Shown piece after piece: positions 1 through 64,000 of a stretch of 64,000 nucleotides of DNA. Made by a program: the position numbers and the translations under genes. The stretch lies in the NCBI GenBank assembly GCA_903919715.1, contig CAIXJC010000012.1, positions 124,001 to 188,000 on the forward strand, read 5' to 3'. How positions within the stretch are numbered: position 1 is the first letter of the stretch; each line of letters begins with the position of its first letter. Below the pieces are notes generated by a model. The model ran no database searches and was not told the origin of the DNA. It saw nothing but the letters and a program-made list of their open reading frames with translations. The DNA is from an uncultured bacterium (GTDB taxonomy: Bacteria; Planctomycetota; Phycisphaerae; Phycisphaerales; SM1A02).

Positions 1-347
1 TCAGGATGAGGTGAACAAGGTTCTCCTTCCCAGAGGATTGCAAGTTCGCTTCCCTGTCCCGCTTCCACTTGGCGATCGACGCAATTCGCACAGACATTCG
101 TGGTTCCACCCACGAACCACTTTGCATCAGGGGCATTCCACTCAACCACATTGGTCCATGGTCGATACCAATGAAAATCCTTGGCAATATCCCCCCAGAA
201 ACCTGCGGGGTGATCGATTGATCGTCGATACATCTCGTGATAAGTCGTCATGTCTGGAACATGAATCGGGCCGATATGGGAACGAAAGTGTTCGCTTGGC
301 TCGAAGACTCGATTTTCTTGAAGCATGCTCGTAATGGAATCGCTCAT
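1..347 (-). CDS. acs: Acetyl-CoA synthetase, N-terminal part (cut by window edge)
   Basis: Reading the minus strand from about 347 to the left edge gives an open frame of about 115 codons matching the N-terminus of AMP-forming acetyl-CoA synthetase. The segments YHEMYRRSIDHPAGFWGDIA, DFHWYRPWTNVVEW, DAKWFVGGTTNVCANCVDR and ELAILWEGEP are characteristic of that family. The enzyme activates acetate to acetyl-CoA through acetyl-adenylate. The rest, including the adenylate-forming core, lies left of the window. The start is uncertain: in-frame ATGs lie at 347, 377 and 389 and none has a good ribosome-binding site. I chose 347 because it best matches usual family length. It is divergent from the ABC transporter genes and probably shares their upstream region. 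Confidence 0.88.
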   Translation of the reverse strand, partial: MSDSITSMLQENRVFEPSEHFRSHIGPIHVPDMTTYHEMYRRSIDHPAGFWGDIAKDFHWYRPWTNVVEWNAPDAKWFVGGTTNVCANCVDRQVEAGQGSELAILWEGEPCSPHP

Positions 348-416
348 CTCTGGAGAGAGTAACCCGTAGCATGGCATCGTGGTTTTCATTGAAGACAATC
401 TTCACGAGTCGACACG

Positions 417-1154
417 ATGCTGATCTTGCGAGACGTTCGTCGTGCGTTTGGTTCTCTGCAAGCTGTGGATGGTGTCTCGTTGAAGGTTGATCGCGCGGAG
501 GTCGTCGGGCTTCTGGGTCCCAATGGCGCAGGAAAATCAACGACCGTCGCGATGGCGACAGGGCTTTTGAAACCAGATTCTGGCGAGGTCGAAGTTGTTG
601 GATTTGGCAATCCGATGCGGGCGAGTGTTCGTCGTCAAATCGGTCTTGCTCCGCAGGAATTGGCGCTTTATGAAGGCTTGACCGGCTTCGAAACGCTGGT
701 CTTCTTCTCTCGACTGTATGGCGCCTCGATCCACCGCGATGCGATTCAATGCGGCTTAGACGAAGTGGGGCTCGCATCGCGCGCTCACGATCGCGTCGGC
801 CATTATTCCGGCGGAATGAAGAGACGACTGAATCTCGCAGTGGCACTTATTCACAAACCATCACTGCTCGTTCTCGACGAACCAACGGCTGGAGTCGATC
901 CGCAGTCACGGGCACATGTGCGCGAAATCATCCGTCGACATGCGGCTGCTGGTTGCGCTGTCCTGGTGACGACGCACGATATGGAGGAGGCAGAAAAAAT
1001 TTGTGATCGCATTGCGGTCATGGATCAAGGAGTGATTCGAGCCCATGGGACGCTTGCGCAACTTGTCGCGGCGCATGGCACTGCGGAGGGCACACATGCA
1101 CGGAGCTTGGAAGAAGTTCTGCTCAATCTCACTGGACGGAGTTTGCGCGAATGA
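417..1154 (+). CDS. ABC transporter ATP-binding protein (ABC-2 exporter type)
   Basis: This 245-residue ATPase has all the nucleotide-binding motifs. Walker A is GPNGAGKST (about residues 34-42), the Q-loop lies near LAPQE, the signature is YSGGMKRR (about 130), Walker B is LLVLDEPTAGVDP (about 150-160), and the switch histidine is in TTHDMEEAE. The pattern belongs to the DrrA/CcmA-like subfamily that powers drug, lipid or polysaccharide export. Its stop overlaps the start of the permease gene by 4 bases (ATGA), so the two are co-translated and form one exporter. The substrate cannot be read from the sequence. Confidence 0.93.
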   Translation: MLILRDVRRAFGSLQAVDGVSLKVDRAEVVGLLGPNGAGKSTTVAMATGLLKPDSGEVEVVGFGNPMRASVRRQIGLAPQELALYEGLTGFETLVFFSRLYGASIHRDAIQCGLDEVGLASRAHDRVGHYSGGMKRRLNLAVALIHKPSLLVLDEPTAGVDPQSRAHVREIIRRHAAAGCAVLVTTHDMEEAEKICDRIAVMDQGVIRAHGTLAQLVAAHGTAEGTHARSLEEVLLNLTGRSLRE

Positions 1155-2452
1155 TCCGTCCGATGATCGCCATCGCATTGAAGGATCTGCGTCTGCTTGC
1201 ACGGGATCGTGGCGCACTCTTCTTTACGATTCTATTTCCCGTCATTATCGCCGTTCTGTTCGGCATGGTCTTTGGTCGAATGTCGACCCCTGGTCCGCTT
1301 GATGTTGTCGTGGTCGTGACACAGGACGGGCCGCTTGCGCGTTCGTTTGCTGCCGCGCTTCAAGCCGATTCAGCACTTCATGTTCAAGTTGCGGCGAATA
1401 AACAAAGCGGAGCCGAAATCGTCCAGCAGGGGCACGCAGCGGCAGTCATCATCCTTCCAGAGGGATTCGACGATCGCGCCGAAGCGTTGTTGTCGGGAGG
1501 TTCAATGCCGCTGGAACTCTTTGGAGATCCATCAAGAGCGGCAGAACTGGGACTGCTCGAGGGCAAGTTGATGGAAATTGGATTTCGTCAATTCATGCTG
1601 GCGGTGACGGATTCCGACCGACTCCGTCGCCAGTCCGCACAGATCCGCCGTCAATTGGCGAACGACCCGAATCTCCATGCGCTTGAGCAAACAGCGGTGT
1701 TAAAAATTCTCGCTGGTGCTGAAGAACTCGCTGCGGCGCGCAAGAACGAGGGAGAAAAAAAGACGGCGACGAGTGTTGGCGGGGGGATGTCAGATTTCCG
1801 TCCAGTTCGGATTCGGACGGAATTACTTGCGCATAATCAAGATGATCCGCCTTCGACATATGCAGTGACTTTTCCGCAGGGCGTTGTGTGGGGGCTGGCG
1901 GGATGCGTGATGGCGTTCGTCACGACACTCGCGAGTGAGCGAGCGCAGGGAACGCTCACAAGACTTCGCGCTGCGCCGCTCTCGATGCATCTCATTCTTG
2001 CAAGCAAGGGAATGGCCTGCGTCGCATCGTCGATGATTATGCAGGCGCTGCTCTTGGTGCTTGCGTGGGCCGCCTTCGATGTGCACCCCGTGAATCTTGC
2101 GATGCTGATTTTGGCGATGACTGTGAACGCAATTTCTTTTACCGCACTCGCCATGATGATCGCGGCTCTCTTTCGTTCTGGTGCCGGCACAGATGGTGCC
2201 GGGCGCGCGCTCATTCTCGTGCTGGCGATCGTTGGTGGCGGTTCGATCCCGCTTGTGTTTATGCCTCCCGTACTGCGGTCAATCAGCGTCGTGAGCCCAT
2301 TTCGCTGGGCGATCGCCGCAATCGAAGGCCCACTTTGGCGGGGCGGATCGATTGCAGATCAGTTCGCAGCGATTGGTTCCGTGGCGATCGTTGGGATTGT
2401 GTGCGCAGTCATTTCGCTGGGGGGAATGGCGAAATGGCGCCGAGGCTCGTGA
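1151..2452 (+). CDS. ABC-2 type transporter permease
   Basis: This 433-residue membrane protein has the ABC-2 layout. There is one N-terminal hydrophobic helix (about residues 20-40, LFFTILFPVIIAVLFGMVFG), a long extracytoplasmic stretch to about residue 235, then about five membrane helices in the C-terminal half. It overlaps the ATPase gene by 4 bases and is its partner. The large periplasmic loop is typical of YhfP/DrrB-like and NatB-like permeases. The gene ends 21 bp before the convergent alaS stop. The exported compound is unknown. Confidence 0.9.
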   Translation: MIRPMIAIALKDLRLLARDRGALFFTILFPVIIAVLFGMVFGRMSTPGPLDVVVVVTQDGPLARSFAAALQADSALHVQVAANKQSGAEIVQQGHAAAVIILPEGFDDRAEALLSGGSMPLELFGDPSRAAELGLLEGKLMEIGFRQFMLAVTDSDRLRRQSAQIRRQLANDPNLHALEQTAVLKILAGAEELAAARKNEGEKKTATSVGGGMSDFRPVRIRTELLAHNQDDPPSTYAVTFPQGVVWGLAGCVMAFVTTLASERAQGTLTRLRAAPLSMHLILASKGMACVASSMIMQALLLVLAWAAFDVHPVNLAMLILAMTVNAISFTALAMMIAALFRSGAGTDGAGRALILVLAIVGGGSIPLVFMPPVLRSISVVSPFRWAIAAIEGPLWRGGSIADQFAAIGSVAIVGIVCAVISLGGMAKWRRGS

Positions 2453-2473
2453 CGACTTGTCGTGATGCGCCCG

Positions 2474-5332
2474 TCAACTGCGATTTGCAAACGCAGTTGC
2501 TGCGGCAAACGCATCGGCAATTTTCGATGGATCTTTTCCGCCCGCTTGTGCCGTATCTGGCTTTCCTCCGCCAGAACCACCGCATGCCTGCGCAGTGACC
2601 TTCACCCAGTCGCCTGCTTTGATCCCTCGAGCGATCGCTGATTTTGGACTCGTCGCTGCGATTGCAACTTTCGCATTCACTTCATCGGGGCTTAAGAACA
2701 AGATTGGCGTATCGCTCAATCGAGCGCGTGCTGAGTCGATCGCAGCCAGAAGCGCTGCGGGATCTGCACCATGAACGATTGCAATGAGTGGCTTGGTGGC
2801 ATCTCCAAGTGCATGCTGATCCACGATGCCTCGCACCTGCGCAACTGCACCTTCGCGCGTGGCGCCCTCTTGTTGTCGCCGTGTATCTTTTGCGCGTTCA
2901 CGAAGCGCATCGATCCGAGGCAGTACCCGTGCTCGCGCAACGATGCCGATCGCAAGGGTGGATTCCAATCGTGCAATCTCGGCGACTTCGGCGAGCATCG
3001 CATCGCCATCGAGCGTGGCTGCGGCGTCGATGCGCTTTTCCAGTTCTGCCGCAGATTCTTTCGCAGCTTTCGCTGCGGGTCCAGTTAATCCGAAGCAGCG
3101 ACGGACGCCAGCGGATGATGCACCTTCTCCGAGCAACACGAACGATCCAGCTCCCGACGCAGAGTGCAAATGCGTTCCGCCGCAAAATTCAGTTGAAAGT
3201 CCGCTCCACCGTGGATCACTTGGTGTAGCAAGTAACGCTTCAATCGTTGCGCCGATACAGACGACGCGAACTGGATCGGGGTACCGCTCGCCGAATACTG
3301 CACGGACGCCGTTGATCGCACGAGCTTTCGCAAGGTCGACCGTTGCGATATGGACTGGGAGATTGCTAGCGATCGCTTGATTCACAATGGATTCGACTCG
3401 TGCTGCATCTGTCGCAGTGAGGGCAGCGGACCCTGCATAATCGAATCGCAGTCGATCAGTTGCAACGAGCGATCCGCGTTGTTGAACTTCGTCTCCAACG
3501 ACTTCGCGCAGTGCGTGATTGAGAAGATGCGTCACTGTGTGATTTGCGCGAATTGCTTCTCGCCGATCATGGCGCAGTGCAATCTCTGCCGCATCCCCGG
3601 CTCGAATGATGCCAGAGTGGACGAATCCGATATGAAGAATGTAATCACCAAATCTCTGAACATCGCGGACTTCGAAGACGCCGTGTGACCCGACCGCATG
3701 TCCATCGCCGATGGCGCCACTCCCATCAAGGTGCCCAGCGCGGATGTCGCCGTGATCCGCTTCTTGCCCGCCAGATTCGGCGTAGAAGCATGTGCGGTCA
3801 AGCACGATTCCAATTGGTTTTCCAGCGGAAATCCCAGCGGAAACAGACGGGTGGAAATCTTTGCCATCCCAAATCGCGGCAATGTGCGATCGCATTGGGC
3901 GACCTGCATCGCGCAGAGTGTCGTCCGTGGCGCGCACGTGGAGCGCGGCCAATTTCGCAAGCGCATCAGGAGTTAACTCCATTTGTGGAATATCGCTTGC
4001 AACGGCACGACTCGTTTCTCGCGCGCGCTCCATGAGTATTTGATATCCCGCAATGTCGACGGCAAATCCACGCTCGGCAGCCATGACTTGCGTGAGATCG
4101 ATTGGGAATCCCCAAGTGTCATGCAGGCGGAAAGCATCTTCAGCGGCGATACTCGGCGGCGTTGCATTCGCACCGCGTGCGGCAGATTCATCGAAGAGAG
4201 CGATACCTCGTCCGAGCGTTCGGCCGAAGAGTTCTTCTTCAGCACGGATGATCTCGGCAGCTTTCGTCGCTCCTGCGGTGATTTCTGGGAATGCCGTACC
4301 AAGCGTTGCGACGACGGAGGGAACGAGTTCGAAGACGAAGGGTCGGTCCATTCCAAGAGTTTGTCGTCCATGTCGCGCTGCGCGCCGAAGGATGCGGCGC
4401 AAAACATAATTTCGTCCATCGCTTCCGGGTCCGGCTCCATCGCATGCCGCTGCGGTCAGGCAGCGAACATGATCTGCAATCACTCGATATGCGATATCGA
4501 TGTGGTCATGCAATACGCCGCCATACGGCCGTGCTCCTGTAACTTCGTGGATTGCGGAGAAAATTGGCGACCACAGGTCCGTGTCATAATTTGAGCGCTT
4601 CCCTTGAATCACGCTCACAAGTCTTTCAAGCCCCATCCCAGTATCGACATGTCGTGCAGGCAGTTGTTTCAGCGTGCCGTCAGTCTCTCGATTGAATTGA
4701 ATGAAGACGTGATTCCATATTTCTAAAACGTCGGGATCGCCCGAATTGACCAATGCAGCTGCGTCGCGACCGCCGATGCGATCAAAATGAATTTCGGAGC
4801 AGGGTCCGCAGGGACCGCTTTCGCCCATCTCCCAAAAGTTGTCTTTCATCGAGCCAGGCAAGACACGATTCGCAGGAAGGAAACGACGCCAAATTTGGCG
4901 TGCTTCTTCGTCTGGCTCAAGGCCAGCCTTCGCGTCGCCGCCGAAGTATGTCGCGTAGATGCGATCGGGGTTCAATCCGAAAGTGCCGGTGAGCAACTCC
5001 CATCCCCACGCAATGGATTCTTCTTTGAAATAATCTCCAAAGGACCAATTCCCGAGCATCTCGAAAAAAGTGTGGTGATAGACGTCGTTGCCGACATCCT
5101 CGAGATCATTGTGTTTTCCACCTGCGCGAATGCACTTTTGCGAATTCACCGCACGGGTGTATGGACGAGATCCGCGACCGAGAAAGACGTCCTTGAATTG
5201 GTTCATCCCCGCATTCGTGAAAAGCAATGTCGGATCGTCGTAGGGCACAACGGGGCTTCCTGGCACGAAAGTATGCCCCGCCTTAACGCGGAAGAAGTCG
5301 ATGTAGGCAGTTCGAATGTCAGTAGCGCGCAT
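2474..5332 (-). CDS. alaS: Alanyl-tRNA synthetase
   Basis: Charges tRNA-Ala with alanine in the cytoplasm. The 952-residue protein has the full class II architecture. An N-terminal catalytic core carries LLFTNAGMNQFKDVFLG and GGKHNDLEDVG. The editing domain carries HTVTHLLNHALREV and the second zinc/editing motif CGGTH. The C-terminal C-Ala region ends with a glycine-rich GGSGGGKPDTAQAGG motif. It is somewhat longer than the usual ~875 residues because of a longer linker and editing region, a difference I consider minor. The ATG at 5332 fits the conserved N-terminus. It converges with the ABC permease and diverges from tpiA, 59 bp away. Confidence 0.97.
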   Translation of the reverse strand: MRATDIRTAYIDFFRVKAGHTFVPGSPVVPYDDPTLLFTNAGMNQFKDVFLGRGSRPYTRAVNSQKCIRAGGKHNDLEDVGNDVYHHTFFEMLGNWSFGDYFKEESIAWGWELLTGTFGLNPDRIYATYFGGDAKAGLEPDEEARQIWRRFLPANRVLPGSMKDNFWEMGESGPCGPCSEIHFDRIGGRDAAALVNSGDPDVLEIWNHVFIQFNRETDGTLKQLPARHVDTGMGLERLVSVIQGKRSNYDTDLWSPIFSAIHEVTGARPYGGVLHDHIDIAYRVIADHVRCLTAAACDGAGPGSDGRNYVLRRILRRAARHGRQTLGMDRPFVFELVPSVVATLGTAFPEITAGATKAAEIIRAEEELFGRTLGRGIALFDESAARGANATPPSIAAEDAFRLHDTWGFPIDLTQVMAAERGFAVDIAGYQILMERARETSRAVASDIPQMELTPDALAKLAALHVRATDDTLRDAGRPMRSHIAAIWDGKDFHPSVSAGISAGKPIGIVLDRTCFYAESGGQEADHGDIRAGHLDGSGAIGDGHAVGSHGVFEVRDVQRFGDYILHIGFVHSGIIRAGDAAEIALRHDRREAIRANHTVTHLLNHALREVVGDEVQQRGSLVATDRLRFDYAGSAALTATDAARVESIVNQAIASNLPVHIATVDLAKARAINGVRAVFGERYPDPVRVVCIGATIEALLATPSDPRWSGLSTEFCGGTHLHSASGAGSFVLLGEGASSAGVRRCFGLTGPAAKAAKESAAELEKRIDAAATLDGDAMLAEVAEIARLESTLAIGIVARARVLPRIDALRERAKDTRRQQEGATREGAVAQVRGIVDQHALGDATKPLIAIVHGADPAALLAAIDSARARLSDTPILFLSPDEVNAKVAIAATSPKSAIARGIKAGDWVKVTAQACGGSGGGKPDTAQAGGKDPSKIADAFAAATAFANRS

Positions 5333-5391
5333 TGGATTTGAAGTCTACGCAATGACGCCTCGAATTTGGTTCGACCGTAGCATCGGATTCC

Positions 5392-6180
5392 ATGATGCGT
5401 CGACCATTCGTTGGCGGAAATTGGAAGATGAATACGGACCTCGAATCGGGGACGGTTCTCGCACAAACATTGGCGGCGCAGTGGAAACAAAACGCGGATG
5501 TTTGTGATGTTGTCCTCTTTCCTCCATTTCCATATTTACAGTCGGTTGCTCGTGCAATTGACGGAAGTTCCCTTGCACTTGGTGCACAGGACGTTTCAAG
5601 CGAAGTGAACGGCGCACTGACTGGCGAGGTCAGCGCCGAAATGCTCATAGATATCGGCGTCACATGGGTTCTCGTCGGTCATTCCGAACGGCGTCATCGC
5701 CTCGGGGAGCCCGATTCCTTGGTTGCGGAGAAATTTGCAATGGCAATCGCAAGTGGATTGTCGGTCGTTCTCTGTGTGGGCGAAACCTTGCTCCAACGAT
5801 CAGCTGGGAACGCTCATGAAATCGTCGTCAGCCAGTTATCAAGCGCATTTGAACGAATTCCCTCCGACGCACTCGAACGAGTGGTGATTGCTTATGAGCC
5901 AGTCTGGGCGATTGGAACTGGGGTTGCCGCAACGGCCGAGGATGCGCAGGGGGCTCATGGCGTGATACGAGAGTTTATTGGTTCACGCTATGATTCGGAA
6001 CTCGCCTCTGGGATCCGCATTGTGTACGGTGGATCGCTGGTGCCGGGCAATGCGAAGACGATCTTCGCTGCGCCTGGGGTTGACGGTGGTTTGCTTGGCG
6101 GCGCTTCTTTGAAGGCGGCTGACTTTCTCTCCATCTGTTCTTCGGCAATGATCGGAATTGCGACCGGCTCGGCCGGTTAG
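5392..6180 (+). CDS. tpiA: Triosephosphate isomerase
   Basis: Interconverts dihydroxyacetone phosphate and glyceraldehyde 3-phosphate in glycolysis. The 262-residue barrel has the lysine in GGNWKMN (about residue 12), the catalytic histidine in VGHSERR (about 97), the catalytic glutamate in AYEPVWAIGTG (about 168) and the phosphate-binding GGASL near the C-terminus. Two consecutive ATG codons open the frame, so 5392 and 5395 are equally possible. It lies 12 bp upstream of secG, a tpiA-secG order that recurs in many bacteria and suggests co-transcription. Confidence 0.97.
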   Translation: MMRRPFVGGNWKMNTDLESGTVLAQTLAAQWKQNADVCDVVLFPPFPYLQSVARAIDGSSLALGAQDVSSEVNGALTGEVSAEMLIDIGVTWVLVGHSERRHRLGEPDSLVAEKFAMAIASGLSVVLCVGETLLQRSAGNAHEIVVSQLSSAFERIPSDALERVVIAYEPVWAIGTGVAATAEDAQGAHGVIREFIGSRYDSELASGIRIVYGGSLVPGNAKTIFAAPGVDGGLLGGASLKAADFLSICSSAMIGIATGSAG

Positions 6181-6192
6181 TGGAATAATCCA

Positions 6193-6690
6193 ATGACCAT
6201 GTGGTTTTCGATTCTTACCGTCCTCTTCATTCTGTCGAGCGTCATATTGGTTCTTGTGATTCTTGTGCAGCGTCCGCAGGGTGGCGGACTCGCCCAAGCT
6301 TTCGGAGGAGCATCGGGCGGAGGAACAGACACCGCTTTCGGTGGCCGCACCGGAGATGTGTTGACATATCTGACAATGGGAGCGTTTGCGCTCTATCTCT
6401 TAGTCGCAATCAGCCTCAATGTGATTGGGAATTCGGTCAAGAGCCAAGCAGCCATGACTGAAGAACAGATGATCGAACCAGGACTCTTGCCGACAGATCC
6501 CAAGAGTGCGCCTGCTACGCCGCCGGCGGGAACGACTGCAACGACTCCAGCAGCTGATGCGCCACTTGTTGCTCCAACTGCGCCAGCACCTGACGCAGTT
6601 CCAGCCGCGGATAAGCCATTGGTTGCGCCGACTGCTCCAGCTCCAGCGCCAGAACCTGCAACAGCTGCGCCTGCAACCGGAAAGCCTTGA
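6193..6690 (+). CDS. secG: Preprotein translocase subunit SecG with Pro/Ala-rich tail
   Basis: An accessory subunit of the SecYEG channel in the inner membrane. Residues 1-85 form a typical SecG: two membrane helices (about 4-25 and 55-78) flank the conserved loop VQRPQGGGLAQAFGG and the GGRTGDVLT motif. From about residue 95 to 165 the protein is a Pro/Ala/Thr-rich tail with the unit PLVAPTAPAP occurring twice. SecG is usually 75-120 residues, so the tail is an addition common in planctomycete SecGs and probably disordered. It sits between tpiA and yicC. Confidence 0.93.
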   Translation: MTMWFSILTVLFILSSVILVLVILVQRPQGGGLAQAFGGASGGGTDTAFGGRTGDVLTYLTMGAFALYLLVAISLNVIGNSVKSQAAMTEEQMIEPGLLPTDPKSAPATPPAGTTATTPAADAPLVAPTAPAPDAVPAADKPLVAPTAPAPAPEPATAAPATGKP

Positions 6691-6697
6691 TACTCCG

Positions 6698-7582
6698 ATG
6701 ATCCGATCGATGACCGGCTTCGGCATCGCGCAGGCAGAGCTCGAAGGAGCTCTTGTTGCCGTCGAAGTTCGCTCGGTCAACAATCGGCATTTCAAATGCA
6801 CGCTGCGAATTCCAGATGATTTCACTGTGCTCGAAGCTGATATCGAAGCACAGGTATCTCGCCGCTTGATTCGAGGCAGCGTCATTGTGACCGTTCGCAT
6901 TTCAAATGCTGCCGCACGAATTGCAACGCGAATCAATGGCGTTCGATTGAATGAATATCTCGCGCAACTCGTCGAAGCCTTGGGAACAGAGGAAGCTTCA
7001 CGCGTCGATCGCGGACAATTGTTACTCCTGCCAGGGGTCGTCGTCGAGGATGGTGGCGCTGTTTTTCTCGAACAACTTCGCCCCGCCGTCCTTCGTTTGC
7101 TCGACGAAGCATGTGACAAATTGATGGCGATGCGTCAAAGTGAAGGCGCGGCACTGCGCGAACACTTGGTCGAATATGGAAAGGTCATTCGCACGCGCGT
7201 TGATGCGATTCGGTTGCGTGTTCCCGAAGTCATTGCGGCGTACCAAGCACGTTTGCGACAGCGAATTGATGGAATGTTGGCGGAGATCGGCAAGACGGTT
7301 GAGCCTGCAGACTTACTTCGTGAAGTGGCAATCTTCAGCGAACGTTCGGATATCGCAGAGGAGTTGGTGCGCTTGACTGGGCATCTGGATCAATACGAAT
7401 CGTTACTGGATCCAAGATTCGCGGAGCCGATTGGCCGAACAATGGACTTTGTTGCGCAAGAATTACTGCGCGAGGCAAACACGATCGCGAGTAAGTCTGC
7501 GGACATCGGAATCAGTCGGCAAGTTGTGGAAATCAAGACTGCGATCGACCGCATCAAGGAGCAGTCGCAGAATGCCGAATAG
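6698..7582 (+). CDS. yicC: YicC family endoribonuclease-like protein
   Basis: A 294-residue protein of the YicC/YloC family. It has the family's N-terminal MIRSMTGFG, the internal VEVRSVNNRHFKC segment, and the C-terminal DUF1732-type region ending in QELLREANTIASKSADIGI and EIKTAIDRIKEQSQN. E. coli YicC has been linked to RNA turnover and reported to act as an endoribonuclease. I chose the ATG at 6698 because the conserved MTGFG block begins there; the frame opens further upstream only as a shadow of secG. Its stop overlaps the next gene by 11 bases, so the genes from tpiA onward look like one transcript. Confidence 0.93.
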   Translation: MIRSMTGFGIAQAELEGALVAVEVRSVNNRHFKCTLRIPDDFTVLEADIEAQVSRRLIRGSVIVTVRISNAAARIATRINGVRLNEYLAQLVEALGTEEASRVDRGQLLLLPGVVVEDGGAVFLEQLRPAVLRLLDEACDKLMAMRQSEGAALREHLVEYGKVIRTRVDAIRLRVPEVIAAYQARLRQRIDGMLAEIGKTVEPADLLREVAIFSERSDIAEELVRLTGHLDQYESLLDPRFAEPIGRTMDFVAQELLREANTIASKSADIGISRQVVEIKTAIDRIKEQSQNAE

Positions 7583-8660
7583 GGGGACGGATCGAGCCCG
7601 TGCCTTACTCGCACCTGATGAGATCCGAATCGTTTCCGAGTTGTTTCAAGCGCCGGCTGTCATTCGAGCACACGCATACAACCGAGGTTCGGTTCGATTT
7701 CCCAAGGCCATCATCGAGACCGCCGATCGAGCTCGTTTTCTTTTGAAGCGTCGTATCGAGACGCCATCCAACATCGCACGCGTCAACTTGAGCCATGAGG
7801 TTCAAGTAGAACTTGCTCGCACTGGTTTTCCAGTATCCACGTTCAAGAGGACAAATGATGATGCGACATGGGTCGTTCATGATGGCTGTATCTATGAAAT
7901 GTTCACATTTATCGATGGCGATCGCTTTGGACGATTAGAGCCGGAGGTGCATGAGAGCGGCATCTTGCTGTCGCGCATGCATTGGACGCTCAAAGACTGG
8001 GAGCCATCGACGCCGACTCCGTCTCATGCGGGATATCACAACAGTCAGCCCGTTGGGTCCTCGTGGTCACGTCTTGAGACCAAGATCCTTGAAGTCGATC
8101 CAGCGGCGTCAACATTACTGCTCGAGAAGTTGGTTGCGAACGTTCGTGATCAATACGAAATGGCTGCAGTCACTGCAGAAAACACTCTCGTTGATTCATC
8201 GGCCTGCGGAAGTCGATCGATACTGCATGGTGACTTGCATCCTGGAAACATGCTCTTTGGAGCTCGAAGACCGATCGCACTTCTCGACTTCGATTCAGCT
8301 CGCATTGGCCGAACCCTCTTCGACATTGCCAATGGCGCTCTGCAGTTTTCCATGCCAAGTATGGGCAAGAAACCAGTTGTGGACTGGGACGCATCCTTAA
8401 ACATTGAACTGTTCAAGAGTTTCTTGAGCGGCTATGCATGGATGCAACATATGCCGCTAGATGAATCAGAATGCGGTGCACTCCCCGCACTTATGATTGA
8501 GGCAACCGTTGCCGAAACTATTCCACGAATAGCCCTCGGCGGCACATGGGAGGGTCGGTCTGGAATCGAAATCTTGGAGTTTGTTTGGAAGAGGGCGCAG
8601 TGGATTTGGTCGCAGCGATCGACCCTGACTACCCTATGCCAATCATGCATGCGTCCGTGA
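7572..8660 (+). CDS. Phosphotransferase-fold (APH/homoserine kinase-like) protein
   Basis: A 362-residue protein of the aminoglycoside phosphotransferase/choline kinase-like fold. The catalytic loop HGDLHPGNML (about residue 220) and the metal-binding LLDFDSARIG (about 237) are intact. A glycine-poor N-lobe contains VRFPKAI and RFLLKRR, the likely ATP-lysine region. Related enzymes phosphorylate homoserine, methylthioribose, fructosamine or protein Ser/Thr (SrkA). The sequence alone does not tell which. I chose the ATG at 7572 because it overlaps the yicC end by 11 bases, as expected in an operon. Confidence 0.82.
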   Translation: MPNRGTDRARALLAPDEIRIVSELFQAPAVIRAHAYNRGSVRFPKAIIETADRARFLLKRRIETPSNIARVNLSHEVQVELARTGFPVSTFKRTNDDATWVVHDGCIYEMFTFIDGDRFGRLEPEVHESGILLSRMHWTLKDWEPSTPTPSHAGYHNSQPVGSSWSRLETKILEVDPAASTLLLEKLVANVRDQYEMAAVTAENTLVDSSACGSRSILHGDLHPGNMLFGARRPIALLDFDSARIGRTLFDIANGALQFSMPSMGKKPVVDWDASLNIELFKSFLSGYAWMQHMPLDESECGALPALMIEATVAETIPRIALGGTWEGRSGIEILEFVWKRAQWIWSQRSTLTTLCQSCMRP

Positions 8661-8662
8661 AT

Positions 8663-9649
8663 ATGAATTCAATCAGATGGTGTGGGCGATGTGCCGCCAC
8701 GACTCTTTCAATCGCAATTGCTGCCTCTGCGATTGCGCAGGAGCAGAAGGTTCCACCCGCACGTCCAGCGGGAATCGGAAACATCGCAGATCCTCCAGCT
8801 CCAGTTCAGGTCAAGATCGATGGGGCACTTGGTCAGCCACAAATGTGGCGCGCCGATCTGATGCAGGTCCCGCTTCAGCCAGCGCCAGAAGTCGTTCGCT
8901 TGTGGTCTGCAGAAGTGATTGCGAGCGTGCGCATTTCAGCCAAAGTACTGACGGCTGTTGCTGACATGGATTCACGAGAATTCGCACAGCGCCAAGCGGC
9001 GAGCGCACGTTTAACCGATCCAAGTGTGACGTCAGAGGAAATTTTCGCAGTCTTGGTCCGTGGAAATCTCAGCGAAGAACAACGCGAACGACTTCTGACA
9101 GTTGCCCGCGAGAAAGTGCTCGCGCTCCCGCGCGGTGCGCTGGGAATTCGAATGCAAGTAAGCGGCGATCCTCGTCATCCAGGCGTGGAAATTCAAGCAC
9201 TGCTCCCTGGGATGCCTGCATCGAAAGTTCTCAAGAGTGGCGATCGAATCGAAGTGATCGATGGCAAGCCCATCACAACATCGAACGATCTTGTTGAGAT
9301 CATCCAGTCGAAACTGCCTGGCGAGTCCGTCAAATTATCCGTGGCGCGACAGCAACGGGATGAACGTGGAAAACCAAAGATGGATGCGCAGGGCGGGTTC
9401 ATCGAAGATAAAGTCGAGGTCGATGTCGATCTGACTTCAGCAGCGGATCTCGATCGATTCGAGGGGCAATTCCCGACGCAGACGCGCAGTATGGTTCTTG
9501 AGCGTCGTCTGTTGGCTCTGCGGGAAGCGGAAGAGAAATTTGCGCCAGCGACGGCGAAAGTCATGTCGACTTCAACTCCAGCAGCCGCGCTCGGCATCAA
9601 GGAATCTCATGTGGACAAAGCAAAGGATGCGTCACCCATCGCTCCGTGA
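8663..9649 (+). CDS. Exported PDZ-domain protein
   Basis: A 328-residue protein starting at an ATG 2 bp after the preceding stop. Residues 1-28 form a signal peptide, with hydrophobic TTLSIAIAASAIA followed by QEQ. At about residues 155-225 there is a PDZ domain with the ligand-groove region LGIRMQV and the conserved GDRIEVIDGKPIT. No trypsin-like protease domain is attached, so this is not a DegP-type protease. It more likely acts as a periplasmic scaffold or adaptor. Function beyond that is unknown. It closes the tpiA-secG-yicC run, and adk converges on it. Confidence 0.78.
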   Translation: MNSIRWCGRCAATTLSIAIAASAIAQEQKVPPARPAGIGNIADPPAPVQVKIDGALGQPQMWRADLMQVPLQPAPEVVRLWSAEVIASVRISAKVLTAVADMDSREFAQRQAASARLTDPSVTSEEIFAVLVRGNLSEEQRERLLTVAREKVLALPRGALGIRMQVSGDPRHPGVEIQALLPGMPASKVLKSGDRIEVIDGKPITTSNDLVEIIQSKLPGESVKLSVARQQRDERGKPKMDAQGGFIEDKVEVDVDLTSAADLDRFEGQFPTQTRSMVLERRLLALREAEEKFAPATAKVMSTSTPAAALGIKESHVDKAKDASPIAP

Positions 9650-9736
9650 GCCTGCCCCGAAGGATTTTGTTTCGCTGCTTTGGTTGATCGACCGCTTGCT
9701 TGATACAAACTTTTGCTTGACACGAACTATTGCGGT

Positions 9737-10363
9737 TCAGGATGTGGCAGAAGTCGGTTGATTGAAGTGAGCTTCTTGGACTGGTACGACGACTTCGAGA
9801 ACTCGTTGGAAGACTTGCGCAGGCGATCCCATGGCATCAATGTCCGCAACAATCGACTTTGGATAAAAATCGAGAACTGGAAGCGTCTCTTGGTGATACA
9901 CGTCGAATCGATGTCGAATGACTTTGTCATCGGCGTCATCCATTCGGTTTTCCTTTAACGCCCGGCGGCGCATTCGCTGCATCATCGCGTTCTCATCGTT
10001 GCATCGAAGGTGGATCACCTTAAACACATCAAGCGAAGCCTGCAGTGCTCGAGCCTGTCCGACATTGCGAGGTATCCCATCGAGAACGAGCAGATCTTGT
10101 TTTGGCTTATAGAGGCTGAGCACGGTTTGCGCATGCATGTTCTCTCGCCACATTTGGATGGTGAGTTCGTCTGGAACGAGTTCGCCACGCGAAGAATAAT
10201 TAAGAAACTGTTTCCCCAGATCACTCGTCATATCCAGCGATCGAAAAACATCGCCGCAAGCCAAGTGGAAGAATCCGGGGATCTTTCCGAGGATCTTTCC
10301 TTGAGTTCCTTTGCCGGCACCAGGTGCGCCAAACAGCAGGATTGATTTGTAACGATCGGGCAT
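9737..10363 (-). CDS. adk: Adenylate kinase
   Basis: Converts ATP + AMP to 2 ADP. The 208-residue protein has the P-loop GAPGAGKGTQ (about residues 12-21), the AMP-binding CGDVFRS, and DGIPRN in place of the common DGFPRT. The expected LID-side arginines are in RRRALKENRMDD. The LID is the short form without a cysteine zinc motif. The C-terminal half departs from standard Adk, so a nucleotide kinase of slightly different specificity is possible. It stands alone on the minus strand and is not in the usual ribosomal-protein operon. Confidence 0.85.
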   Translation of the reverse strand: MPDRYKSILLFGAPGAGKGTQGKILGKIPGFFHLACGDVFRSLDMTSDLGKQFLNYSSRGELVPDELTIQMWRENMHAQTVLSLYKPKQDLLVLDGIPRNVGQARALQASLDVFKVIHLRCNDENAMMQRMRRRALKENRMDDADDKVIRHRFDVYHQETLPVLDFYPKSIVADIDAMGSPAQVFQRVLEVVVPVQEAHFNQPTSATS

Positions 10364-10729
10364 TGTCGGATGCTAGCAACGGCCGATTCAACTGGTCAAT
10401 GCAGTCTGTTTCGTTGGGGAATGCGCAACTTGACTCTTGAGGTGAACTGATTCGATCCGCAGAAGTCAAACGCCTGAGGTGGCAGGTGTGAAAAGGTCTC
10501 GGGCCGAGATGATTTCAGCGGCGCGTCCAAGTTTCAATCCGCAGGGGGCGGCAGCGGTGGAAAGTCCTCTCGGTGCTCAAACAGTCCTCGGCGACCGACA
10601 CGATCTGTTCATTCGCCGCTCGATTACAAGTTCAGTCGGCCACCTGCGGAACTCGCACGAGAGAGCTTTCCACGGCTGACAAGATTTGAGTATTGCGTGT
10701 CAGTCTTCGATCGCCCGTAGCCTGTGTCT
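10364..10729. other. Intergenic region, no supported gene
   Basis: About 366 bases separate the divergent adk and recJ starts, so promoters for both should lie here. A 66-codon plus-strand frame (10479-10679, GTG start) has no recognisable motif and no good ribosome-binding site, and I do not call it. I looked for SRP RNA, RNase P RNA, 6S and tRNA signatures and saw none. Confidence 0.6.
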
Positions 10730-12478
10730 ATGAATGGTTGGATGAAAACTTGGATACTTCCTGCGCCTGTTCCTTCTGGAACGCTCATGCAGCGCATTGC
10801 GGCGGCGCGCGGCATTTCAGCCAGTTCGTTGCCAAAGTTTATCGCTCCAACCTTCGGTGACCTTGCACCTCCAAAAGAGTTGCATGGAGCAGTTGAAGTC
10901 GGGGAACGCCTCGCGGCCGCTATCCGTGCTGGTCGCAAGGTCGCGATCTTCGGCGACTATGACGCCGATGGAATGTGTGCATCTGCGATCCTGCTGCATC
11001 TGATGCGCGCAGTGCGGCCGAACGATCCGCCAATCGTCTATATCCCAGAACGTGCAACCGAAGGGTATGGATTATCCATTCCAGCGATTCAGCATCTCGC
11101 ATCGGTGGGTGTTGAGACGATCGTCTCCGTCGATTGTGGCGTGACGGCGATCGAGGAAGCTCGAGAGGCGCGTCGATTGGGATTGGAGTTACTCATCACG
11201 GATCATCACACGATGCTTCCAAACGGAGTCTTGCCAGATGTCGATGCGCTTGCGCATCCTGGACTCGGTGGTGGAACGAGCGAACTTTGCGGTGCGGCGG
11301 TTGCATGGAAAGTCGGATGGGCGTTCGCATGCGCTTGGTGCGGGAGCGACCGAGTTCCCGCAGTACTGCGAGAATTATTGGTTGAAACGCTGGCACTTGC
11401 CGCATTTGGCACGATCGCTGACGTTGTTCCACTGCGTGGAGAAAATCGGTTGATCGCTCGTCTCGGCGCTGCACGAATTGCGAACAGTGGACTTCCGGGT
11501 TTGCTCGCATTAGCGCGAGAGGCCGGCATTGGGGCAAATGACCATGTCGACAGCGAACGGATTTCATTTGGTGTCGCACCCATCGTCAATGCATGTGGTC
11601 GACTCGGGCACCCACTCGAAGCGGTGGAACTGCTTGGTCTGCCGTCAAATCTGCAAGACGTAGGTGCACGAGATTCTCTTATGCGGTCTGCGAAGCAGAT
11701 GGCATCCAACTTTCGACAACTCAACGATCGACGCAAACTCGTTGAGCGCCGCATCGTCGATGCGGCATCGGCACGAATCGACGAAGGGCTCGGACTCGCC
11801 CGAGGAGCGTGTGTGCTCGCTGCGTCAGATTGGCCGCGCGGCGTTGTCGGAATCGCTTGCTCGCGGTTGGCGGAAACTTTTGCGGTGCCAGTTGTGTTGA
11901 TGGAGAGCGAGGGAGAATTTGCCCACGGATCTGCTCGAAGCGTGGAGGGATATTCAGTTCTTGGCGGGCTTCATTCGTGCGCGAACTTACTGCAACGATT
12001 CGGCGGACACGCAGCAGCAGCGGGAGTGGCCGTTCGATTGGACCGATTGGATGCATTTCGCGAAGCGCTCTCTGCTCATGCTGCAGAGAATCGAAAGAAT
12101 GACGAGCCACCGTCGATTCGCCCAGATGTTGAAATGTTCGCCGCAGATCTCTCGACGGCATCATTTGAGTCGATCGATGGACTTGGGCCATTCGGTCGAA
12201 CATTCTCTGCGCCAACTGTCTTTATCCGTGGCGCAACTGTTGCAGGTGAAGCGCGAGTGTTCGGCGCCGAGTCAGACCATCTCAGCTTCTTCGCCCGTCT
12301 TGATGGATCCGATGCGAGAGAAGTCAGATGTACTTGGTGGCGTCAGGCAGCACAATTCAAGAAGGTGAAGCGCGGTCAGCGGCTCAACCTCATCGCAATC
12401 CCGCAGGTCGATCGGTGGGGAGGCGCGCCGCGACCAGCGTTCACGCTTCTCGATGCAACCGAGTGCATCACCGACTGA
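10730..12478 (+). CDS. recJ: Single-stranded-DNA-specific exonuclease RecJ
   Basis: A 5'-3' single-strand DNA exonuclease used in recombination and repair. The DHH-family motifs are present in order: FGDYDADGMCAS (motif I), VSVDCG (motif II), ITDHHT (the DHH motif) and, after it, PIVNACGRLG. In the DHHA1 domain the glycine motif RFGGHAAAAG is intact. An OB-fold region follows. At 582 residues it is near the usual RecJ size. The frame also opens with GTG at 10724. I chose the ATG two codons later. Confidence 0.93.
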   Translation: MNGWMKTWILPAPVPSGTLMQRIAAARGISASSLPKFIAPTFGDLAPPKELHGAVEVGERLAAAIRAGRKVAIFGDYDADGMCASAILLHLMRAVRPNDPPIVYIPERATEGYGLSIPAIQHLASVGVETIVSVDCGVTAIEEAREARRLGLELLITDHHTMLPNGVLPDVDALAHPGLGGGTSELCGAAVAWKVGWAFACAWCGSDRVPAVLRELLVETLALAAFGTIADVVPLRGENRLIARLGAARIANSGLPGLLALAREAGIGANDHVDSERISFGVAPIVNACGRLGHPLEAVELLGLPSNLQDVGARDSLMRSAKQMASNFRQLNDRRKLVERRIVDAASARIDEGLGLARGACVLAASDWPRGVVGIACSRLAETFAVPVVLMESEGEFAHGSARSVEGYSVLGGLHSCANLLQRFGGHAAAAGVAVRLDRLDAFREALSAHAAENRKNDEPPSIRPDVEMFAADLSTASFESIDGLGPFGRTFSAPTVFIRGATVAGEARVFGAESDHLSFFARLDGSDAREVRCTWWRQAAQFKKVKRGQRLNLIAIPQVDRWGGAPRPAFTLLDATECITD

Positions 12479-12643
12479 TGAATATCGCATACATGCGGTG
12501 ATGCCGACAATTTTCGAAGAGACTCATTTGCCTCGACGGCGTACTGCGAGGCAGAACTGGTGGGAGAGATCGTTCCGCACTGTCCACTAGAGATACGTTT
12601 TGCGGTGAACTCGTAACCTACGCTTCACAGGAATTTTTTTACT

Positions 12644-13723
12644 ATGAAACACGTCGCCACACCGATTCAGCCGGACATGTATTCGCAACCAATCGAAACC
12701 CGCATTCGCTGGCTATTCGACCACGCAAAGCGACACGCCGAGATTTTTGCCAGTACGGGAACCTGGCTAGCGCGCAAGCGTTATCTTGCGCAACATCCGA
12801 CGGCTATCGCTGTGATGAAGTGCATGGATGGACGCATCAATATTCCAGTGGCGACCGAAACCCCAATGGGAATCATTCAGCCCTTTCGCAATCTTGGCGG
12901 ACAATTCGATTTGGGATGGCCTCACCTTGGCGAAGTGCTCTCCGATTATGTGATGTCTGTTGTGCGCGATGGTCGGCGTGTCCTGATCATCGTCACTTAT
13001 CATTTCTCTAAGGGCGATCCGCATCGGGGCTGCGCTGGATTTCAATACGACACATCGGCAGCCCGCAAACATACTTTCGACATTCGCGTTCAAATTGAAA
13101 AAGTGTTCGGCGTCGATCACCAAACTGTGTATCCAATGGTTTGTGGGTTTGAAACTGATGAAGACGCACTCATCCTGCATGGACAAAACGGGGAGACGCT
13201 GGATGTTTCCACGCTGACAGAAACTGATATTTTGCCTGAGCGTCTCCGTACATACTTCCCAGACATGCCAGAACAAATGCAGGCGGATTTGGTGCCATTG
13301 ATTCAAGGCAACATGCGGCATGTGGCGGAAGTGCGTCGGAACGCCCGTGAGTTGAACATCGAGCACCGTGAATGGGCTATTTGCGTCGGACGTGGATTCG
13401 ACTGGTTACACATGCACAATCAGGCGCTCATCATTGGACCTTACAGTCCTGATCTGGCCGACCCGATTCGCAAGGCGGCAGCAATCATTCAGTCCAACAT
13501 GTCGGAAGGTCGCATCCCCGACGATGGATTCCTATTGCTCGCATCGGTTCCGTATGCGGAAATTGGGGTTGACTGCGCGCGGGCAGAATTGAAAGCGAGA
13601 TTTTTGTCAGCATTTGCTGCTAATGTCATCAGAGCCGAATTCCCAAAATTGGCCCAGAAAATGCGCCAACACACGGCCATCCTTCAATGGAGCAATCGGC
13701 ATCTTGAAGAATTGGCCCCATAG
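12644..13723 (+). CDS. Carbonic anhydrase-like protein (beta-class/CsoSCA-type zinc site)
   Basis: The 359-residue protein carries CMDGR at residues 60-64, the CxDxR signature of beta-class carbonic anhydrases (zinc Cys plus the Asp-Arg dyad). HRGC at 127-130 is the HxxC half of the zinc site. His120 lies 10 residues before Cys130 and is an alternative third ligand, close to the spacing in the carboxysomal enzyme CsoSCA. At 359 residues it is longer than ordinary beta enzymes (~200-230) and shorter than CsoSCA. No carboxysome gene is nearby. It converges on sbtB-sbtA, which supports interconverting CO2 and bicarbonate. AGGAAT lies a few bases upstream of the ATG. No signal peptide is seen, so it is probably cytoplasmic. 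Confidence 0.75.
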   Translation: MKHVATPIQPDMYSQPIETRIRWLFDHAKRHAEIFASTGTWLARKRYLAQHPTAIAVMKCMDGRINIPVATETPMGIIQPFRNLGGQFDLGWPHLGEVLSDYVMSVVRDGRRVLIIVTYHFSKGDPHRGCAGFQYDTSAARKHTFDIRVQIEKVFGVDHQTVYPMVCGFETDEDALILHGQNGETLDVSTLTETDILPERLRTYFPDMPEQMQADLVPLIQGNMRHVAEVRRNARELNIEHREWAICVGRGFDWLHMHNQALIIGPYSPDLADPIRKAAAIIQSNMSEGRIPDDGFLLLASVPYAEIGVDCARAELKARFLSAFAANVIRAEFPKLAQKMRQHTAILQWSNRHLEELAP

Positions 13724-13788
13724 TTTCTAGTTGCGCGCTTTCAGAGGGGCGCAGCATTGAGCGTTCGGTGGAAAAGCCTGATGCCGAA

Positions 13789-14088
13789 TCAATTATGAAT
13801 GATCCAATGCGCATCTGAAACAACACAGACGCCACCAAATGTTTCGATGACAGGTCGTACAGCATCCGTAAGTTTTTTGACCAATTCAAGTTCGCAATAG
13901 ATCAAGATATATACGTTTTTAAAACCACTTCCGAGTCCGTGGCCGTCCTTTTCGCCTTTCAATCCTTTGCCCGCAACATCTTTAAAGATGGTGTAGCCAG
14001 GGATACCTGTGTCGTCGAGCAATTTAATCAGTCTGCTTTGGTAAATGGCATCGGTAATAATTTCAATTCGTTTGATGTTGTTTTGCAT
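13789..14088 (-). CDS. sbtB: PII-like bicarbonate-transport regulator SbtB
   Basis: A 99-residue ferredoxin-fold protein of the PII superfamily. It begins with IKRIEIITDAIYQSRLIKLL and has a T-loop region AGKGLKGEKDGHGLGSG. A core strand KNVYILIYCE and a C-terminal FGGVCVVSDA follow. It is shorter than GlnB, with no uridylylation-type T-loop tyrosine in the usual place, and matches the SbtB group. SbtB proteins bind adenine nucleotides, including cAMP in cyanobacteria, and gate the SbtA permease. It starts 9 bp after the sbtA stop, so the two are co-transcribed. The segment 13861-13920 has only 19 G+C of 60, lower than the surrounding genes. Confidence 0.85.
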   Translation of the reverse strand: MQNNIKRIEIITDAIYQSRLIKLLDDTGIPGYTIFKDVAGKGLKGEKDGHGLGSGFKNVYILIYCELELVKKLTDAVRPVIETFGGVCVVSDAHWIIHN

Positions 14089-14097
14089 GGGCTTTGT

Positions 14098-15072
14098 TCA
14101 GGCGTGAATGCATTGAACCAAATAGTAATACAACGGAAGACCAACAACGATGTTGAATGGGAACGTGATTGCAAGTGCGACCGGAACGTAAATGCCAGGG
14201 TTTGCATCTGGAATCGCAACGCGCATTGCCGCTGGAACCGCAACGTATGAAGCGCTTGCAAACAACACCGTAAACATAAACGCGTTTCCTGGACTGAGTC
14301 CCAGAAAGTAGGCCAGTCCGATGGCAATTACCGCATTGAGTAGTGGGATGAATATTCCAAATCCAATGAGAAACCATCCTGCGCTTTTCAATGCGCCCAA
14401 TCGTTTCCCTGCGATCACTCCCATATCCAAGAGGAAGAACGAGAGCATTCCCTTAAAAATGCCGCCCGTAAATGGCTCCATAATTTTCATGCCATGTTCG
14501 TTTGAAGCGAGTCCAACCATCAAGCTGCCAAGCAGGACCACGATCGAACCATTCAAGCATGCTTCGCGAAGGAGTTCTGTAAAGTTCAGGTGAAATCCGT
14601 GATCTGCTTTTTTGTTGTACTTGCGATACAGGATCACCCCGATAATGATTGATGGCGACTCCATTAAGGCCATCGCCGCAATCATCACTCCTCCATACGG
14701 AATGCCGGCTCCATCCAAAATGTTTCCAGCTGTGATAAATGTCACCGCACTTACTGATCCAAATGCAGCAGCCAACGCAGCGGCGTTTGGCACGTCGAGT
14801 TTGAACCGCAATATGCGATAGCAATAAATTGGAATAATTCCTGCCATGAGCGAGCAGATAATTAAAATGAGCGCAACTTCTCTGTTTATTCCGCTGGCAT
14901 GAAGTTCGACGCCGCCTTTGAACCCGATCGCCATCAAGAGATACATGGAAATGAATTTTGAAATCTGATCTGGAATCTCCAGATCTGACTTCAACAGGAT
15001 TGCGATCATTCCGATAAAAAAGAAAGGGACTGGCGGAGCGAAAAAGTTGTGCAAAATCTGCGTCAAGTCCAT
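14098..15072 (-). CDS. sbtA: Sodium-dependent bicarbonate transporter SbtA
   Basis: A 324-residue, very hydrophobic permease with about ten membrane helices in two inverted halves. The segments KSDLEIPDQISKFISMYLLM, AIGFKGGVEL and AAAFGSVSAVTFITA in the first half, and LFASASYVAVPAAMR with ALAITFPFNIVVGLPLYYY in the second, are characteristic of SbtA (PF05982). The family imports bicarbonate with sodium at high affinity. It is followed 9 bp later by its regulator sbtB, and the carbonic anhydrase-like gene converges from the other side. There are no RuBisCO or shell genes in view, so the bicarbonate may feed carboxylases rather than carbon fixation; that is inference. Confidence 0.92.
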   Translation of the reverse strand: MDLTQILHNFFAPPVPFFFIGMIAILLKSDLEIPDQISKFISMYLLMAIGFKGGVELHASGINREVALILIICSLMAGIIPIYCYRILRFKLDVPNAAALAAAFGSVSAVTFITAGNILDGAGIPYGGVMIAAMALMESPSIIIGVILYRKYNKKADHGFHLNFTELLREACLNGSIVVLLGSLMVGLASNEHGMKIMEPFTGGIFKGMLSFFLLDMGVIAGKRLGALKSAGWFLIGFGIFIPLLNAVIAIGLAYFLGLSPGNAFMFTVLFASASYVAVPAAMRVAIPDANPGIYVPVALAITFPFNIVVGLPLYYYLVQCIHA

Positions 15073-15081
15073 ACTGGCAAT

Positions 15082-15110
15082 CTTATAGAGTATTTATAGT
15101 GAAGTTTGAA
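15082..15110 (-). promoter_or_regulatory. Possible sigma-70 promoter of sbtA-sbtB
   Basis: On the minus strand TTCAAA (15110-15105) and TATAAG (15087-15082) are separated by exactly 17 bases. Transcription would start about 3 bases before the sbtA ATG at 15072, so the mRNA would be nearly leaderless, which is a reason for caution. A second AT-rich box, TATAAA (15098-15093), lies within the spacer. Confidence 0.35.
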
Positions 15111-15203
15111 CGGTCGTCGTCTTTTATCGCTCTAATCGTTTGGCGCTGCAGACGAGCTGCACTTCACTTCCCGTCGAGGCGTTCGTTGTTCAATCCGTGG
15201 GTC

Positions 15204-16646
15204 TTACAAGACAATATTTTCGCCAACGGCAATGTTTTTAGGCAGATTCGGTGACTGAGCGAGTTCCACCGCATCAAGCGCAGTCAATGGCGAAAGTTCG
15301 ATTGTCGCCGCACATTCACCATCTTCATCATCGCGCGGAATGTCGATTCCACACGACTCGAGCCAACGCGCCGCACGTTCGGATTGAGCACGCCGACTGG
15401 TGGCAGCAGAATCTTCTCCATCGGCATTTTTGATGGGCGCAAATTCTTCATCCCGCCGTGTTTCATAGACCATCGGCTGACGTGCGATCGGCACGGCGTC
15501 AAAGATAAATGCTTCCATCTTGATCGCATTTGGAGCTGCGGGTTCAACGAGCAATCCAGTGTTCAGGTCGACGCTCGCTACTTTTTTGAGCGCACGGTGC
15601 AGGGGAAGTCCGTGGATGTCGTCGGCGAGGTTCTCCAAAAAAGCCCGCGAAAATGCATGAATTGCAATGGAACCTGCCGAGTGCATCAAAGCGCCGTCGG
15701 GATGAGTGGCCTCGGCAAGGTGCGTGGGCAAGTCGCTGTATTCCAATACAACCGTCTTGGAATTCTGGCGGCAAAACACTCCGACCTTCTCACTTGGATC
15801 TCGCTTGGCGACCACCTTGCTAGAGACTTCTCCTGAACTCTCTGGATGTGCGGCATGCAGGCCGAGGAAGAGGGGATCGACGGCTTTCACCAAGGGATTG
15901 TCGACTTGAAAGTACGACAGCGTGTCGACGCCACTCTTGCGCATTTCCTCTAAAGAGCCACTGGTCGCGAGCGCACGGATCGCTCCGCCATGCCCATCGG
16001 GATTGAGGGCAATTGAATCTCGGGAAGCAAGCAGGATTTTTCCATCGAGCGAAAGTGACGGCAGCGTCCCTTGCATGAAACATCGGACGCTGTGCTCACC
16101 AAGCTGGAACCAATCGTGTTCACGAAAGAAATCCTGCGTCGCCCGGTGGTTGAGAGGGCTTGTCATCAGATACCAAGGAATATTTCCTCGCCATCGACGA
16201 CGTGCGGCGAGAATGGATTCTGCAAACACCTGAAAAAGAGGCTTCTGCAGCAGCGGCGTTGCAGGAAATGTTCCCTTGGGGCCGTTCCATCCGAGTCGGG
16301 TTCCCTGACCGCCAGCGACTGTGAAGCATGCAACGCGGCCGCTGTGGATCATCTGCTCACCAATGGCGCGATACTTCGCGGTATCTAAAAGTTGATCGCG
16401 AACAACGGACACAGGCTGGATGTCATCAGCGGTAACGTTCGGTTTCGCATGCGCAGTCGACCAATGCGCAATCTCTCGCTTCAGGATTTCGAGCGGGAGC
16501 GCCTCGCACTGTTCAAGCAGGTTCTCGCGCTGAGATTCATCGAGCGAATCCCAAAATGTAAGGACATGCGATTGCCCGAACGATTCGAGACGCTCTTTCG
16601 TTGCTTTGTATCGCTCTTGAATGGAAGCCGTCGTTGCGTGGTTCAT
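15204..16646 (-). CDS. UDP-sugar pyrophosphorylase (UAP/UDPGP family)
   Basis: A 480-residue nucleotidyltransferase of the eukaryote-type UDPGP family. The nucleotide-binding loop is GGQGTRLGWNGPKG. HGGAIRALATSG, FQVDNPLVKAVDP and the late sugar-binding region around NAIKMEAFIFDAVP match UDP-N-acetylglucosamine pyrophosphorylases (UAP1-like). The likely reaction is UTP + GlcNAc-1-P (or hexose-1-P) to UDP-sugar, complementing the GlmM-type mutase at 19.7-21.1 kb. The frame opens at TTG (16661), but the ATG at 16646 is a better start. phoU lies 31 bp upstream. Exact sugar specificity is not readable. Confidence 0.85.
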   Translation of the reverse strand: MNHATTASIQERYKATKERLESFGQSHVLTFWDSLDESQRENLLEQCEALPLEILKREIAHWSTAHAKPNVTADDIQPVSVVRDQLLDTAKYRAIGEQMIHSGRVACFTVAGGQGTRLGWNGPKGTFPATPLLQKPLFQVFAESILAARRRWRGNIPWYLMTSPLNHRATQDFFREHDWFQLGEHSVRCFMQGTLPSLSLDGKILLASRDSIALNPDGHGGAIRALATSGSLEEMRKSGVDTLSYFQVDNPLVKAVDPLFLGLHAAHPESSGEVSSKVVAKRDPSEKVGVFCRQNSKTVVLEYSDLPTHLAEATHPDGALMHSAGSIAIHAFSRAFLENLADDIHGLPLHRALKKVASVDLNTGLLVEPAAPNAIKMEAFIFDAVPIARQPMVYETRRDEEFAPIKNADGEDSAATSRRAQSERAARWLESCGIDIPRDDEDGECAATIELSPLTALDAVELAQSPNLPKNIAVGENIVL

Positions 16647-16677
16647 CGGTTCGTCAGCCAACTGGGATGTGTTCGGG

Positions 16678-17361
16678 TCAGTCGGATTCGGGACGTGCAG
16701 GGTCGGACCATCCTTCAGGACGGTGTCGCACGATCTTGCCGCTTAATAGATAAATCGTCTGCTCGCAGATATTGGTCGAATGGTCGGCAATTCGCTCCAT
16801 ATTTCTAGTCGCTCCAGTCAATCGAAAGGCAAACCGAACGCTGCTCGCGCCGAGTGCCACTTGCTCCTGTGCCTGGAGGATTAACTCATTGCGGAAGCGG
16901 TCGACCGTATCGTCGAAAAGGAGAACTTGTCGCGCGAGTTCGGCATTGGATGTGGCGAGTGCGCGATTGGAGTCTCGAAGCATCCCAAGAACGCTATTCG
17001 CCATTACACGAAATGTGGGCGGCATCGGATCTGACAAATGCTGATGCCCAACGACTTGCTCAGCGATGTTGACTCCGCAGTCGGCGATGCGTTCGAGTTC
17101 ATTGTTGACCTTGACCAACGTCAATACTTGCCGGATCGCATGCTCGTCTGTTTGCCCCATTGCGAGCAGGGGGATCGACGCACGTTCGATCGCAACATCG
17201 ACGCTATCTATTTCATCGTCGAGAGCGACGACGGCGCGAGCCTTGGCATCATCATGATCAAAGTACGCCTCGATCGCAAGGGTGACCATCGCAAGGACTC
17301 GGTCTCCCTGTTCATTCAGGATCGTTTGCAACTCACGAAGCTTCGACGAAAAGGTCGGCAT
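16678..17361 (-). CDS. phoU: Phosphate-signalling protein PhoU
   Basis: A 227-residue all-helical protein with two PhoU repeats. Both contain the metal-binding E/DxxxD pattern: VKVNNELERIADCGVNIAEQ in the first and GATRNMERIADHSTNICEQ in the second. PhoU represses the Pho regulon and tunes the Pst transporter. No pst or phoBR genes are in the window, so this copy is unlinked. A longer frame exists, but the ATG at 17361 starts the conserved region and leaves 17 bp to the divergent pdxJ. ppk1 is about 4 kb away, which fits a link to phosphate storage but is not proof. Confidence 0.92.
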   Translation of the reverse strand: MPTFSSKLRELQTILNEQGDRVLAMVTLAIEAYFDHDDAKARAVVALDDEIDSVDVAIERASIPLLAMGQTDEHAIRQVLTLVKVNNELERIADCGVNIAEQVVGHQHLSDPMPPTFRVMANSVLGMLRDSNRALATSNAELARQVLLFDDTVDRFRNELILQAQEQVALGASSVRFAFRLTGATRNMERIADHSTNICEQTIYLLSGKIVRHRPEGWSDPARPESD

Positions 17362-17378
17362 CCATCTAGCATAACCCG

Positions 17379-18134
17379 ATGCCAAAATTGAGCGTGAACA
17401 TCGACCACGTCGCAACCATTCGGCAAGCGAGAAGGACATGGGAACCCGACCCGATTCTTGCGGCTCGAGAGGTGGAATTGGGCGGTGCCGATGGAATCAC
17501 TGTGCATCTACGGGAAGATCGTCGACATATTCAAGATTCAGATGTCGAGCAATTGCGCAAGGTGGTTACGGTTCCGCTTAACTTTGAGATGGCGGCAACG
17601 GAGGAAATGGTTGCCTTCGCACTGCGGATTCGTCCGCAGACAGCGATGCTCGTTCCTGAGGGGCGCCGAGAAATTACGACCGAAGGCGGACTTGATGTTG
17701 CAATGCTCGGAGATTCGCTGCGCAGAATCGTCGGGCAACTTTCACAGGCGGGCATTGCCTCGAGCGTTTTTATCGATGCCGATCCACGCCAAGTTGAAGC
17801 GGCGGCGAATATTGGCGTTGCGATTTGCGAAGTGCACACTGGACCCTATTCCCATCTTTTTCACGAAGAAGGATCGCAGAGTGCCCGAACGCGTGCGGAA
17901 CTCGACCGAGTGGCACAAGTTGGGTTGATCATTCAATCGGCTGGGATGCGATTCAATGCGGGGCATGCTCTGAATTATGAAAATGTTGCCGCGCTCGCAG
18001 CGATTCCCGGGCTCTGGGAATTGCATGTCGGCCATTCAATCGTCAGTCGCGCAGTCTTCGTCGGTATCCGCACTGCGGTGGCCGAAATGCGAGCGCTTTG
18101 CACGGGTTCATCTCTCAGCGCAGTTTCACAGTAA
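17379..18134 (+). CDS. pdxJ: Pyridoxine 5'-phosphate synthase
   Basis: Condenses 1-deoxyxylulose 5-phosphate with 3-amino-2-oxopropyl phosphate, the last ring-forming step of DXP-dependent vitamin B6 synthesis. The 251-residue barrel begins SVNIDHVATIRQARR and has the conserved GADGITVHLREDRRHI, NFEMAATEEM, VPEGRREITTEGGLDV, EVHTGPYS and LHVGHSIVSRA. It is divergent from phoU and overlaps the convergent Nudix gene by 9 bases at its 3' end. Confidence 0.96.
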   Translation: MPKLSVNIDHVATIRQARRTWEPDPILAAREVELGGADGITVHLREDRRHIQDSDVEQLRKVVTVPLNFEMAATEEMVAFALRIRPQTAMLVPEGRREITTEGGLDVAMLGDSLRRIVGQLSQAGIASSVFIDADPRQVEAAANIGVAICEVHTGPYSHLFHEEGSQSARTRAELDRVAQVGLIIQSAGMRFNAGHALNYENVAALAAIPGLWELHVGHSIVSRAVFVGIRTAVAEMRALCTGSSLSAVSQ

Positions 18135-18701
18135 GCGCGGAGCACTTTCGACAACACGAAAATCAAACGGATCGCTGGTGCAGTCGATCTCAACCATAAA
18201 AAAACCACCGCGATGTTTTTGAGCGTTGGGCCACATGACTCGGCGATCTGTTTCGGGCAATCCAAGGCCGTCTCCGAGTCCGGCGACTTCATTGATGGGA
18301 ACCCACTGCAATCGACCTTCGTCAAATTCCATGCGTGTCACGTCGGCAGCATTGATCGTCTTGGTCGATTCAAATAGAAAGATCAACCAGTGTTGCTCTT
18401 GTTGATACGCACGCTCGGAGACGATGCCGAACAAGCGAATGTCTTGTGGCTCCAAGGTCAGGCCCGCTTCTTCCCAAGTCTCCCGTCGTGCGCACTCGTG
18501 AGGTGATTCGCCCTTGTGGAATTCGACCTTGCCCCCGATGGGCGAGTACATTCCAGGATTTGGTTTTTTGCGCCGATGCAGCATTAGCAAGCGATCCTGT
18601 TCGTCGTAGAGATAGACCAAGACGGCGATTTTGTACGGCAGATTTGGCGCATTTTCCAGCCAATTCAGCGGTTGTCCTGCGGATTCCGCAGGGGCTGTCA
18701 C
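18126..18701 (-). CDS. Nudix hydrolase
   Basis: A 191-residue protein with a complete Nudix box: GGKVEFHKGE, then CARRETWEEAGL, matching Gx5Ex7REUxEExGU at about residues 56-78. These residues bind magnesium and hydrolyse nucleoside diphosphates linked to another group. The sequence YLYDEQDRLLMLHRRKKPNPG before the box resembles 8-oxo-dGTP/ADP-ribose type members. Its start overlaps the dapA stop (ATGA at 18701-18698), so it is translated with dapA. The substrate is unknown. Confidence 0.88.
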   Translation of the reverse strand: MTAPAESAGQPLNWLENAPNLPYKIAVLVYLYDEQDRLLMLHRRKKPNPGMYSPIGGKVEFHKGESPHECARRETWEEAGLTLEPQDIRLFGIVSERAYQQEQHWLIFLFESTKTINAADVTRMEFDEGRLQWVPINEVAGLGDGLGLPETDRRVMWPNAQKHRGGFFMVEIDCTSDPFDFRVVESAPRLL

Positions 18702-19648
18702 AGCATGGCTCCAGCAGCGCGAGTGTGGTTTGGGCGCATGACGGTGCTCTCGCTCTCGAGCCGATCAGCAATTTTCGCCTCTCGAACAAGTGTCTCAACG
18801 GTCGCTCGAACAGCATCGCTCGCTCGCACCAATGGAAGACGCACGACTCCCGTGTCACGCCCGAGAAGTTCCATCGCGCACTTCAGAGGAACTGGGTTGA
18901 CATCAAGTGATAGCAAGCCACGAGAGAGTCCAAAAAGCATCTCGTGAGAATGTCGCACGGCAGCGAGGTCATTGTTCGCAATGTTGCGGCAGAGTTGTGC
19001 GACGCGATCAGGAACAAGATTTGAGACGACGCTGACTACGCCGACAGCGCCCACCGCTGCGAAGCTCGCGGTGAGAGAATCGTCGCCCGACAGAATGACG
19101 ATTGAGCAACGCTGACGAATCTCGCTGGCAGAATCCATCGACCCCGTCGCCTCTTTCAACGCAACAATATTTGGATGCTTTGCCAGTCGTTCAATTGTTT
19201 CTGGAGTGATCGCAACTGCGGATCGGCCTGGAATGTTGTAAAGCACAATCGGGAGTTCTGCGCTATCCGCAATTGCCATAAAATGCTGATAAATGCCTTC
19301 TTGAGAAGGCTTGTTGTAATAGGGAGTCACTTGAAGCGATGCATGCGCACCAAGTGATGCGGCAAGTCTGTGCAGATGAATCGCATGCGCAGTTGAATTG
19401 CTTCCAGCACCTGCGATCACTTGCAGTTCCAGTGGCGTCCCGACTCTGACAGCGCATTCGATCACCGCTACATGTTCGTGTTCTTCGAGTGTCGGCGCTT
19501 CGCCAGTGGTGCCGCATGGAACGATGCCGCGGACTCCACCCTTTGCTTGGAAGTGGATGTGTTCGGTGAGGCGTGCGAGGTCGACTTCGACGCCGTCGCG
19601 TGTGAATGGCGTGATGAGTGCGGTGTAGGCGCCAGCGAATGTCAGCAT
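18698..19648 (-). CDS. dapA: 4-hydroxy-tetrahydrodipicolinate synthase
   Basis: Condenses pyruvate with aspartate semialdehyde in the lysine/diaminopimelate pathway. The 316-residue barrel has GTTGEAPTLEEHE, the catalytic tyrosine in VLYNIPGRSA and the Schiff-base lysine in VALKEATGS. SGDDSL closes the active site region. The C-terminal ~20 residues are extra compared with typical DapA. It lies 36 bp downstream of the mutase gene and overlaps the Nudix gene by 4 bases, so the three minus-strand genes form an operon. Confidence 0.94.
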   Translation of the reverse strand: MLTFAGAYTALITPFTRDGVEVDLARLTEHIHFQAKGGVRGIVPCGTTGEAPTLEEHEHVAVIECAVRVGTPLELQVIAGAGSNSTAHAIHLHRLAASLGAHASLQVTPYYNKPSQEGIYQHFMAIADSAELPIVLYNIPGRSAVAITPETIERLAKHPNIVALKEATGSMDSASEIRQRCSIVILSGDDSLTASFAAVGAVGVVSVVSNLVPDRVAQLCRNIANNDLAAVRHSHEMLFGLSRGLLSLDVNPVPLKCAMELLGRDTGVVRLPLVRASDAVRATVETLVREAKIADRLESESTVMRPNHTRAAGAML

Positions 19649-19684
19649 GATGCGAAGTCTACGGACTGCAGGAGTCCAAAGGGA

Positions 19685-21094
19685 CTACAAACGTGGCGAT
19701 TCGCCGAATCCAGCTGCGATCGAGCATTCATTGCAGAGTTCTTCGGCGCGTGATCGGTCGCTCGCTTCGGCGATCAATCGAATGATCGGTTCCGTATTCG
19801 ATGCTCGAAGGTGCACCCAGCCGTCGGGGAGATCAATCCGAATTCCATCGGTCTCGTTCAGTCGAGCTCCGAGACGGTTCGTGAAGAATTCGCGAACTTT
19901 TTCGAGCGCTTGGGGAACGGCGCTTTGTCCGCCCATCGCGGCCAGATCTAGTTTTCGTTTAATCATCGCATAGGGTCGAATTCCAGCGGTTACTTCGCTC
20001 AAAGTTTGGCCCTCGTGCGTTAAGAGTTCCAACACCAGCGCCATTGCCGAAAGTGAGTCTCGGACCCAGCAGATCTTTGGCCAGATCAAACCGCCATTTC
20101 CTTCGCCGCCACCGATTCCTTTGCACGCTTTGATTCCTGCGACCACATTCGCTTCGCCGACCGCTGTTCGGATCACGCGGGAGGGGGGGAATTTCGCAGC
20201 GAGGTCGTCGATCATTCGAGACGTCGAGAGGTTCGTCGCGAGATCGCCATGTCCGTGCCGTTGGAGAAGCCTGAAAACGCCCAGAACAAGCGTGTACTCC
20301 TCACCGATGAATTTCCCGCGTTCGTCGACGAGGGCAAGGCGATCGGCGTCTGGATCTTGGGCGAAACCGACCGCAATCGATCCCGAATCGCGCACCGCAT
20401 CCGACAACTGATGCAGGTTCGCCTCGATCGGTTCTGGAGTGTGCGCAAACGTTCCTGTGTGTTCGCCATTGAGGTGAAGGACATCGCAGCCGAGCGCTTC
20501 GAGCAACATCTTGCCTGCACGCGATCCGCCGCCGTTGACGCTGTCGAGTGCGACGCGAAAATGTTTCATTCGGATAGCTGCAACATCCACATTCGCCAAG
20601 ACTCGATCGACATGAACTTGATCGCCGTCCGTTCGCCGAGTTCGCACTCCGCATGGGACTGTGCTCGCAGATGTTCCTGCGCGAAAGCGAGCGATGACTT
20701 GATTCGCTTCATCGACTGGCAGCGCCAATCCATCTGCATTCAGCGTCTTGAGTCCGTTCCATTCGATCGGATTATGGCTCGCCGTCAGCACGATTCCACC
20801 AACGGCGCCGAGATGTCCGATCATCAAACCAACCGTCGGTGTCGAGACGATTCCTAGATCAATGACATCGAATCCCCATGCGCACAATCCCTCGCATGCG
20901 GCATCAGCAAGTGCCGCTCCTGATCCGCGCCCATCGCGGCCGACGATAAGTCTCGGTTGACTCGTCGTCCGGAGACCTTCTCGAATGTGTTGGGCAAACG
21001 CGGCTGCAAAGTTGCGAGCAACATCTGGCGTCATTGTTTTTCCTACGAGCCCGCGGGCGCCGGAAACCGAAAGCATGAGTGGAGCATTGTGCAC
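19685..21094 (-). CDS. glmM: Phosphoglucosamine mutase / phosphohexomutase
   Basis: A 469-residue alpha-D-phosphohexomutase. The phosphoserine loop is TASHNPIEWNGLK, the metal-binding loop is DPDADRLAL, the sugar-binding loop region is GGEGNGG, and the C-terminal phosphate-binding loop is RASNTEPIIRLIAEA. The N-terminus APLMLSVSGARGLVGKT fits the family, so I keep the GTG at 21094; an ATG at 21076 is the alternative. With UAP at 15.2 kb it would supply UDP-GlcNAc for cell wall and LPS. A phosphomannomutase role is also possible. Confidence 0.85.
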   Translation of the reverse strand: MHNAPLMLSVSGARGLVGKTMTPDVARNFAAAFAQHIREGLRTTSQPRLIVGRDGRGSGAALADAACEGLCAWGFDVIDLGIVSTPTVGLMIGHLGAVGGIVLTASHNPIEWNGLKTLNADGLALPVDEANQVIARFRAGTSASTVPCGVRTRRTDGDQVHVDRVLANVDVAAIRMKHFRVALDSVNGGGSRAGKMLLEALGCDVLHLNGEHTGTFAHTPEPIEANLHQLSDAVRDSGSIAVGFAQDPDADRLALVDERGKFIGEEYTLVLGVFRLLQRHGHGDLATNLSTSRMIDDLAAKFPPSRVIRTAVGEANVVAGIKACKGIGGGEGNGGLIWPKICWVRDSLSAMALVLELLTHEGQTLSEVTAGIRPYAMIKRKLDLAAMGGQSAVPQALEKVREFFTNRLGARLNETDGIRIDLPDGWVHLRASNTEPIIRLIAEASDRSRAEELCNECSIAAGFGESPRL

Positions 21095-21158
21095 GAGGCG
21101 GAATCTAACCGTTCCCAGATCGGACGGGAAATCCTTGAGTGAGGGCTATACTCGGGTT

Positions 21159-21533
21159 ATGTTCGAACTCGAGGTCCGACGGACATTTTCGGCTGCTCAT
21201 GCCATTGTCATTCGTGGCGAACGCGAGCCAATCCACGGCCATGATTGGCAGGTTGAGTTGGTCGTCAGTGCGATCGCCTTGGATCAAGACGGTTTGGCGT
21301 GCGATTTTCACGCACTCGAATCAAGTCTCGATGACATTCTTCGCCCATTTTGTTCAAGGAATCTCAACGAAGTACCGCCGTTTGATGCGGTCAATCCAAC
21401 AGCTGAAGCCGTTGCTCAACATATCGCCACAGAGATGGCAGCACGCGTGCCTAGCCAAGTGAAACTTCGATCAGTTCGGGTCACAGAAGCGCCAGGTTGC
21501 GCCGCCCGTTATGTACTCTCGTCGAGTTCATGA
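21159..21533 (+). CDS. PTPS-III-like pterin synthase (possible FolB substitute)
   Basis: A 124-residue member of the 6-pyruvoyl-tetrahydropterin synthase/QueD family. The zinc histidines are in SAAHA and HGHDW. Where QueD and animal PTPS have a catalytic cysteine four residues before HGH, this protein has none. It instead has glutamate in EPIHGH, the ExxHGH pattern of PTPS-III enzymes, which form 6-hydroxymethyl-dihydropterin and bypass FolB in folate synthesis. DFHALE and VRVTEAPG are the other conserved blocks. I chose the ATG at 21159, where homology begins. The gene is divergent from glmM and followed 27 bp later by ppk1. Confidence 0.82.
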   Translation: MFELEVRRTFSAAHAIVIRGEREPIHGHDWQVELVVSAIALDQDGLACDFHALESSLDDILRPFCSRNLNEVPPFDAVNPTAEAVAQHIATEMAARVPSQVKLRSVRVTEAPGCAARYVLSSSS

Positions 21534-21560
21534 GTAGCCCAAGATCAGTCGCACCTTGAG

Positions 21561-23813
21561 ATGACAATGTCAAAATCGCAGGCAAACTTTGATCCATTGT
21601 TCGATGCGCCAGGATCCGACGGCCCATCTGATCCCAATCGTTTCCTCAACCGCGATCATTCGTGGCTTGAATTCAATGCTCGTGTACTGGAGATGTGCGC
21701 AGATCCGCGGACTCCGCTCTTGGAGCGTGTGCGATTCATGGCGATCTATTCGCGGAATCTCGATGAATTTTATATGAAGCGCGTCGGCGCATTGCGACAC
21801 GCCATCGAGTCTGGAATGAGCGCTGCAATGTATGACCCGTTGACGCCTGCTCAGGTTCTTCACAAAGTGCGAACTCGGGTTTTGGACCTCGATGGGACGC
21901 AGTCCAAGATTCTCGAAGAGCATTTGATGCCCGAATTGCGTGCGGCGGGAATTTCACTCTTGGAATGGAGCGACCTTTCCGAGCCTGAACGTGCTGAAAC
22001 GCAAGCGTGGTTTCGCCGAAACGTTTTTCCAATCTTGACTCCATTGGCAGTCGATCCAGGTCATCGATTCCCTTTTATCTCCAACATGAGCGTCTCGCTC
22101 GGTTTGGTCGTGCGTCGTCCCGGCGAACCCGAGACGATGTTCGCTCGCGTCAAGATCCCTGAACTGCCGAGTCGAATGTATGAGTTGAGATCGGGCCGAC
22201 GGTTTCTGCCAGTACAAGAGATCATCGAACATAATTTGGATGAGTTGTTCCCTGGTATGGAAATTCTCCAAGTGTTGCCGTTCCGCGTGACCCGTGACGC
22301 CGAGATCGAAGCTGAACGTGATGCATCTGACGACTTGTTGGAATCAGTCGAACAAAAACTGAAAGAACGAAAATTCGCACGAGTTGTTCGGCTCGAGGTC
22401 GCATCTGGAGCGAGTCCTCGAATTTTGCGCTTTTTAATGGAAGAGCTGGATCTCGGCGCAGAAGACATCTACGAAACTTCTGGGTTGACCGACTATGGAA
22501 TTCTCGACACGATCGCCGACGTCGATCTGCCCGCACTGAAATATTCTCGGTGGACTCCGCTTCCACCCGCTGAACTTTCGAGCGAAGGTGGCGCCAGTAT
22601 TTTCTCGCAGATTCGCAAGGGCGACATTCTGGTTCATCACCCGTATCAGAGTTTCGATCTCAGTGTCGAACGATTTATTACAGCCGCTGCGGACGATCCA
22701 AAGGTCCTCTGCATCAAGCAATCGCTCTATCGAACTTCTGGCGATAGCCCGTTCATTTCAAGCCTCATTCGCGCCGCAGAAAGCGGAAAACAAGTTGCGG
22801 TGCTCGTTGAACTTCGAGCGCGTTTCGACGAGGCTCGCAATATTGAGTGGGCTCGCAAGTTGGAGAATGCAGGCGTCCATGTGGCATACGGTGTGATCGG
22901 TCTCAAGACTCACACGAAGACTGCGCTCGTCGTGCGTCAAGAATCAGACGGCATTCGTTGTTACGGCCACGTTGGGACTGGAAATTACAACGCACGAACT
23001 GCTCGGGTTTATGAAGACATCGGGCTCCTGACGAGTGATCCATTGATCACAGAGGATCTTGTCGGACTCTTCAATTACATGACGGGACGTTCGAGACAGA
23101 CAAAGTTCAATAAATTATTGATCGCCCCAGTGAGTATGAAGCGGCGATTCATTGAACTCATCGAGCGTGAAGTTCAAACGCATTCAGCGGAACGTCCAGG
23201 GCGGATCATCGCCAAGATGAATCAGATCGAGGATCGTGGCGTCATGGACGCCTTGTATCGCGCCAGTCAGGCTGGAGTGCAGATTGATCTGATCGTCCGT
23301 GGATTCTGCTGTATTCGGCCTGGTGTGCCTGGGCTCTCGGACAATATTCGCGTGCGTTCGCTGATCGGCAGATTCTTGGAGCACAGTCGAATCTTCTACT
23401 TTGGCGCTGGAAAGTCAGAGCCGCTTGATGGCGACTTCTTCATCGGCAGCGCTGATTGGATGTATCGCAATTTGCAGACGCGCGTGGAAGCCGCAACGCC
23501 AATCGAGAAGTTGGAACATCGGCGCATTCTTTGGACGACACTGGAGTATGCGCTTCAAGACGTTCGGCAATCCTGGCAACTCAATTCGGACGGTTCATAC
23601 AAGCGCATTTCCGATGCTGGAGTCTTGGCTGAAGATCCTCGCCGACTTGGACTTCATCAGCGTCTGATGAATGATGCGATGGCGTTGCATTCTCGGAGTC
23701 GAGGAGAAACGTCCACGCTCGGTGATTCAGTCAGCGACGGTTCACCGCAGGAGCTTGAACTCCAATCTGAGTCGCGTCGCCGGAAGCCGAAAAATCAACG
23801 TCCGGTCGGCTGA
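21561..23813 (+). CDS. ppk1: Polyphosphate kinase 1
   Basis: Polymerises the gamma-phosphate of ATP into polyphosphate at the membrane. The 750-residue protein has the four PPK1 domains. The N domain is RFLNRDHSWLEFNARVLE, the head domain includes LRRNVFPILTPLAVDPGHRFPF-like sequence, and the two phospholipase D-like C domains follow. The autophosphorylated histidine is in GHVGTGNYN (about residue 470), and the second active-site block is LIVRGFCCIRPGVPG. The last ~45 residues are a Ser/Arg/Lys-rich tail. Its final 83 bases overlap the convergent lipoprotein gene. Confidence 0.96.
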   Translation: MTMSKSQANFDPLFDAPGSDGPSDPNRFLNRDHSWLEFNARVLEMCADPRTPLLERVRFMAIYSRNLDEFYMKRVGALRHAIESGMSAAMYDPLTPAQVLHKVRTRVLDLDGTQSKILEEHLMPELRAAGISLLEWSDLSEPERAETQAWFRRNVFPILTPLAVDPGHRFPFISNMSVSLGLVVRRPGEPETMFARVKIPELPSRMYELRSGRRFLPVQEIIEHNLDELFPGMEILQVLPFRVTRDAEIEAERDASDDLLESVEQKLKERKFARVVRLEVASGASPRILRFLMEELDLGAEDIYETSGLTDYGILDTIADVDLPALKYSRWTPLPPAELSSEGGASIFSQIRKGDILVHHPYQSFDLSVERFITAAADDPKVLCIKQSLYRTSGDSPFISSLIRAAESGKQVAVLVELRARFDEARNIEWARKLENAGVHVAYGVIGLKTHTKTALVVRQESDGIRCYGHVGTGNYNARTARVYEDIGLLTSDPLITEDLVGLFNYMTGRSRQTKFNKLLIAPVSMKRRFIELIEREVQTHSAERPGRIIAKMNQIEDRGVMDALYRASQAGVQIDLIVRGFCCIRPGVPGLSDNIRVRSLIGRFLEHSRIFYFGAGKSEPLDGDFFIGSADWMYRNLQTRVEAATPIEKLEHRRILWTTLEYALQDVRQSWQLNSDGSYKRISDAGVLAEDPRRLGLHQRLMNDAMALHSRSRGETSTLGDSVSDGSPQELELQSESRRRKPKNQRPVG

Positions 23814-24204
23814 CTCCAAGATCAAAGAGCGTCTCAGCCATCTGGCCTGGAAGCAGGTACCGCAAATTTCCATTGACTCGCCAGCTCGTTATCGCGGCAG
23901 TGGCGGTTCCTTCGTGTCGAATAACGACTGGTAGGGAATCGAATGTGATCGATCGAGCAGGGAGAGTTCGGCTCGCAATCCATTCGTTGTTCCATGTCCC
24001 TGCGTTCGTGGTGACTTGATAAATCCATCGATCAAGCACAATCGGGTTGTCGTTGGGATTGCGAAGGTCGAGATGCAGTACATATTCATCGGCGGTCGGT
24101 CCAGCGGAGACCTTGTCCATCCCACTCACGCGAATTTCTGGGTTCGATGTACACCCAATAAGCAGGGCGGGAAAAAGCAGCAATGCAAGAAGTCTGACGA
24201 CCAT
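23731..24204 (-). CDS. LEA14-like lipoprotein
   Basis: A 157-residue protein with a lipoprotein signal: LLALLLFPALLIGC places the lipidated cysteine at residue 18. The body has the immunoglobulin-like LEA14/WHy pattern, with YVLHLDLRNPNDNPIVLDRW as its clearest element (strand, NPN, strand). These domains are associated with desiccation or stress tolerance, but the biochemical role in bacteria is not settled. The 3' end runs 83 bases into the convergent ppk1 coding region, in a different frame. Confidence 0.75.
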   Translation of the reverse strand: MVVRLLALLLFPALLIGCTSNPEIRVSGMDKVSAGPTADEYVLHLDLRNPNDNPIVLDRWIYQVTTNAGTWNNEWIASRTLPARSITFDSLPVVIRHEGTATAAITSWRVNGNLRYLLPGQMAETLFDLGVSRPDVDFSASGDATQIGVQAPAVNRR

Positions 24205-24234
24205 GAGTGCAATCTATACCCTCGCGGGCATAGG

Positions 24235-27200
24235 ATGGGCTTCGTGCATTCGCCCATTCGTCACATTCTCGAATCTGCCTTTGTTTTCTGCTGTTTTTAC
24301 GGAGTCGTCCCTGCGATCGATTCTTCGGCGCGGGCGCAGGAATCAGCAATTGTTGCCGTCGACGATTCGCCAGCCGCCGAGCAGATGTTGTCGCAAGCCG
24401 AAGATCAAGCCGCCAATAATGCGACCGAGTCAGCCCGTTTGATCAGTCGGGTCTTGGATGAATTCGGCCGCAAGCTAGTTCGCGTTCAAGGTAAGTCAGA
24501 TCGATTCGTTGACGGTCGATCACGTGCGGAATCGTTCTTGCGTTCGCATCCGCAGGTCCTCCTGCGATTTCGTTCTGCGCAATCTGGTGAAGCGGATCGA
24601 TTGGCTTCGGCAAGTGAAGATCGACGGTTGATTGAGACGCGGCTCTTGACGACAGCGGGATTATTTGCGGCCGTACGTGAAGTCCAGCGTGAGGTTGAGT
24701 TGGCGCAATTTGTGAGTGCAAAGGATTTGTTGGATTCGATCGAGAATCATCCCGATATCGCGTCGGTGACTCCATCAATCTTGGCGACTCTCACGGTCTT
24801 GACTGCATGGGGAAATGGCGACGAAGCCATCATCTCTTCCACATTGCAAACGCTTGCAAATTCGCAAGATGCCGAACTGCGTCACCTCGCAGAACGACTC
24901 ACGATCACGGTCAAGGATCGAATGTCTGCGGTGAATCACACGATCAATCCGCTTGCGCCGACTCGGTTTGGGCCGATTCCAGCACACGCCGTTCGACTCT
25001 GGAGCGAGCCACTCGAGAATTCAATTTATTCACGCCTTCAAGATTCCATTGAAGCAGGCGCCCTCCCCGCAAGTAGTTCAGAAGGATCTGCGGCAAGCGG
25101 TCGTTTCCTTGTTTCGATTCCAACGGTCGATGGAGCGCTCGTCCTTGTCAATGAGGGCTATGTTCTGCGCGCATACGACGCTTACTCGCATCTTCCAAAG
25201 TGGGATCAATTTATCGGCGCTCCCAATGCGCCGCGAACAGACATGCAGGCTGGTGATCTTGAGGTTGTCGTGGTCGCATCGGATTGTGTGCTCGCACTCT
25301 CCGGTCATGCACTCGGATCGGAGCGAACGGGGGGTGGTCGCCTCGTATGTCTTGACCTCGGTACTGGTCGACGACGGTGGGAACTCGCACCAGATCGCCT
25401 CGGCGACCAAGCGGAGTTTCGTGATTTATTTTTCTACGGTGCGCCGACCGTCGTGCATAACACAGTCGTTCTCCTTGGGCGCAAAGTGACGCCGCGACTC
25501 GAAACGGTTTCGACTGTCATGGGCGTCAATCTTCAGAGCGGTGCCGTTGAGTGGATTACTCCCGTGGGCGCTGCGCCGGGTGTTCGGACTGCAGGAGCGC
25601 GACCGTACACAACGCCGGTGGCAGAGAATGGTCGAGTATTTATTTCGACGGGAGCTGGAACATCCGCATGTATCGACGCAATTGATGGGCGCATTCGTTG
25701 GATTCGCCGCGATCCAGTTCCCATTCGCGATCTGCAATTGGAGTTAATGCCTTGGGAAATGAGTGGAGCGGTTGTCACTCCCCGTGGACTTCTCACGCTC
25801 GCTCCCGGTGGAACTCAACTGCAACTCCTTGCAATCGATAGCGGCGAAGAAATCGATTCCTTCCCTGTTGGAAATGCAACAGAGTGGGGGGCGGTTCGGT
25901 ATCTGTTGACTGATCGAGACCACTCGTTGATCTACGGCGTTGGCGATGGAATCGTCGCGTTTGCAATCGCTGATCTGCGGACTCCCCGCTGGAAATTCAC
26001 TGGGATTCCAGGTGATGACGCAATGATTCCATTGCCGAGTCGATCGGGCATTCGCGGTCGAGTCCAATCTGGAACGTTGGAAAATGGTCGGTCTGGGTTG
26101 ATCGTTCCGCTTGTTCCTCAAGCGCTCTTACTCAACGGAGATGACGGAACGACGATTCTCACAATTCCGTGCCAGGGGCCGGCCAACATCGTGGCTCGCG
26201 ATGGAGTGATCGCTGCGGCGACCAACGATTCGCTTGAAGTTTTGATGGACGCTGCACGCGCTCAACAGATCTTGCTTTCTGCTCTTGAGGAACGGCCACA
26301 AGATGCGGATGCCGTCATTGGGCTGGTCGAGTTTGCGTTGCAGGCGCACGATGCCACTCTATTGCGAGCCGCGACAAAGGCGATTGAGCCAGCGATCGAA
26401 GCCGTACGCAATAGCCCCGAACGGCGAATGCGATTCGTGGGGATGTTGATCGCAGCCGCGCGGAGCGGTCTCTTGGGACGAGATGGTTCAGACGCATTGT
26501 TCGCTGCGATCGTGCATGCGCACGCAAATCCTGCGGAACGTGCGATGGCATTGGTCGCGCAGGGTGATTGGCTCGCGGAATCTGGCAGAGTGGCGGGCGC
26601 AATTGCAGCATGGAGAGAGTTGCTGAATGATCCCGAGGCTGCACGAGCAACAGTTCCAGATTCGCAAGGTGATACCCAGTTCGTATCGCGAACTGGCGCG
26701 GATGCAGCGTTGCAACGACTCGAAAGGATGGCGGCAACTCCGGGTCTTCCCGCCGAATCCACACGATCCGCGGAGAATTCTCCGACGGGTGGTTCTGCGG
26801 CGGAACTCGAGCGATTCGCAAGTCGTCTCCCGTTCACCGCAGTGGCGGCGCGAGCGTGGAGTCAGGCATCACAATTGCGAATGGATGAAAAAGCGCTCGC
26901 GATTTCTGCTGGGGATGCAGCGGCCGCTCTGGATACGGCAATCGCCTCTGGAAATCGCGCCGTGGTCACCGAGATTCTCGATCGAGCCATAGTCTTGATG
27001 AGAAAATCTGATCTTGAAATCACTGCGGCTCAGTTGCTTGATAGCGCCGTGATTGCGGGATTCGATGTCCCGCTCGCATCGCTTGGTGGGATCGATGCTT
27101 CGCATGCGTTGCTCGCATCGACTGCCGCACAACTTGTCGAGGACCTGCCAAGGCCACTCGCAGCGGCGGAGGTAATGACGCCCCAGTCCGAAGTAACAGC

Positions 27201-28425
27201 TCACTTAATTCGCGGAGTCCTCGCACCGATTCGTAATGTTGGTGCATCGCTTTCGCCTAACGGAAGGTCGTATCTCGTCGTCGATCGAAGTCTGGCGTGC
27301 TTGGCCGTTCCAGATCTTGCTCCACGGTGGTCGGTTGCACTGCGAGGAGAGATATCGCGTGTCGTTCCACTTCGCGATGGAGTGCTTGTGATCGAACAGC
27401 CGAATCGCGAAGCGCTTGCGGCAGAATGGATCGACGATGGGGGAGAGTCTCGCTGGAGAATCGACGATCTTGCGCAGGCAGTCTCCCTGAATGGTGGCGG
27501 TGGGGCGGAACGGACCGAATGCATCGTCCTTGCGACTCACCAGAATCTTGACGTCGTTCGCGCAGATGGTGTTGTGTGCGCATTCGCACTTGTGGATGGT
27601 CGTCCGATTTGGCGAACTGTGAGCACGATCGATGATGTCGCAAGTGCGGATGCGAGCGAGACGTTGGTCGTCGTCGCAGGTACTCGAAACAAGAGTGACG
27701 GGAGTACATCCTGGGTGGTCGCTTTAGATCAATCCAGCGGAAAGATCTTGGCTCAACTGGAAGTGCCGAACGACGAGCCAATTCGATGGGTGCAAGTCAT
27801 GAGCCCTGGAGAGATCGCATTTGGGACTGCACGAGGGGTCGGTCGTTGGCAATTATTTGGGTGTGGAAGCGGAATGCGGTGGCTTTCGCTCAATCCCAGG
27901 CTCCGCGGGACGGTTCATGGCGAGAGGCTGGCAACGAAGTTGGTGGTCGCGGAAGCGACTGACCGAACAAATGTCTTGGATTGGCGATCGGGGCTCATTG
28001 AGGATGGACGATTCGGCATGTCGACCAAGAATCTCAGTGGCGATGGCTCAAGGAAATGGCTTCGAAGTGGGACGGTGATAGTGGGCTGGTCAAATAATGG
28101 GGTTGAATTGTTCACTTTGGCCGGCGAAGCAATTGGGTCATCCAGCCTGCATGGAACCCGCAAGATTCAAGAGGTTTTTGCAGCGAGCGGCGCGCTCGTT
28201 GCTGTAGAGCAATCAATCGGGTCCAACGAACCTCGCGAGACCAATCTTGCTCGTGTGGGTGCGCGCACCTTGATCCATCGATTCGGCTGGAATGATGGAG
28301 GACGTATCGTCGGAGTTGCGCTCGAGGCGGAATTCACAGAGGGGCGCCTCGATCGGATGCAGTTGTTGGACGGTTGGATCCTGCTGAGTGGGCCGCAATC
28401 AACGCTCGCGATCCCGTTGCCGTGA
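24235..28425 (+). CDS. Large exported PQQ-repeat (beta-propeller) protein
   Basis: A 1396-residue protein. The N-terminal ~37 residues form a signal peptide (hydrophobic FVFCCFYGVVPAI, then SSARAQ). Two regions carry PQQ-like/outer-membrane-assembly-type blades. Around residues 290-650 are LDLGTGRRRWEL, MGVNLQSGAVEW and IDAIDGRIRWIRR. Around 1020-1390 are FALVDGRPIWRTV and ALDQSSGKILAQL. Between them is a helical stretch rich in Ala/Arg (about 690-1000) that may be TPR-like. The frame opens upstream, opposite the lipoprotein gene, but the ATG at 24235 begins the signal peptide. Related planctomycete proteins have no assigned substrate. It is probably periplasmic or surface-exposed. Confidence 0.78.
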   Translation: MGFVHSPIRHILESAFVFCCFYGVVPAIDSSARAQESAIVAVDDSPAAEQMLSQAEDQAANNATESARLISRVLDEFGRKLVRVQGKSDRFVDGRSRAESFLRSHPQVLLRFRSAQSGEADRLASASEDRRLIETRLLTTAGLFAAVREVQREVELAQFVSAKDLLDSIENHPDIASVTPSILATLTVLTAWGNGDEAIISSTLQTLANSQDAELRHLAERLTITVKDRMSAVNHTINPLAPTRFGPIPAHAVRLWSEPLENSIYSRLQDSIEAGALPASSSEGSAASGRFLVSIPTVDGALVLVNEGYVLRAYDAYSHLPKWDQFIGAPNAPRTDMQAGDLEVVVVASDCVLALSGHALGSERTGGGRLVCLDLGTGRRRWELAPDRLGDQAEFRDLFFYGAPTVVHNTVVLLGRKVTPRLETVSTVMGVNLQSGAVEWITPVGAAPGVRTAGARPYTTPVAENGRVFISTGAGTSACIDAIDGRIRWIRRDPVPIRDLQLELMPWEMSGAVVTPRGLLTLAPGGTQLQLLAIDSGEEIDSFPVGNATEWGAVRYLLTDRDHSLIYGVGDGIVAFAIADLRTPRWKFTGIPGDDAMIPLPSRSGIRGRVQSGTLENGRSGLIVPLVPQALLLNGDDGTTILTIPCQGPANIVARDGVIAAATNDSLEVLMDAARAQQILLSALEERPQDADAVIGLVEFALQAHDATLLRAATKAIEPAIEAVRNSPERRMRFVGMLIAAARSGLLGRDGSDALFAAIVHAHANPAERAMALVAQGDWLAESGRVAGAIAAWRELLNDPEAARATVPDSQGDTQFVSRTGADAALQRLERMAATPGLPAESTRSAENSPTGGSAAELERFASRLPFTAVAARAWSQASQLRMDEKALAISAGDAAAALDTAIASGNRAVVTEILDRAIVLMRKSDLEITAAQLLDSAVIAGFDVPLASLGGIDASHALLASTAAQLVEDLPRPLAAAEVMTPQSEVTAHLIRGVLAPIRNVGASLSPNGRSYLVVDRSLACLAVPDLAPRWSVALRGEISRVVPLRDGVLVIEQPNREALAAEWIDDGGESRWRIDDLAQAVSLNGGGGAERTECIVLATHQNLDVVRADGVVCAFALVDGRPIWRTVSTIDDVASADASETLVVVAGTRNKSDGSTSWVVALDQSSGKILAQLEVPNDEPIRWVQVMSPGEIAFGTARGVGRWQLFGCGSGMRWLSLNPRLRGTVHGERLATKLVVAEATDRTNVLDWRSGLIEDGRFGMSTKNLSGDGSRKWLRSGTVIVGWSNNGVELFTLAGEAIGSSSLHGTRKIQEVFAASGALVAVEQSIGSNEPRETNLARVGARTLIHRFGWNDGGRIVGVALEAEFTEGRLDRMQLLDGWILLSGPQSTLAIPLP

Positions 28426-28430
28426 GGGGG

Positions 28431-28459
28431 TTGACAGGCTGACGAAGAACGGGGATATT
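28431..28459 (+). promoter_or_regulatory. Sigma-70-like promoter of the poly-Asp protein gene
   Basis: TTGACA (28431-28436) and GATATT (28454-28459) are separated by exactly 17 bases, six bases after the preceding stop. The -35 box is a perfect consensus and the -10 box matches at most positions. The predicted start of transcription is about 28466, giving a short leader that contains the AGGAG at 28474-28478. Confidence 0.6.
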
Positions 28460-28488
28460 CCCCCGCCCCCTTCAGGAGTATGAAACGC

Positions 28489-29121
<633 letters not shown>

Positions 29122-29155
29122 GAACGTCTGACTTTTGTTCGATTGAGACGTCAGC

Positions 29156-30358
29156 CTATTTTGCGGGCGGATCGAGATCGATTCTGGATATTTCGAGTGA
29201 GCCATTTCGCGGATGAGCCACGATTATTTGAGCCCCTGCTCCACGTCCAAGTGGAATCCATAGTGAATCAACAATGCTTGTGGTTCGCTTTGGATCTGTT
29301 GCGCTTCCTTCGACGGGCGCAGGTTCAACACAGAGTTGATCCGTCGATGAGGTGACCATGCGCCCATCAGAAATTGAAATGCCCGCAGCTGAACGCGGAC
29401 TTGTCAAAGCAATATGGTTGTTGAGCGGATTCCAGACAGCTATTCGGCTGAAGCGCGGGTGAAAAAAATACAGCCTTGGATCTGAGGCATCTCCACCAGA
29501 ACGCAGTGGGATCAGAGTTTGGTATGCCATTCGAGCATCTGCACGCCACGACAAATCGGTCGAGATGATCGGAGATGTACTAATCGTCTCCGCGATTGGG
29601 AATGCACATGCGGCAAGTACGCCGTCGCGCAATCGAAGGGCATACAGAAACTTACTATCAGCAGAAAAGCTCGGGGCGAACCACGATCCATCCTCAGGTG
29701 GTGGAATCTCGTGGACCAAATCGCCTCGCTTCACCGTCAGTGCGAATTTCTCTGCATTACGTTTGCGATGGCACCAAGCAATTTCGCCACTGGGTCCAAG
29801 CACCGCAAATGCGTTCACGTCTTCGTCAGCAATCAACCACGTTGGTTCACCGCCTTGCCAGCCGACCTTCCCGATCCATCGGGAGCCGTCCAATCTCGGA
29901 CTCTCCACGAGAAACCCTTGTGAATCGGATGATCGACCGAGGAGCAAGTCTGTTCCAGTGACGCTCAGAAGTGGGGCAGTGGAATTCGCACACAGCGGCG
30001 CAATTGCGATCTGTCCAGCGTCTGGCACTCCGCCTTCAACCGCTGCGAGCAACGTAGTCCAATCAGCGGCACTCGAAATCTGTACGGCGGCGGAGCAGCC
30101 ATCTGGCGAGAGAATCGGCAGTGCAAATCCGTCGTACGCGACCGATCGAACTGGCACAAATTGAAAGCGAATTCGAGTCTCAGTGCTACTCAGCGGTTGC
30201 GTCACACTGTCGCTTGCAGTCGAACGTTCGGAAGTTCCTACTGTGGAACGGGTACCGCTCAAACATCCTGAGAGAGACATCAGAGCGAGCGCCAAGGCGA
30301 GGTATCTCAACCTCGCCGTCCGGGGAACGCGGTTCGATTTACGGCGTTCATCCCGCAT
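29156..30358 (-). CDS. Lipoprotein with TolB-like repeats, last gene of the T2SS operon
   Basis: A 400-residue protein with a lipobox LMSLSGC (Cys at about residue 32) after a basic N-terminus and a hydrophobic stretch. The body has short beta-strand units resembling WD/TolB-type propeller blades: FALPILSPDGCSAAVQI, FAVLGPSGEIAWCHR, WFAPSFSADSKFLYALRL and MVTSSTDQLCV. The frame opens at GTG (30376), but AAGGA five bases before the ATG at 30358 favours that start. It follows gspD by 23 bp. A role as pilotin or accessory factor is possible by position only; it is much larger than known pilotins. Confidence 0.7.
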   Translation of the reverse strand: MRDERRKSNRVPRTARLRYLALALALMSLSGCLSGTRSTVGTSERSTASDSVTQPLSSTETRIRFQFVPVRSVAYDGFALPILSPDGCSAAVQISSAADWTTLLAAVEGGVPDAGQIAIAPLCANSTAPLLSVTGTDLLLGRSSDSQGFLVESPRLDGSRWIGKVGWQGGEPTWLIADEDVNAFAVLGPSGEIAWCHRKRNAEKFALTVKRGDLVHEIPPPEDGSWFAPSFSADSKFLYALRLRDGVLAACAFPIAETISTSPIISTDLSWRADARMAYQTLIPLRSGGDASDPRLYFFHPRFSRIAVWNPLNNHIALTSPRSAAGISISDGRMVTSSTDQLCVEPAPVEGSATDPKRTTSIVDSLWIPLGRGAGAQIIVAHPRNGSLEISRIDLDPPAK

Positions 30359-30381
30359 GCATTCCTTCCCGCACACAATCC

Positions 30382-33372
30382 TTATGGAGCGATTGATGGG
30401 TCGATCGGTGCGAGAGGATCGACCGATTTTCCGCCAGACTTCTCGGGCAGATTGAGTTTGTGTTTCTCAACCATCTTTTCCGATTCGGAGGTGAGTGGCT
30501 TCGAAAGAACTTCGAGACGTTCACGTTCGTCTGCGTTGAAGTTGGTGTCGTTTTCATCCGGCGTATCCACGACGGTCGGAGTAACAAAGATCAGCAACTC
30601 TTTGCTGGATGAGTTCTCGTTCTTGTTGCTGAAGAAGAGGTCAAGAATTGGAAGGTTTCCAAGAACTGGGAATCCATTTTTCTCCTTCGCTTGCGATTCG
30701 ACGCGAACACCGCTGATGACGATTGTCTGTGTATTTTTGACGGTGACATTCGTGTTCGTTGATCGCCGCGAAATTGTTGGGTTGTTGCTGCCGCCGACAT
30801 CGACAGCCGATGTCGTGTTGACGTTGGAAAGGAGCACCTTGATTTCCATCGCCACATTCTTTTCTTTCGTGATTCGTGGACGGACATTGAGTCCAATTCC
30901 TACGGGAATCTGATTGAAGCTCGATGTCGTCCCGCCACCGGTCGTCCCGCCCGTTGTGGATCCAGTCAGGAAGGGGACGTCATCTCCTGCGAAGAATTCT
31001 GCCAATTTATTGTCGCTTGTAAAGACTCGTGGTTGCTGGAGAATCCGGACCGAGGTGTCTCGTTGTAGTGCTTGCAAGACGACTGTTGCATCGACTCCGA
31101 AACTAAAGTTGGAGACGTTCAAGACAGAAGGGAAAATGCCGTCCTTCGCTCCGTCAAACTCCAAAGGCTTTGCGGCGCTTCCAATGACGATCGCATTATT
31201 TGGATTCGACGGAGAAACCGTCCCTTGGGGTCCGAATTGAATTCCCATGGCGTATTGATCACCCAATTCAACTTCAGCCAAGATGCTGGCAATCATGACC
31301 TGCCGTCCTGGTTGATCAAGTTCCGAAATCAGCTTGAGAACAGCTGTCTGGATTTCAGGAGTTGCGAGGACCAACAAGGAGTTCTGGTTTGCATTGGGAA
31401 CAACTCGGCTCTTGCCGACGACAGCGCTGACTTCGGTCGACTGCGCACCATTCGCCCCACCACGAGCATTTTGCCATGGGAATTGAATCGTCCCAGCAGC
31501 CGCAGCTCCACCAGACCCTGCTCCTGACCCAGTCGTATTCGATGTGTCTGTTGCACCGCCAGCGTCGAAACTGGCATTTGGATCGGTGACGCCTTCTTCT
31601 GGCGCTGTGATTCCAGCCCCAGATCCGCTTTCGGCAAGAAGGGCATTTATGATTTCTGCGAGCCCAATCGCACTTGCGTACTTCAACTGGACATTCGTCG
31701 GCATTCCAACAGTCAGAGGCGTATCGATCTTCGTAAGGAGGTCATCGAGCCAGACAAAATTGTCTGGCGTCTTCGTGACGATGATGAGCCGGTTTGAATC
31801 AGGATAAGCCTCGATTCGGAAGATATTGGCGACGGCAACATCCGCTCCAGAATCGCCACCGCCACCACCACCACCTCCACCACCTGCGAGTCTGGTCGCA
31901 CCACCTCGTCCGCCACCCTGGGAACGACTTGCAGAGCCAGACTCGAGTAGCGATTGCAGAAGATCTTTGACCTTCAACGGATCGGTGTACTTGAGGTCAT
32001 AAGACTTAAAGATCGCGCCATTCTTGGTCGGCGGGATATCCCATGATGACACAATCATCTCACCGATTTTTGTCAGCGTGCTTGGATCGGAGCGCACCGT
32101 AATGGAATTCGTTGCGGCCAGAACTGTGACGACCAATGTCGGGCTATCTGCTCCACCTCCAGCAGGCGCAGCCTGTTGTGGATTCTGTCCAGGGCGTTGC
32201 GCCTGTCGATTGGGAGTTCTTGCAGCCGTACCCGAAGCAGGCGCACCAGAAAAAATAGTGTTGATCGCATCCGCAACTAAACTTGCGTCTGCATTTCGAA
32301 GTCGAAATGTTTCTGTGCGAGTGTCGGCGAATGGCGGGATGTCCAACACATTGATGATTTCTTGGCAGCGCTTGGCGAGTCCAACATCCCCCTCCAAGAT
32401 GATCTGGTTTGAATTGTTGTCGACATCCATTTTCGCGTAATCAGGCATCGAAGAACTGAGGCGGTCGTAGACCGATTGAGCTCGGGTATGTTGAATCCCA
32501 AATATCTTGATGACGACCTGTCCGTTTTCTTCGAGTTTTAGGACATCCACGGATGGCCCCAGCACCATCGCTGGCTGCAATTTGCCGACATTCGTCAGCA
32601 TGTCAACCATGATCAGTTCGTCCGTTTCAACCACCCCGATGTCATTGAGCCGAAATGCTTGAAAGATCAATTCAAGCGCCTTGAGTCGCGTGACAGCCTT
32701 GTCGCTGATGACGCTGATCGTCTGCGTTCGAAGTTGCGCAAGTCGCGGCAAGACTGCCTTTCCAGTGCATTCAACGATGAACGGGAAGAGGTCTTCGATC
32801 TTAATTTCTTTGAAATTGACCAAGACGGTTTCAGTCATATCAACTGGTCGTCGATCGGAGCGGAATTGCCGAATTGGCGGCATCGATGCCGTATTTAAAA
32901 TGGTGACGCCGCCAAGTGGCTGGGCGTTGTTGGTGATTGGATTGCCGGCAGGACTATTCGCCGTTGGGGCGACGGTCGTTGAAGTGCTTTGCGTCGTCGA
33001 AACAGTTGTCGCTTGGGGCGCGGGTACAGCGACAGGGTTTGGAACTGGCGCTGCAACTGGATCTGCAATTGGATCTGATACTGGTGGCACAGGGACTGGT
33101 TCTGACACCGGCGGTACTAGAGTCGGGTCTTGAGTTGGAACAGGTGGAACCTGAATCGGAGGAGGCAGTGGAACTCTCGGCTGAGTACTCGGTTGAACTC
33201 CTCGACTTGATGGCGACTGCGGCGCAGCAAGCGCAGAAGATGTCGCAATGAGAGCTACAAGCGAAATTGCAAGCGATGGCCCAAAGTTGAGCAGAGGTCT
33301 TGTGTTTGGGCGAGTCTGATTGCTCAAAGAAGGGGCTCCAAAGTTGTTCGAGTCTTGGCTGAAATGGGTCAT
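30382..33372 (-). CDS. gspD: Type II secretion secretin GspD
   Basis: The outer-membrane channel of the T2SS. The 996-residue protein has a signal-like hydrophobic segment (about 31-50) and a Pro/Val-rich spacer (about 55-170, many PVP/PVS units). An N0 domain carries ETVLVNFKEIKIEDLFPFI, and three N1-N3 KH-like repeats follow, with RPQ-like junctions, ADAINTIFSGAP and LAEIINALLAES. The secretin core has VPFLTGS and ends in GFPVLGNLPILDLFF and LLIFVTPTVV. An N-domain loop has about ten consecutive glycines. It is longer than typical GspD (~650-700) because of the spacer and loops. It follows the gspC-like gene by 36 bp. Confidence 0.93.
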   Translation of the reverse strand: MTHFSQDSNNFGAPSLSNQTRPNTRPLLNFGPSLAISLVALIATSSALAAPQSPSSRGVQPSTQPRVPLPPPIQVPPVPTQDPTLVPPVSEPVPVPPVSDPIADPVAAPVPNPVAVPAPQATTVSTTQSTSTTVAPTANSPAGNPITNNAQPLGGVTILNTASMPPIRQFRSDRRPVDMTETVLVNFKEIKIEDLFPFIVECTGKAVLPRLAQLRTQTISVISDKAVTRLKALELIFQAFRLNDIGVVETDELIMVDMLTNVGKLQPAMVLGPSVDVLKLEENGQVVIKIFGIQHTRAQSVYDRLSSSMPDYAKMDVDNNSNQIILEGDVGLAKRCQEIINVLDIPPFADTRTETFRLRNADASLVADAINTIFSGAPASGTAARTPNRQAQRPGQNPQQAAPAGGGADSPTLVVTVLAATNSITVRSDPSTLTKIGEMIVSSWDIPPTKNGAIFKSYDLKYTDPLKVKDLLQSLLESGSASRSQGGGRGGATRLAGGGGGGGGGGDSGADVAVANIFRIEAYPDSNRLIIVTKTPDNFVWLDDLLTKIDTPLTVGMPTNVQLKYASAIGLAEIINALLAESGSGAGITAPEEGVTDPNASFDAGGATDTSNTTGSGAGSGGAAAAGTIQFPWQNARGGANGAQSTEVSAVVGKSRVVPNANQNSLLVLATPEIQTAVLKLISELDQPGRQVMIASILAEVELGDQYAMGIQFGPQGTVSPSNPNNAIVIGSAAKPLEFDGAKDGIFPSVLNVSNFSFGVDATVVLQALQRDTSVRILQQPRVFTSDNKLAEFFAGDDVPFLTGSTTGGTTGGGTTSSFNQIPVGIGLNVRPRITKEKNVAMEIKVLLSNVNTTSAVDVGGSNNPTISRRSTNTNVTVKNTQTIVISGVRVESQAKEKNGFPVLGNLPILDLFFSNKNENSSSKELLIFVTPTVVDTPDENDTNFNADERERLEVLSKPLTSESEKMVEKHKLNLPEKSGGKSVDPLAPIDPSIAP

Positions 33373-33408
33373 TGGGAAACGGTTCAGGTGGGGATTGATT
33401 GCCTTAAA

Positions 33409-34437
33409 TCAACGATAAAAACTAGATTGCCGTTCACGCAGCAGGCCGAACTCCGTTCGGAGCCGGTCTTGGGTTGCTTGGTCTAGCCCTGCACTCTGGC
33501 GGGCTCTGGCAACTCGAGCGAGCATAGATGTCACTTCAGCTTGCGATAATGCCGAAATCTGGTCGGCGGTCAGTGCTGGAGGAGGCTCGTTCCCTGCGGC
33601 AGTTATTGGAGCGTTTGGGGAGCCGGTCTGTGGGGATGAAACTGGAGGAATGCGCGGGGTTTCGCGCTGGGCACTCGGTGCGTCAGGATCTGGTTGGTCT
33701 CTGGTGTCGATAGCACTCTCTGCGGGTGGCGTTGGCGCACTCGGATTGACGACGGCAGGGGCGTTTCCAGCAGCAGGTTGCGTAGCCTTCGCCACAGGCG
33801 CGGATTCTGCCGCGCGAGTGGACTTTTCATCGCTAGATTTCACTGCCAAACTGCCACCCGAAGCAGGCGTTCGGACGATTGGCGAATTACTGGCAGGTCC
33901 GATGGCCGTAATCTTCGACCAGTCAAAGGGGGCCCAAATTGGTACGGAATACGTTCCGCGCATGTACTCAATGCGAACATTGGATGGGGCTTCAACGCCG
34001 ATGACTTTGATCCCACCCTTTTCTTCACCAACCCGAATGCTCAGCGTTTCGCCGAAGTACACCAAATCACCCAACATTCCAGTTGGCTTTGTTCCTGTGT
34101 ATTCCGCAGGAGCTGCGGGTGGCGGCGGTGGAGGTGGTGGAGGTGCCACAGCGACTGGAGCAGGTGGTGGCGGAGCCGGTCGCGGAGGCGGCGATGGCAT
34201 CGTGAACAGGCTTCGCCCAGTAAAGCGGTCGGACGAATTTTTTGTCAACGATGAATGACTCTCCAACGCTCGACTGAGCGCAGAATTTGATTCGCTTTCG
34301 GCTTGTGAAGTGAACAGCGTAGAAACAATGGGTGCCAGTTGTCCAAGAACGACCCATGCGCCGACCACAAATGCAACGATGCTGACGATCAATGGAGCAG
34401 ACCATTTCACATGCATCGGCAAGCGAAAATCACTCAT
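33409..34437 (-). CDS. GspC-like inner-membrane protein with Pro-rich linker
   Basis: A 342-residue protein with one membrane helix (about residues 13-33, LIVSIVAFVVGAWVVL). A proline-rich linker with nine consecutive prolines follows (about 75-100). A small domain with LGDLVYFGETLSIRVGEEKG and a Pro/Ala/Ser-rich region come next. The topology of helix, linker and small periplasmic HR-like domain, with the position just before gspD, suggests a GspC equivalent, but sequence identity is too weak to name it. The last ~50 residues (LTADQISALSQAEV onward) match the C-terminus of the GspL-like protein. The ATG at 34437 overlaps the previous stop (ATGA). Confidence 0.68.
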   Translation of the reverse strand: MSDFRLPMHVKWSAPLIVSIVAFVVGAWVVLGQLAPIVSTLFTSQAESESNSALSRALESHSSLTKNSSDRFTGRSLFTMPSPPPRPAPPPPAPVAVAPPPPPPPPPAAPAEYTGTKPTGMLGDLVYFGETLSIRVGEEKGGIKVIGVEAPSNVRIEYMRGTYSVPIWAPFDWSKITAIGPASNSPIVRTPASGGSLAVKSSDEKSTRAAESAPVAKATQPAAGNAPAVVNPSAPTPPAESAIDTRDQPDPDAPSAQRETPRIPPVSSPQTGSPNAPITAAGNEPPPALTADQISALSQAEVTSMLARVARARQSAGLDQATQDRLRTEFGLLRERQSSFYR

Positions 34438-35045
34438 GATCCACCTTTCTTGCGAACATCGCGGGCGGCGATTGCCCAAGCCTCAGTTGAAAGTCGAATG
34501 TCAACCTTCTTTTGGTTTTCAATCCATCTCAATTTGATCGAGTTCAGAGCGTCGATTGATGGACTTTCTTCGAAATCGGCGATGATCTGCGCCACATCGT
34601 CAGGCGAAATTTCAAATTGGACATCGCCACGCATGCGTTCGATTCGTCGTCCAGCGCCGGCGACTTCACTCATCGTGCCGCTCGAAAATTTTCCGCCTGA
34701 GAGCGCCTCGTATCCATACAAAGTGATGTGATGTTTTTTCATCGTTTCGTTCACGGCAAGCGCGAGGCTCTCCGAAGTTTTTGCAACATCGTCTGGAATT
34801 TCCACGGATCCGAAAACGATTGCTGCACGCTCTACTTCTTTCGTTAAGGAGTTTTCGCGGGCCGCGCCTCGTTCGAGAAGCGATTGAATTCGGTCCCCTT
34901 CCTGAGTCCAATTTCGTGCGTAAGACCAACAATAGTCGTCAAGAAAAACATATATCACAACGACGGCGATACCGATCAGTCCGAAGCGATACAGTGGTTT
35001 CAATTGGAGAAATCGAACACGGAGATTGAGTCGGTTTGCGTTCAT
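34434..35045 (-). CDS. GspM/PilO-like T2SS inner-membrane protein
   Basis: A 203-residue protein with one N-terminal membrane helix (about 20-38, FGLIGIAVVVIYVFL), a short coiled-coil-like stretch (QEGDRIQSLLERGAARENSL) and a C-terminal ferredoxin-like domain. This is the GspM/PilO plan. GspM binds GspL and stabilises the inner-membrane platform. It overlaps the genes on both sides by 4 bases, so stoichiometric translation with its partners is likely. The name rests on topology and position, not on strong sequence motifs. Confidence 0.7.
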   Translation of the reverse strand: MNANRLNLRVRFLQLKPLYRFGLIGIAVVVIYVFLDDYCWSYARNWTQEGDRIQSLLERGAARENSLTKEVERAAIVFGSVEIPDDVAKTSESLALAVNETMKKHHITLYGYEALSGGKFSSGTMSEVAGAGRRIERMRGDVQFEISPDDVAQIIADFEESPSIDALNSIKLRWIENQKKVDIRLSTEAWAIAARDVRKKGGS

Positions 35046-37093
35046 TTCTTTTTCGCTTGCTCGAGCAATAAATAGAACTCTGCACGCAGGCGAGCTTCGC
35101 TCGCATCATCGATCCCTGGGGTTCCGCGGGCTCGGGAGACTCTTCCAAGGGCCTCGCGAGCTTCGGCTTGAGTCATTGCCGCAATCTGTTCATTTGTCAG
35201 GGGTGGCGGGAGTACCGTTGCATCGCTCGTCGCTGTTCCTCGACCTCGCCGAGCGGTGTCGGGAGCGGCAGAACCGCCAGCCGGAGTCCCTCGACGTTTG
35301 AGTGCTCTCGAATCATCGCCAGTCGCTAGATCTGATTGCCCCGCACTCGGTTGGTTCTCAGTAGCAGGGGTAGTTGGTCCAGTCGGATTCGGTGTCGTCA
35401 TTACCTTTGTTCTTGCCGAAGTTCTAGAGGGAGTGGTAGTGCTAGAGGGAGTGCTAGTGCTAGAGGGAGTTGTCGGTTCGACAACTGGTTCGCCAGTCGC
35501 ATCAGTTGCTGATGTCGACGCCGTTGGCGTTCCTCGATTCATCGGGCTTGCCGTCGAACCTGCATCGGTTTCTGCCGGTCCATATCGTCGATCTCGTAGT
35601 GTTCGACGAGCGAAGTCTTGTGATTCTGGATAGTTGGGAACGAGCGAAGGGTTCGCTACCGTCGTATTAATCGTGAACTTGATTACACCGTTTGCGTTGG
35701 GGGCATCCCAGTTCTTTTCGATTCGATCGAAGACGCGCGATTCGCGAAGTTGTCGCTCCATCAGCAGAATTGCTTCAGCGGCGCTATTACTTCCCTGGGG
35801 TTTCGCACTCCCTTGCAAGACAATCGGTGATCCTTGACTGATCGAGATGGATTCGAGTTCAATTCCTTCGGGCGTTGCCGATGCGAGATCTCCAAGCAAC
35901 TTCCCCATTGGCCAAGCGTGATTTTCGTATTCCCGATACATCGCAGTTTGTTGATCCGAACGGATTAATGTTCGCTCATATGCGGCAGCATCTGGAAGTC
36001 TCCACTGTAAATACGCGAGTCGCCCTCCTGAGAGAACAGGCGGAGCGAGCGCAAGAATCAATATGGCGGCGACAGCGATACGTGTTGCAGTCTTTGGCGT
36101 ACTTGCCGCCGAAATGATGCGGGCGAGAATTCCCTCATTTGCGACGGTTGCCTTTGCCTTCAGCGAGGCGATTCGTGCGAGGGGGCCACCAAGTGCGATC
36201 GCCGTGCCGAGAAGAATTCCGTTGCGCTGCCACCAAGACTGATCCGCCTTACTGGATTGCGCAAGCGTTTGAAATGATTGGATCCCGCCAGAGAGGGGTG
36301 CAATCAGCCCGTCGGATTGTTCATTGAGGACGGCACGAAGCGCATTCAATATCAGTTGGATCGATGTCTCTGGTACATCTGCAAGGAGAAGAGTTTCCCC
36401 AGCGCCTCGAATGATCGAAGCTCGCCATTCGTCCGGATCGCTTCCGTCTTCGCGCAATGTTCGAAAGGCGCTATGAAGTCCATCCGAGTATGCGATTGAA
36501 ATCGCGCCAACTGCACGCTCAAGGTAAACGGCAAGCGATTCATGGCTCCCTTGAGCTATGGCGCCAGTCACGAGAGCAACGAGTGCCGCAATAGGTGGGG
36601 CGTAGACGATCTCCGTTTGATCTGCGAAAGATGCCGGAAGCGATGGGCCAGCGCTTGACATTGTCCACTCGACCATCAACCCGATTCGTTGCCGATCTGG
36701 ATCATTCGTCGGAAGAAGCGAAGCATTGGTTCGCCACCGCGCAGCCCCTCCAAGCAAGAGATTTTCGACTTGAAGTCGCAGAGCCATTTCCAGTTGATCT
36801 GGAGAGGCTGGTGGCAATGTCATCGTTCGACAAATCACATCGCTTCCTGCCAACATCACTACTGTTCGCGCCGCAAGGTGTTGTTCGAGCCAAGATCGGG
36901 CATCCTCAAGGCTGCTTGGTCCAGTGAATGTTTCTGAGTCCAGCAATTCGGTCCGACCCTCAGCGAGTCGCGCCAGAACAGCATCGCAGCCGACGAGCGC
37001 TTTCGCCGAGTAATGCACAGAAAGAATTGCCAAGCGACTTGGATCGCTTGGAAGTTTTGCAACTTTCTTCTTGGACTTCTTGGTGAGTTTCAT
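35042..37093 (-). CDS. GspL-like (PilM-PilN fusion) assembly platform protein
   Basis: A 683-residue protein. Residues ~20-300 resemble the cytoplasmic actin-like PilM/GspL domain: LAILSVHYSAKALVGC, VVMLAGSDVICRTMTLPP and LEMALRLQVENLLLG. A membrane helix lies at about 350-370 (IAVAAILILALAPPVL). A periplasmic PilN-like domain follows (about 375-500, LLGDLASATPEGIELESISI). Then comes a Ser/Thr/Pro-rich linker with an 18-bp DNA repeat, and a ~50-residue C-terminal domain (LTNEQIAAMTQAEA onward) shared with the GspC-like protein. GspL couples the GspE ATPase to the membrane. It overlaps gspK and the gspM-like gene by 4 bases each. Confidence 0.8.
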   Translation of the reverse strand: MKLTKKSKKKVAKLPSDPSRLAILSVHYSAKALVGCDAVLARLAEGRTELLDSETFTGPSSLEDARSWLEQHLAARTVVMLAGSDVICRTMTLPPASPDQLEMALRLQVENLLLGGAARWRTNASLLPTNDPDRQRIGLMVEWTMSSAGPSLPASFADQTEIVYAPPIAALVALVTGAIAQGSHESLAVYLERAVGAISIAYSDGLHSAFRTLREDGSDPDEWRASIIRGAGETLLLADVPETSIQLILNALRAVLNEQSDGLIAPLSGGIQSFQTLAQSSKADQSWWQRNGILLGTAIALGGPLARIASLKAKATVANEGILARIISAASTPKTATRIAVAAILILALAPPVLSGGRLAYLQWRLPDAAAYERTLIRSDQQTAMYREYENHAWPMGKLLGDLASATPEGIELESISISQGSPIVLQGSAKPQGSNSAAEAILLMERQLRESRVFDRIEKNWDAPNANGVIKFTINTTVANPSLVPNYPESQDFARRTLRDRRYGPAETDAGSTASPMNRGTPTASTSATDATGEPVVEPTTPSSTSTPSSTTTPSRTSARTKVMTTPNPTGPTTPATENQPSAGQSDLATGDDSRALKRRGTPAGGSAAPDTARRGRGTATSDATVLPPPLTNEQIAAMTQAEAREALGRVSRARGTPGIDDASEARLRAEFYLLLEQAKKK
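35424..35477. repeat. 18-bp tandem repeat in the GspL-like linker
   Basis: Three units beginning CTAGAGGGAGT, each 18 bases (35424-35441, 35442-35459, 35460-35477, the last diverged). On the coding strand they encode Ser/Thr/Pro-rich units of the form TPSSTS/TTPSRTS. In-frame length variation between strains would change only linker length. Confidence 0.75.
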
Positions 37094-38625
37094 GGTTCTC
37101 TGTACATCAAGATCTGCGCAGGCAGCGTCGAACGATCAACTGTCACGATCATTTCCGATTCGCCCCCGACGGTAAGCGATCGACCTTTGCTCGTGATCGT
37201 GAAAACGTAACTCTGAACATCGAGATTCTTTGCGAGCGAGGAGAGGATTTGTGGGGTCATTCCAGGAATGTCGAGTACCGCGGCGAGACTTGTAAGCCCC
37301 GTCGGCTTGGCATCTCGTCTTGCGATAAGACTATCGACGATCTTCGGATTCATGTCGAAGACGTCCTTGAGTACTTGCCCAGAGACCGTGTTGATATTCA
37401 TCTTGCCCGCTTCAGGTCGAGTGAATTCCTTCAATGTGCATTCATTCAGGACCTTTCCAACTGTGGCGCTGTCCAGATTGCCAGGGCCGCCTTGAGCTTT
37501 CCCGCCAGTTGCGGAATCGCGTCCGCCGCTTGATCTCCCAGTACGCCCCCCACCAGTTGAAGAGCCACCTGAGCCGCCGGTTCCAGGCTTTCCACCGCCC
37601 GAACTCGCATTGGCCGTTCCGCCGCCGCGCGAATTCGCACCGCCAGTTGCACCTGCACTCGCACCTCCACTCGCGCCTCCACTCGCACCTCCACTCGCAC
37701 CTCCACTCGCACCCGCAGGTCCGCCAGTTTGCTGGGAGAGCGTGGAGAGCGGTACGACTAAGAGTTGTTCGAGGCGTGCGTTGGGGGTCTTTGCGTAGGC
37801 AAGAAGTGCGCTTGCTTGTGGTTCAGTCACTCCCAATCGTTCAACAACTTCTGCGCTTGTCGCCTTTGTAAGATTCAATCGATCTTCACCACTGGCTGCA
37901 AGAGGGGATGTTCGTGAACTAGCAGTCAACATCCCAGACCATCCCGCATCAAGAATTCCATCCGCATTATCGTCTGGCCACGTTTGATCGCCATCGTCTT
38001 CATTGGGATCGAGTCGTCCGTTCAAGTTCCAATCTTCGCCACGGGTGGAATCAGGCCAAACTCCAGCGACTAATTCCAATTCGGCGAAATTTCGAAAATT
38101 GGCATTGCGGGGGACGTAAGACTTGCCGCGGTTTTGGTAGTAGGTCTTTTCCGCTCCCAGCATGCCTGCGTCTTCGTTGGCATCACGCCAGTCGACAATC
38201 GCACCGACGATGTCTGGAGTCATGTCTCGGATATTCATCAGTTCCGTGCTCGTCAGCAGATTGATGTTTGCCTTTGAGTGTTCATCGAGCGGCCCAGCGG
38301 TTTCGACGCCATCCAGAAAATGCCGGATGTCATATGTTCCAGTTTCCAGTTTTCCGTATGAATTGTCTTCGAGGTCCAAGATCATTGAGAGTGCATCGTC
38401 GGGATCAGAGTTTTCGGTGTGATATTCCATGATGGCGATCATCGTTTCTACGCCAGCACGCGCAGCCCAGCGCGCTTGAACGCGGGCGATCGCATCGTTT
38501 CCCAAAATAGCTTGTCGAAATGAAAGCACTTGAAGTCCAGCGACGATTGCGGCACCGATCGCAACAGCCCAAATCACGATGACGAGTGCTGAACCACGAC
38601 GAGCGTTGATGTCGTAGGTCTTCAC
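37090..38625 (-). CDS. gspK: Type II secretion minor pseudopilin GspK
   Basis: A 511-residue protein with an N-terminal pilin-like helix (RRGSALVIVIWAVAIGAAIV). The body contains KANINLLTSTELM and a second helix-hairpin-helix-like GKMNINTVSGQVLKDVF region, the usual GspK plan of duplicated SAM-like folds. Between them lie two EF-hand-like loops, DWNLNGRLDPNE and DDNADGILD, and a Gly/Ala/Ser tract with repeated GGAS units. GspK caps the pseudopilus tip with GspI and GspJ, and known GspK binds calcium. It starts with GTG overlapping the gspJ stop and overlaps the GspL-like gene by 4 bases. Confidence 0.88.
   Translation of the reverse strand: MKTYDINARRGSALVIVIWAVAIGAAIVAGLQVLSFRQAILGNDAIARVQARWAARAGVETMIAIMEYHTENSDPDDALSMILDLEDNSYGKLETGTYDIRHFLDGVETAGPLDEHSKANINLLTSTELMNIRDMTPDIVGAIVDWRDANEDAGMLGAEKTYYQNRGKSYVPRNANFRNFAELELVAGVWPDSTRGEDWNLNGRLDPNEDDGDQTWPDDNADGILDAGWSGMLTASSRTSPLAASGEDRLNLTKATSAEVVERLGVTEPQASALLAYAKTPNARLEQLLVVPLSTLSQQTGGPAGASGGASGGASGGASGGASAGATGGANSRGGGTANASSGGGKPGTGGSGGSSTGGGRTGRSSGGRDSATGGKAQGGPGNLDSATVGKVLNECTLKEFTRPEAGKMNINTVSGQVLKDVFDMNPKIVDSLIARRDAKPTGLTSLAAVLDIPGMTPQILSSLAKNLDVQSYVFTITSKGRSLTVGGESEMIVTVDRSTLPAQILMYREP
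37649..37708. repeat. 12-bp tandem repeat inside gspK
   Basis: Five consecutive 12-base units with consensus GCACCTCCACTC (units start at 37649, 37661, 37673, 37685, 37697), with one or no mismatch each and a degenerate sixth copy to 37720. On the coding strand they give the GASG/GGAS repeats of GspK. The near-identity suggests a length-variable minisatellite. Confidence 0.85.
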
Positions 38626-39683
38626 GGTCGCCCGCCGGCAGGTGCTTGATTGTTTGGGCGGTTATTCCCGCCGCCATTCCCGCCGCCATTGCGTCCACCG
38701 TTTCCGCCACCATTACCTCTGCCTCGACCACCGCCGTTGCCGTTCCCTCTTCCGCCGCCACCCATTCCACCGCCGCCGCCATTTCCGATACCGCCACTCA
38801 TCTCGACTCCACCAGGATTTCCTCCGCCTCGCCCGCCGCGACCACCAAAGCCTGGTGCGCCTCCTGGTCCTCCTGGTCCTCCTGGAGTAGCAATTCCGGC
38901 TGTCGGATCAACACTAGCCCCGCCGCCTCCGGCAGCAGCGCCAGCAAGATCGCCTGCTGCACCGACGGGAGCGGTCTCTTCAGCCGCTGGTTCTTCGTAG
39001 GGGGGCATGACTCGGTCAATCGGAACTATGGTTCGAAGGCTCATCAATTCGCGGGCATCTGCGTAAAGATCGTCGCCTTGCGCATCACCACCAGAGGAAA
39101 CAGTCACACGCAGTGCCGATGGCAGCCCGTTGATGTCGGAGTCCCACGAGTCGTACCAAGTTGTTCCGTCGTACGCCTCGATATAGAGACCAATGATTCC
39201 ATCCATCACAGGTTCAGCTCGTCCGCCGCCGCCTTCGTTGTCATCTGGAACCGCATCTGATCGCATCCATAAGGCGCTTCCAGATTCATCTTCAGTGATA
39301 CGCAATTGGACTTCGTGTTCAATCCCGTCCCCCTCATATGTCTTGCCACGCACGGGCGAGAGTTTCGTGGAGTAGATCAATAAGTCGTTACGAGGGATTT
39401 CGCCAATTGGCGAGTCCATCATTCCACCAGTCAGCAAGACTCTCGTATCGATCAAGTTATCGCTTCGGATGACCTCTTGGAGTTCTCGCCGAACGCGTTC
39501 AAGCGCAGCATTCGCGCGCAGATGTGCATTGAGTCGGACTTTCGAAATTGCGCGCGAACGAGCGAGTTGGCTGAGAGAAGTTCCCAGTGTCCCCACGACG
39601 ATCACGGCGATGATGGCGGCAATAATGAGTTCGACCAATGTGAAACCTCTGCGAAGTTGTTGATTACTTCGTCGCATTGGCAT
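38622..39683 (-). CDS. gspJ: Type II secretion minor pseudopilin GspJ
   Basis: A 353-residue protein with a canonical prepilin leader, RRGFTLVELIIAAIIAVIV (Gly before the cleaved Phe, Glu at +5). A GspJ-like beta domain follows (LERVRRELQEVIRSD, ITEDESGSALWMRSD, GIIGLYIEAYDGTTWYDSW). The last ~110 residues are Gly/Asn/Arg-rich (GGRGGRGGGNPGG and similar), a tail not found in typical ~200-residue GspJ. Starts at 39689, 39683 and 39677 are all possible. I chose 39683, which overlaps the gspI end. The reading frame opens much further upstream only as a shadow. Confidence 0.85.
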   Translation of the reverse strand: MPMRRSNQQLRRGFTLVELIIAAIIAVIVVGTLGTSLSQLARSRAISKVRLNAHLRANAALERVRRELQEVIRSDNLIDTRVLLTGGMMDSPIGEIPRNDLLIYSTKLSPVRGKTYEGDGIEHEVQLRITEDESGSALWMRSDAVPDDNEGGGGRAEPVMDGIIGLYIEAYDGTTWYDSWDSDINGLPSALRVTVSSGGDAQGDDLYADARELMSLRTIVPIDRVMPPYEEPAAEETAPVGAAGDLAGAAAGGGGASVDPTAGIATPGGPGGPGGAPGFGGRGGRGGGNPGGVEMSGGIGNGGGGGMGGGGRGNGNGGGRGRGNGGGNGGRNGGGNGGGNNRPNNQAPAGGRP

Positions 39684-40128
39684 CCCCATTCTTGGAGTCA
39701 AAGTATCCCTGGCGATCAACTGGCTCGGATGGCCTGCGATCTGGATTGGGATCATCGCCGAGTCGGAGAGCGATCCGCGTTGCGCAACGGAATTCTCTTC
39801 CAACTGGATCGCGCACGATTGCGAGAACATCGCAGGGCGCGCCTGATTCCGCTTTGTCAATATTGACTTGAAATTCGAAGTCGCTCCAGGGAGGGTCGCA
39901 ACGGCCCGAAAGATCGTGCGCCTTCGGCCATTCTTCCGCTCCTTCCACGAGCACGCTTGCGAGTAACTCATCCAGTAAGGCTGCCGCCATCACGGCACGT
40001 TCGCCGCGCTGTTGATCCATGAGTGCACGTGCAGCCAATGAGACGATCGCCCCGAGGCCAATCGCCAAAATGATTCCAGCGATCACAACCTCCATAAGTG
40101 CGAATGCTCGACGTTGACTCTTTACCAC
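39664..40128 (-). CDS. gspI: Type II secretion minor pseudopilin GspI
   Basis: A 154-residue pseudopilin with leader and helix RRAFALMEVVIAGIILAIG. The residue before the cleaved Phe is Ala rather than the usual Gly, while the +5 Glu is present. The C-terminal domain contains WSDFEFQVNIDKAE and VLAIVRDPVGREF. GspI starts assembly of the tip complex with J and K. The GTG start at 40128 overlaps the gspH 3' end by 7 bases. Confidence 0.82.
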   Translation of the reverse strand: MVKSQRRAFALMEVVIAGIILAIGLGAIVSLAARALMDQQRGERAVMAAALLDELLASVLVEGAEEWPKAHDLSGRCDPPWSDFEFQVNIDKAESGAPCDVLAIVRDPVGREFRCATRIALRLGDDPNPDRRPSEPVDRQGYFDSKNGDANATK

Positions 40129-40694
40129 TTTTCGCCTCGCGTTCCGTATTGATCGAGATCAACCGCCTCGCGCGCTTGAATTGGTGGCGAGCCCGCATCA
40201 ACTCGCACGGGTGTGACTGAATTCGAATCAAGGCGCAGAACGGTATCGATTGAACCCGAAATCAAATGCATCGCGACGCTTGGTCGACCACCACCGGGAA
40301 CTGTTGGGATGAGCCAATCAGTGCCAGAAACATCGACTCCGTCAACGGAAAGTTCTGTGAGCTCCATACCTCGTGGCAGCGCGACTGGCGTCATGCGTCG
40401 ATCGGCGACCCATTCATATTTTGAGTGGTCACCGTCTTCGCTCGTCGCTGATGGATCTCGATCCTTGATCAACAATGTGAGCCAGCCTGTTTCTGGATCT
40501 TGCCACAGTGCGATTTGCTGTGGTGAAGTTGCATCGCGAAATGCGTACATCGAGAGGAGATCGCACATTTTTTCGACAGCGTTTTCATGTTCCGCCTTCA
40601 ACGTTCGAGTGAGCCGAGGCACAATCATCGCACTGAGCACCGCAAGAATGATGATCGCGATGATGACTTCTATCAGTGTGAACGCTCGGCGCAT
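40122..40694 (-). CDS. gspH: Type II secretion minor pseudopilin GspH-like
   Basis: A 190-residue pseudopilin with leader MRRAFTLIEVIIAIIILAVL, again with Ala before the cleavage site and Glu at +5. The body has YAFRDATSPQQIALWQDPETG and a Pro/Gly-rich PTVPGGGRPS. Position between gspG and gspI and size support GspH. It starts 8 bp after the gspG stop. Confidence 0.82.
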   Translation of the reverse strand: MRRAFTLIEVIIAIIILAVLSAMIVPRLTRTLKAEHENAVEKMCDLLSMYAFRDATSPQQIALWQDPETGWLTLLIKDRDPSATSEDGDHSKYEWVADRRMTPVALPRGMELTELSVDGVDVSGTDWLIPTVPGGGRPSVAMHLISGSIDTVLRLDSNSVTPVRVDAGSPPIQAREAVDLDQYGTRGEKW

Positions 40695-40702
40695 TGTTGT
40701 CG

Positions 40703-41146
40703 CTACTCCATCCCATTGACGATGTCTTTGTTGTCGCCTTCGCCGCCAGGTTGTCCGTCGGCGCCATACGAAATGAGATCGAAGTCCTTATTGAATTCTC
40801 CAGGGATGATGATGACATACGCATGTCCCCACGGATCAATGAGCGCCTTTTTGTTGTCGAGGTACGGATCATCGCCTTCCGCCAGTACTTCAAGTTCAAA
40901 GTCCTCTGGACACCGACTGAGCCCTGCTTCAGTCATATAAAGCCGAACTTGTTGTGCGAGCGCTGCGGCCTCAGTCTTGGCGCGCTTGTCCTTCGCAGAT
41001 CCAATAAACTTTGTGAGCCGTGGGACGAAGATTGCCGCCATGATCGCAACGATCGTGACCGCCACAATGACTTCGATCAAACTGAATGCGCGTCGAATTG
41101 AACGGCGCTGACGGTGGGCAGAATGGAGATGGTGGGGCATTGACAT
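40703..41146 (-). CDS. gspG: Type II secretion major pseudopilin GspG
   Basis: A 147-residue major pseudopilin. A long 19-20 residue leader ends RRSIRRAFSLIEVIVAVTIV, with Ala before the cleaved Phe and Glu at +5. The C-terminal region has the GspG calcium-site signature: ALIDPWGHAYVI followed by LISYGADGQPGGEG and DNKDI. GspG subunits polymerise into the pseudopilus that pushes substrates through the secretin. The gene lies between gspF (67 bp upstream) and gspH. Confidence 0.92.
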   Translation of the reverse strand: MSMPHHLHSAHRQRRSIRRAFSLIEVIVAVTIVAIMAAIFVPRLTKFIGSAKDKRAKTEAAALAQQVRLYMTEAGLSRCPEDFELEVLAEGDDPYLDNKKALIDPWGHAYVIIIPGEFNKDFDLISYGADGQPGGEGDNKDIVNGME

Positions 41147-41213
41147 TGGAACCTCATAAAAAGTTGTCTGTACAAAGATGCGAGAAAATCCGTGCGAAAT
41201 CGAGAGGAATCGA

Positions 41214-42464
41214 TCAACCGCCGATGGCGGATTGAAGTTCGAGAAGAGGAAGGAGGATGCCGAGCAAAACGAATCCGGCGACGAGTCCCATCACGATGAG
41301 AAGGATTGGTGGGAGTGCCTTGGTAAAAACCTTAAGGGAGTTGTTGACTTGACGATCAAAGGCGGTTGCTGCGTGCATCAGCATGGGTTCCAGCCGACCG
41401 GATCGTTCGCCGATATTTACGATTTGAATCAGGAGCGGAGGAAAGAATCCAGATCGTTCGAGCGGATCTGCCAACGATGACCCGGTCATCACTCGTTCCT
41501 GAACTTCGTCGATTGCCGACATCATCGCGGCATTTCCCAGTGTGTCTCGAACAACGCGAAGAGCTTGGAGAATCGGAATGCCAGCGGACACCAGCGTTCC
41601 AAGAGTGCGGGTAAATCTTGCGACAGCAACGTCGCGTAACAGAACGCCAAGAATTGGAATGCGAAGAAGAGTCAAATCCAAAAGCATTCGATTCTTTGGT
41701 TGAGCGATCCAGTTCCGCCAGCCAATGACGAGGCCAACGACGGTGAGGGCGATTGCCCACCACCATCCCGTTATGAATGCCGCAAGTCCAAGCAACACCC
41801 TCGTCGGAAAAGGAAGGATCATTCCAGGCTGCCCGGTGATCGGAGCCATCAGTCGAGGCAGGACGAACGTCACAAGTACGACGACGCTGATCGAGATCAG
41901 CCCTGCGACGATCATTGGATACACGGTTGCTCCAACTACTTCGCGGCGCAGTTCCACGGACCGATCCAGAAGGTCGGCGAGTTGATGAAGCACTTCCGCA
42001 TTGCGACCCGAAGCATCGGCGGCGCGAAACATGCCGACCGTCATGTCGTCAAACGGCGGACCATATTCCTTTGCAGCCTGATGCAGCGGGATACCAGCTT
42101 CGACACGGTCGATGAGAAAGTCGAGAATGACAGGGAGCGCACGTCCCGTGGCTTGGCGCCGAGCAGTGCGAAGCGATTGCATCAGTGGGAGGCCAGCTTC
42201 AAGCGCAGTAGCAATCTCTCGTATGAAACTCGTGAGATCAGTCCGCGACATCGACGGGCGCCCAGTTCGATTTCGCGCAGAGATGGAAAATTTCTTCGCT
42301 GCACCGAGGCGAGTTGGCTTTCCATGGGGCTCTGTTGCGTCTTCAATCGAAATCGGGACGATTCCATTGCGAGCCAATATCCGAATTGCGTCGGCACGAT
42401 CTTCCGCTTGGATCGTTCCGCCACTCGAAGCAGCTCCAAGTCCTTGATATCGAAAAGTCAGCAT
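41214..42464 (-). CDS. gspF: Type II secretion inner-membrane platform protein GspF
   Basis: A 416-residue GspF/PilC protein with two T2SSF domains. The first contains LTSFIREIATALEAGLPLMQSLRTA, the second RFTRTLGTLVSAGIPILQALRV. Three membrane helices are visible near residues 190-215, 235-260 and 385-410 (ILLIVMGLVAGFVLLGILLPL). It anchors the ATPase GspE and drives pseudopilin assembly. It follows gspE by 16 bp. Confidence 0.95.
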   Translation of the reverse strand: MLTFRYQGLGAASSGGTIQAEDRADAIRILARNGIVPISIEDATEPHGKPTRLGAAKKFSISARNRTGRPSMSRTDLTSFIREIATALEAGLPLMQSLRTARRQATGRALPVILDFLIDRVEAGIPLHQAAKEYGPPFDDMTVGMFRAADASGRNAEVLHQLADLLDRSVELRREVVGATVYPMIVAGLISISVVVLVTFVLPRLMAPITGQPGMILPFPTRVLLGLAAFITGWWWAIALTVVGLVIGWRNWIAQPKNRMLLDLTLLRIPILGVLLRDVAVARFTRTLGTLVSAGIPILQALRVVRDTLGNAAMMSAIDEVQERVMTGSSLADPLERSGFFPPLLIQIVNIGERSGRLEPMLMHAATAFDRQVNNSLKVFTKALPPILLIVMGLVAGFVLLGILLPLLELQSAIGG

Positions 42465-42480
42465 CGTCGTCCTTTATGGC

Positions 42481-44121
42481 TTATGGCTCAAAGTCATCAA
42501 CATCTTGAGTGGCGCGAAGGACTTCGGCAATCGTTGTCGCTCCTTCTTGCGCTTTTTTCATGCCATCCAGTCGCATGTTCGTGAACTCTGGGCCAGCAAG
42601 TTCTTTCAGCTCAGTCACGGACAATCGTTTCGTGATGCCATTTCGCAGCGCTGGATTCATGCGCAGCAATTCAAAGAAACCGAGTCGTGATCGGAACCCA
42701 GTCTTCTTGCATTCTTCGCATCCGACGGCACGCCATTCGCCTGCACTGAATCCAGCGATTTCAACTGGCGTCAAACGCGATTTTGTGTCATCAGTCAGTG
42801 GTGCCTGCGTCTTGCAACGAGTGCAGAGCCGCCGTCCTAGTCGTTGGGCTAGCAGCCCTTCGAGCACGCTTGCCACCAAGAATGGCTCTGCGCCCATATC
42901 GACGAGTCGGCCGATACTGGAGATCGCATCGTTCGTGTGAAGCGTTGAAAGGAGGAGATGTCCCGTGAGCGCCGATCGGATCGCAATATCCACTGTTTCA
43001 GTGTCTCGAATTTCTCCCACAAGAATCACGTCAGGATCTTGTCGCAGAATGGCGCGCAGTCCGATCGAAAACGTTAGCCCTCGTTTGGGATTAACAGGAA
43101 TCTGGTTGACTCCAGCCAATTCATATTCAACCGGATCTTCAATCGTGATAATTTTCTTGCGAGGGTCGTAGAGTTTGCTCAGCGCCGCATAGAGCGTCGT
43201 CGTTTTTCCAGATCCAGTTGGCCCAGTAACGAGGAGCAATCCGTGTGGTTTTTCGATGAGCCGATCCATCGTGTGACGATGCGGTTCGCTCATTCCTAAA
43301 CTTTGAAGATCGAGCGGCAGATTGCTCTTGTCGAGAATACGCATGACGATGCTCTCGCCATAAATCGTCGGGACCGTGGAGACACGCAAGTCAACTTTGC
43401 GACCTTCGAAGCGCAAAGTGATGTGCCCGTCCTGCGGAACATATCGCTCGGCGATGTTCATCATCGCCATGATCTTCACTCGGCCAATGAGTGCGGCTTG
43501 CAAATGCTTGGGTGGCGGAGGCTGCTCGATGAGCACTCCGTCAACGCGGTACTTAATCTTGAGGTCATTCTCGAACGGCTCAATATGGATGTCGCTCGTT
43601 CGACTTTGGATCGCCTCCAAAATGAATAGATTGACGAGATTAATGAGCGTGGGTTGCTCAGCCATCCGATGCACGTCGGCCGCTTCAATTTCGTCAACAT
43701 TTCGATCGGATTCTTCAGTTGGCGATTCACTATTGCCTGCGAGCGACTCGGCGACCCGTGCGGCGGTTGTTCCGTAGGCACGCCGCATAAGTTCACCGAA
43801 TGCTTCCGGCTCAACACCAGTACGGCTGACGGGAAGTTTCGCAATTGCCGCAATTTCATCGGCGGCTCCGACATCGAGTGGATTGAACATCGCAACGATG
43901 AGCCGACCGCGCTCAATTCGAAGGGGAACTGCGCGAACTCGAACTGCAACTTCAGCGGTCAGCAATGCGATAGCAATTAGGTCAGTTTCTGGTGGTTTTT
44001 CAACCCATGAAATTCCGAGAATTCGACAACGTTCACGGATTTTGGCTGTTTCAGCCTCCGCACTCGCAGGAGTGATATCGGTTGGCTTTGCGCCGAGTTG
44101 AAGTTCGCTGGCAGGTGTCAT
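42481..44121 (-). CDS. gspE: Type II secretion ATPase GspE
   Basis: A 546-residue secretion ATPase. An N1E-like domain (EAFGELMRRAYGTT) precedes the core, which has the Asp box ITIEDPVEYEL, Walker A TGPTGSGKTTTLYAAL, Walker B-type ILVGEIRDTETVDIAIRSA and the His box STLHTNDA. The tetracysteine zinc motif is CTRCK followed by GCEECKKTGF. It powers pseudopilus assembly from the cytoplasmic side, bound to the GspL-like protein. It lies 3 bp after the secreted-protein gene. Confidence 0.96.
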   Translation of the reverse strand: MTPASELQLGAKPTDITPASAEAETAKIRERCRILGISWVEKPPETDLIAIALLTAEVAVRVRAVPLRIERGRLIVAMFNPLDVGAADEIAAIAKLPVSRTGVEPEAFGELMRRAYGTTAARVAESLAGNSESPTEESDRNVDEIEAADVHRMAEQPTLINLVNLFILEAIQSRTSDIHIEPFENDLKIKYRVDGVLIEQPPPPKHLQAALIGRVKIMAMMNIAERYVPQDGHITLRFEGRKVDLRVSTVPTIYGESIVMRILDKSNLPLDLQSLGMSEPHRHTMDRLIEKPHGLLLVTGPTGSGKTTTLYAALSKLYDPRKKIITIEDPVEYELAGVNQIPVNPKRGLTFSIGLRAILRQDPDVILVGEIRDTETVDIAIRSALTGHLLLSTLHTNDAISSIGRLVDMGAEPFLVASVLEGLLAQRLGRRLCTRCKTQAPLTDDTKSRLTPVEIAGFSAGEWRAVGCEECKKTGFRSRLGFFELLRMNPALRNGITKRLSVTELKELAGPEFTNMRLDGMKKAQEGATTIAEVLRATQDVDDFEP

Positions 44122-44124
44122 AGG

Positions 44125-45462
44125 TCAGTCGATTGTCTTTGCAGGCGGTGATTGTGGCTGGCTGCGCCCATTCTCAGGTCGCGAAAGCATCTTTGAGTCC
44201 GCACCGTTTCGGCCGCGGGGGCCATCTGTTGCGGGGCTCAAGCTTGGAGCATTACTTCCTTCTTTCGGAGCGACCATCGGTCGATTCGCCGCAGAAGCAA
44301 TTTTTGCAGCACCAGGAAGTTGTAGCGCAAGTTCAGGTCCGACAATCGCGGCAATTTTTTCGCGTGTCTTTGAATCCATTGCATCTCTCTCGGCATGCAT
44401 TGCCTGATATGGATCTCGCGGCGCCTTCTCAGCGTTGGCGGCTCCCTGATTCAGCCTGCGTCTTGTTTCTTCGGTCTGCTTCTTGGGCTCTTCGACTCGG
44501 TACAGCGCAGCAAGCTGCACTCGCCAACCTTCGTAGAAAGTCACATACTCCACCTCGAGCGCATTGAGTTGCGAAAGTTGCTCAGGAGAAAGCCCCGAGA
44601 GTTCGCGCGCTGCGGCAAAATAAGGAATCATTGGACTTGGACGAAAAACCGCTGGATATGCAGTCGAAAGAGCCTTTGTGCGAAAGACTGGTCCCCACTG
44701 TGTTCCGTATGCAGTGGCGATCGTTTCGATCGAACGCTCTTGGAGGTCACGCAATGCAACGCGGGTTGCCACGATCAATTCCAATTCTTTCAGGCCGCGC
44801 GTAAAATCTTGTGCAACCATGGACTCCTTGATCGGGTCTTGTGATATGTTCATTTGATTTGCGCGGGCGAGAAGCGCCGCATCCAATCCAACCTCGTATT
44901 GATCGAGCGTCTCTTTCGCCGCAAGCATGACGTCAGGCGGGACTTCGCACTCTCTCGAAATCTGACGCAAATCAATGCTCTCTCCGCTGAGTAGTCCTCG
45001 AGGGAGTTCCTTTTCGCGTCGCATCGCACGTTCAAGCTGAGGCCATCTTTGCTGTTGTTCGTCGCTCAGCACGCTTCGAATATTGTCGATAAACCGTTGC
45101 TTCAGCCGCGCCTTCTCCTGCGACCACTTGTTGATCGGCCCCATGATGACTCCCATCGCGCCTTTGTCGCCGGCGCTGATGATCTGGTCTTTCATTCCCT
45201 TCATCTGGTCGCGCAATCCATCTACGCCGACCTTGAAGTCCCCAGAGTAATCATGCAAGAGACTTTCAACTGTTGGCTCTTGCCACTCTTCAAGCGCTAA
45301 GAAATCGATGAAGATCGTTATGTCGCGGTTCAAGTAGTCGGGCTGAAAAGCTTCGACGAATCCCGCTTGAATTCCCAACTGAGCGTGGGCCGCTGTTGTT
45401 GCCACGCTTGCGCTGAAAATGAGTGCGGCGATGAAAGAACGCATGGTGAAAATCTGATTCAT
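44125..45462 (-). CDS. Secreted helical protein of unknown function, first gene of the T2SS operon
   Basis: A 445-residue protein with a signal peptide MRSFIAALIFSASVATTAA cleaved near AHA/Q; I chose the ATG at 45462, which starts just before it. The body is mostly helical with many Arg/Glu/Gln, for example LSDEQQQRWPQLERAMRREK and LSPEQLSQLNALEVEY. These phrases resemble the LTxxQ/Spy-like periplasmic proteins common in planctomycetes but do not prove membership. A Pro/Gly/Arg-rich tail ends it. Lying 3 bp before gspE, it may be a T2SS-associated factor or substrate. Confidence 0.65.
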   Translation of the reverse strand: MNQIFTMRSFIAALIFSASVATTAAHAQLGIQAGFVEAFQPDYLNRDITIFIDFLALEEWQEPTVESLLHDYSGDFKVGVDGLRDQMKGMKDQIISAGDKGAMGVIMGPINKWSQEKARLKQRFIDNIRSVLSDEQQQRWPQLERAMRREKELPRGLLSGESIDLRQISRECEVPPDVMLAAKETLDQYEVGLDAALLARANQMNISQDPIKESMVAQDFTRGLKELELIVATRVALRDLQERSIETIATAYGTQWGPVFRTKALSTAYPAVFRPSPMIPYFAAARELSGLSPEQLSQLNALEVEYVTFYEGWRVQLAALYRVEEPKKQTEETRRRLNQGAANAEKAPRDPYQAMHAERDAMDSKTREKIAAIVGPELALQLPGAAKIASAANRPMVAPKEGSNAPSLSPATDGPRGRNGADSKMLSRPENGRSQPQSPPAKTID

Positions 45463-45553
45463 GGTTTGGAATCCTGGTTGGGCGGTAGAAAAGTCCATAC
45501 AGAACGCCCAAGTCCCAGTGATATGGCAGAAAATTTAGTGATTTAGCCCTGTA

Positions 45554-45578
45554 TTTGCCGTGCAAATGCACCGGCAAA
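45554..45578. repeat. Inverted repeat upstream of the T2SS operon
   Basis: TTTGCCGTGCA (45554-45564) and TGCACCGGCAAA (45567-45578) are complementary apart from one extra base, separated by two A. It lies about 90 bases upstream of the first gene of the minus-strand operon and has no T-tract, so it is not an intrinsic terminator. Such a symmetric site could be an operator or a leader hairpin. Confidence 0.5.
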
Positions 45579-45665
45579 CTTGCGAAAATTGCATTGGAAA
45601 TACGTGGTCCTATAACCTGCAAAAAAGTCGCCAGAAGGTTGCACTCATGCTTTTTTGAGCAGAGA

Positions 45666-46370
45666 TCAGGATGAAGCTCGAACCGTTCGCTGTTCTATGC
45701 GCTTAACGCTCGTCGTTTGGACGATTCGGTCGACAAAAATCCCAGGCGTATGGATTTGGTCTGGGTCAAGTTGTCCAATCGGCACCAATTGTTCGACTTC
45801 CGCAACGCAGATCTTGCCGCAGGTTGCGACCATTGGATTAAAGTTGCGGGCGGTTTTGCGATAAATCAGGTTGCCGAACGCGTCGCCTTTCCAAGCTTTG
45901 ACGAGCGAAACATCGGCGCGAATCGCTCGCTCAAGCACAAAGGTTTCGCCGTCAAAAATCTCGTGCGGTTTCCCCTCGGCAACCTGCGTTGACAAGCCAG
46001 TGCGGGTGTAAAAAGCTGGGATTCCGGCGCCGCCGGCACGGAGTCTTTCGGCCAGGGTTCCTTGAGGAGTGAATTCGACTTCAAGTTCGCCCGCCATGAA
46101 TTGTCGCTCGAATTCTGCATTTTCGCCTACGTAACTTGAAATCATTCGACGAATCTGACGGGTTTTCAGTAGCAATCCAAGCCCCCAGTCGTCGACGCCA
46201 GCGTTATTGCTTGCAATCGTTAATCCTGTGACATGGCTGTCGCGCAGTGCGACGATGAGATTCTCTGGAATCCCGCAAAGTCCGAATCCGCCGACCGCAA
46301 TCAGCAGGTTGTCTCGGAGTATCCCGTTGAGCGCCTCTGCGCACGATTGATGAACCTTGTTCACGGTCAT
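45666..46370 (-). CDS. CoA-transferase subunit A (SCOT/AtoD type), orphan
   Basis: A 234-residue CoA-transferase family I alpha subunit. It has VGGFGLCGIPENLI, LTIASNNAGVDDWGLG, MISSYVGENAEFE, the glycine motif LRAGGAGIPAFYT, SLVKAWKGDAFGNLIYRKTA and FNPMVATCGKICVAEVEQLV. It would transfer CoA between succinate/acetate and a 3-oxoacid. The catalytic glutamate lies in subunit B, which normally follows directly. Here the gene is followed by the T2SS operon, so the partner is missing from this locus. The ATG at 46370 starts the homologous region. Confidence 0.87.
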   Translation of the reverse strand: MTVNKVHQSCAEALNGILRDNLLIAVGGFGLCGIPENLIVALRDSHVTGLTIASNNAGVDDWGLGLLLKTRQIRRMISSYVGENAEFERQFMAGELEVEFTPQGTLAERLRAGGAGIPAFYTRTGLSTQVAEGKPHEIFDGETFVLERAIRADVSLVKAWKGDAFGNLIYRKTARNFNPMVATCGKICVAEVEQLVPIGQLDPDQIHTPGIFVDRIVQTTSVKRIEQRTVRASS

Positions 46371-46410
46371 TGGGGGCGCAGTGTAGGCAAGTGCACTAGG
46401 CTCGTCTGCC

Positions 46411-47643
46411 GTGCGAACGTTGATCGTCATATTGATTTTCTTGTCGGCTATGCCCGACACAATGGCGGCACCCGTTGTCAAGGAACTCTTCATGGATCGG
46501 TATGGCGCCAGCCACGGCTTGGCTCAGATGTTCAACGGCATCAACTTATTGGGAGCATTCGCCGCACTGCCGTTGTTGTGGGTTACGCGAGGGAAGAACT
46601 GTTCAGTCGGACTTGTGATTTGGGGCTCAGTTGCGGACGCAATCCTCCTTGGTGCGATGGCTCTTCCACTTGGGCTTGGTTGGACTCTTGTGGTGCGTGG
46701 ACTTGAGGGAGTGACCGACGTGATCGTCTTTGCAGCTCTCTTCGACTTGGTTCGACGTTCGTCCCGTGGGCATGTCGGAGTTGGGATGGGAGTCGCATCG
46801 ACTCCGCTGTTGATGGGGCTTGGATTTGGAGCGATGTTCGGTGGTTTCGTTGTCCGGCAAGCCGCAGGAGGCGCGTCCGCTGATTGGCTCTTTGGTCTGT
46901 CAGCTTTTTTCAGCATGATCGTCGCAGTTGTTGCATTCGTAGCGCGTCACCGCTTCCGCAGTTCCGACAGTGATGCGAAGTTGGATTCTGGGAATATGGC
47001 CGGAGGCAGCAGTTCAGAAAGTCCGAGTATTTCAGTTGGCCGAGATCCAATGTGGCCTTCATTGGCGATGACTTTTTCAGATCGCGCGACTGGAGGGCTG
47101 ATTACAGGAACCCTTCCAATCGCCTTGGGGCAGGTACTTGGATATTCACCCATTGCTCGCGGAGTACTGGTGGGATTGCCGCTCTTATTGATGGCTCTTG
47201 GGACGGGTCCTGCGGGATGGCTTTGCGATCGAGTCGGAAGCTTGCGCGTACGAATAGTCGCGGGGGTCGTCTATGCGGCATCCTTCGCATTGTTGTCAGT
47301 CGCTGGTGATCAGGCGCTACCGCTTGGAATTGTGATGGTGATCATCGGGCTTTCTGCAAGCGCTCTCTTCTCTAGTTCTATCGCACTCGTTATTCGCTCC
47401 GGGCCTGCAACGATGGCGCTCGGGGCATTTCGGGGAGCTGGTGATTTTGGATTCCTCAGCGGAACCGCATTCTCGGTTTTGTTGCTTTCAACGCTCGGCG
47501 GCGAAACTCCGACCTATTCAAACTACGCTGCTGTCTTAGCGATATTTGCAGGTTTTCATGCGTTGACAACAGTGATTGCGGGAATCACCCTGAAGTTGTC
47601 ACGCGCGAGAAAATGTCCAGCAATTAGTTCGGCGAGCCGATGA
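46411..47643 (+). CDS. MFS transporter
   Basis: A 410-residue membrane protein with about twelve hydrophobic helices in two halves, typical of the major facilitator superfamily. The loop after helix 2 has WVTRGKNC, and the second half has GWLCDRVGSLRVRIVAG, the MFS loop pattern GxxxDRxGxRR in slightly altered form. It begins with GTG 40 bp from the divergent CoA-transferase gene and overlaps the convergent sigma-factor gene by 20 bases. The transported compound is unknown; a drug or sugar efflux role is a guess. Confidence 0.82.
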   Translation: MRTLIVILIFLSAMPDTMAAPVVKELFMDRYGASHGLAQMFNGINLLGAFAALPLLWVTRGKNCSVGLVIWGSVADAILLGAMALPLGLGWTLVVRGLEGVTDVIVFAALFDLVRRSSRGHVGVGMGVASTPLLMGLGFGAMFGGFVVRQAAGGASADWLFGLSAFFSMIVAVVAFVARHRFRSSDSDAKLDSGNMAGGSSSESPSISVGRDPMWPSLAMTFSDRATGGLITGTLPIALGQVLGYSPIARGVLVGLPLLLMALGTGPAGWLCDRVGSLRVRIVAGVVYAASFALLSVAGDQALPLGIVMVIIGLSASALFSSSIALVIRSGPATMALGAFRGAGDFGFLSGTAFSVLLLSTLGGETPTYSNYAAVLAIFAGFHALTTVIAGITLKLSRARKCPAISSASR

Positions 47644-48688
47644 TCGCAGGCAACGAATGGATCATCGAAGGGTTCATCGAGACAAGTGCGAGGCGAATTT
47701 TTTCGAGCGCCTTGTTTTGGATTTGCCGCACACGCTCCTTTGTAACACCGAGCATGAGTCCGACTTGCTCTAGCGTCAATTGGGAAGAGTGAACTGGTCT
47801 ATCAAGACCATATCGATGAAAAATCACTGTTCGCTCAATCTCGGACAGTCCAGCTCGATCGGATTGGAAGACATTCTTGACTTCTTGAATGTCATCTTTC
47901 GTGCGCGCTTCACGAAGATTTCCCGAATGGTCAGCCCGTTCGAGGGCGGGGTCGAATTCCACTGGAAAGTGTTGGCGGTATTTTTGAGTTTTCATTCCAA
48001 GGCGGCTGTAGGCCTTCAGAATCGCACGGCAACCGTAGGTGGAGAATTTGAAGCCACGCCCAAAATCGAACTTGTCGACGGATCTGAGAAGCGCCATATT
48101 TCCTTCGCTGATCAGGTCTCCAAAATCCAAGTCTGCGGAGCGGACACGCTTTGCCATTGCAAGGACGAGGGCGAGATTTGTTTCTGCGATTTGCTTGCGA
48201 GTCTGTTCTGCAACAGCGTTCCAATGAAGCATTTCGCGAGCATTTTCAGTAGTCATCCCAGTACGCGCAGCTTTGCGCTGAGTCCGAGCAACTCGGAAAC
48301 GAGCGTAATTGAACTGTGCAAAGATCACACGTTCTTGCGCTGCAGTCAATACCAAGGACTTCGGAGGACGCACTGTCGTGCCGACCGTCGACGAAGGACT
48401 CCGTTCATCGAGCAAGGGTTGGTACCAAGTGATATCGGGCTTGGCAATAACTGGGGCGTTCGCAAATATTCTTCGCTCGGCGCCAGGACGGCGAAAATCG
48501 GGGCTGTCCACAAAGTCCACGGCATCGCGTTGAAACCCTTCGAGAATCGTTCGCTCTTCAGGAGTGAAACTTCCAGTCGGCATTCGGGTGGAACCGAAAC
48601 TGATTCGGTTCTTCGAGCGACGAACCTTGAGTGGCTCGGTGGCAATTTCGGGCGATGAAGGTCGCGATGAGTTCGTGGAATTTATCAT
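47624..48688 (-). CDS. Divergent sigma-70 family RNA polymerase sigma factor
   Basis: A 354-residue sigma factor. Region 2 is NLALVLAMAKRV, DLISEGNMALLRSVDKFDFG and GFKFSTYGCRAILKAYSR. In canonical group 1/2 factors the last block reads TYATWWIRQAI, so the promoter-melting aromatic pair is replaced. Region 4 is intact, with LTLEQVGLMLGVTKERVRQI and QNKALEKIR. Region 1.1 is absent. An N-terminal ~110-residue extension has no recognised domain. The frame opens at TTG (48709), but the ATG at 48688 is preferred. It is probably an alternative sigma factor of planctomycete type. Confidence 0.87.
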   Translation of the reverse strand: MINSTNSSRPSSPEIATEPLKVRRSKNRISFGSTRMPTGSFTPEERTILEGFQRDAVDFVDSPDFRRPGAERRIFANAPVIAKPDITWYQPLLDERSPSSTVGTTVRPPKSLVLTAAQERVIFAQFNYARFRVARTQRKAARTGMTTENAREMLHWNAVAEQTRKQIAETNLALVLAMAKRVRSADLDFGDLISEGNMALLRSVDKFDFGRGFKFSTYGCRAILKAYSRLGMKTQKYRQHFPVEFDPALERADHSGNLREARTKDDIQEVKNVFQSDRAGLSEIERTVIFHRYGLDRPVHSSQLTLEQVGLMLGVTKERVRQIQNKALEKIRLALVSMNPSMIHSLPAIIGSPN

Positions 48689-48947
48689 GGGATTTTGCAA
48701 AATGACCAACTCGACCGAACGAAAGTTCAGACAGACCCCACGAGTTATCGATGCAAATCCCGATACGCAGAAATCTGCTCGGAGGTTCTTAAGGTTTCAA
48801 TTTTTTAAGGGTCCGCGCCGATGTGGTGCGAATGCAGCAGGGTCAATAAAGACCGCATCGCCAACTTTCGCACGCAACTCCAGGCCGAGAATTACTCCTC
48901 AGTTGCGCAGAATCGAAGCTTTTGGTCGCAAACGAGCGCCGAGGGAG
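48689..48947. other. Intergenic region between sigma factor and ndk
   Basis: 259 bases with no called gene. On the minus strand a short frame, 48892-48797, reads LELRAKVGDAVFIDPAAF and looks like coding sequence, but it has no ATG or GTG start (only ATT or TTG) and a stop closes it upstream, so I do not call it. It should hold the promoter of the sigma-factor gene. Confidence 0.5.
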
Positions 48948-49418
48948 TCACTCCGCCTTGCCGCCGCTTGTGTCATAGACCCAAGCTTCACTCGCTCGGG
49001 CGTAATCAAGAACTTCGCCCGATTTGAAGAAGAGCGAGAGTTCGCGTGCGGCTGCCTCAGGACTGTCCGAGCCATGAACGAGATTGAATGAGTTGGAGAT
49101 GCCGAAGTCTCCACGAATTGTTCCCGCTGCGGCTTTCGATCCGAAAGTTGCTCCCATCAGATTGCGGCAGACCGTAATCGCTCCAACGCCCCGCAGAGCC
49201 ATCACAACGACAGGCTCGCTCGTCATAAAGCGAACGAGGCCAGCATAGAAGCCTTTCCCAGCATGATCCTTGTAGTGCTCGGCGGCGAGTTCCGCTGAGA
49301 TCTTCATCAGCTTCATCCCAACGAGTTGAAGACCCTTTTGTTCAAATCGCGAAACGACCGAACCAACGAGTCCGCGTTGAACTGCATCTGGCTTGAGAAT
49401 GATGAGTGTTGTTTCCAT
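48948..49418 (-). CDS. ndk: Nucleoside diphosphate kinase
   Basis: Transfers the gamma-phosphate of ATP to nucleoside diphosphates via a phosphohistidine. The 156-residue protein begins METTLIILKPDAVQRGLVG and has GAITVCRNLMGAT, GTIRGDFGIS and the active-site NLVHGSDSPEAAARELSLFF. The catalytic histidine is the H of VHGSDS (normally IHGSD). The frame extends upstream, but the ATG at 49418 begins the conserved domain. It is divergent from the topoisomerase VI genes, 129 bp away. Confidence 0.95.
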   Translation of the reverse strand: METTLIILKPDAVQRGLVGSVVSRFEQKGLQLVGMKLMKISAELAAEHYKDHAGKGFYAGLVRFMTSEPVVVMALRGVGAITVCRNLMGATFGSKAAAGTIRGDFGISNSFNLVHGSDSPEAAARELSLFFKSGEVLDYARASEAWVYDTSGGKAE

Positions 49419-49547
49419 GGCTGAAATGCTTTCCTGATTTGGGTGACGGTCGATTGAATTGTCGGGGGGCGAATAGTAGCGAGCAATCGGTTCATCGGCA
49501 GCATTCGATCGAACGAATATCGAAGATCGGGTAATATCAAAAACGGC

Positions 49548-51380
49548 ATGGACGCCCCACAAGACACCGATCAAAAGAAGTCATCGCCGCGGCGCCGAGG
49601 CGCAACCGCCGAGGAGATGTCCGAAAAACAGCGCGAAATATCCGTCAGCGAGTTCTTTGCAAAGAATCGCCATTTGCTGGGATTCGATAATCCACGAAAA
49701 GCGTTGATGACAGCAGTCAAGGAGGCTGTGGATAACGCGCTCGATGCATGCGAGGAAGCATGCATTTTGCCCCATATTTATGTCGAGCTTCTACAGCGGT
49801 CCGAGACGCGCTTTAAGGTGACTGTGCGAGACAACGGCCCGGGCATCGTTCGTAAGCAGATCGAAAATATCTTTGGACGGTTGTTGTATGGCTCGAAGTT
49901 TCATCGACTGAAGATGAGTCGTGGACAACAAGGGATCGGTATTTCTGCGGCGGGCATGTACGGACTCATGACGACGGGGCAGCCGGTTCTCATCATTTCG
50001 AAGACACAGAAGAAGAAGCCAGCCGTCGAAGTGCTTCTCAAGATGGACACATCCAAGAATCGCGCCGATGTCGTCAGCGAAATCGAGCATCCAGAAGACG
50101 ACGGTCTTTTTCCTGAAGGGCACGGCACGCAGGTTTCGATTGAACTGGAAGGGCGATATCAGCAGGGTCGACAATCGGTTGACGAATATTTGGATCAAAC
50201 GGCAATCGCAAATCCGCATGCGCACTTCACGTATGTCAATCCAAGCAATGAGACAATCGAGTTCAAACGTGGGACGAGCGAACTACCTCCTGAAGCAACA
50301 GAAATCCTGCCGCACCCAAAAGGAATCGAACTTGGAACGCTGATCCAGATGATCGAGCGAACCGAGCGAGCGCAAATCGGCGCATTCCTTCAAGAGGAGT
50401 TTTCGCGCGTTTCGCCCTCGGTTTCGAAGGATATTTGTGAGCGCGCTGGAATTACTGGCCGTACATGGGTGAAACAAATCGGCCACAAGGAAGCGGAAGC
50501 GATCTATAAGGCGATTCAAGATGCGCGCATTATGGCGCCGCCAACGGACTGTCTCGTTCCCATTGGAACCAAAGCGTTGCTCTCTGGACTTCTGAAGGAA
50601 GTCAAGGCGGAGTTTTTTACCGCATGCACTCGACCCGCTGATGTCTATCGCGGAAATCCATTTCTGATCGAAGTCGGACTTGCGTTCGGCGGCGAACTTC
50701 CCAAGGACGAATTGATTCGTGTGATCCGATTCGCAAATCGTGTTCCACTTCTGTATCAACAAGCGGCATGCGCATCGTTCAAAGCGGTTCTCGAAACGAG
50801 CTGGAAAAATTATGGCGTCTCGCAGTCGCGCGGTTCGCTGCCTGATGGTCCAGTCGTCGTGATGGTGCACATGGCGAGTGTCTGGGTTCCTTTCACGAGC
50901 GAGTCGAAAGAGGCGATTGCGGATTACGACGAGATACGAAAGGAAATGAAGCTTGCGCTTCAAGAAGTTGGGCGCAAACTCGGGATGTATCTTCGGCGGC
51001 GCCAACGGATGCGAAATGAAGGGGAACGACGAAGCATTTTTGAGCGTTACATCGGGGAAATTTCGCAGGCGACCGAAGCGATTACAGGGACTTCGGCAAA
51101 GCAAATCTATGAGTCGTTGTTGCGTGTCGCAAAACGCAAGACCGAGGAAGCAGATGCGGTTCTCAATGATGAAGGGAAGCGTGTGAGAGATTCAGATCCG
51201 TTTGGCAAGGATGATTCTGTTGTGATTCTGCCTGGACGCGTCGCAGTCAATCAGGCAGATTCTCCCGACGAGCTCGAAGGAGACGAAGGATCGACGAAGG
51301 GTTCACCTACTCCATCAAAGACCCTGTTCGGCGATGAAGTAGCGCCGAACAAGAAACCACGAACTCGCAAGAAGGCATGA
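49548..51380 (+). CDS. top6B: DNA topoisomerase VI subunit B
   Basis: The ATPase subunit of type IIB topoisomerase VI. The 610-residue protein has the GHKL ATPase motifs. KEAVDNALDACEE (about residues 58-70) carries the catalytic Glu and magnesium Asn. DNGPGI is at about 95 and the ATP lid RGQQGIGISAAGMYG at about 125. The helix-two-turns-helix region is around DICERAGITGRTWV, and the switch lysine of the transducer is in TSESKEAIADY. The C-terminus has a Lys/Arg-rich tail. It is followed 19 bp later by subunit A. Topo VI is standard in archaea and plants but uncommon in bacteria. Confidence 0.93.
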   Translation: MDAPQDTDQKKSSPRRRGATAEEMSEKQREISVSEFFAKNRHLLGFDNPRKALMTAVKEAVDNALDACEEACILPHIYVELLQRSETRFKVTVRDNGPGIVRKQIENIFGRLLYGSKFHRLKMSRGQQGIGISAAGMYGLMTTGQPVLIISKTQKKKPAVEVLLKMDTSKNRADVVSEIEHPEDDGLFPEGHGTQVSIELEGRYQQGRQSVDEYLDQTAIANPHAHFTYVNPSNETIEFKRGTSELPPEATEILPHPKGIELGTLIQMIERTERAQIGAFLQEEFSRVSPSVSKDICERAGITGRTWVKQIGHKEAEAIYKAIQDARIMAPPTDCLVPIGTKALLSGLLKEVKAEFFTACTRPADVYRGNPFLIEVGLAFGGELPKDELIRVIRFANRVPLLYQQAACASFKAVLETSWKNYGVSQSRGSLPDGPVVVMVHMASVWVPFTSESKEAIADYDEIRKEMKLALQEVGRKLGMYLRRRQRMRNEGERRSIFERYIGEISQATEAITGTSAKQIYESLLRVAKRKTEEADAVLNDEGKRVRDSDPFGKDDSVVILPGRVAVNQADSPDELEGDEGSTKGSPTPSKTLFGDEVAPNKKPRTRKKA

Positions 51381-51399
51381 GAAGGGAAGTACTCGACCA

Positions 51400-52575
51400 A
51401 TGGCGAAGAAGTCCAAATCCACAGACTCGTCGACACCCGCCGCAACGCCGGCAGTGAAGGTGAATCGATCCGTGAGTAATCAAGCGACTCGCGAGAAGAC
51501 GCTGTCAAAGATTCTTGAATTAGGTCGATCGGTCGCCAAGTCTGCGCTGGCAGAAACTGATCCGTTTGTCGATGTTCCAAGTCGGACGATGTCAAACACG
51601 ACGTACAACGAGACGCGGCGATTGCTTCAGATGGGCGACGCAACGCTTCGGCGAAATCTATTCAATACTGGGCAAGCGCGGAAGTTCATGCAAATGGTTC
51701 TGCTTTCCAAAGGTTGCAAGGATTTGTTGGAAGCCCAGAAAACACTCAGTTTGCGCGGTATGTATTACATGAGTTTGCACTCGATCGCTGGAACGAAGGA
51801 GAAGACCTTCGATGACCAAGAGGAATCCGATGGCATTTTGGAAGATATCGAAGTCGCCATCGCCACACTCCGCGAGAACTTGCATCTCTTTGCGAAGAAA
51901 CGCGGGACGATGGTTGGAAACATTACGGTGATTGATAATGGAGATTCCATTGATTGCCGTCGGATGGGGACGGGCGGATATGCGATTCCGTCAATTTGCG
52001 AACCGTCCGTCGTGCAGTTTGGAAAGTGTGATGCAAAGTTCGTGCTCCATGTCGAAAAAGACACGGTGTGGAGTCGCTTCAACGAAGATCGATTCTGGGA
52101 AAAACATAATTGCATTCTGACGGAGGGAAGTGGACAACCCCCGCGCGGCGTTCGTCGTTTGCTCTATCGATTGAACAAGGAACTTGGTCTTCCCGTGTAT
52201 TGCCTGCTCGACTGCGATCCATGGGGGCATTACATTTATTCTGTCATCAAGCAAGGATCGATCAATTTGGCATTCGAGAGTGAGCGCATGGCGATTCCTG
52301 ATGCGAAATATCTTGGGATTCGATCGAGCGATTTCGTTCGCTGCGGCCTTTCGGACGATGTGAAGATTTCACTGAACGATCGTGATATCGAACGTGCCAA
52401 GCAAATTGCGGAATATCCTTGGTTCATTAAGAAGAAGCACTGGCAGAAAGAAATTCAACTGATGATCCGCAATGGATTCAAGATGGAAGTGGAATCACTC
52501 ATCACGAAAGATATTTCGTATGTCACCGAGGTTTATGTTCCAGAGCGTCTCAAGGAGAAGGATTGGATCGACTGA
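51400..52575 (+). CDS. top6A: DNA topoisomerase VI subunit A (Spo11-like)
   Basis: The DNA-cleaving subunit. The 391-residue protein has the winged-helix catalytic tyrosine in SLRGMYYMSLH (Tyr123 most likely, Tyr122 adjacent). The Toprim domain has the acidic residues VEKDTVWSRF and LDCDPWGHYI (DxDxxG, about residue 270). CILTEGSGQPPRGVRRLLYR also matches the family. The N-terminal ~55 residues are Lys/Ser/Thr-rich. All catalytic residues are present, so with top6B it should form an active A2B2 enzyme that relaxes or decatenates DNA. Confidence 0.93.
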   Translation: MAKKSKSTDSSTPAATPAVKVNRSVSNQATREKTLSKILELGRSVAKSALAETDPFVDVPSRTMSNTTYNETRRLLQMGDATLRRNLFNTGQARKFMQMVLLSKGCKDLLEAQKTLSLRGMYYMSLHSIAGTKEKTFDDQEESDGILEDIEVAIATLRENLHLFAKKRGTMVGNITVIDNGDSIDCRRMGTGGYAIPSICEPSVVQFGKCDAKFVLHVEKDTVWSRFNEDRFWEKHNCILTEGSGQPPRGVRRLLYRLNKELGLPVYCLLDCDPWGHYIYSVIKQGSINLAFESERMAIPDAKYLGIRSSDFVRCGLSDDVKISLNDRDIERAKQIAEYPWFIKKKHWQKEIQLMIRNGFKMEVESLITKDISYVTEVYVPERLKEKDWID

Positions 52576-52610
52576 TTCGCACACCGAACGTGCTCGGATA
52601 TTTTTCCGTT

Positions 52611-53453
52611 TTACGAAATCGACTCGAGCGAGATTCTGAAGTCACTTCCTCGGCCGACTTCACTGAATACTCGAAGGGCGCCGCCGTGCTCTTCGACAAT
52701 TCGTCGTGCGACCGCCAAGCCAAGACCGCTGCCGCCTCGCTTTGAGGTGATGTAAGGCCGAAAAATTTCTTCGATGAGCGCTTCGGGAATCCCAGGGCCA
52801 GTATCGATCACATGGATGCCAACTTCTGGGTTCAGATTTGCGTCTGTTGGCAGATGCTCGACGCGCAGTATGAGTTCACGTCGTGCAAGAAGGGGCAACG
52901 TCTCCATTGCTTGGATCGAATTGAGCATGAGATTGAGAATCGCTTGTTTGAGCAACCCGGCATCCACATTGGCCATGACTGGCTGCGCGGGGAGGTCGAC
53001 GCGCAGGAGTACGCCAGCCAATTGGGTTTGAGGATGGAGGAAGTCGGTCAGCTCTTCTACCAGCGTCCGTAGGTCGCACCGCTGACGATCCAGTCGAACT
53101 CGACCAGCGAATCGCAGAAAGTCCTCCAGAATGTCCTTCAGCCGTGCCGTCTCTCGAGCCAATGTGTCGACTTTACGGATCAGTGGCTGGGAATCGTCTG
53201 CAGTCAGGTCGGAATCAAGCACGGCTTCGCGCAAGAGCTGAGCGTTGAGTACGACGCTCGAGAGTGGGTTCTTGATTTCGTGAGCAAGACCGCTGGTCAT
53301 GGCGCCAATTTCCGCCAGTCGTTCGGCTGCGATCGCACGGCGTTCGGCGACCTGTGCTCGTTCATTTCGGCGACGCAGCGCAATGACAAATACGAAAGTG
53401 CAGATCGCAATTCCGAGAAGTAAGCCAGCAAAAAAAGAAGGAGATGAAAACAC
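52611..53453 (-). CDS. Membrane-bound sensor histidine kinase
   Basis: A 280-residue kinase with one N-terminal membrane helix (residues ~7-26) and almost no extracytoplasmic part. The dimerisation box is GLAHEIKNPLSS (His58). The catalytic domain follows, with NLMLNSIQAME (N box), VIDTGPGIPE (G1), FRPYITSKRGGSGLGLAVAR (F/G2 region). The lack of a sensing domain and the NtrB/ZraS-like H box suggest response to an internal signal or a partner protein. No response regulator is adjacent, so it is an orphan kinase. It starts with GTG at 53453, 21 bp after the cold-shock gene. Confidence 0.9.
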   Translation of the reverse strand: MFSSPSFFAGLLLGIAICTFVFVIALRRRNERAQVAERRAIAAERLAEIGAMTSGLAHEIKNPLSSVVLNAQLLREAVLDSDLTADDSQPLIRKVDTLARETARLKDILEDFLRFAGRVRLDRQRCDLRTLVEELTDFLHPQTQLAGVLLRVDLPAQPVMANVDAGLLKQAILNLMLNSIQAMETLPLLARRELILRVEHLPTDANLNPEVGIHVIDTGPGIPEALIEEIFRPYITSKRGGSGLGLAVARRIVEEHGGALRVFSEVGRGSDFRISLESIS

Positions 53454-53474
53454 GGTCGGGCCGATCGCCCTAGA

Positions 53475-53729
53475 TCAGGCCGTTGGCGTTTCGACGCGGG
53501 TCGTTGCCTTTGCAGCCGTTGCCGCCCAACCTTTGGATCCCGACTGCGCGCTGTAGGTTACCTTTTCGCCATCTCGCAAAGTTCGGAATCCTTGATCTTG
53601 CTCAATGACACTGAAGTGAACAAAAATGTCTTGTCCCTGCGGACCGATGATGAATCCGAATCCCTTTCGTGCATCGAACCACTTGATGATTCCATCAGCA
53701 TTGACAATGGTCTGCGAGATTTCGGACAT
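53475..53729 (-). CDS. Cold-shock domain protein
   Basis: An 84-residue single cold-shock domain that binds single-stranded RNA/DNA. RNP1 is KGFGFI (residues 22-27) and RNP2 is DIFVHF (34-39); GIIKWFDARKG and VTYSAQSGSKG complete the fold. GGAG seven bases before the ATG at 53729 supports that start over a GTG at 53741. The C-terminus has ~12 extra Ala/Thr residues. The likely mRNA leader is ~90 nt, typical of cold-regulated csp genes. Confidence 0.92.
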   Translation of the reverse strand: MSEISQTIVNADGIIKWFDARKGFGFIIGPQGQDIFVHFSVIEQDQGFRTLRDGEKVTYSAQSGSKGWAATAAKATTRVETPTA

Positions 53730-53824
53730 TCGGGTCTCCACTAATTCAATCCAAACACGAAAAAAACAAACCGATCATCTGTGTCAGTACGCAGTAACTT
53801 GCCAAACAATACAGCAGTGAGTGG

Positions 53825-53853
53825 ATTGTGCCCCCAAAATACGGTTTGTGCAA
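53825..53853 (-). promoter_or_regulatory. Possible promoter of the cold-shock gene
   Basis: On the minus strand TTGCAC (53853-53848) and CACAAT (53830-53825) are separated by 17 bases. The resulting 5' leader of about 90 bases would suit a temperature-responsive csp mRNA. Confidence 0.35.
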
Positions 53854-53887
53854 GAGATGATTGGAAAAGATCGGTTTTTTTCCAACG

Positions 53888-53924
53888 AAAAAGGGGGCTG
53901 ACCTCATTTAGGTCGATAGCCCCC
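53888..53924 (-). terminator. Intrinsic terminator of pnp
   Basis: On the minus strand a GGGGGCT/AGCCCCC stem (53924-53918 with 53899-53893) encloses a second stem, GACCT/AGGTC, with a five-base loop and a three-base bulge. Five T residues (53892-53888) follow immediately. It lies 60 bases after the pnp stop, which is the expected place and orientation. Confidence 0.88.
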
Positions 53925-53983
53925 ACATTCATCGGACACTGATGTGCCCGCATCTAGTTTGCAAGTATTTGTCTCTTATGTAC

Positions 53984-56257
53984 TTATCGACGTCCGCGGC
54001 CTCCGCCGTTTCCGCCTCGACCACCACCACCGCCACCGTTGCCGCCACGATCATCTCGGCGTCCTTCGCCTTGATCAGGTGATTCTTGACCTTCTGCACC
54101 AACGAGCGCAGGATCTGGTGGATCCAACATTGCCTTTCGGCTCAATTTGATGCGACCCGTATCGTCGACGTTGATGACTTTCACTTTGATGATGTCACCC
54201 AACTTGAGAACTTCGTTGACATTGCGCACGAATCCGTGGGCGAGTTCGCTGACGTGAACCATTCCATCAGTTCCTGGCGCAAGTTCGACGAACGCTCCGA
54301 ATTCTTTGATGGAAACAACACGACCTTCGTAAACGGTCCCAACTTTGATCTCCGCTCCAAGGGCTTCAATCTCCGCACGTGCTTGTGCGGCGGACTCAGC
54401 GTTCGAGCAAGCGATGAAGACAGTTCCGTCTTCTTCAATGTCGATCTGCGCACCTGTTCGTTCCTGAATACTTCGGATCATCTTGCCGCCTGGACCGATG
54501 ACCTTTCCAATCTTCTCTGGATCAATCTTGACGATTGTGATCCGCGGAGCAATCGGCGAAATATCGGCGCGTGGCTTGTCGAGGACTTTCTCCATCTCTG
54601 TGATGAGATGCAGTCGGCCTTCCTTTGCTTGTTCGAAAATCGTGACGATTTCATCAATCAGCAACCCACGAGCCTTCAAGTCCAACTGAATTCCGGTGAT
54701 TCCATCACGAGTTCCAGAGACCTTGAAGTCCATTTCGCCGAAGAAATCTTCTTCGCCGATGATGTCCGTGACATGGGTGACGCGACCTTCTGCGCTTGTG
54801 AAGCGCCCAACTGAAATGCCAGCGCAAGTTGCCTTGATAGGGACGCCCGCATCCATAAGTGCGAGGCACCCGCCGCAAACACTGGCCATACTTGATGACC
54901 CGTTGCTCTCGGTGATTTCACTCGTCAGACGAACCGTATACGGGAAGTCTTCTGCGCTTGGAAGGATTGCGAGGAGCGAGCGTTCAGCAAGAGCGCCGTG
55001 CCCGATTTCGCGTCGGCCTGGACCAGTGATACGACCTGCTTCGCCCGTGCAGAATGGAGGGAAGTAATAATGCAGATAGAACTTCTTGGCATATTCGGGA
55101 AGAAGGCCGTCCACGATTTGTTCATCCTTGGTCGTGCCGAGGGTGCAGGTCACGATGGACTGCGTTTCGCCACGTTGGAAGAAGGCAGAACCGTGGGTTC
55201 GAGGCAAGAGTGCCACGCTCATATCGAGCGGGCGAATCTGTCGAAGTGGTCGTCCATCGGCGCGAACGCCCTTTTCTGCGACTAGGTAATGAGTGATCTT
55301 CTTTTCGAGAATGCGCAGGCATTCCTTTGCTTCACGAATGCGGCGTTCGGCGATCTGGTGGTCGCTGTAACTCATTCCAGGAGTGAGTTGGAAAAACGAG
55401 TCGATCGTCCATTTTTTGATGCGGTCTACTTCAGTGTTTCGGGCATGCTTGCCGTGGATTTGGCGAGCGGTGAGCAATGGCTGGTATGCCTTCTCTTTGA
55501 CAATCGTCATCACTTCTGCCGATGGCGCTGTCGAATCACCGGCGCGTTTGGCAGGGGCTCCGCACTTCGCATGCAGTTCATTGATGAGGTCCAAGATTGG
55601 TCGAACGCCATTGTCAAGACCGAATTTGATCGCAGCGATCATGTCAGCCTCACTGATTTCAGCTGCACCGACTTCGATCATGTTGATGCCATCGGAATGA
55701 CCCGACAAGACGAGGTCGAGATCGCTGAATTCCATTTGGGCTTGGGTTGGGTTGATGATGAAGTGGGGTTGATCATCAATAAAGATGCGTCCCACGCGCA
55801 CGGTCGCCACTGGTCCGTTAAATGGCGCGTCGGAAATATGGAGCGCAGCGGATGCGGCTGAACAACCAATCACGTCAGCATCATTCTGCCCGTCATGGGA
55901 TAGAACGAGGACCTGCAACTGCACTTCGTCGACAAATCCTTCTGGAAAGAGTGGGCGAATCGGGCGATCCATCATTCTCATCGTGAGAATTTCCTTCTCG
56001 CTCGGTGGTCCTTCCTTCTTGCGGAATCCACCTGGGTATTTGCCAGCGGCTGGTGCCTTTTCGCGGTAATCGCAGGTCAAAGGAAAGAAATCGATACCGG
56101 CACGTGGATTCGCACGGACGGCTGTTGCAAGGACGACTGTCTCTCCAAATGTTGCGAGGACTGCGCCGCTTGCGAGTTTGGCGATCTTGCCGGTTTCAAG
56201 TCGGAAGATTCGCCCTCCGATTTCTTTTTCGACGGTGACGTGTGGTCGTGTTGTCAT
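53984..56257 (-). CDS. pnp: Polyribonucleotide nucleotidyltransferase (PNPase)
   Basis: A phosphorolytic 3'-5' exoribonuclease. The 757-residue protein has two RNase PH domains: GAVLATFGETVVLATAV first and RTHGSAFFQRGETQSIVTCT second. FPYTVRLTSEITESNGSSSM contains the catalytic region, with DIIGEEDFFGEMDFKVSGT after it. A KH domain (KVIGPGGKMIRSIQE) and an S1 domain (YEGRVVSIKEFGAFVELAPG) follow. The C-terminus is an Arg/Gly-rich tail (GGNGGGGGGRGG) that may bind RNA. It lies downstream of rpsO, as in many bacteria. Confidence 0.97.
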   Translation of the reverse strand: MTTRPHVTVEKEIGGRIFRLETGKIAKLASGAVLATFGETVVLATAVRANPRAGIDFFPLTCDYREKAPAAGKYPGGFRKKEGPPSEKEILTMRMMDRPIRPLFPEGFVDEVQLQVLVLSHDGQNDADVIGCSAASAALHISDAPFNGPVATVRVGRIFIDDQPHFIINPTQAQMEFSDLDLVLSGHSDGINMIEVGAAEISEADMIAAIKFGLDNGVRPILDLINELHAKCGAPAKRAGDSTAPSAEVMTIVKEKAYQPLLTARQIHGKHARNTEVDRIKKWTIDSFFQLTPGMSYSDHQIAERRIREAKECLRILEKKITHYLVAEKGVRADGRPLRQIRPLDMSVALLPRTHGSAFFQRGETQSIVTCTLGTTKDEQIVDGLLPEYAKKFYLHYYFPPFCTGEAGRITGPGRREIGHGALAERSLLAILPSAEDFPYTVRLTSEITESNGSSSMASVCGGCLALMDAGVPIKATCAGISVGRFTSAEGRVTHVTDIIGEEDFFGEMDFKVSGTRDGITGIQLDLKARGLLIDEIVTIFEQAKEGRLHLITEMEKVLDKPRADISPIAPRITIVKIDPEKIGKVIGPGGKMIRSIQERTGAQIDIEEDGTVFIACSNAESAAQARAEIEALGAEIKVGTVYEGRVVSIKEFGAFVELAPGTDGMVHVSELAHGFVRNVNEVLKLGDIIKVKVINVDDTGRIKLSRKAMLDPPDPALVGAEGQESPDQGEGRRDDRGGNGGGGGGRGGNGGGRGRR

Positions 56258-56290
56258 GACTATGCCTTTCTAAACGAGGTGATAATAGAG

Positions 56291-56319
56291 TCGCACGGAT
56301 TCAATAAATTGAATTGCGA
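56291..56319 (-). promoter_or_regulatory. Hairpin in the rpsO-pnp intercistronic region
   Basis: A 12-bp stem: TCGCA (56291-56295) pairs with TGCGA (56315-56319), and ATTCAAT (56299-56305) with ATTGAAT (56308-56314), with a 3-base bulge and a 2-base loop. It lies ~35 bases before the pnp start and has no T-tract. By position it resembles the double-stranded pnp leader that RNase III cuts in E. coli for autoregulation. Confidence 0.45.
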
Positions 56320-56407
56320 CAAAGTGAGAACCCCGATAAAGGCAGAGGCTAAAACGCATAACCGCACGGACTGCGAATTAGCGACTGCCTTCGCGGGGCG
56401 AGGAGGG

Positions 56408-56674
56408 TTACTTGCGTAGCCCGAGTTTCTTGATGAGGGACGAATAGCTCTCGCGGCGAGTTTCGGCGAGATATCGCAGAAGGCGATTGCGTTTACTGAC
56501 CATCAAAAGAAGTCCGCGTCGACCTGCGTGATCCTTCTTGTGAGCCTTGAAGTGGGCTTGAAGCGAATTAATTCGCTCAGTCAGAATTGCGATTTGAACT
56601 TCCGTCGATCCGCAGTCGGTCGCATGGTGGCGGTGTGCCGCGATGACTGGAGCTTTTTCTTGTGTCGAGATCAT
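56408..56674 (-). CDS. rpsO: 30S ribosomal protein S15
   Basis: An 88-residue ribosomal protein of standard length. Conserved blocks are GSTEVQIAILTERINSLQAH, HKKDHAGRRGLLLMVSKR and the C-terminal YSSLIKKLGLRK. It binds 16S rRNA early in small-subunit assembly. It sits upstream of pnp with a 150-bp gap, the usual bacterial order. Confidence 0.97.
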   Translation of the reverse strand: MISTQEKAPVIAAHRHHATDCGSTEVQIAILTERINSLQAHFKAHKKDHAGRRGLLLMVSKRNRLLRYLAETRRESYSSLIKKLGLRK

Positions 56675-56863
56675 GGTTTTCTTTCGCTGGTCGTTCGTCG
56701 CGAACGCCTAATTTGTGTCCTTGAATTTGAGCAGCGCAGGCTACCAAACTCCGTCACACTGGTCAACGCAATGTGGGCCAAAGGTTGAGGCGTAGACCGA
56801 TAACCCGCTGTACATGCGATCGAATGGAAATGACTATCTCCGATTGCCACCTATCCTGCGGCG

Positions 56864-58501
56864 ATGAAGAGTGCGACCGATGGCTTGCGAGCTACCACCG
56901 ACGAATTTGTTGTCCTGAGTGCCAAGATTGAACAGGGCGGCGGTGCGAACGGAGTTGAGCGTCAACATCGCCACGGTCGACTGACCGCACGTGAGCGCAT
57001 CGGTTTGCTGTTAGACCCATCAACGGCTCAATGCGAGTGTGGGCTTCTTGCAGGATGGAATATGTACAAGGAGTATGGCGGTGCACCTGGCGCTGGCGTC
57101 GTGACCACGATTGGTCAGATCGAAGGACGTCTGTGCATGGTCGTGGCAAATGATGCAACGGTGAAAGCTGGCGCGTTCTTTCCGATGACCTGTAAAAAGA
57201 TCATTCGAGCGCAGGAGATCGCGCAGCGCGCTCGAATGCCCTTGGTCTACCTCGTCGATAGCGCAGGCGTTTTTCTTCCGCTGCAGGAAGATGTTTTTCC
57301 TGATACCGATGACTTTGGACGCATTTTTCGCAACAATGCAGTCATCTCGGCGCAGGGGATTCCGCAGTATGCAGCCATCATGGGTAATTGTGTTGCAGGC
57401 GGAGGCTATTTGCCAGTTCTCTGTGACACGCTGCTCATGACCGAGGGAAGTGGTCTCTATCTGGCAGGTCCAGCGTTGGTGAAGGCTGCGATCGGCCAAG
57501 AAGTGACGAGCGAAGAACTCGGCGGCGCACAGATGCACGCAGAGATTTCTGGAACGATCGACTTTCGAGAAAAGGACGATCCAGCGTGCTTGATTCGTTT
57601 GCGTCGATTGATGACGATGAATGCAGCTGCGCCACTCGCGTCTGATCCGCCAGTCGCAGCGGTTGATCCGGAACGTGCAGTTGAAGATGTCTATTCGGTC
57701 TATCGAAGCGATGTCGGTGCGCAGTACGACACGCGTGACGTCCTGAAGTGCATCGTGGATCGCGGATCGATGGACGAGTATCGCATGGAGCATGGTCCAT
57801 CATTGGTCTGTGTCTACGCAAAAATTGCTGGGTTTCCCGTTGGAATAGTTGCCAACCAGCGCAAGATCACTGAGCGAAAAATGCCCGGCGGCAAGGCGGG
57901 CCCGTCCACATCCAAATGCATGCCAGGAGTGATTTACGACGACAGCGCTGACAAGGCGGCACGTTTCATTATGGATGTCAATCAGCGCAGGATTCCTTTG
58001 TTGTTCATTCATGACACGACTGGATTTATGGTTGGTCGTGATAGCGAACAGTCGGGAATTATTCGCGCTGGAGCAAAGATGGTCAATGCAATGAGCAATT
58101 CAATTGTTCCCAAAATTGTCTTGATCGCGGGCAATTCATATGGAGCGGGAAATTATGCAATGTGCGGTCGTGCCTTTGATCCATTCTTAACATTTGCATG
58201 GCCTGGAGCGCGCTGTGCAGTGATGGGCGCCGCACAATCCGCAAATACGCTGCTGCAAATTGACCTTGCCGCACGAGAGCGAAAGGGCGAGCCTGTTGAC
58301 GAGGCAATGCGCGAAAAACTGCTCGCTGCTATTTCGGCGTCCTATATGGAACAACAGGACATTCGTTATGCCGCGAGTCGCGGTTGGGTTGATCGAATCA
58401 TCGAACCGCATCGAACGCGCGTTGAATTGGCGATGGCGCTTCGAATGGCAGCACAAGCGCCGATCGTGGGAACATTTCACACGGGCGTTCTTCAGACGTG
58501 A
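56864..58501 (+). CDS. Acyl-CoA carboxylase carboxyltransferase (beta) subunit
   Basis: A 545-residue biotin-dependent carboxyltransferase of the propionyl/methylcrotonyl-CoA carboxylase beta type. The first crotonase-like domain has GAGVVTTIGQIEGRLCMVV and YLVDSAGVFLPLQEDVFPD. The second has IPLLFIHDTTGFMVGRDSE and IAGNSYGAGNYAMCGRAFDP, with oxyanion-hole glycines. The ELGGAQMHAEISGTIDF segment resembles methylcrotonyl- and geranyl-CoA carboxylases. The biotin carboxylase/biotin carrier partner is not adjacent. Bicarbonate is a substrate of the whole enzyme, a possible use for SbtA-imported bicarbonate. Confidence 0.93.
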   Translation: MKSATDGLRATTDEFVVLSAKIEQGGGANGVERQHRHGRLTARERIGLLLDPSTAQCECGLLAGWNMYKEYGGAPGAGVVTTIGQIEGRLCMVVANDATVKAGAFFPMTCKKIIRAQEIAQRARMPLVYLVDSAGVFLPLQEDVFPDTDDFGRIFRNNAVISAQGIPQYAAIMGNCVAGGGYLPVLCDTLLMTEGSGLYLAGPALVKAAIGQEVTSEELGGAQMHAEISGTIDFREKDDPACLIRLRRLMTMNAAAPLASDPPVAAVDPERAVEDVYSVYRSDVGAQYDTRDVLKCIVDRGSMDEYRMEHGPSLVCVYAKIAGFPVGIVANQRKITERKMPGGKAGPSTSKCMPGVIYDDSADKAARFIMDVNQRRIPLLFIHDTTGFMVGRDSEQSGIIRAGAKMVNAMSNSIVPKIVLIAGNSYGAGNYAMCGRAFDPFLTFAWPGARCAVMGAAQSANTLLQIDLAARERKGEPVDEAMREKLLAAISASYMEQQDIRYAASRGWVDRIIEPHRTRVELAMALRMAAQAPIVGTFHTGVLQT

Positions 58502-58517
58502 AAGCTGCAAGGTATTC

Positions 58518-59159
58518 GTGAGCAATACACCGAAAACAACTGAAATTGTCGTTGCAACTGGAAATCCGCATAAGGTCGAAGAGATACGAGAAATTCTTGC
58601 TGCGATGGGGGTCCGCGTTCTGGCGCTCACTGATGTAGGCGTGGCCGACATTCCAGAGCCAGAGGAGGACGGCGTGACTTTCGAACAAAACGCTCGGATT
58701 AAGGCAACGCAGTACGCGCGCGCAATCAATCGAATGGTTCTTGCAGATGATTCGGGCCTTGCAGTCGACGCCCTCGGCGGAGCGCCGGGAGTTTTTAGCG
58801 CACGTTGGTCTGGTCTCGGTGTGACCCGCGAAGAGCGGGATAATGCGAATAACGAAAAACTGTTAACCGAGTTGGCATCGATTTCAGTTGGTCAGCGTGG
58901 GGCTCGATTCGTTTGCGCAATGTGCTTGGCCGCAGCCGATGGGAAGGTGGTTGCAGAGACGATTGGCGAGTTTCACGGATCGATTGGAATGGCTGCACGG
59001 GGCCTTAACGGATTCGGATACGACCCGCTCTTTGTGGTCGACGACTCTGGTCGAAGGAGCGCTGAATTGACCTCGGCAGAGAAGAATGAGCGCAGTCACC
59101 GAGGTGCCGCCACTCGAGCGATGGCGAATGTCTTAGCAACGCTCCACTCCGTATCCTGA
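58518..59159 (+). CDS. rdgB: Non-canonical purine NTP pyrophosphatase (RdgB/HAM1)
   Basis: Hydrolyses dITP, dXTP and ITP to monophosphates, keeping damaged purines out of DNA and RNA. The 213-residue protein has ATGNPHKVEEI, the metal-binding LADDSGLAVDALGGAPGVFS, GEFHGSI and GLNGFGYDPLFV, and ends with SHRGAATRAM. All are standard. The frame opens far upstream, but the GTG at 58518, 16 bp after the previous stop, begins just before the conserved domain. Confidence 0.94.
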   Translation: MSNTPKTTEIVVATGNPHKVEEIREILAAMGVRVLALTDVGVADIPEPEEDGVTFEQNARIKATQYARAINRMVLADDSGLAVDALGGAPGVFSARWSGLGVTREERDNANNEKLLTELASISVGQRGARFVCAMCLAAADGKVVAETIGEFHGSIGMAARGLNGFGYDPLFVVDDSGRRSAELTSAEKNERSHRGAATRAMANVLATLHSVS

Positions 59160-59163
59160 TTGC

Positions 59164-60432
59164 GTGGTGATCTCTCTTCCAGTTCTTCCACTCGCAACGC
59201 CTGGGCAGCGCTATTCCTGTCACGGTTGTGGCAACTGCTGCCGCGACTTCACGGTTCAACTTCGCCCCGCAGATTCCCAGCGAATTCGTCAACAAGCGTG
59301 GGAGTCTCGGATTGGCTCGAATCCAATCGTGTTTTTTCGCGGGCAGGAATATTTGAGACAGCGCCCCGACGGCGCATGCATTTTTCTGTTAGACGACGGA
59401 CGCTGTCGAATACATGCGGAGTTCGGATTTGAGGCGAAGCCCATCGCATGCCAAATGTTTCCATATATGTTGGCGCCGTCCGAAACGTCGAGCCAGATGG
59501 GAGTCAGCTTCGCATGTCGAAGCGTCGTCGAGAACAAGGGGAAACAGTTCAACGAACAAGTTCCTGATGCTCTCAAGATTGTCATGCGTGGCATTCCAGA
59601 AGTTGTCCGATCAACACGAGGCGCAGCGATCTCTCGCAGGCGCCGCGCAGAATTTGGCGAGTTGGATGTTCTCAAGAGCCGACTTGTCCGTTGGATTCAG
59701 CGTGATGCACCGCTTGAAGAGCGGTTGGATGGACTTGCTTGGATTGCGCAAACGTTGTCTGTAGCGCGTCTGGAAAAGATGCGAGGATCCCGCTTCAAAG
59801 AACTCATCGATCTGCTCTTTGATGCGCTTGCTGACGAATTGCCGCTGCATCCCGTTGCTGATCCAATTCCCCGTCAAATAGCGCTCTTTCAGGGTTCGAT
59901 CTTCGCACGCACCGAGGATCCCAAACCGCTTGCGCAGGGAGCACCAGGTCGTTTTCTTTCGACGATCAGCCAATTGCAGAGAAGTCGCTTATGGCGGCGT
60001 GGAATCGCGGACAGCGTGGTTCCATTGATCGGCGTTGGCTGGCCGACATCGGCGACATTTGGTCAGGTGGCACGGATCAACCGTGTGCGTGCATCGCCTG
60101 AAATTTCTGCGTGTGATGAACTCGTCTCTCGTTGGATACGATCTTCGATCGAAGGCGGTCGCATTTGGGGAACTGGTTATTACGGTTGGAGTGCAGTCGA
60201 CGGCCTCGCGTCCGTTGTGCTTTCCGCAGCGACAATCGGTTGGCTCTCCCGATTGCACGCAGTCCAGTCGCATGAAGACGCACCGAGGTTGGCGAATGTG
60301 CAAGCAGCTGTGGGGCGCATCGATAGAACTGCAGGGCGTGCGGTATGGCTCGGTGGATGGTCGGAGCGAATGCGCTTGGCGTACCTCATCCGAGACGATG
60401 GCTTGCGCCGATTAATCGCATCGCAGTTTTAG
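59164..60432 (+). CDS. YkgJ-family cysteine-cluster protein
   Basis: A 422-residue protein. Its N-terminal ~120 residues carry the CxxCxxCC motif CHGCGNCC (about residues 19-26) plus GRCRIH and PIACQMFPY, the pattern of the YkgJ/FliB-like zinc or iron-sulfur domain (PF03692). The rest (about 130-422) is Arg- and Trp-containing with no recognised domain. This is longer than typical YkgJ (~110-250). FliB relatives methylate flagellin lysines, but no flagellar genes are near, so that role is unsupported. It begins GTG 4 bp after rdgB. Confidence 0.75.
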   Translation: MVISLPVLPLATPGQRYSCHGCGNCCRDFTVQLRPADSQRIRQQAWESRIGSNPIVFFRGQEYLRQRPDGACIFLLDDGRCRIHAEFGFEAKPIACQMFPYMLAPSETSSQMGVSFACRSVVENKGKQFNEQVPDALKIVMRGIPEVVRSTRGAAISRRRRAEFGELDVLKSRLVRWIQRDAPLEERLDGLAWIAQTLSVARLEKMRGSRFKELIDLLFDALADELPLHPVADPIPRQIALFQGSIFARTEDPKPLAQGAPGRFLSTISQLQRSRLWRRGIADSVVPLIGVGWPTSATFGQVARINRVRASPEISACDELVSRWIRSSIEGGRIWGTGYYGWSAVDGLASVVLSAATIGWLSRLHAVQSHEDAPRLANVQAAVGRIDRTAGRAVWLGGWSERMRLAYLIRDDGLRRLIASQF

Positions 60433-60468
60433 TCGCTCGTCGCAATCGAGATTTCGAGAGTCGGAAAA

Positions 60469-61482
60469 TCAGGACGGATTCTTGCCGATCGCAGAGCGCA
60501 TATCCGTGTCAGCGTTGACATTTTTCATTCGGTAATAATCCATCACGCCAAGATGCCCGTTGCGAAAGGACTCCGCGATTGCACGGGGGATTTCGGCTTC
60601 TGCAAGAATGACGATCGCGCGATTCTTTTGGGCTTCAGCGTTATGTTCGGCCTCTTGTGCAATCGCAAGTGCTCTGCGTTGTTCCGCTTGCGCTTGGTAC
60701 CGCTTGGTATCGGCTTCAGCCTGCGCTGCTTGAAGTTGTGCGCCGATATTTTCTCCGACATCAACGTCGGCAATATCAATGGAGAGGATCTCGAAGGCAG
60801 TTCCCGAATCAAGACCTTTCGCTAACACCGTCTTGGAAATCCGGTCAGGATTTTCGAGAACGCTCTTGTGATCCATCGCAGATCCAATGGTCGAAATGAT
60901 TCCTTCACCAACACGTGCGATGATCGTCTCTTCAGTGGCGCCACCAACGAGGCGCGAGATGTTGGTTCGTACGGTGACCCGAGCCTTTGCTCGAAGTTGA
61001 ATTCCATCTTTTGCAACGGCGTCGATCGTCTGCTTGCCAGATGCAGGATTGGGGCAATCGATCACCTTCGGCATCACCGAAGTATTGACCGCATCAACGA
61101 TGTCACGACCAGCCAAGTCAATTGCAACAGCACGATCCCATGGAAGATCGATACCAGCCTTCTCGGCAGCAATCATGGCGCGCACGACATTCGTCACGCG
61201 TCCGCCAGCCAGAAAATGTGCTTCCATATTCTGCGTGCTGATGTCGAGTCCGGTCTTCTTCGCACTGATGCGATTGAGCACGATCAGCGAAGGGTTTACC
61301 TTTCGAAGTCGCATCATGATGAGGTCGAGCAGACTGACGGGAGCGCCGCTGAGCCACGCCTGCAACCACAGTTGCACATATTGCCCAATGATCAGCAGAA
61401 AAACTAAGCCGACAACGGCGACGACCGCAAGACCAATCCATGCCCAAGGTTCGATTGCCAGAGTCATTGTTGTATTGCCCAT
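60469..61482 (-). CDS. floA: Flotillin-like protein FloA
   Basis: A 337-residue membrane scaffold that forms functional microdomains. It has an N-terminal membrane hairpin (about 13-45, [19 protein letters not shown]), an SPFH-like domain ([40 protein letters not shown]), and the alanine/glutamate-rich flotillin coiled-coil with [20 protein letters not shown]. It matches the YqfA/FloA family, not eukaryote-type FloT. It is the last gene of the NfeD operon, 24 bp after the shorter NfeD gene. Confidence 0.94.
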
Positions 61483-61506
61483 GGGGGCATCGTACCGAGA
61501 ACCACA

Positions 61507-62118
61507 TTACTGATCGGTCGAAGCGAATGGAAGTTCTCGCACCTTCAACTGTCCGTCAAGTGCGTCGACCACCTTGACGCTCGTTCCTTCAGCGATGAAT
61601 CCATTTTCAGCGAGTGCTTCGAGGCGTCCGCCATCGATGCGAATGAATCCAATGGGACGAAGTGTGGTGATCGCGATCCCTTCGCGTCCAACAAATGCTG
61701 CGAGTTGACGAGCCGTGTTTTTCGCTGCTGATCCTGAGGTTGAAACGGAGGTGTTGGCGGATTCATCATCGCCCTCGTCGCCATGCTTCTTGTTTCCGTC
61801 TGCGTCCTCTTTCAAGATCATGCGGTGAGCGATGGGAGTTTTCGACCAAACTTTGAAGACAAGCAGAACGACGATTGGACTTCCGCCACAGAGGATTGCC
61901 AGATAGACGCCGCCCCATGTCACGTCGTACACAAACATCGATGCGATTGAGCCGACGGCGCTGACGCCAGTCATGACAGCAAGGGCTCCCGCCGATGGAA
62001 CGAAGAGTTCGAGAACCAACAGGACGATCGCCAATCCAAGAAGTCCGATGGCAACGAAAAGATAAATTTCTTCGCGTCCAGTGACTGGAGCGGTTTGAGC
62101 GAGCAAGGTCATCATCAT
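61507..62118 (-). CDS. NfeD-like membrane protein (short form)
   Basis: A 203-residue protein with three or four membrane helices in the first ~100 residues (LFVAIGLLGLAIVLLVLELF, LAVMTGVSAVGSIASMFVY). A linker rich in Asp/Glu and Ser follows, then a C-terminal OB-fold NfeD domain (GREGIAITTLRPIGFIRIDG, GTSVKVVDALDGQLKV). Such proteins act with FloA in membrane quality control. Its ATG overlaps the stop of the upstream protease gene. Confidence 0.87.
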   Translation of the reverse strand: MMMTLLAQTAPVTGREEIYLFVAIGLLGLAIVLLVLELFVPSAGALAVMTGVSAVGSIASMFVYDVTWGGVYLAILCGGSPIVVLLVFKVWSKTPIAHRMILKEDADGNKKHGDEGDDESANTSVSTSGSAAKNTARQLAAFVGREGIAITTLRPIGFIRIDGGRLEALAENGFIAEGTSVKVVDALDGQLKVRELPFASTDQ

Positions 62119-63815
62119 GTGGAAGATTGTCCCCGATCTATCGTCTCGTGGCGAGGCGGATCGTTCAAAAGTGTTTCGACTTCCAGCGTTGTCCCTCGGC
62201 GGCGGACAATGCGAACTCGTGTGCCACTCTCAACGAATTCACCATTCGTTTGCGCATCGAATGGTTGATGACCGATTTGGACCTTTCCAGTTGGACGGAG
62301 AGTGGTGATTGCGACCGCTTCGCTGCCTACTTGAGGCCAATTGTCTGGAATCGAAATCGCATGACTCGACTGCGACGAGGCGGCAGTTTGAAGAATTGCC
62401 CGTCGAAAGAGCGCTGATTGCGGGAGTGACTTCGAGGCGAACCAGAGAATTGCCGTCGATCCGAAGAGCGCAACGAGGATCGAGCCGATACCCATAAAAA
62501 GTTGCTGTTGTCCGATCGCAGACGAGATGTCGCGAGTCACGAAACTTGAAATCAAACCTGTGAGCACGAGAGCGCCACCGATAACCGCAATCCAACCGCC
62601 GAGCGGAAGTATCACGATGTCGAGTGCGACCAACCCGAGTCCAAGCACGACTGCGATCAGTTCCCACCATTCTGCCAAGCCCACCAATGCGGGAGCGCCA
62701 ACGAGTAACAGCAACGCAATTGCTGCGAGCGTGCCGAAGATGCCGAATCCCGGTGTCACTGCTTCTAGTACGAAACCGACGAGCAGAACGACAATCAATC
62801 CGATTCGGACGGGCCATGTTGTGAGGAATCGCACGAGCCACTCCGACCATGTTTCTTCGTAATGCTTGACTGACGTGGCACCGAACCACGCGGCGATTTC
62901 TGTCTCGTCAGCCGCTCGACCTTTCGCCAATCCCAAGGCAATCGCTTCGTCCGGATAGAGGACTAGTAATTGGTCAGACTTTGCGATTTGTCCGACTAAA
63001 TGCCATTGGCCACGGTCATTTTCTGACAGTCGCGGACGCGATAGTGCGCGTGGGGTTGGCGGATTTTCGATCATCGGTTTTGATCGATACTCTGCGAAGT
63101 AGGGGATCAGCGATTCATCGTCCGCATCTGCACTCAAAGCCACTGGAGGAATAATCGCTGTGGACTCACGTGGTGGATCGCCGCCAAATACTGTGCGATA
63201 TTCCTCAGCATCGACAATCGCACGCTTCCCATTGGTCGCATTGCGAATCAGCCAGAGTTCGCTGCCAAGTCGCACGAATGATTGGACGAGATGTTCGTCA
63301 TACCCACGCAGGCGGGCGCTATCGACAACTTCAGCAATAATCGGGGCCTCCATCTTTGCTCGTTCAGTCGCTGGCATTGGGATGAGTCCTGCGCCTGGGA
63401 CAACTTGAATCGGGGCAGCATCGCCAAAGGCGGATCTGGGACCAACCAGTATCTCGCGCGTCGCGAGTGCGAGAATTGCGCCGGCGGAAAATGCGTACGG
63501 GTGCACCCAAGCCACCGTGTTCACTGGCATTTGTGTCTTGATGTAATTGCAAAGTTGCAATGTTGCGAGCAAATCTCCACCAGGAGTATCGAATTCTAGG
63601 ACGATCGCTTGAGCGCCATTTGTCACGGCGAGTTCCGTTCGTCGCATGACGGAGATCACGGTGAGATCATCGATGGGGCCGCGAATCGGGATGATCGCGA
63701 TACTCCCTGCCTGTCGTTCGGCGGGCACGGCTTGTGGTGAATCAGCTGATGCTGAATTCCACACGATCACCGCGAAAGTTGCAAACAAGAAGGCGATGAG
63801 TCGCAGGGAAGGCAC
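62115..63815 (-). CDS. Membrane-bound ClpP-class serine protease with NfeD domain
   Basis: A 566-residue NfeD1b/YqeZ-type protein. It has a signal peptide (LIAFLFATFAVIVWNSASA). A ClpP-class domain follows, with IVLEFDTPGGDLLATLQLCN and the serine block YAFSAGAILALATREILVGP. A spacer leads to about five membrane helices (about 340-470), and the C-terminal NfeD OB fold has AVAITTLRPTGKVQI and GTRVRIVRRRGTTLEV. It degrades stomatin/flotillin-type partners. The GTG at 63815 is chosen because the longer TTG start at 63836 lies inside the T-tract of the upstream terminator. Confidence 0.88.
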   Translation of the reverse strand: MPSLRLIAFLFATFAVIVWNSASADSPQAVPAERQAGSIAIIPIRGPIDDLTVISVMRRTELAVTNGAQAIVLEFDTPGGDLLATLQLCNYIKTQMPVNTVAWVHPYAFSAGAILALATREILVGPRSAFGDAAPIQVVPGAGLIPMPATERAKMEAPIIAEVVDSARLRGYDEHLVQSFVRLGSELWLIRNATNGKRAIVDAEEYRTVFGGDPPRESTAIIPPVALSADADDESLIPYFAEYRSKPMIENPPTPRALSRPRLSENDRGQWHLVGQIAKSDQLLVLYPDEAIALGLAKGRAADETEIAAWFGATSVKHYEETWSEWLVRFLTTWPVRIGLIVVLLVGFVLEAVTPGFGIFGTLAAIALLLLVGAPALVGLAEWWELIAVVLGLGLVALDIVILPLGGWIAVIGGALVLTGLISSFVTRDISSAIGQQQLFMGIGSILVALFGSTAILWFASKSLPQSALFRRAILQTAASSQSSHAISIPDNWPQVGSEAVAITTLRPTGKVQIGHQPFDAQTNGEFVESGTRVRIVRRRGTTLEVETLLNDPPRHETIDRGQSST

Positions 63816-63833
63816 GATGACGGGATGGTAGAC

Positions 63834-63866
63834 CAAAGAAAACCCCGGCCACGATTGGCCGGGGTT
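63834..63866 (-). terminator. Intrinsic terminator upstream of the NfeD operon
   Basis: A perfect 11-bp stem, AACCCCGGCCA (63841-63851) with TGGCCGGGGTT (63856-63866), and a four-base loop. Read on the minus strand it is followed by TTCTTTGG, a short T-rich tract. It lies about 50 bases after the stop of the gene cut by the right edge. A weaker plus-strand use is also possible. Confidence 0.75.
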
Positions 63867-63915
63867 GAACGATTCTTTGTTTGAGGCGAAGTCTGAAACT
63901 TGTGCCTCTCTGAAA

Positions 63916-64000
63916 TCAATCCCAACTTGCGATGTGATTGGCTGTCAGCGGTCCAGTGCATGAGGTGACAATCTGAATCAGCGAATCACGACCAGTCGCG
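63916..64000 (-). CDS. C-terminal end of an unidentified gene (cut by window edge)
   Basis: The minus-strand frame from the right edge gives 27 residues, ATGRDSLIQIVTSCTG followed by PLTANHIASWD, before a TGA at 63918-63916. It is called only because the stop is followed ~50 bases later by a terminator, as expected for a gene 3' end. The family cannot be judged from 27 residues. Confidence 0.4.
   Translation of the reverse strand, partial: ATGRDSLIQIVTSCTGPLTANHIASWD

Follow-up and report, generated by a model that had tools for sequence, protein, structure and literature searches.

A CsoSCA2-type carbonic anhydrase and an SbtA/SbtB pair in a probable lateral insertion in a planctomycete genome without a RuBisCO match

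The window analysed here, a stretch of 64,000 nucleotides from an uncultured bacterium of the order Phycisphaerales, carries a three-gene locus (12644-15072) in which a carbonic anhydrase (CA) gene on the + strand faces, in convergent orientation, an sbtA-sbtB pair on the - strand. The trio is unique within its genus and was probably acquired laterally, a conclusion that is well supported. We consider it moderately likely that the insert is an inorganic-carbon module, and a shared function of the three genes in inorganic-carbon homeostasis is plausible.

The CA gene (12644..13723, +, 359 aa) starts 165 bp after recJ, and its stop codon lies 65 bp from that of sbtB (13789..14088, -, 99 aa, a PII-like protein), which follows 9 bp downstream of sbtA (14098..15072, -, 324 aa, Na+-dependent bicarbonate transporter family). 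The first-pass annotation, made from the sequence alone, had placed the same three frames and named them as adjoining CA, SbtA and SbtB genes, and the Pfam, NCBIfam and fold matches agree with these names. Translation of the CA from M1 gives a protein about nine residues longer than its relatives, with M12 as a possible alternative start. Promoter and terminator scans found three and two candidates, respectively, against shuffled means of 3.3 and 3.5. A repeat scan of the locus yielded short two-copy families and one short palindrome, and no clear element ends; one arm of a 12-nt inverted pair (12747-12758 / 15069-15080) falls within the CA gene.

Profile and fold comparisons firmly predict that the CA is a short, non-carboxysomal relative of CsoSCA, belonging to the group called CsoSCA2 or 'non-cso'. 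The first-pass annotation had pointed to CsoSCA and the beta-CAs as the families for comparison. Residues 105-180 match the CsoSCA catalytic family (Pfam CsoSCA_cat, PF20686) with 27.6 bits (cut-off 21.5), as do eight of the nine members of the CA alignment (E ≤ 0.01), and the NCBIfam profile for carboxysome-shell CAs (TIGR02701) gives 45 bits, far under its equivalog cut-off of 241.05. For the canonical beta-CA profile PF00484, the Pfam search returned no row at E ≤ 10, which rules out a canonical beta-CA. The enzyme indeed fits neither the ordinary beta class nor full-length CsoSCA, as had been claimed, yet it is no longer an enzyme without a class, since the group has already been described. 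A match to Creatininase is sub-threshold (19.4 bits, cut-off 31.3) and was seen in one of the nine alignment members. Phmmer matched CsoSCA in the PDB weakly (E 0.041-0.14). An AlphaFold2 model built from nine homologous sequences (pLDDT 81.2, pTM 0.76; first predicted strand at residues 53-59) was matched by Foldseek to five CsoSCA chains (E 6.2e-16 to 3.7e-14, 19% identity, TM 0.66-0.74 by query length). The sixth match was an unrelated protein (E 2.0e-3) and ordinary beta-CAs appeared at about 0.02-0.03; strong PDB fold matches of the model were to CsoSCA only.

Seven active-site residues of CsoSCA, listed in PMC9164163 and mapped by alignment, correspond to C60, D62, R64, H120, C130, H241 and E243 of the window CA. 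All seven are invariant in the 20 CsoSCA2 rows (the window and 19 others) and the nine CsoSCA rows of an alignment from which G867 (its match is split in two), L064 (no frame could be used), L066 and the CsoSCA pieces of G433 are omitted. The zinc histidine of CsoSCA is thereby predicted to correspond to H120 and not to H127, which is a histidine in just 5/20 CsoSCA2 rows (7/9 CsoSCA rows) and is ruled out as a zinc ligand by the alignment. Among the zinc signatures initially proposed, C60, D62, R64 and C130 are retained and H127 is dropped as variable in CsoSCA2, while H120, then offered as an alternative CsoSCA-like ligand, gains support from its invariance. We take D62 and R64 to be the Asp-Arg pair with the role that it has in beta-CAs.

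CsoSCA2 has been introduced as a second variant, 'csoSCA alone' (PMC9164163), and is the same group as the non-cso orphan cluster of the CsoSCA family (PMC11086599). Like the window CA, CsoSCA2 is described in PMC9164163 as having a short N-terminal part (~40 residues) with the active-site residues kept, and as found, in autotrophs and heterotrophs alike, away from carboxysome loci; in Sulfuricella it lies close to cbbLS. According to PMC11086599, the non-cso forms are shorter than the carboxysomal ones, lack the N-terminal hook and have one predicted zinc site per pseudo-dimer. Hydrogenases of the NAD-linked or [FeNi] type, or permeases, are often encoded close by, whereas the window CA neighbours an SbtA/SbtB pair. 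Carboxysomal CsoSCA (2FGY, 9G4T, 8THM) shares the fold and the seven active-site residues with the window CA but differs in length (457-471 target residues vs. 359), in its long N-terminal domain, absent from the window CA, and in its setting, as the window's assembly has no RuBisCO match. The window CA is firmly a further member of this described, unassayed group: at 359 aa it has the short form, and it falls in a clade apart from the carboxysomal enzymes. These two features, together with the absent RuBisCO match, also rule out a carboxysome remnant. The main text of PMC9164163 contains neither 'SbtA' nor 'Planctomycet', and in the accessible portions of the literature searched we found no description of CsoSCA2 beside sbtA, which is not proof of its absence from print.

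The case for lateral acquisition of the trio comes from a comparison with congeners. A recJ-type exonuclease gene (10724..12478, +; TIGR00644, 364.3 bits, below the cut-off of 396.9) forms the conserved left flank, and a UDPGP-family gene, here named ugp (15204..16661, -; UTP--sugar-phosphate uridylyltransferase-like, PF01704, 113 bits, cut-off 22), the right flank. We found recJ in 17 of the 18 other congeners and compared all 17 loci with the window. In 16 of them, the UDPGP-family gene follows recJ tail to tail and directly adjacent, with 18-167 bases between the matched ends (the match in G017 is cut by a contig end). The same interval in the window, from the recJ stop to the stop of the next gene, measures 2725 bp (~2.7 kb; 12479..15203) and contains exactly the CA, sbtA and sbtB genes, for which none of the 17 congener recJ stretches gave a match. 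Since its gene content is precisely this trio, the insertion makes a joint unit plausible, and the genes were perhaps acquired together. Contamination or a chimaera is unlikely, because the locus is flanked on either side by the gene order of the congeners and the GC3 of the CA gene (0.54) is like that of its neighbours (0.52-0.58), in contrast to 0.80-0.85 in three Thiobacillus copies. Total GC is 52% for the CA gene, 47% for sbtA and 41% for sbtB. In the one exceptional congener (G005, L045 6377-10935), the gene opposite recJ is another one (9637-10632), and the flank is rearranged; a frame at 6377-7084 looks transposase-like by eye.

The first-pass annotation had held that neighbours unconserved in relatives would refute its reading, and formally they are unconserved. 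The CA is absent from all 60 other relatives searched and from all 391 other sampled genomes of the window's phylum (the one match among 392 being the window's own), SbtA from all 18 congeners, and sbtA from the 20 stretches around other CsoSCA2 genes, with flanks of <2 kb to ~9 kb, some of which end at contig ends. Acquisition explains this pattern.

Eight CsoSCA2 loci were confirmed in a pattern search across 84,980 species, each represented by a single genome; their products are 76%-77% (four Thiobacillus MAGs), 70% (a betaproteobacterium), 69% (Sulfuricella), 62% (Pelovirga) and 60% (Desulforhopalus) identical to the window CA; a more distant copy (L074) shares 38%. Within the class of Thiobacillus, an alignment search of 369 sampled genomes gave 17 matches. 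CsoSCA2-like matches (E ≤ 1.2e-100, reading frames 353-394 aa long) account for six, one of them in the Thiobacillus genome from which the search started; the remaining 11 are weak, and their frames span 509-550 aa in ten cases and 366 aa in one. Nine of 395 genomes of the Desulforhopalus phylum also matched, two of them already among the pattern-search loci, and none of 72,556 plasmid records did. In the tree, the split between CsoSCA2 and CsoSCA is supported by 100/100 and the window CA groups with the four Thiobacillus rows (99/99), with the caveats that L074 is a long branch and that two CsoSCA rows are of odd composition. Transfer of the CA from the direction of Thiobacillus is the simplest reading.

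Both partner proteins are well matched to their families. SbtA matches Pfam Sbt_1 (PF05982) over residues 13-320 of 324, above the cut-off (382.7 bits, E 1.7e-114), and aligns in both halves with the structure 7CYE (E 1.1e-25). SbtB matches the P-II family (48.4 bits, cut-off 25) and the PII-like protein 5D4N (E 9e-9). Unlike the known setting of SbtA, the window's genome has no RuBisCO match, and transport and regulation are predicted here from the sequence. Six of the 60 other relatives encode SbtA, all six with sbtB adjoining. The window SbtA shares 41%-42% identity with the SbtA proteins of two Thiobacillus genomes, the two of the eight genomes with the first CsoSCA2 loci that have a PF05982 match (the other six have no SbtA match); in both, sbtA lies ~4 kb from a CsoSCA-like gene (a 571-aa frame in G433) and not beside CsoSCA2. 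In the SbtA tree, the window copy groups with a Haliscomenobacter plasmid copy (92/92), on a branch that is not starred and among long branches. SbtA was found in 18 plasmid records, all at <60% identity, and no CA is listed near plasmid sbtA in the three surroundings viewed, for which the gene table is incomplete. In another genome of the window's family (G033, L104 6130-10688), an exported-looking CA-family gene lies ~2.5 kb downstream of sbtA-sbtB on the same strand.

SbtA would import HCO3- together with Na+, and SbtB would gate it according to the adenine-nucleotide state, as in cyanobacteria (for SbtB gating of SbtA, see PMC13249358; for further background, PMC12646314). Conversion between HCO3- and CO2 would fall to the cytoplasmic CsoSCA2, which would use a single zinc site (C60, H120 and C130, with the D62/R64 pair), probably as a pseudo-dimer in which one half works. 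If the CA is catalytically active and bicarbonate is the substrate of SbtA, the three proteins may act jointly to keep HCO3- and CO2 available and equilibrated when outside CO2 is scarce, with carboxylation steps as the presumed physiological sink. A precedent in a non-autotroph is MpsAB of Staphylococcus, an inorganic-carbon importer that is interchangeable with a CA (PMC6689103). That transporter is unrelated to SbtA, and there importer and CA replace each other, whereas here both occur together.

The carbon-fixation search of the assembly, which is 94% complete, covered RuBisCO, PEP carboxylase and biotin carboxylase, so that the 'apparent heterotroph' of the first-pass annotation stays a putative label. 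No RuBisCO large subunit was matched in the whole assembly, which extends the earlier remark that no RuBisCO gene was in view. PEP carboxylase, searched in the window's assembly, and the biotin-carboxylase C domain (PF02785) likewise had no match there. In other genomes PF02785 is common (15 of 18 congeners, 37 of the 41 genomes searched); as most congeners carry a biotin carboxylase, its lack in the window's assembly is probably an assembly gap, and a genus-wide lack is ruled out. The acyl-CoA carboxylase beta subunit previously noted at 56.9 kb is a member of its family (TIGR01117, 331.6 bits, below the cut-off of 998.8). This carboxyltransferase gene (56864-58501) stands in an assembly without a biotin-carboxylase C domain match. 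Biotin carboxylases, put forward in the first-pass annotation as the users of the supplied carbon, are a candidate sink.

Several points count against an inorganic-carbon module. The CA and sbtAB genes are convergent and are therefore not one transcript, their apparent sources differ (SbtA identity of 41%-42%, unequal GC), and the genome has two canonical beta-CAs (PF00484) on other contigs, one with an N-terminal hydrophobic stretch as judged by eye. Combining an HCO3- pump with a CA in the cytoplasm also invites CO2 leakage. A pattern of pump or CA, one or the other, described for some groups (PMC10880623), points in the same direction. The differing sources and GC contents would fit CsoSCA2 and sbtAB having entered one permissive intergenic site on separate occasions, in which case they act apart and are adjacent by chance, and the lack of sbtA in the 20 other CsoSCA2 stretches and the change at the recJ site in congener G005 agree with this. 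Nevertheless, the insertion consists of exactly these three genes, from two inorganic-carbon families that are both missing from the 18 other genomes of the genus, and we regard separate arrivals as somewhat unlikely.

Alternatively, the proteins may serve pH homeostasis instead of carbon supply, in that HCO3-, once imported, binds a proton in the cytoplasm and exits as CO2. Such a cycle follows chemically if each protein functions like the rest of its family, and it suits an assembly without RuBisCO and PEP carboxylase matches, but SbtA is reported (PMC10880623) to be absent in autotrophs with a pH optimum below 4.3; we consider this role quite improbable. It is less probable still, to the point of being hard to credit, that CsoSCA2 is inactive or that, as a zinc enzyme sharing this fold, it catalyses a different reaction. 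The short group is called unstudied or uncharacterised in PMC9164163 and PMC11086599, and one of nine members has the sub-threshold Creatininase match, yet the strong fold matches lead only to CsoSCA chains and the seven active-site residues are kept in all 20 rows, even in L074 at 38% identity. We therefore continue to favour the laterally acquired inorganic-carbon module. Far more speculatively, and in our view unlikely, the trio could be a mobile, RuBisCO-independent cassette of an apparent heterotroph, with a gated or directional CsoSCA2 or a proton-consuming HCO3-/CO2 cycle. If so, the unassayed CsoSCA2 family would have a role outside autotrophy, and a gated or directional enzyme would allow pump and CA to avoid short-circuiting each other. 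The locus bears on whether a cytoplasmic CA can usefully coexist with an HCO3- pump, and, as CsoSCA2 is reported to be widespread and unstudied, a copy linked to SbtA/SbtB without a RuBisCO match offers a compact test case.

An SbtA/SbtB pair was not seen as a CsoSCA2 neighbour at the other loci examined, while inorganic-carbon genes, counted as raw occurrences, lie near several of them. In the four Thiobacillus MAGs (L003-L006), the closest CA relatives found (76%-77%) sit after cbbLSQO RuBisCO genes: CsoSCA2 follows cbbQ-cbbO, and cbbL-cbbS where these are within the stretch, on the same strand, and looks as if it were part of a non-carboxysomal RuBisCO operon. CbbO is named from its position, Pfam giving a VWA domain only. 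In L003 (553-7053), CsoSCA2 begins 139 bp after cbbO, and complex-I-like genes lie beyond on the opposite strand. No cbb genes were matched in the Sulfuricella stretch (L008). In L009 (5284-7059) and L087 (7553-9328), a PF00484 CA lies 27 bp upstream of CsoSCA2, head to tail, and the two may share a transcript. Near CsoSCA2 in L010 lie OadA/PycB, a carboxyltransferase and a hexapeptide protein that by eye resembles gamma-CAs. PEP carboxykinase lies near it in L072, and in L070 (G522, 6532-9894) it is flanked by purE-purK on one side and a NuoB-like gene on the other, with all these genes on the same strand; the proximity of purE-purK and PEP carboxykinase may be chance. Finally, L071 (G790, 83-9470) has the same convergent layout as the window with a different type of inorganic-carbon transporter, dabA and three antiporter-like membrane genes facing CsoSCA2 in place of sbtA.
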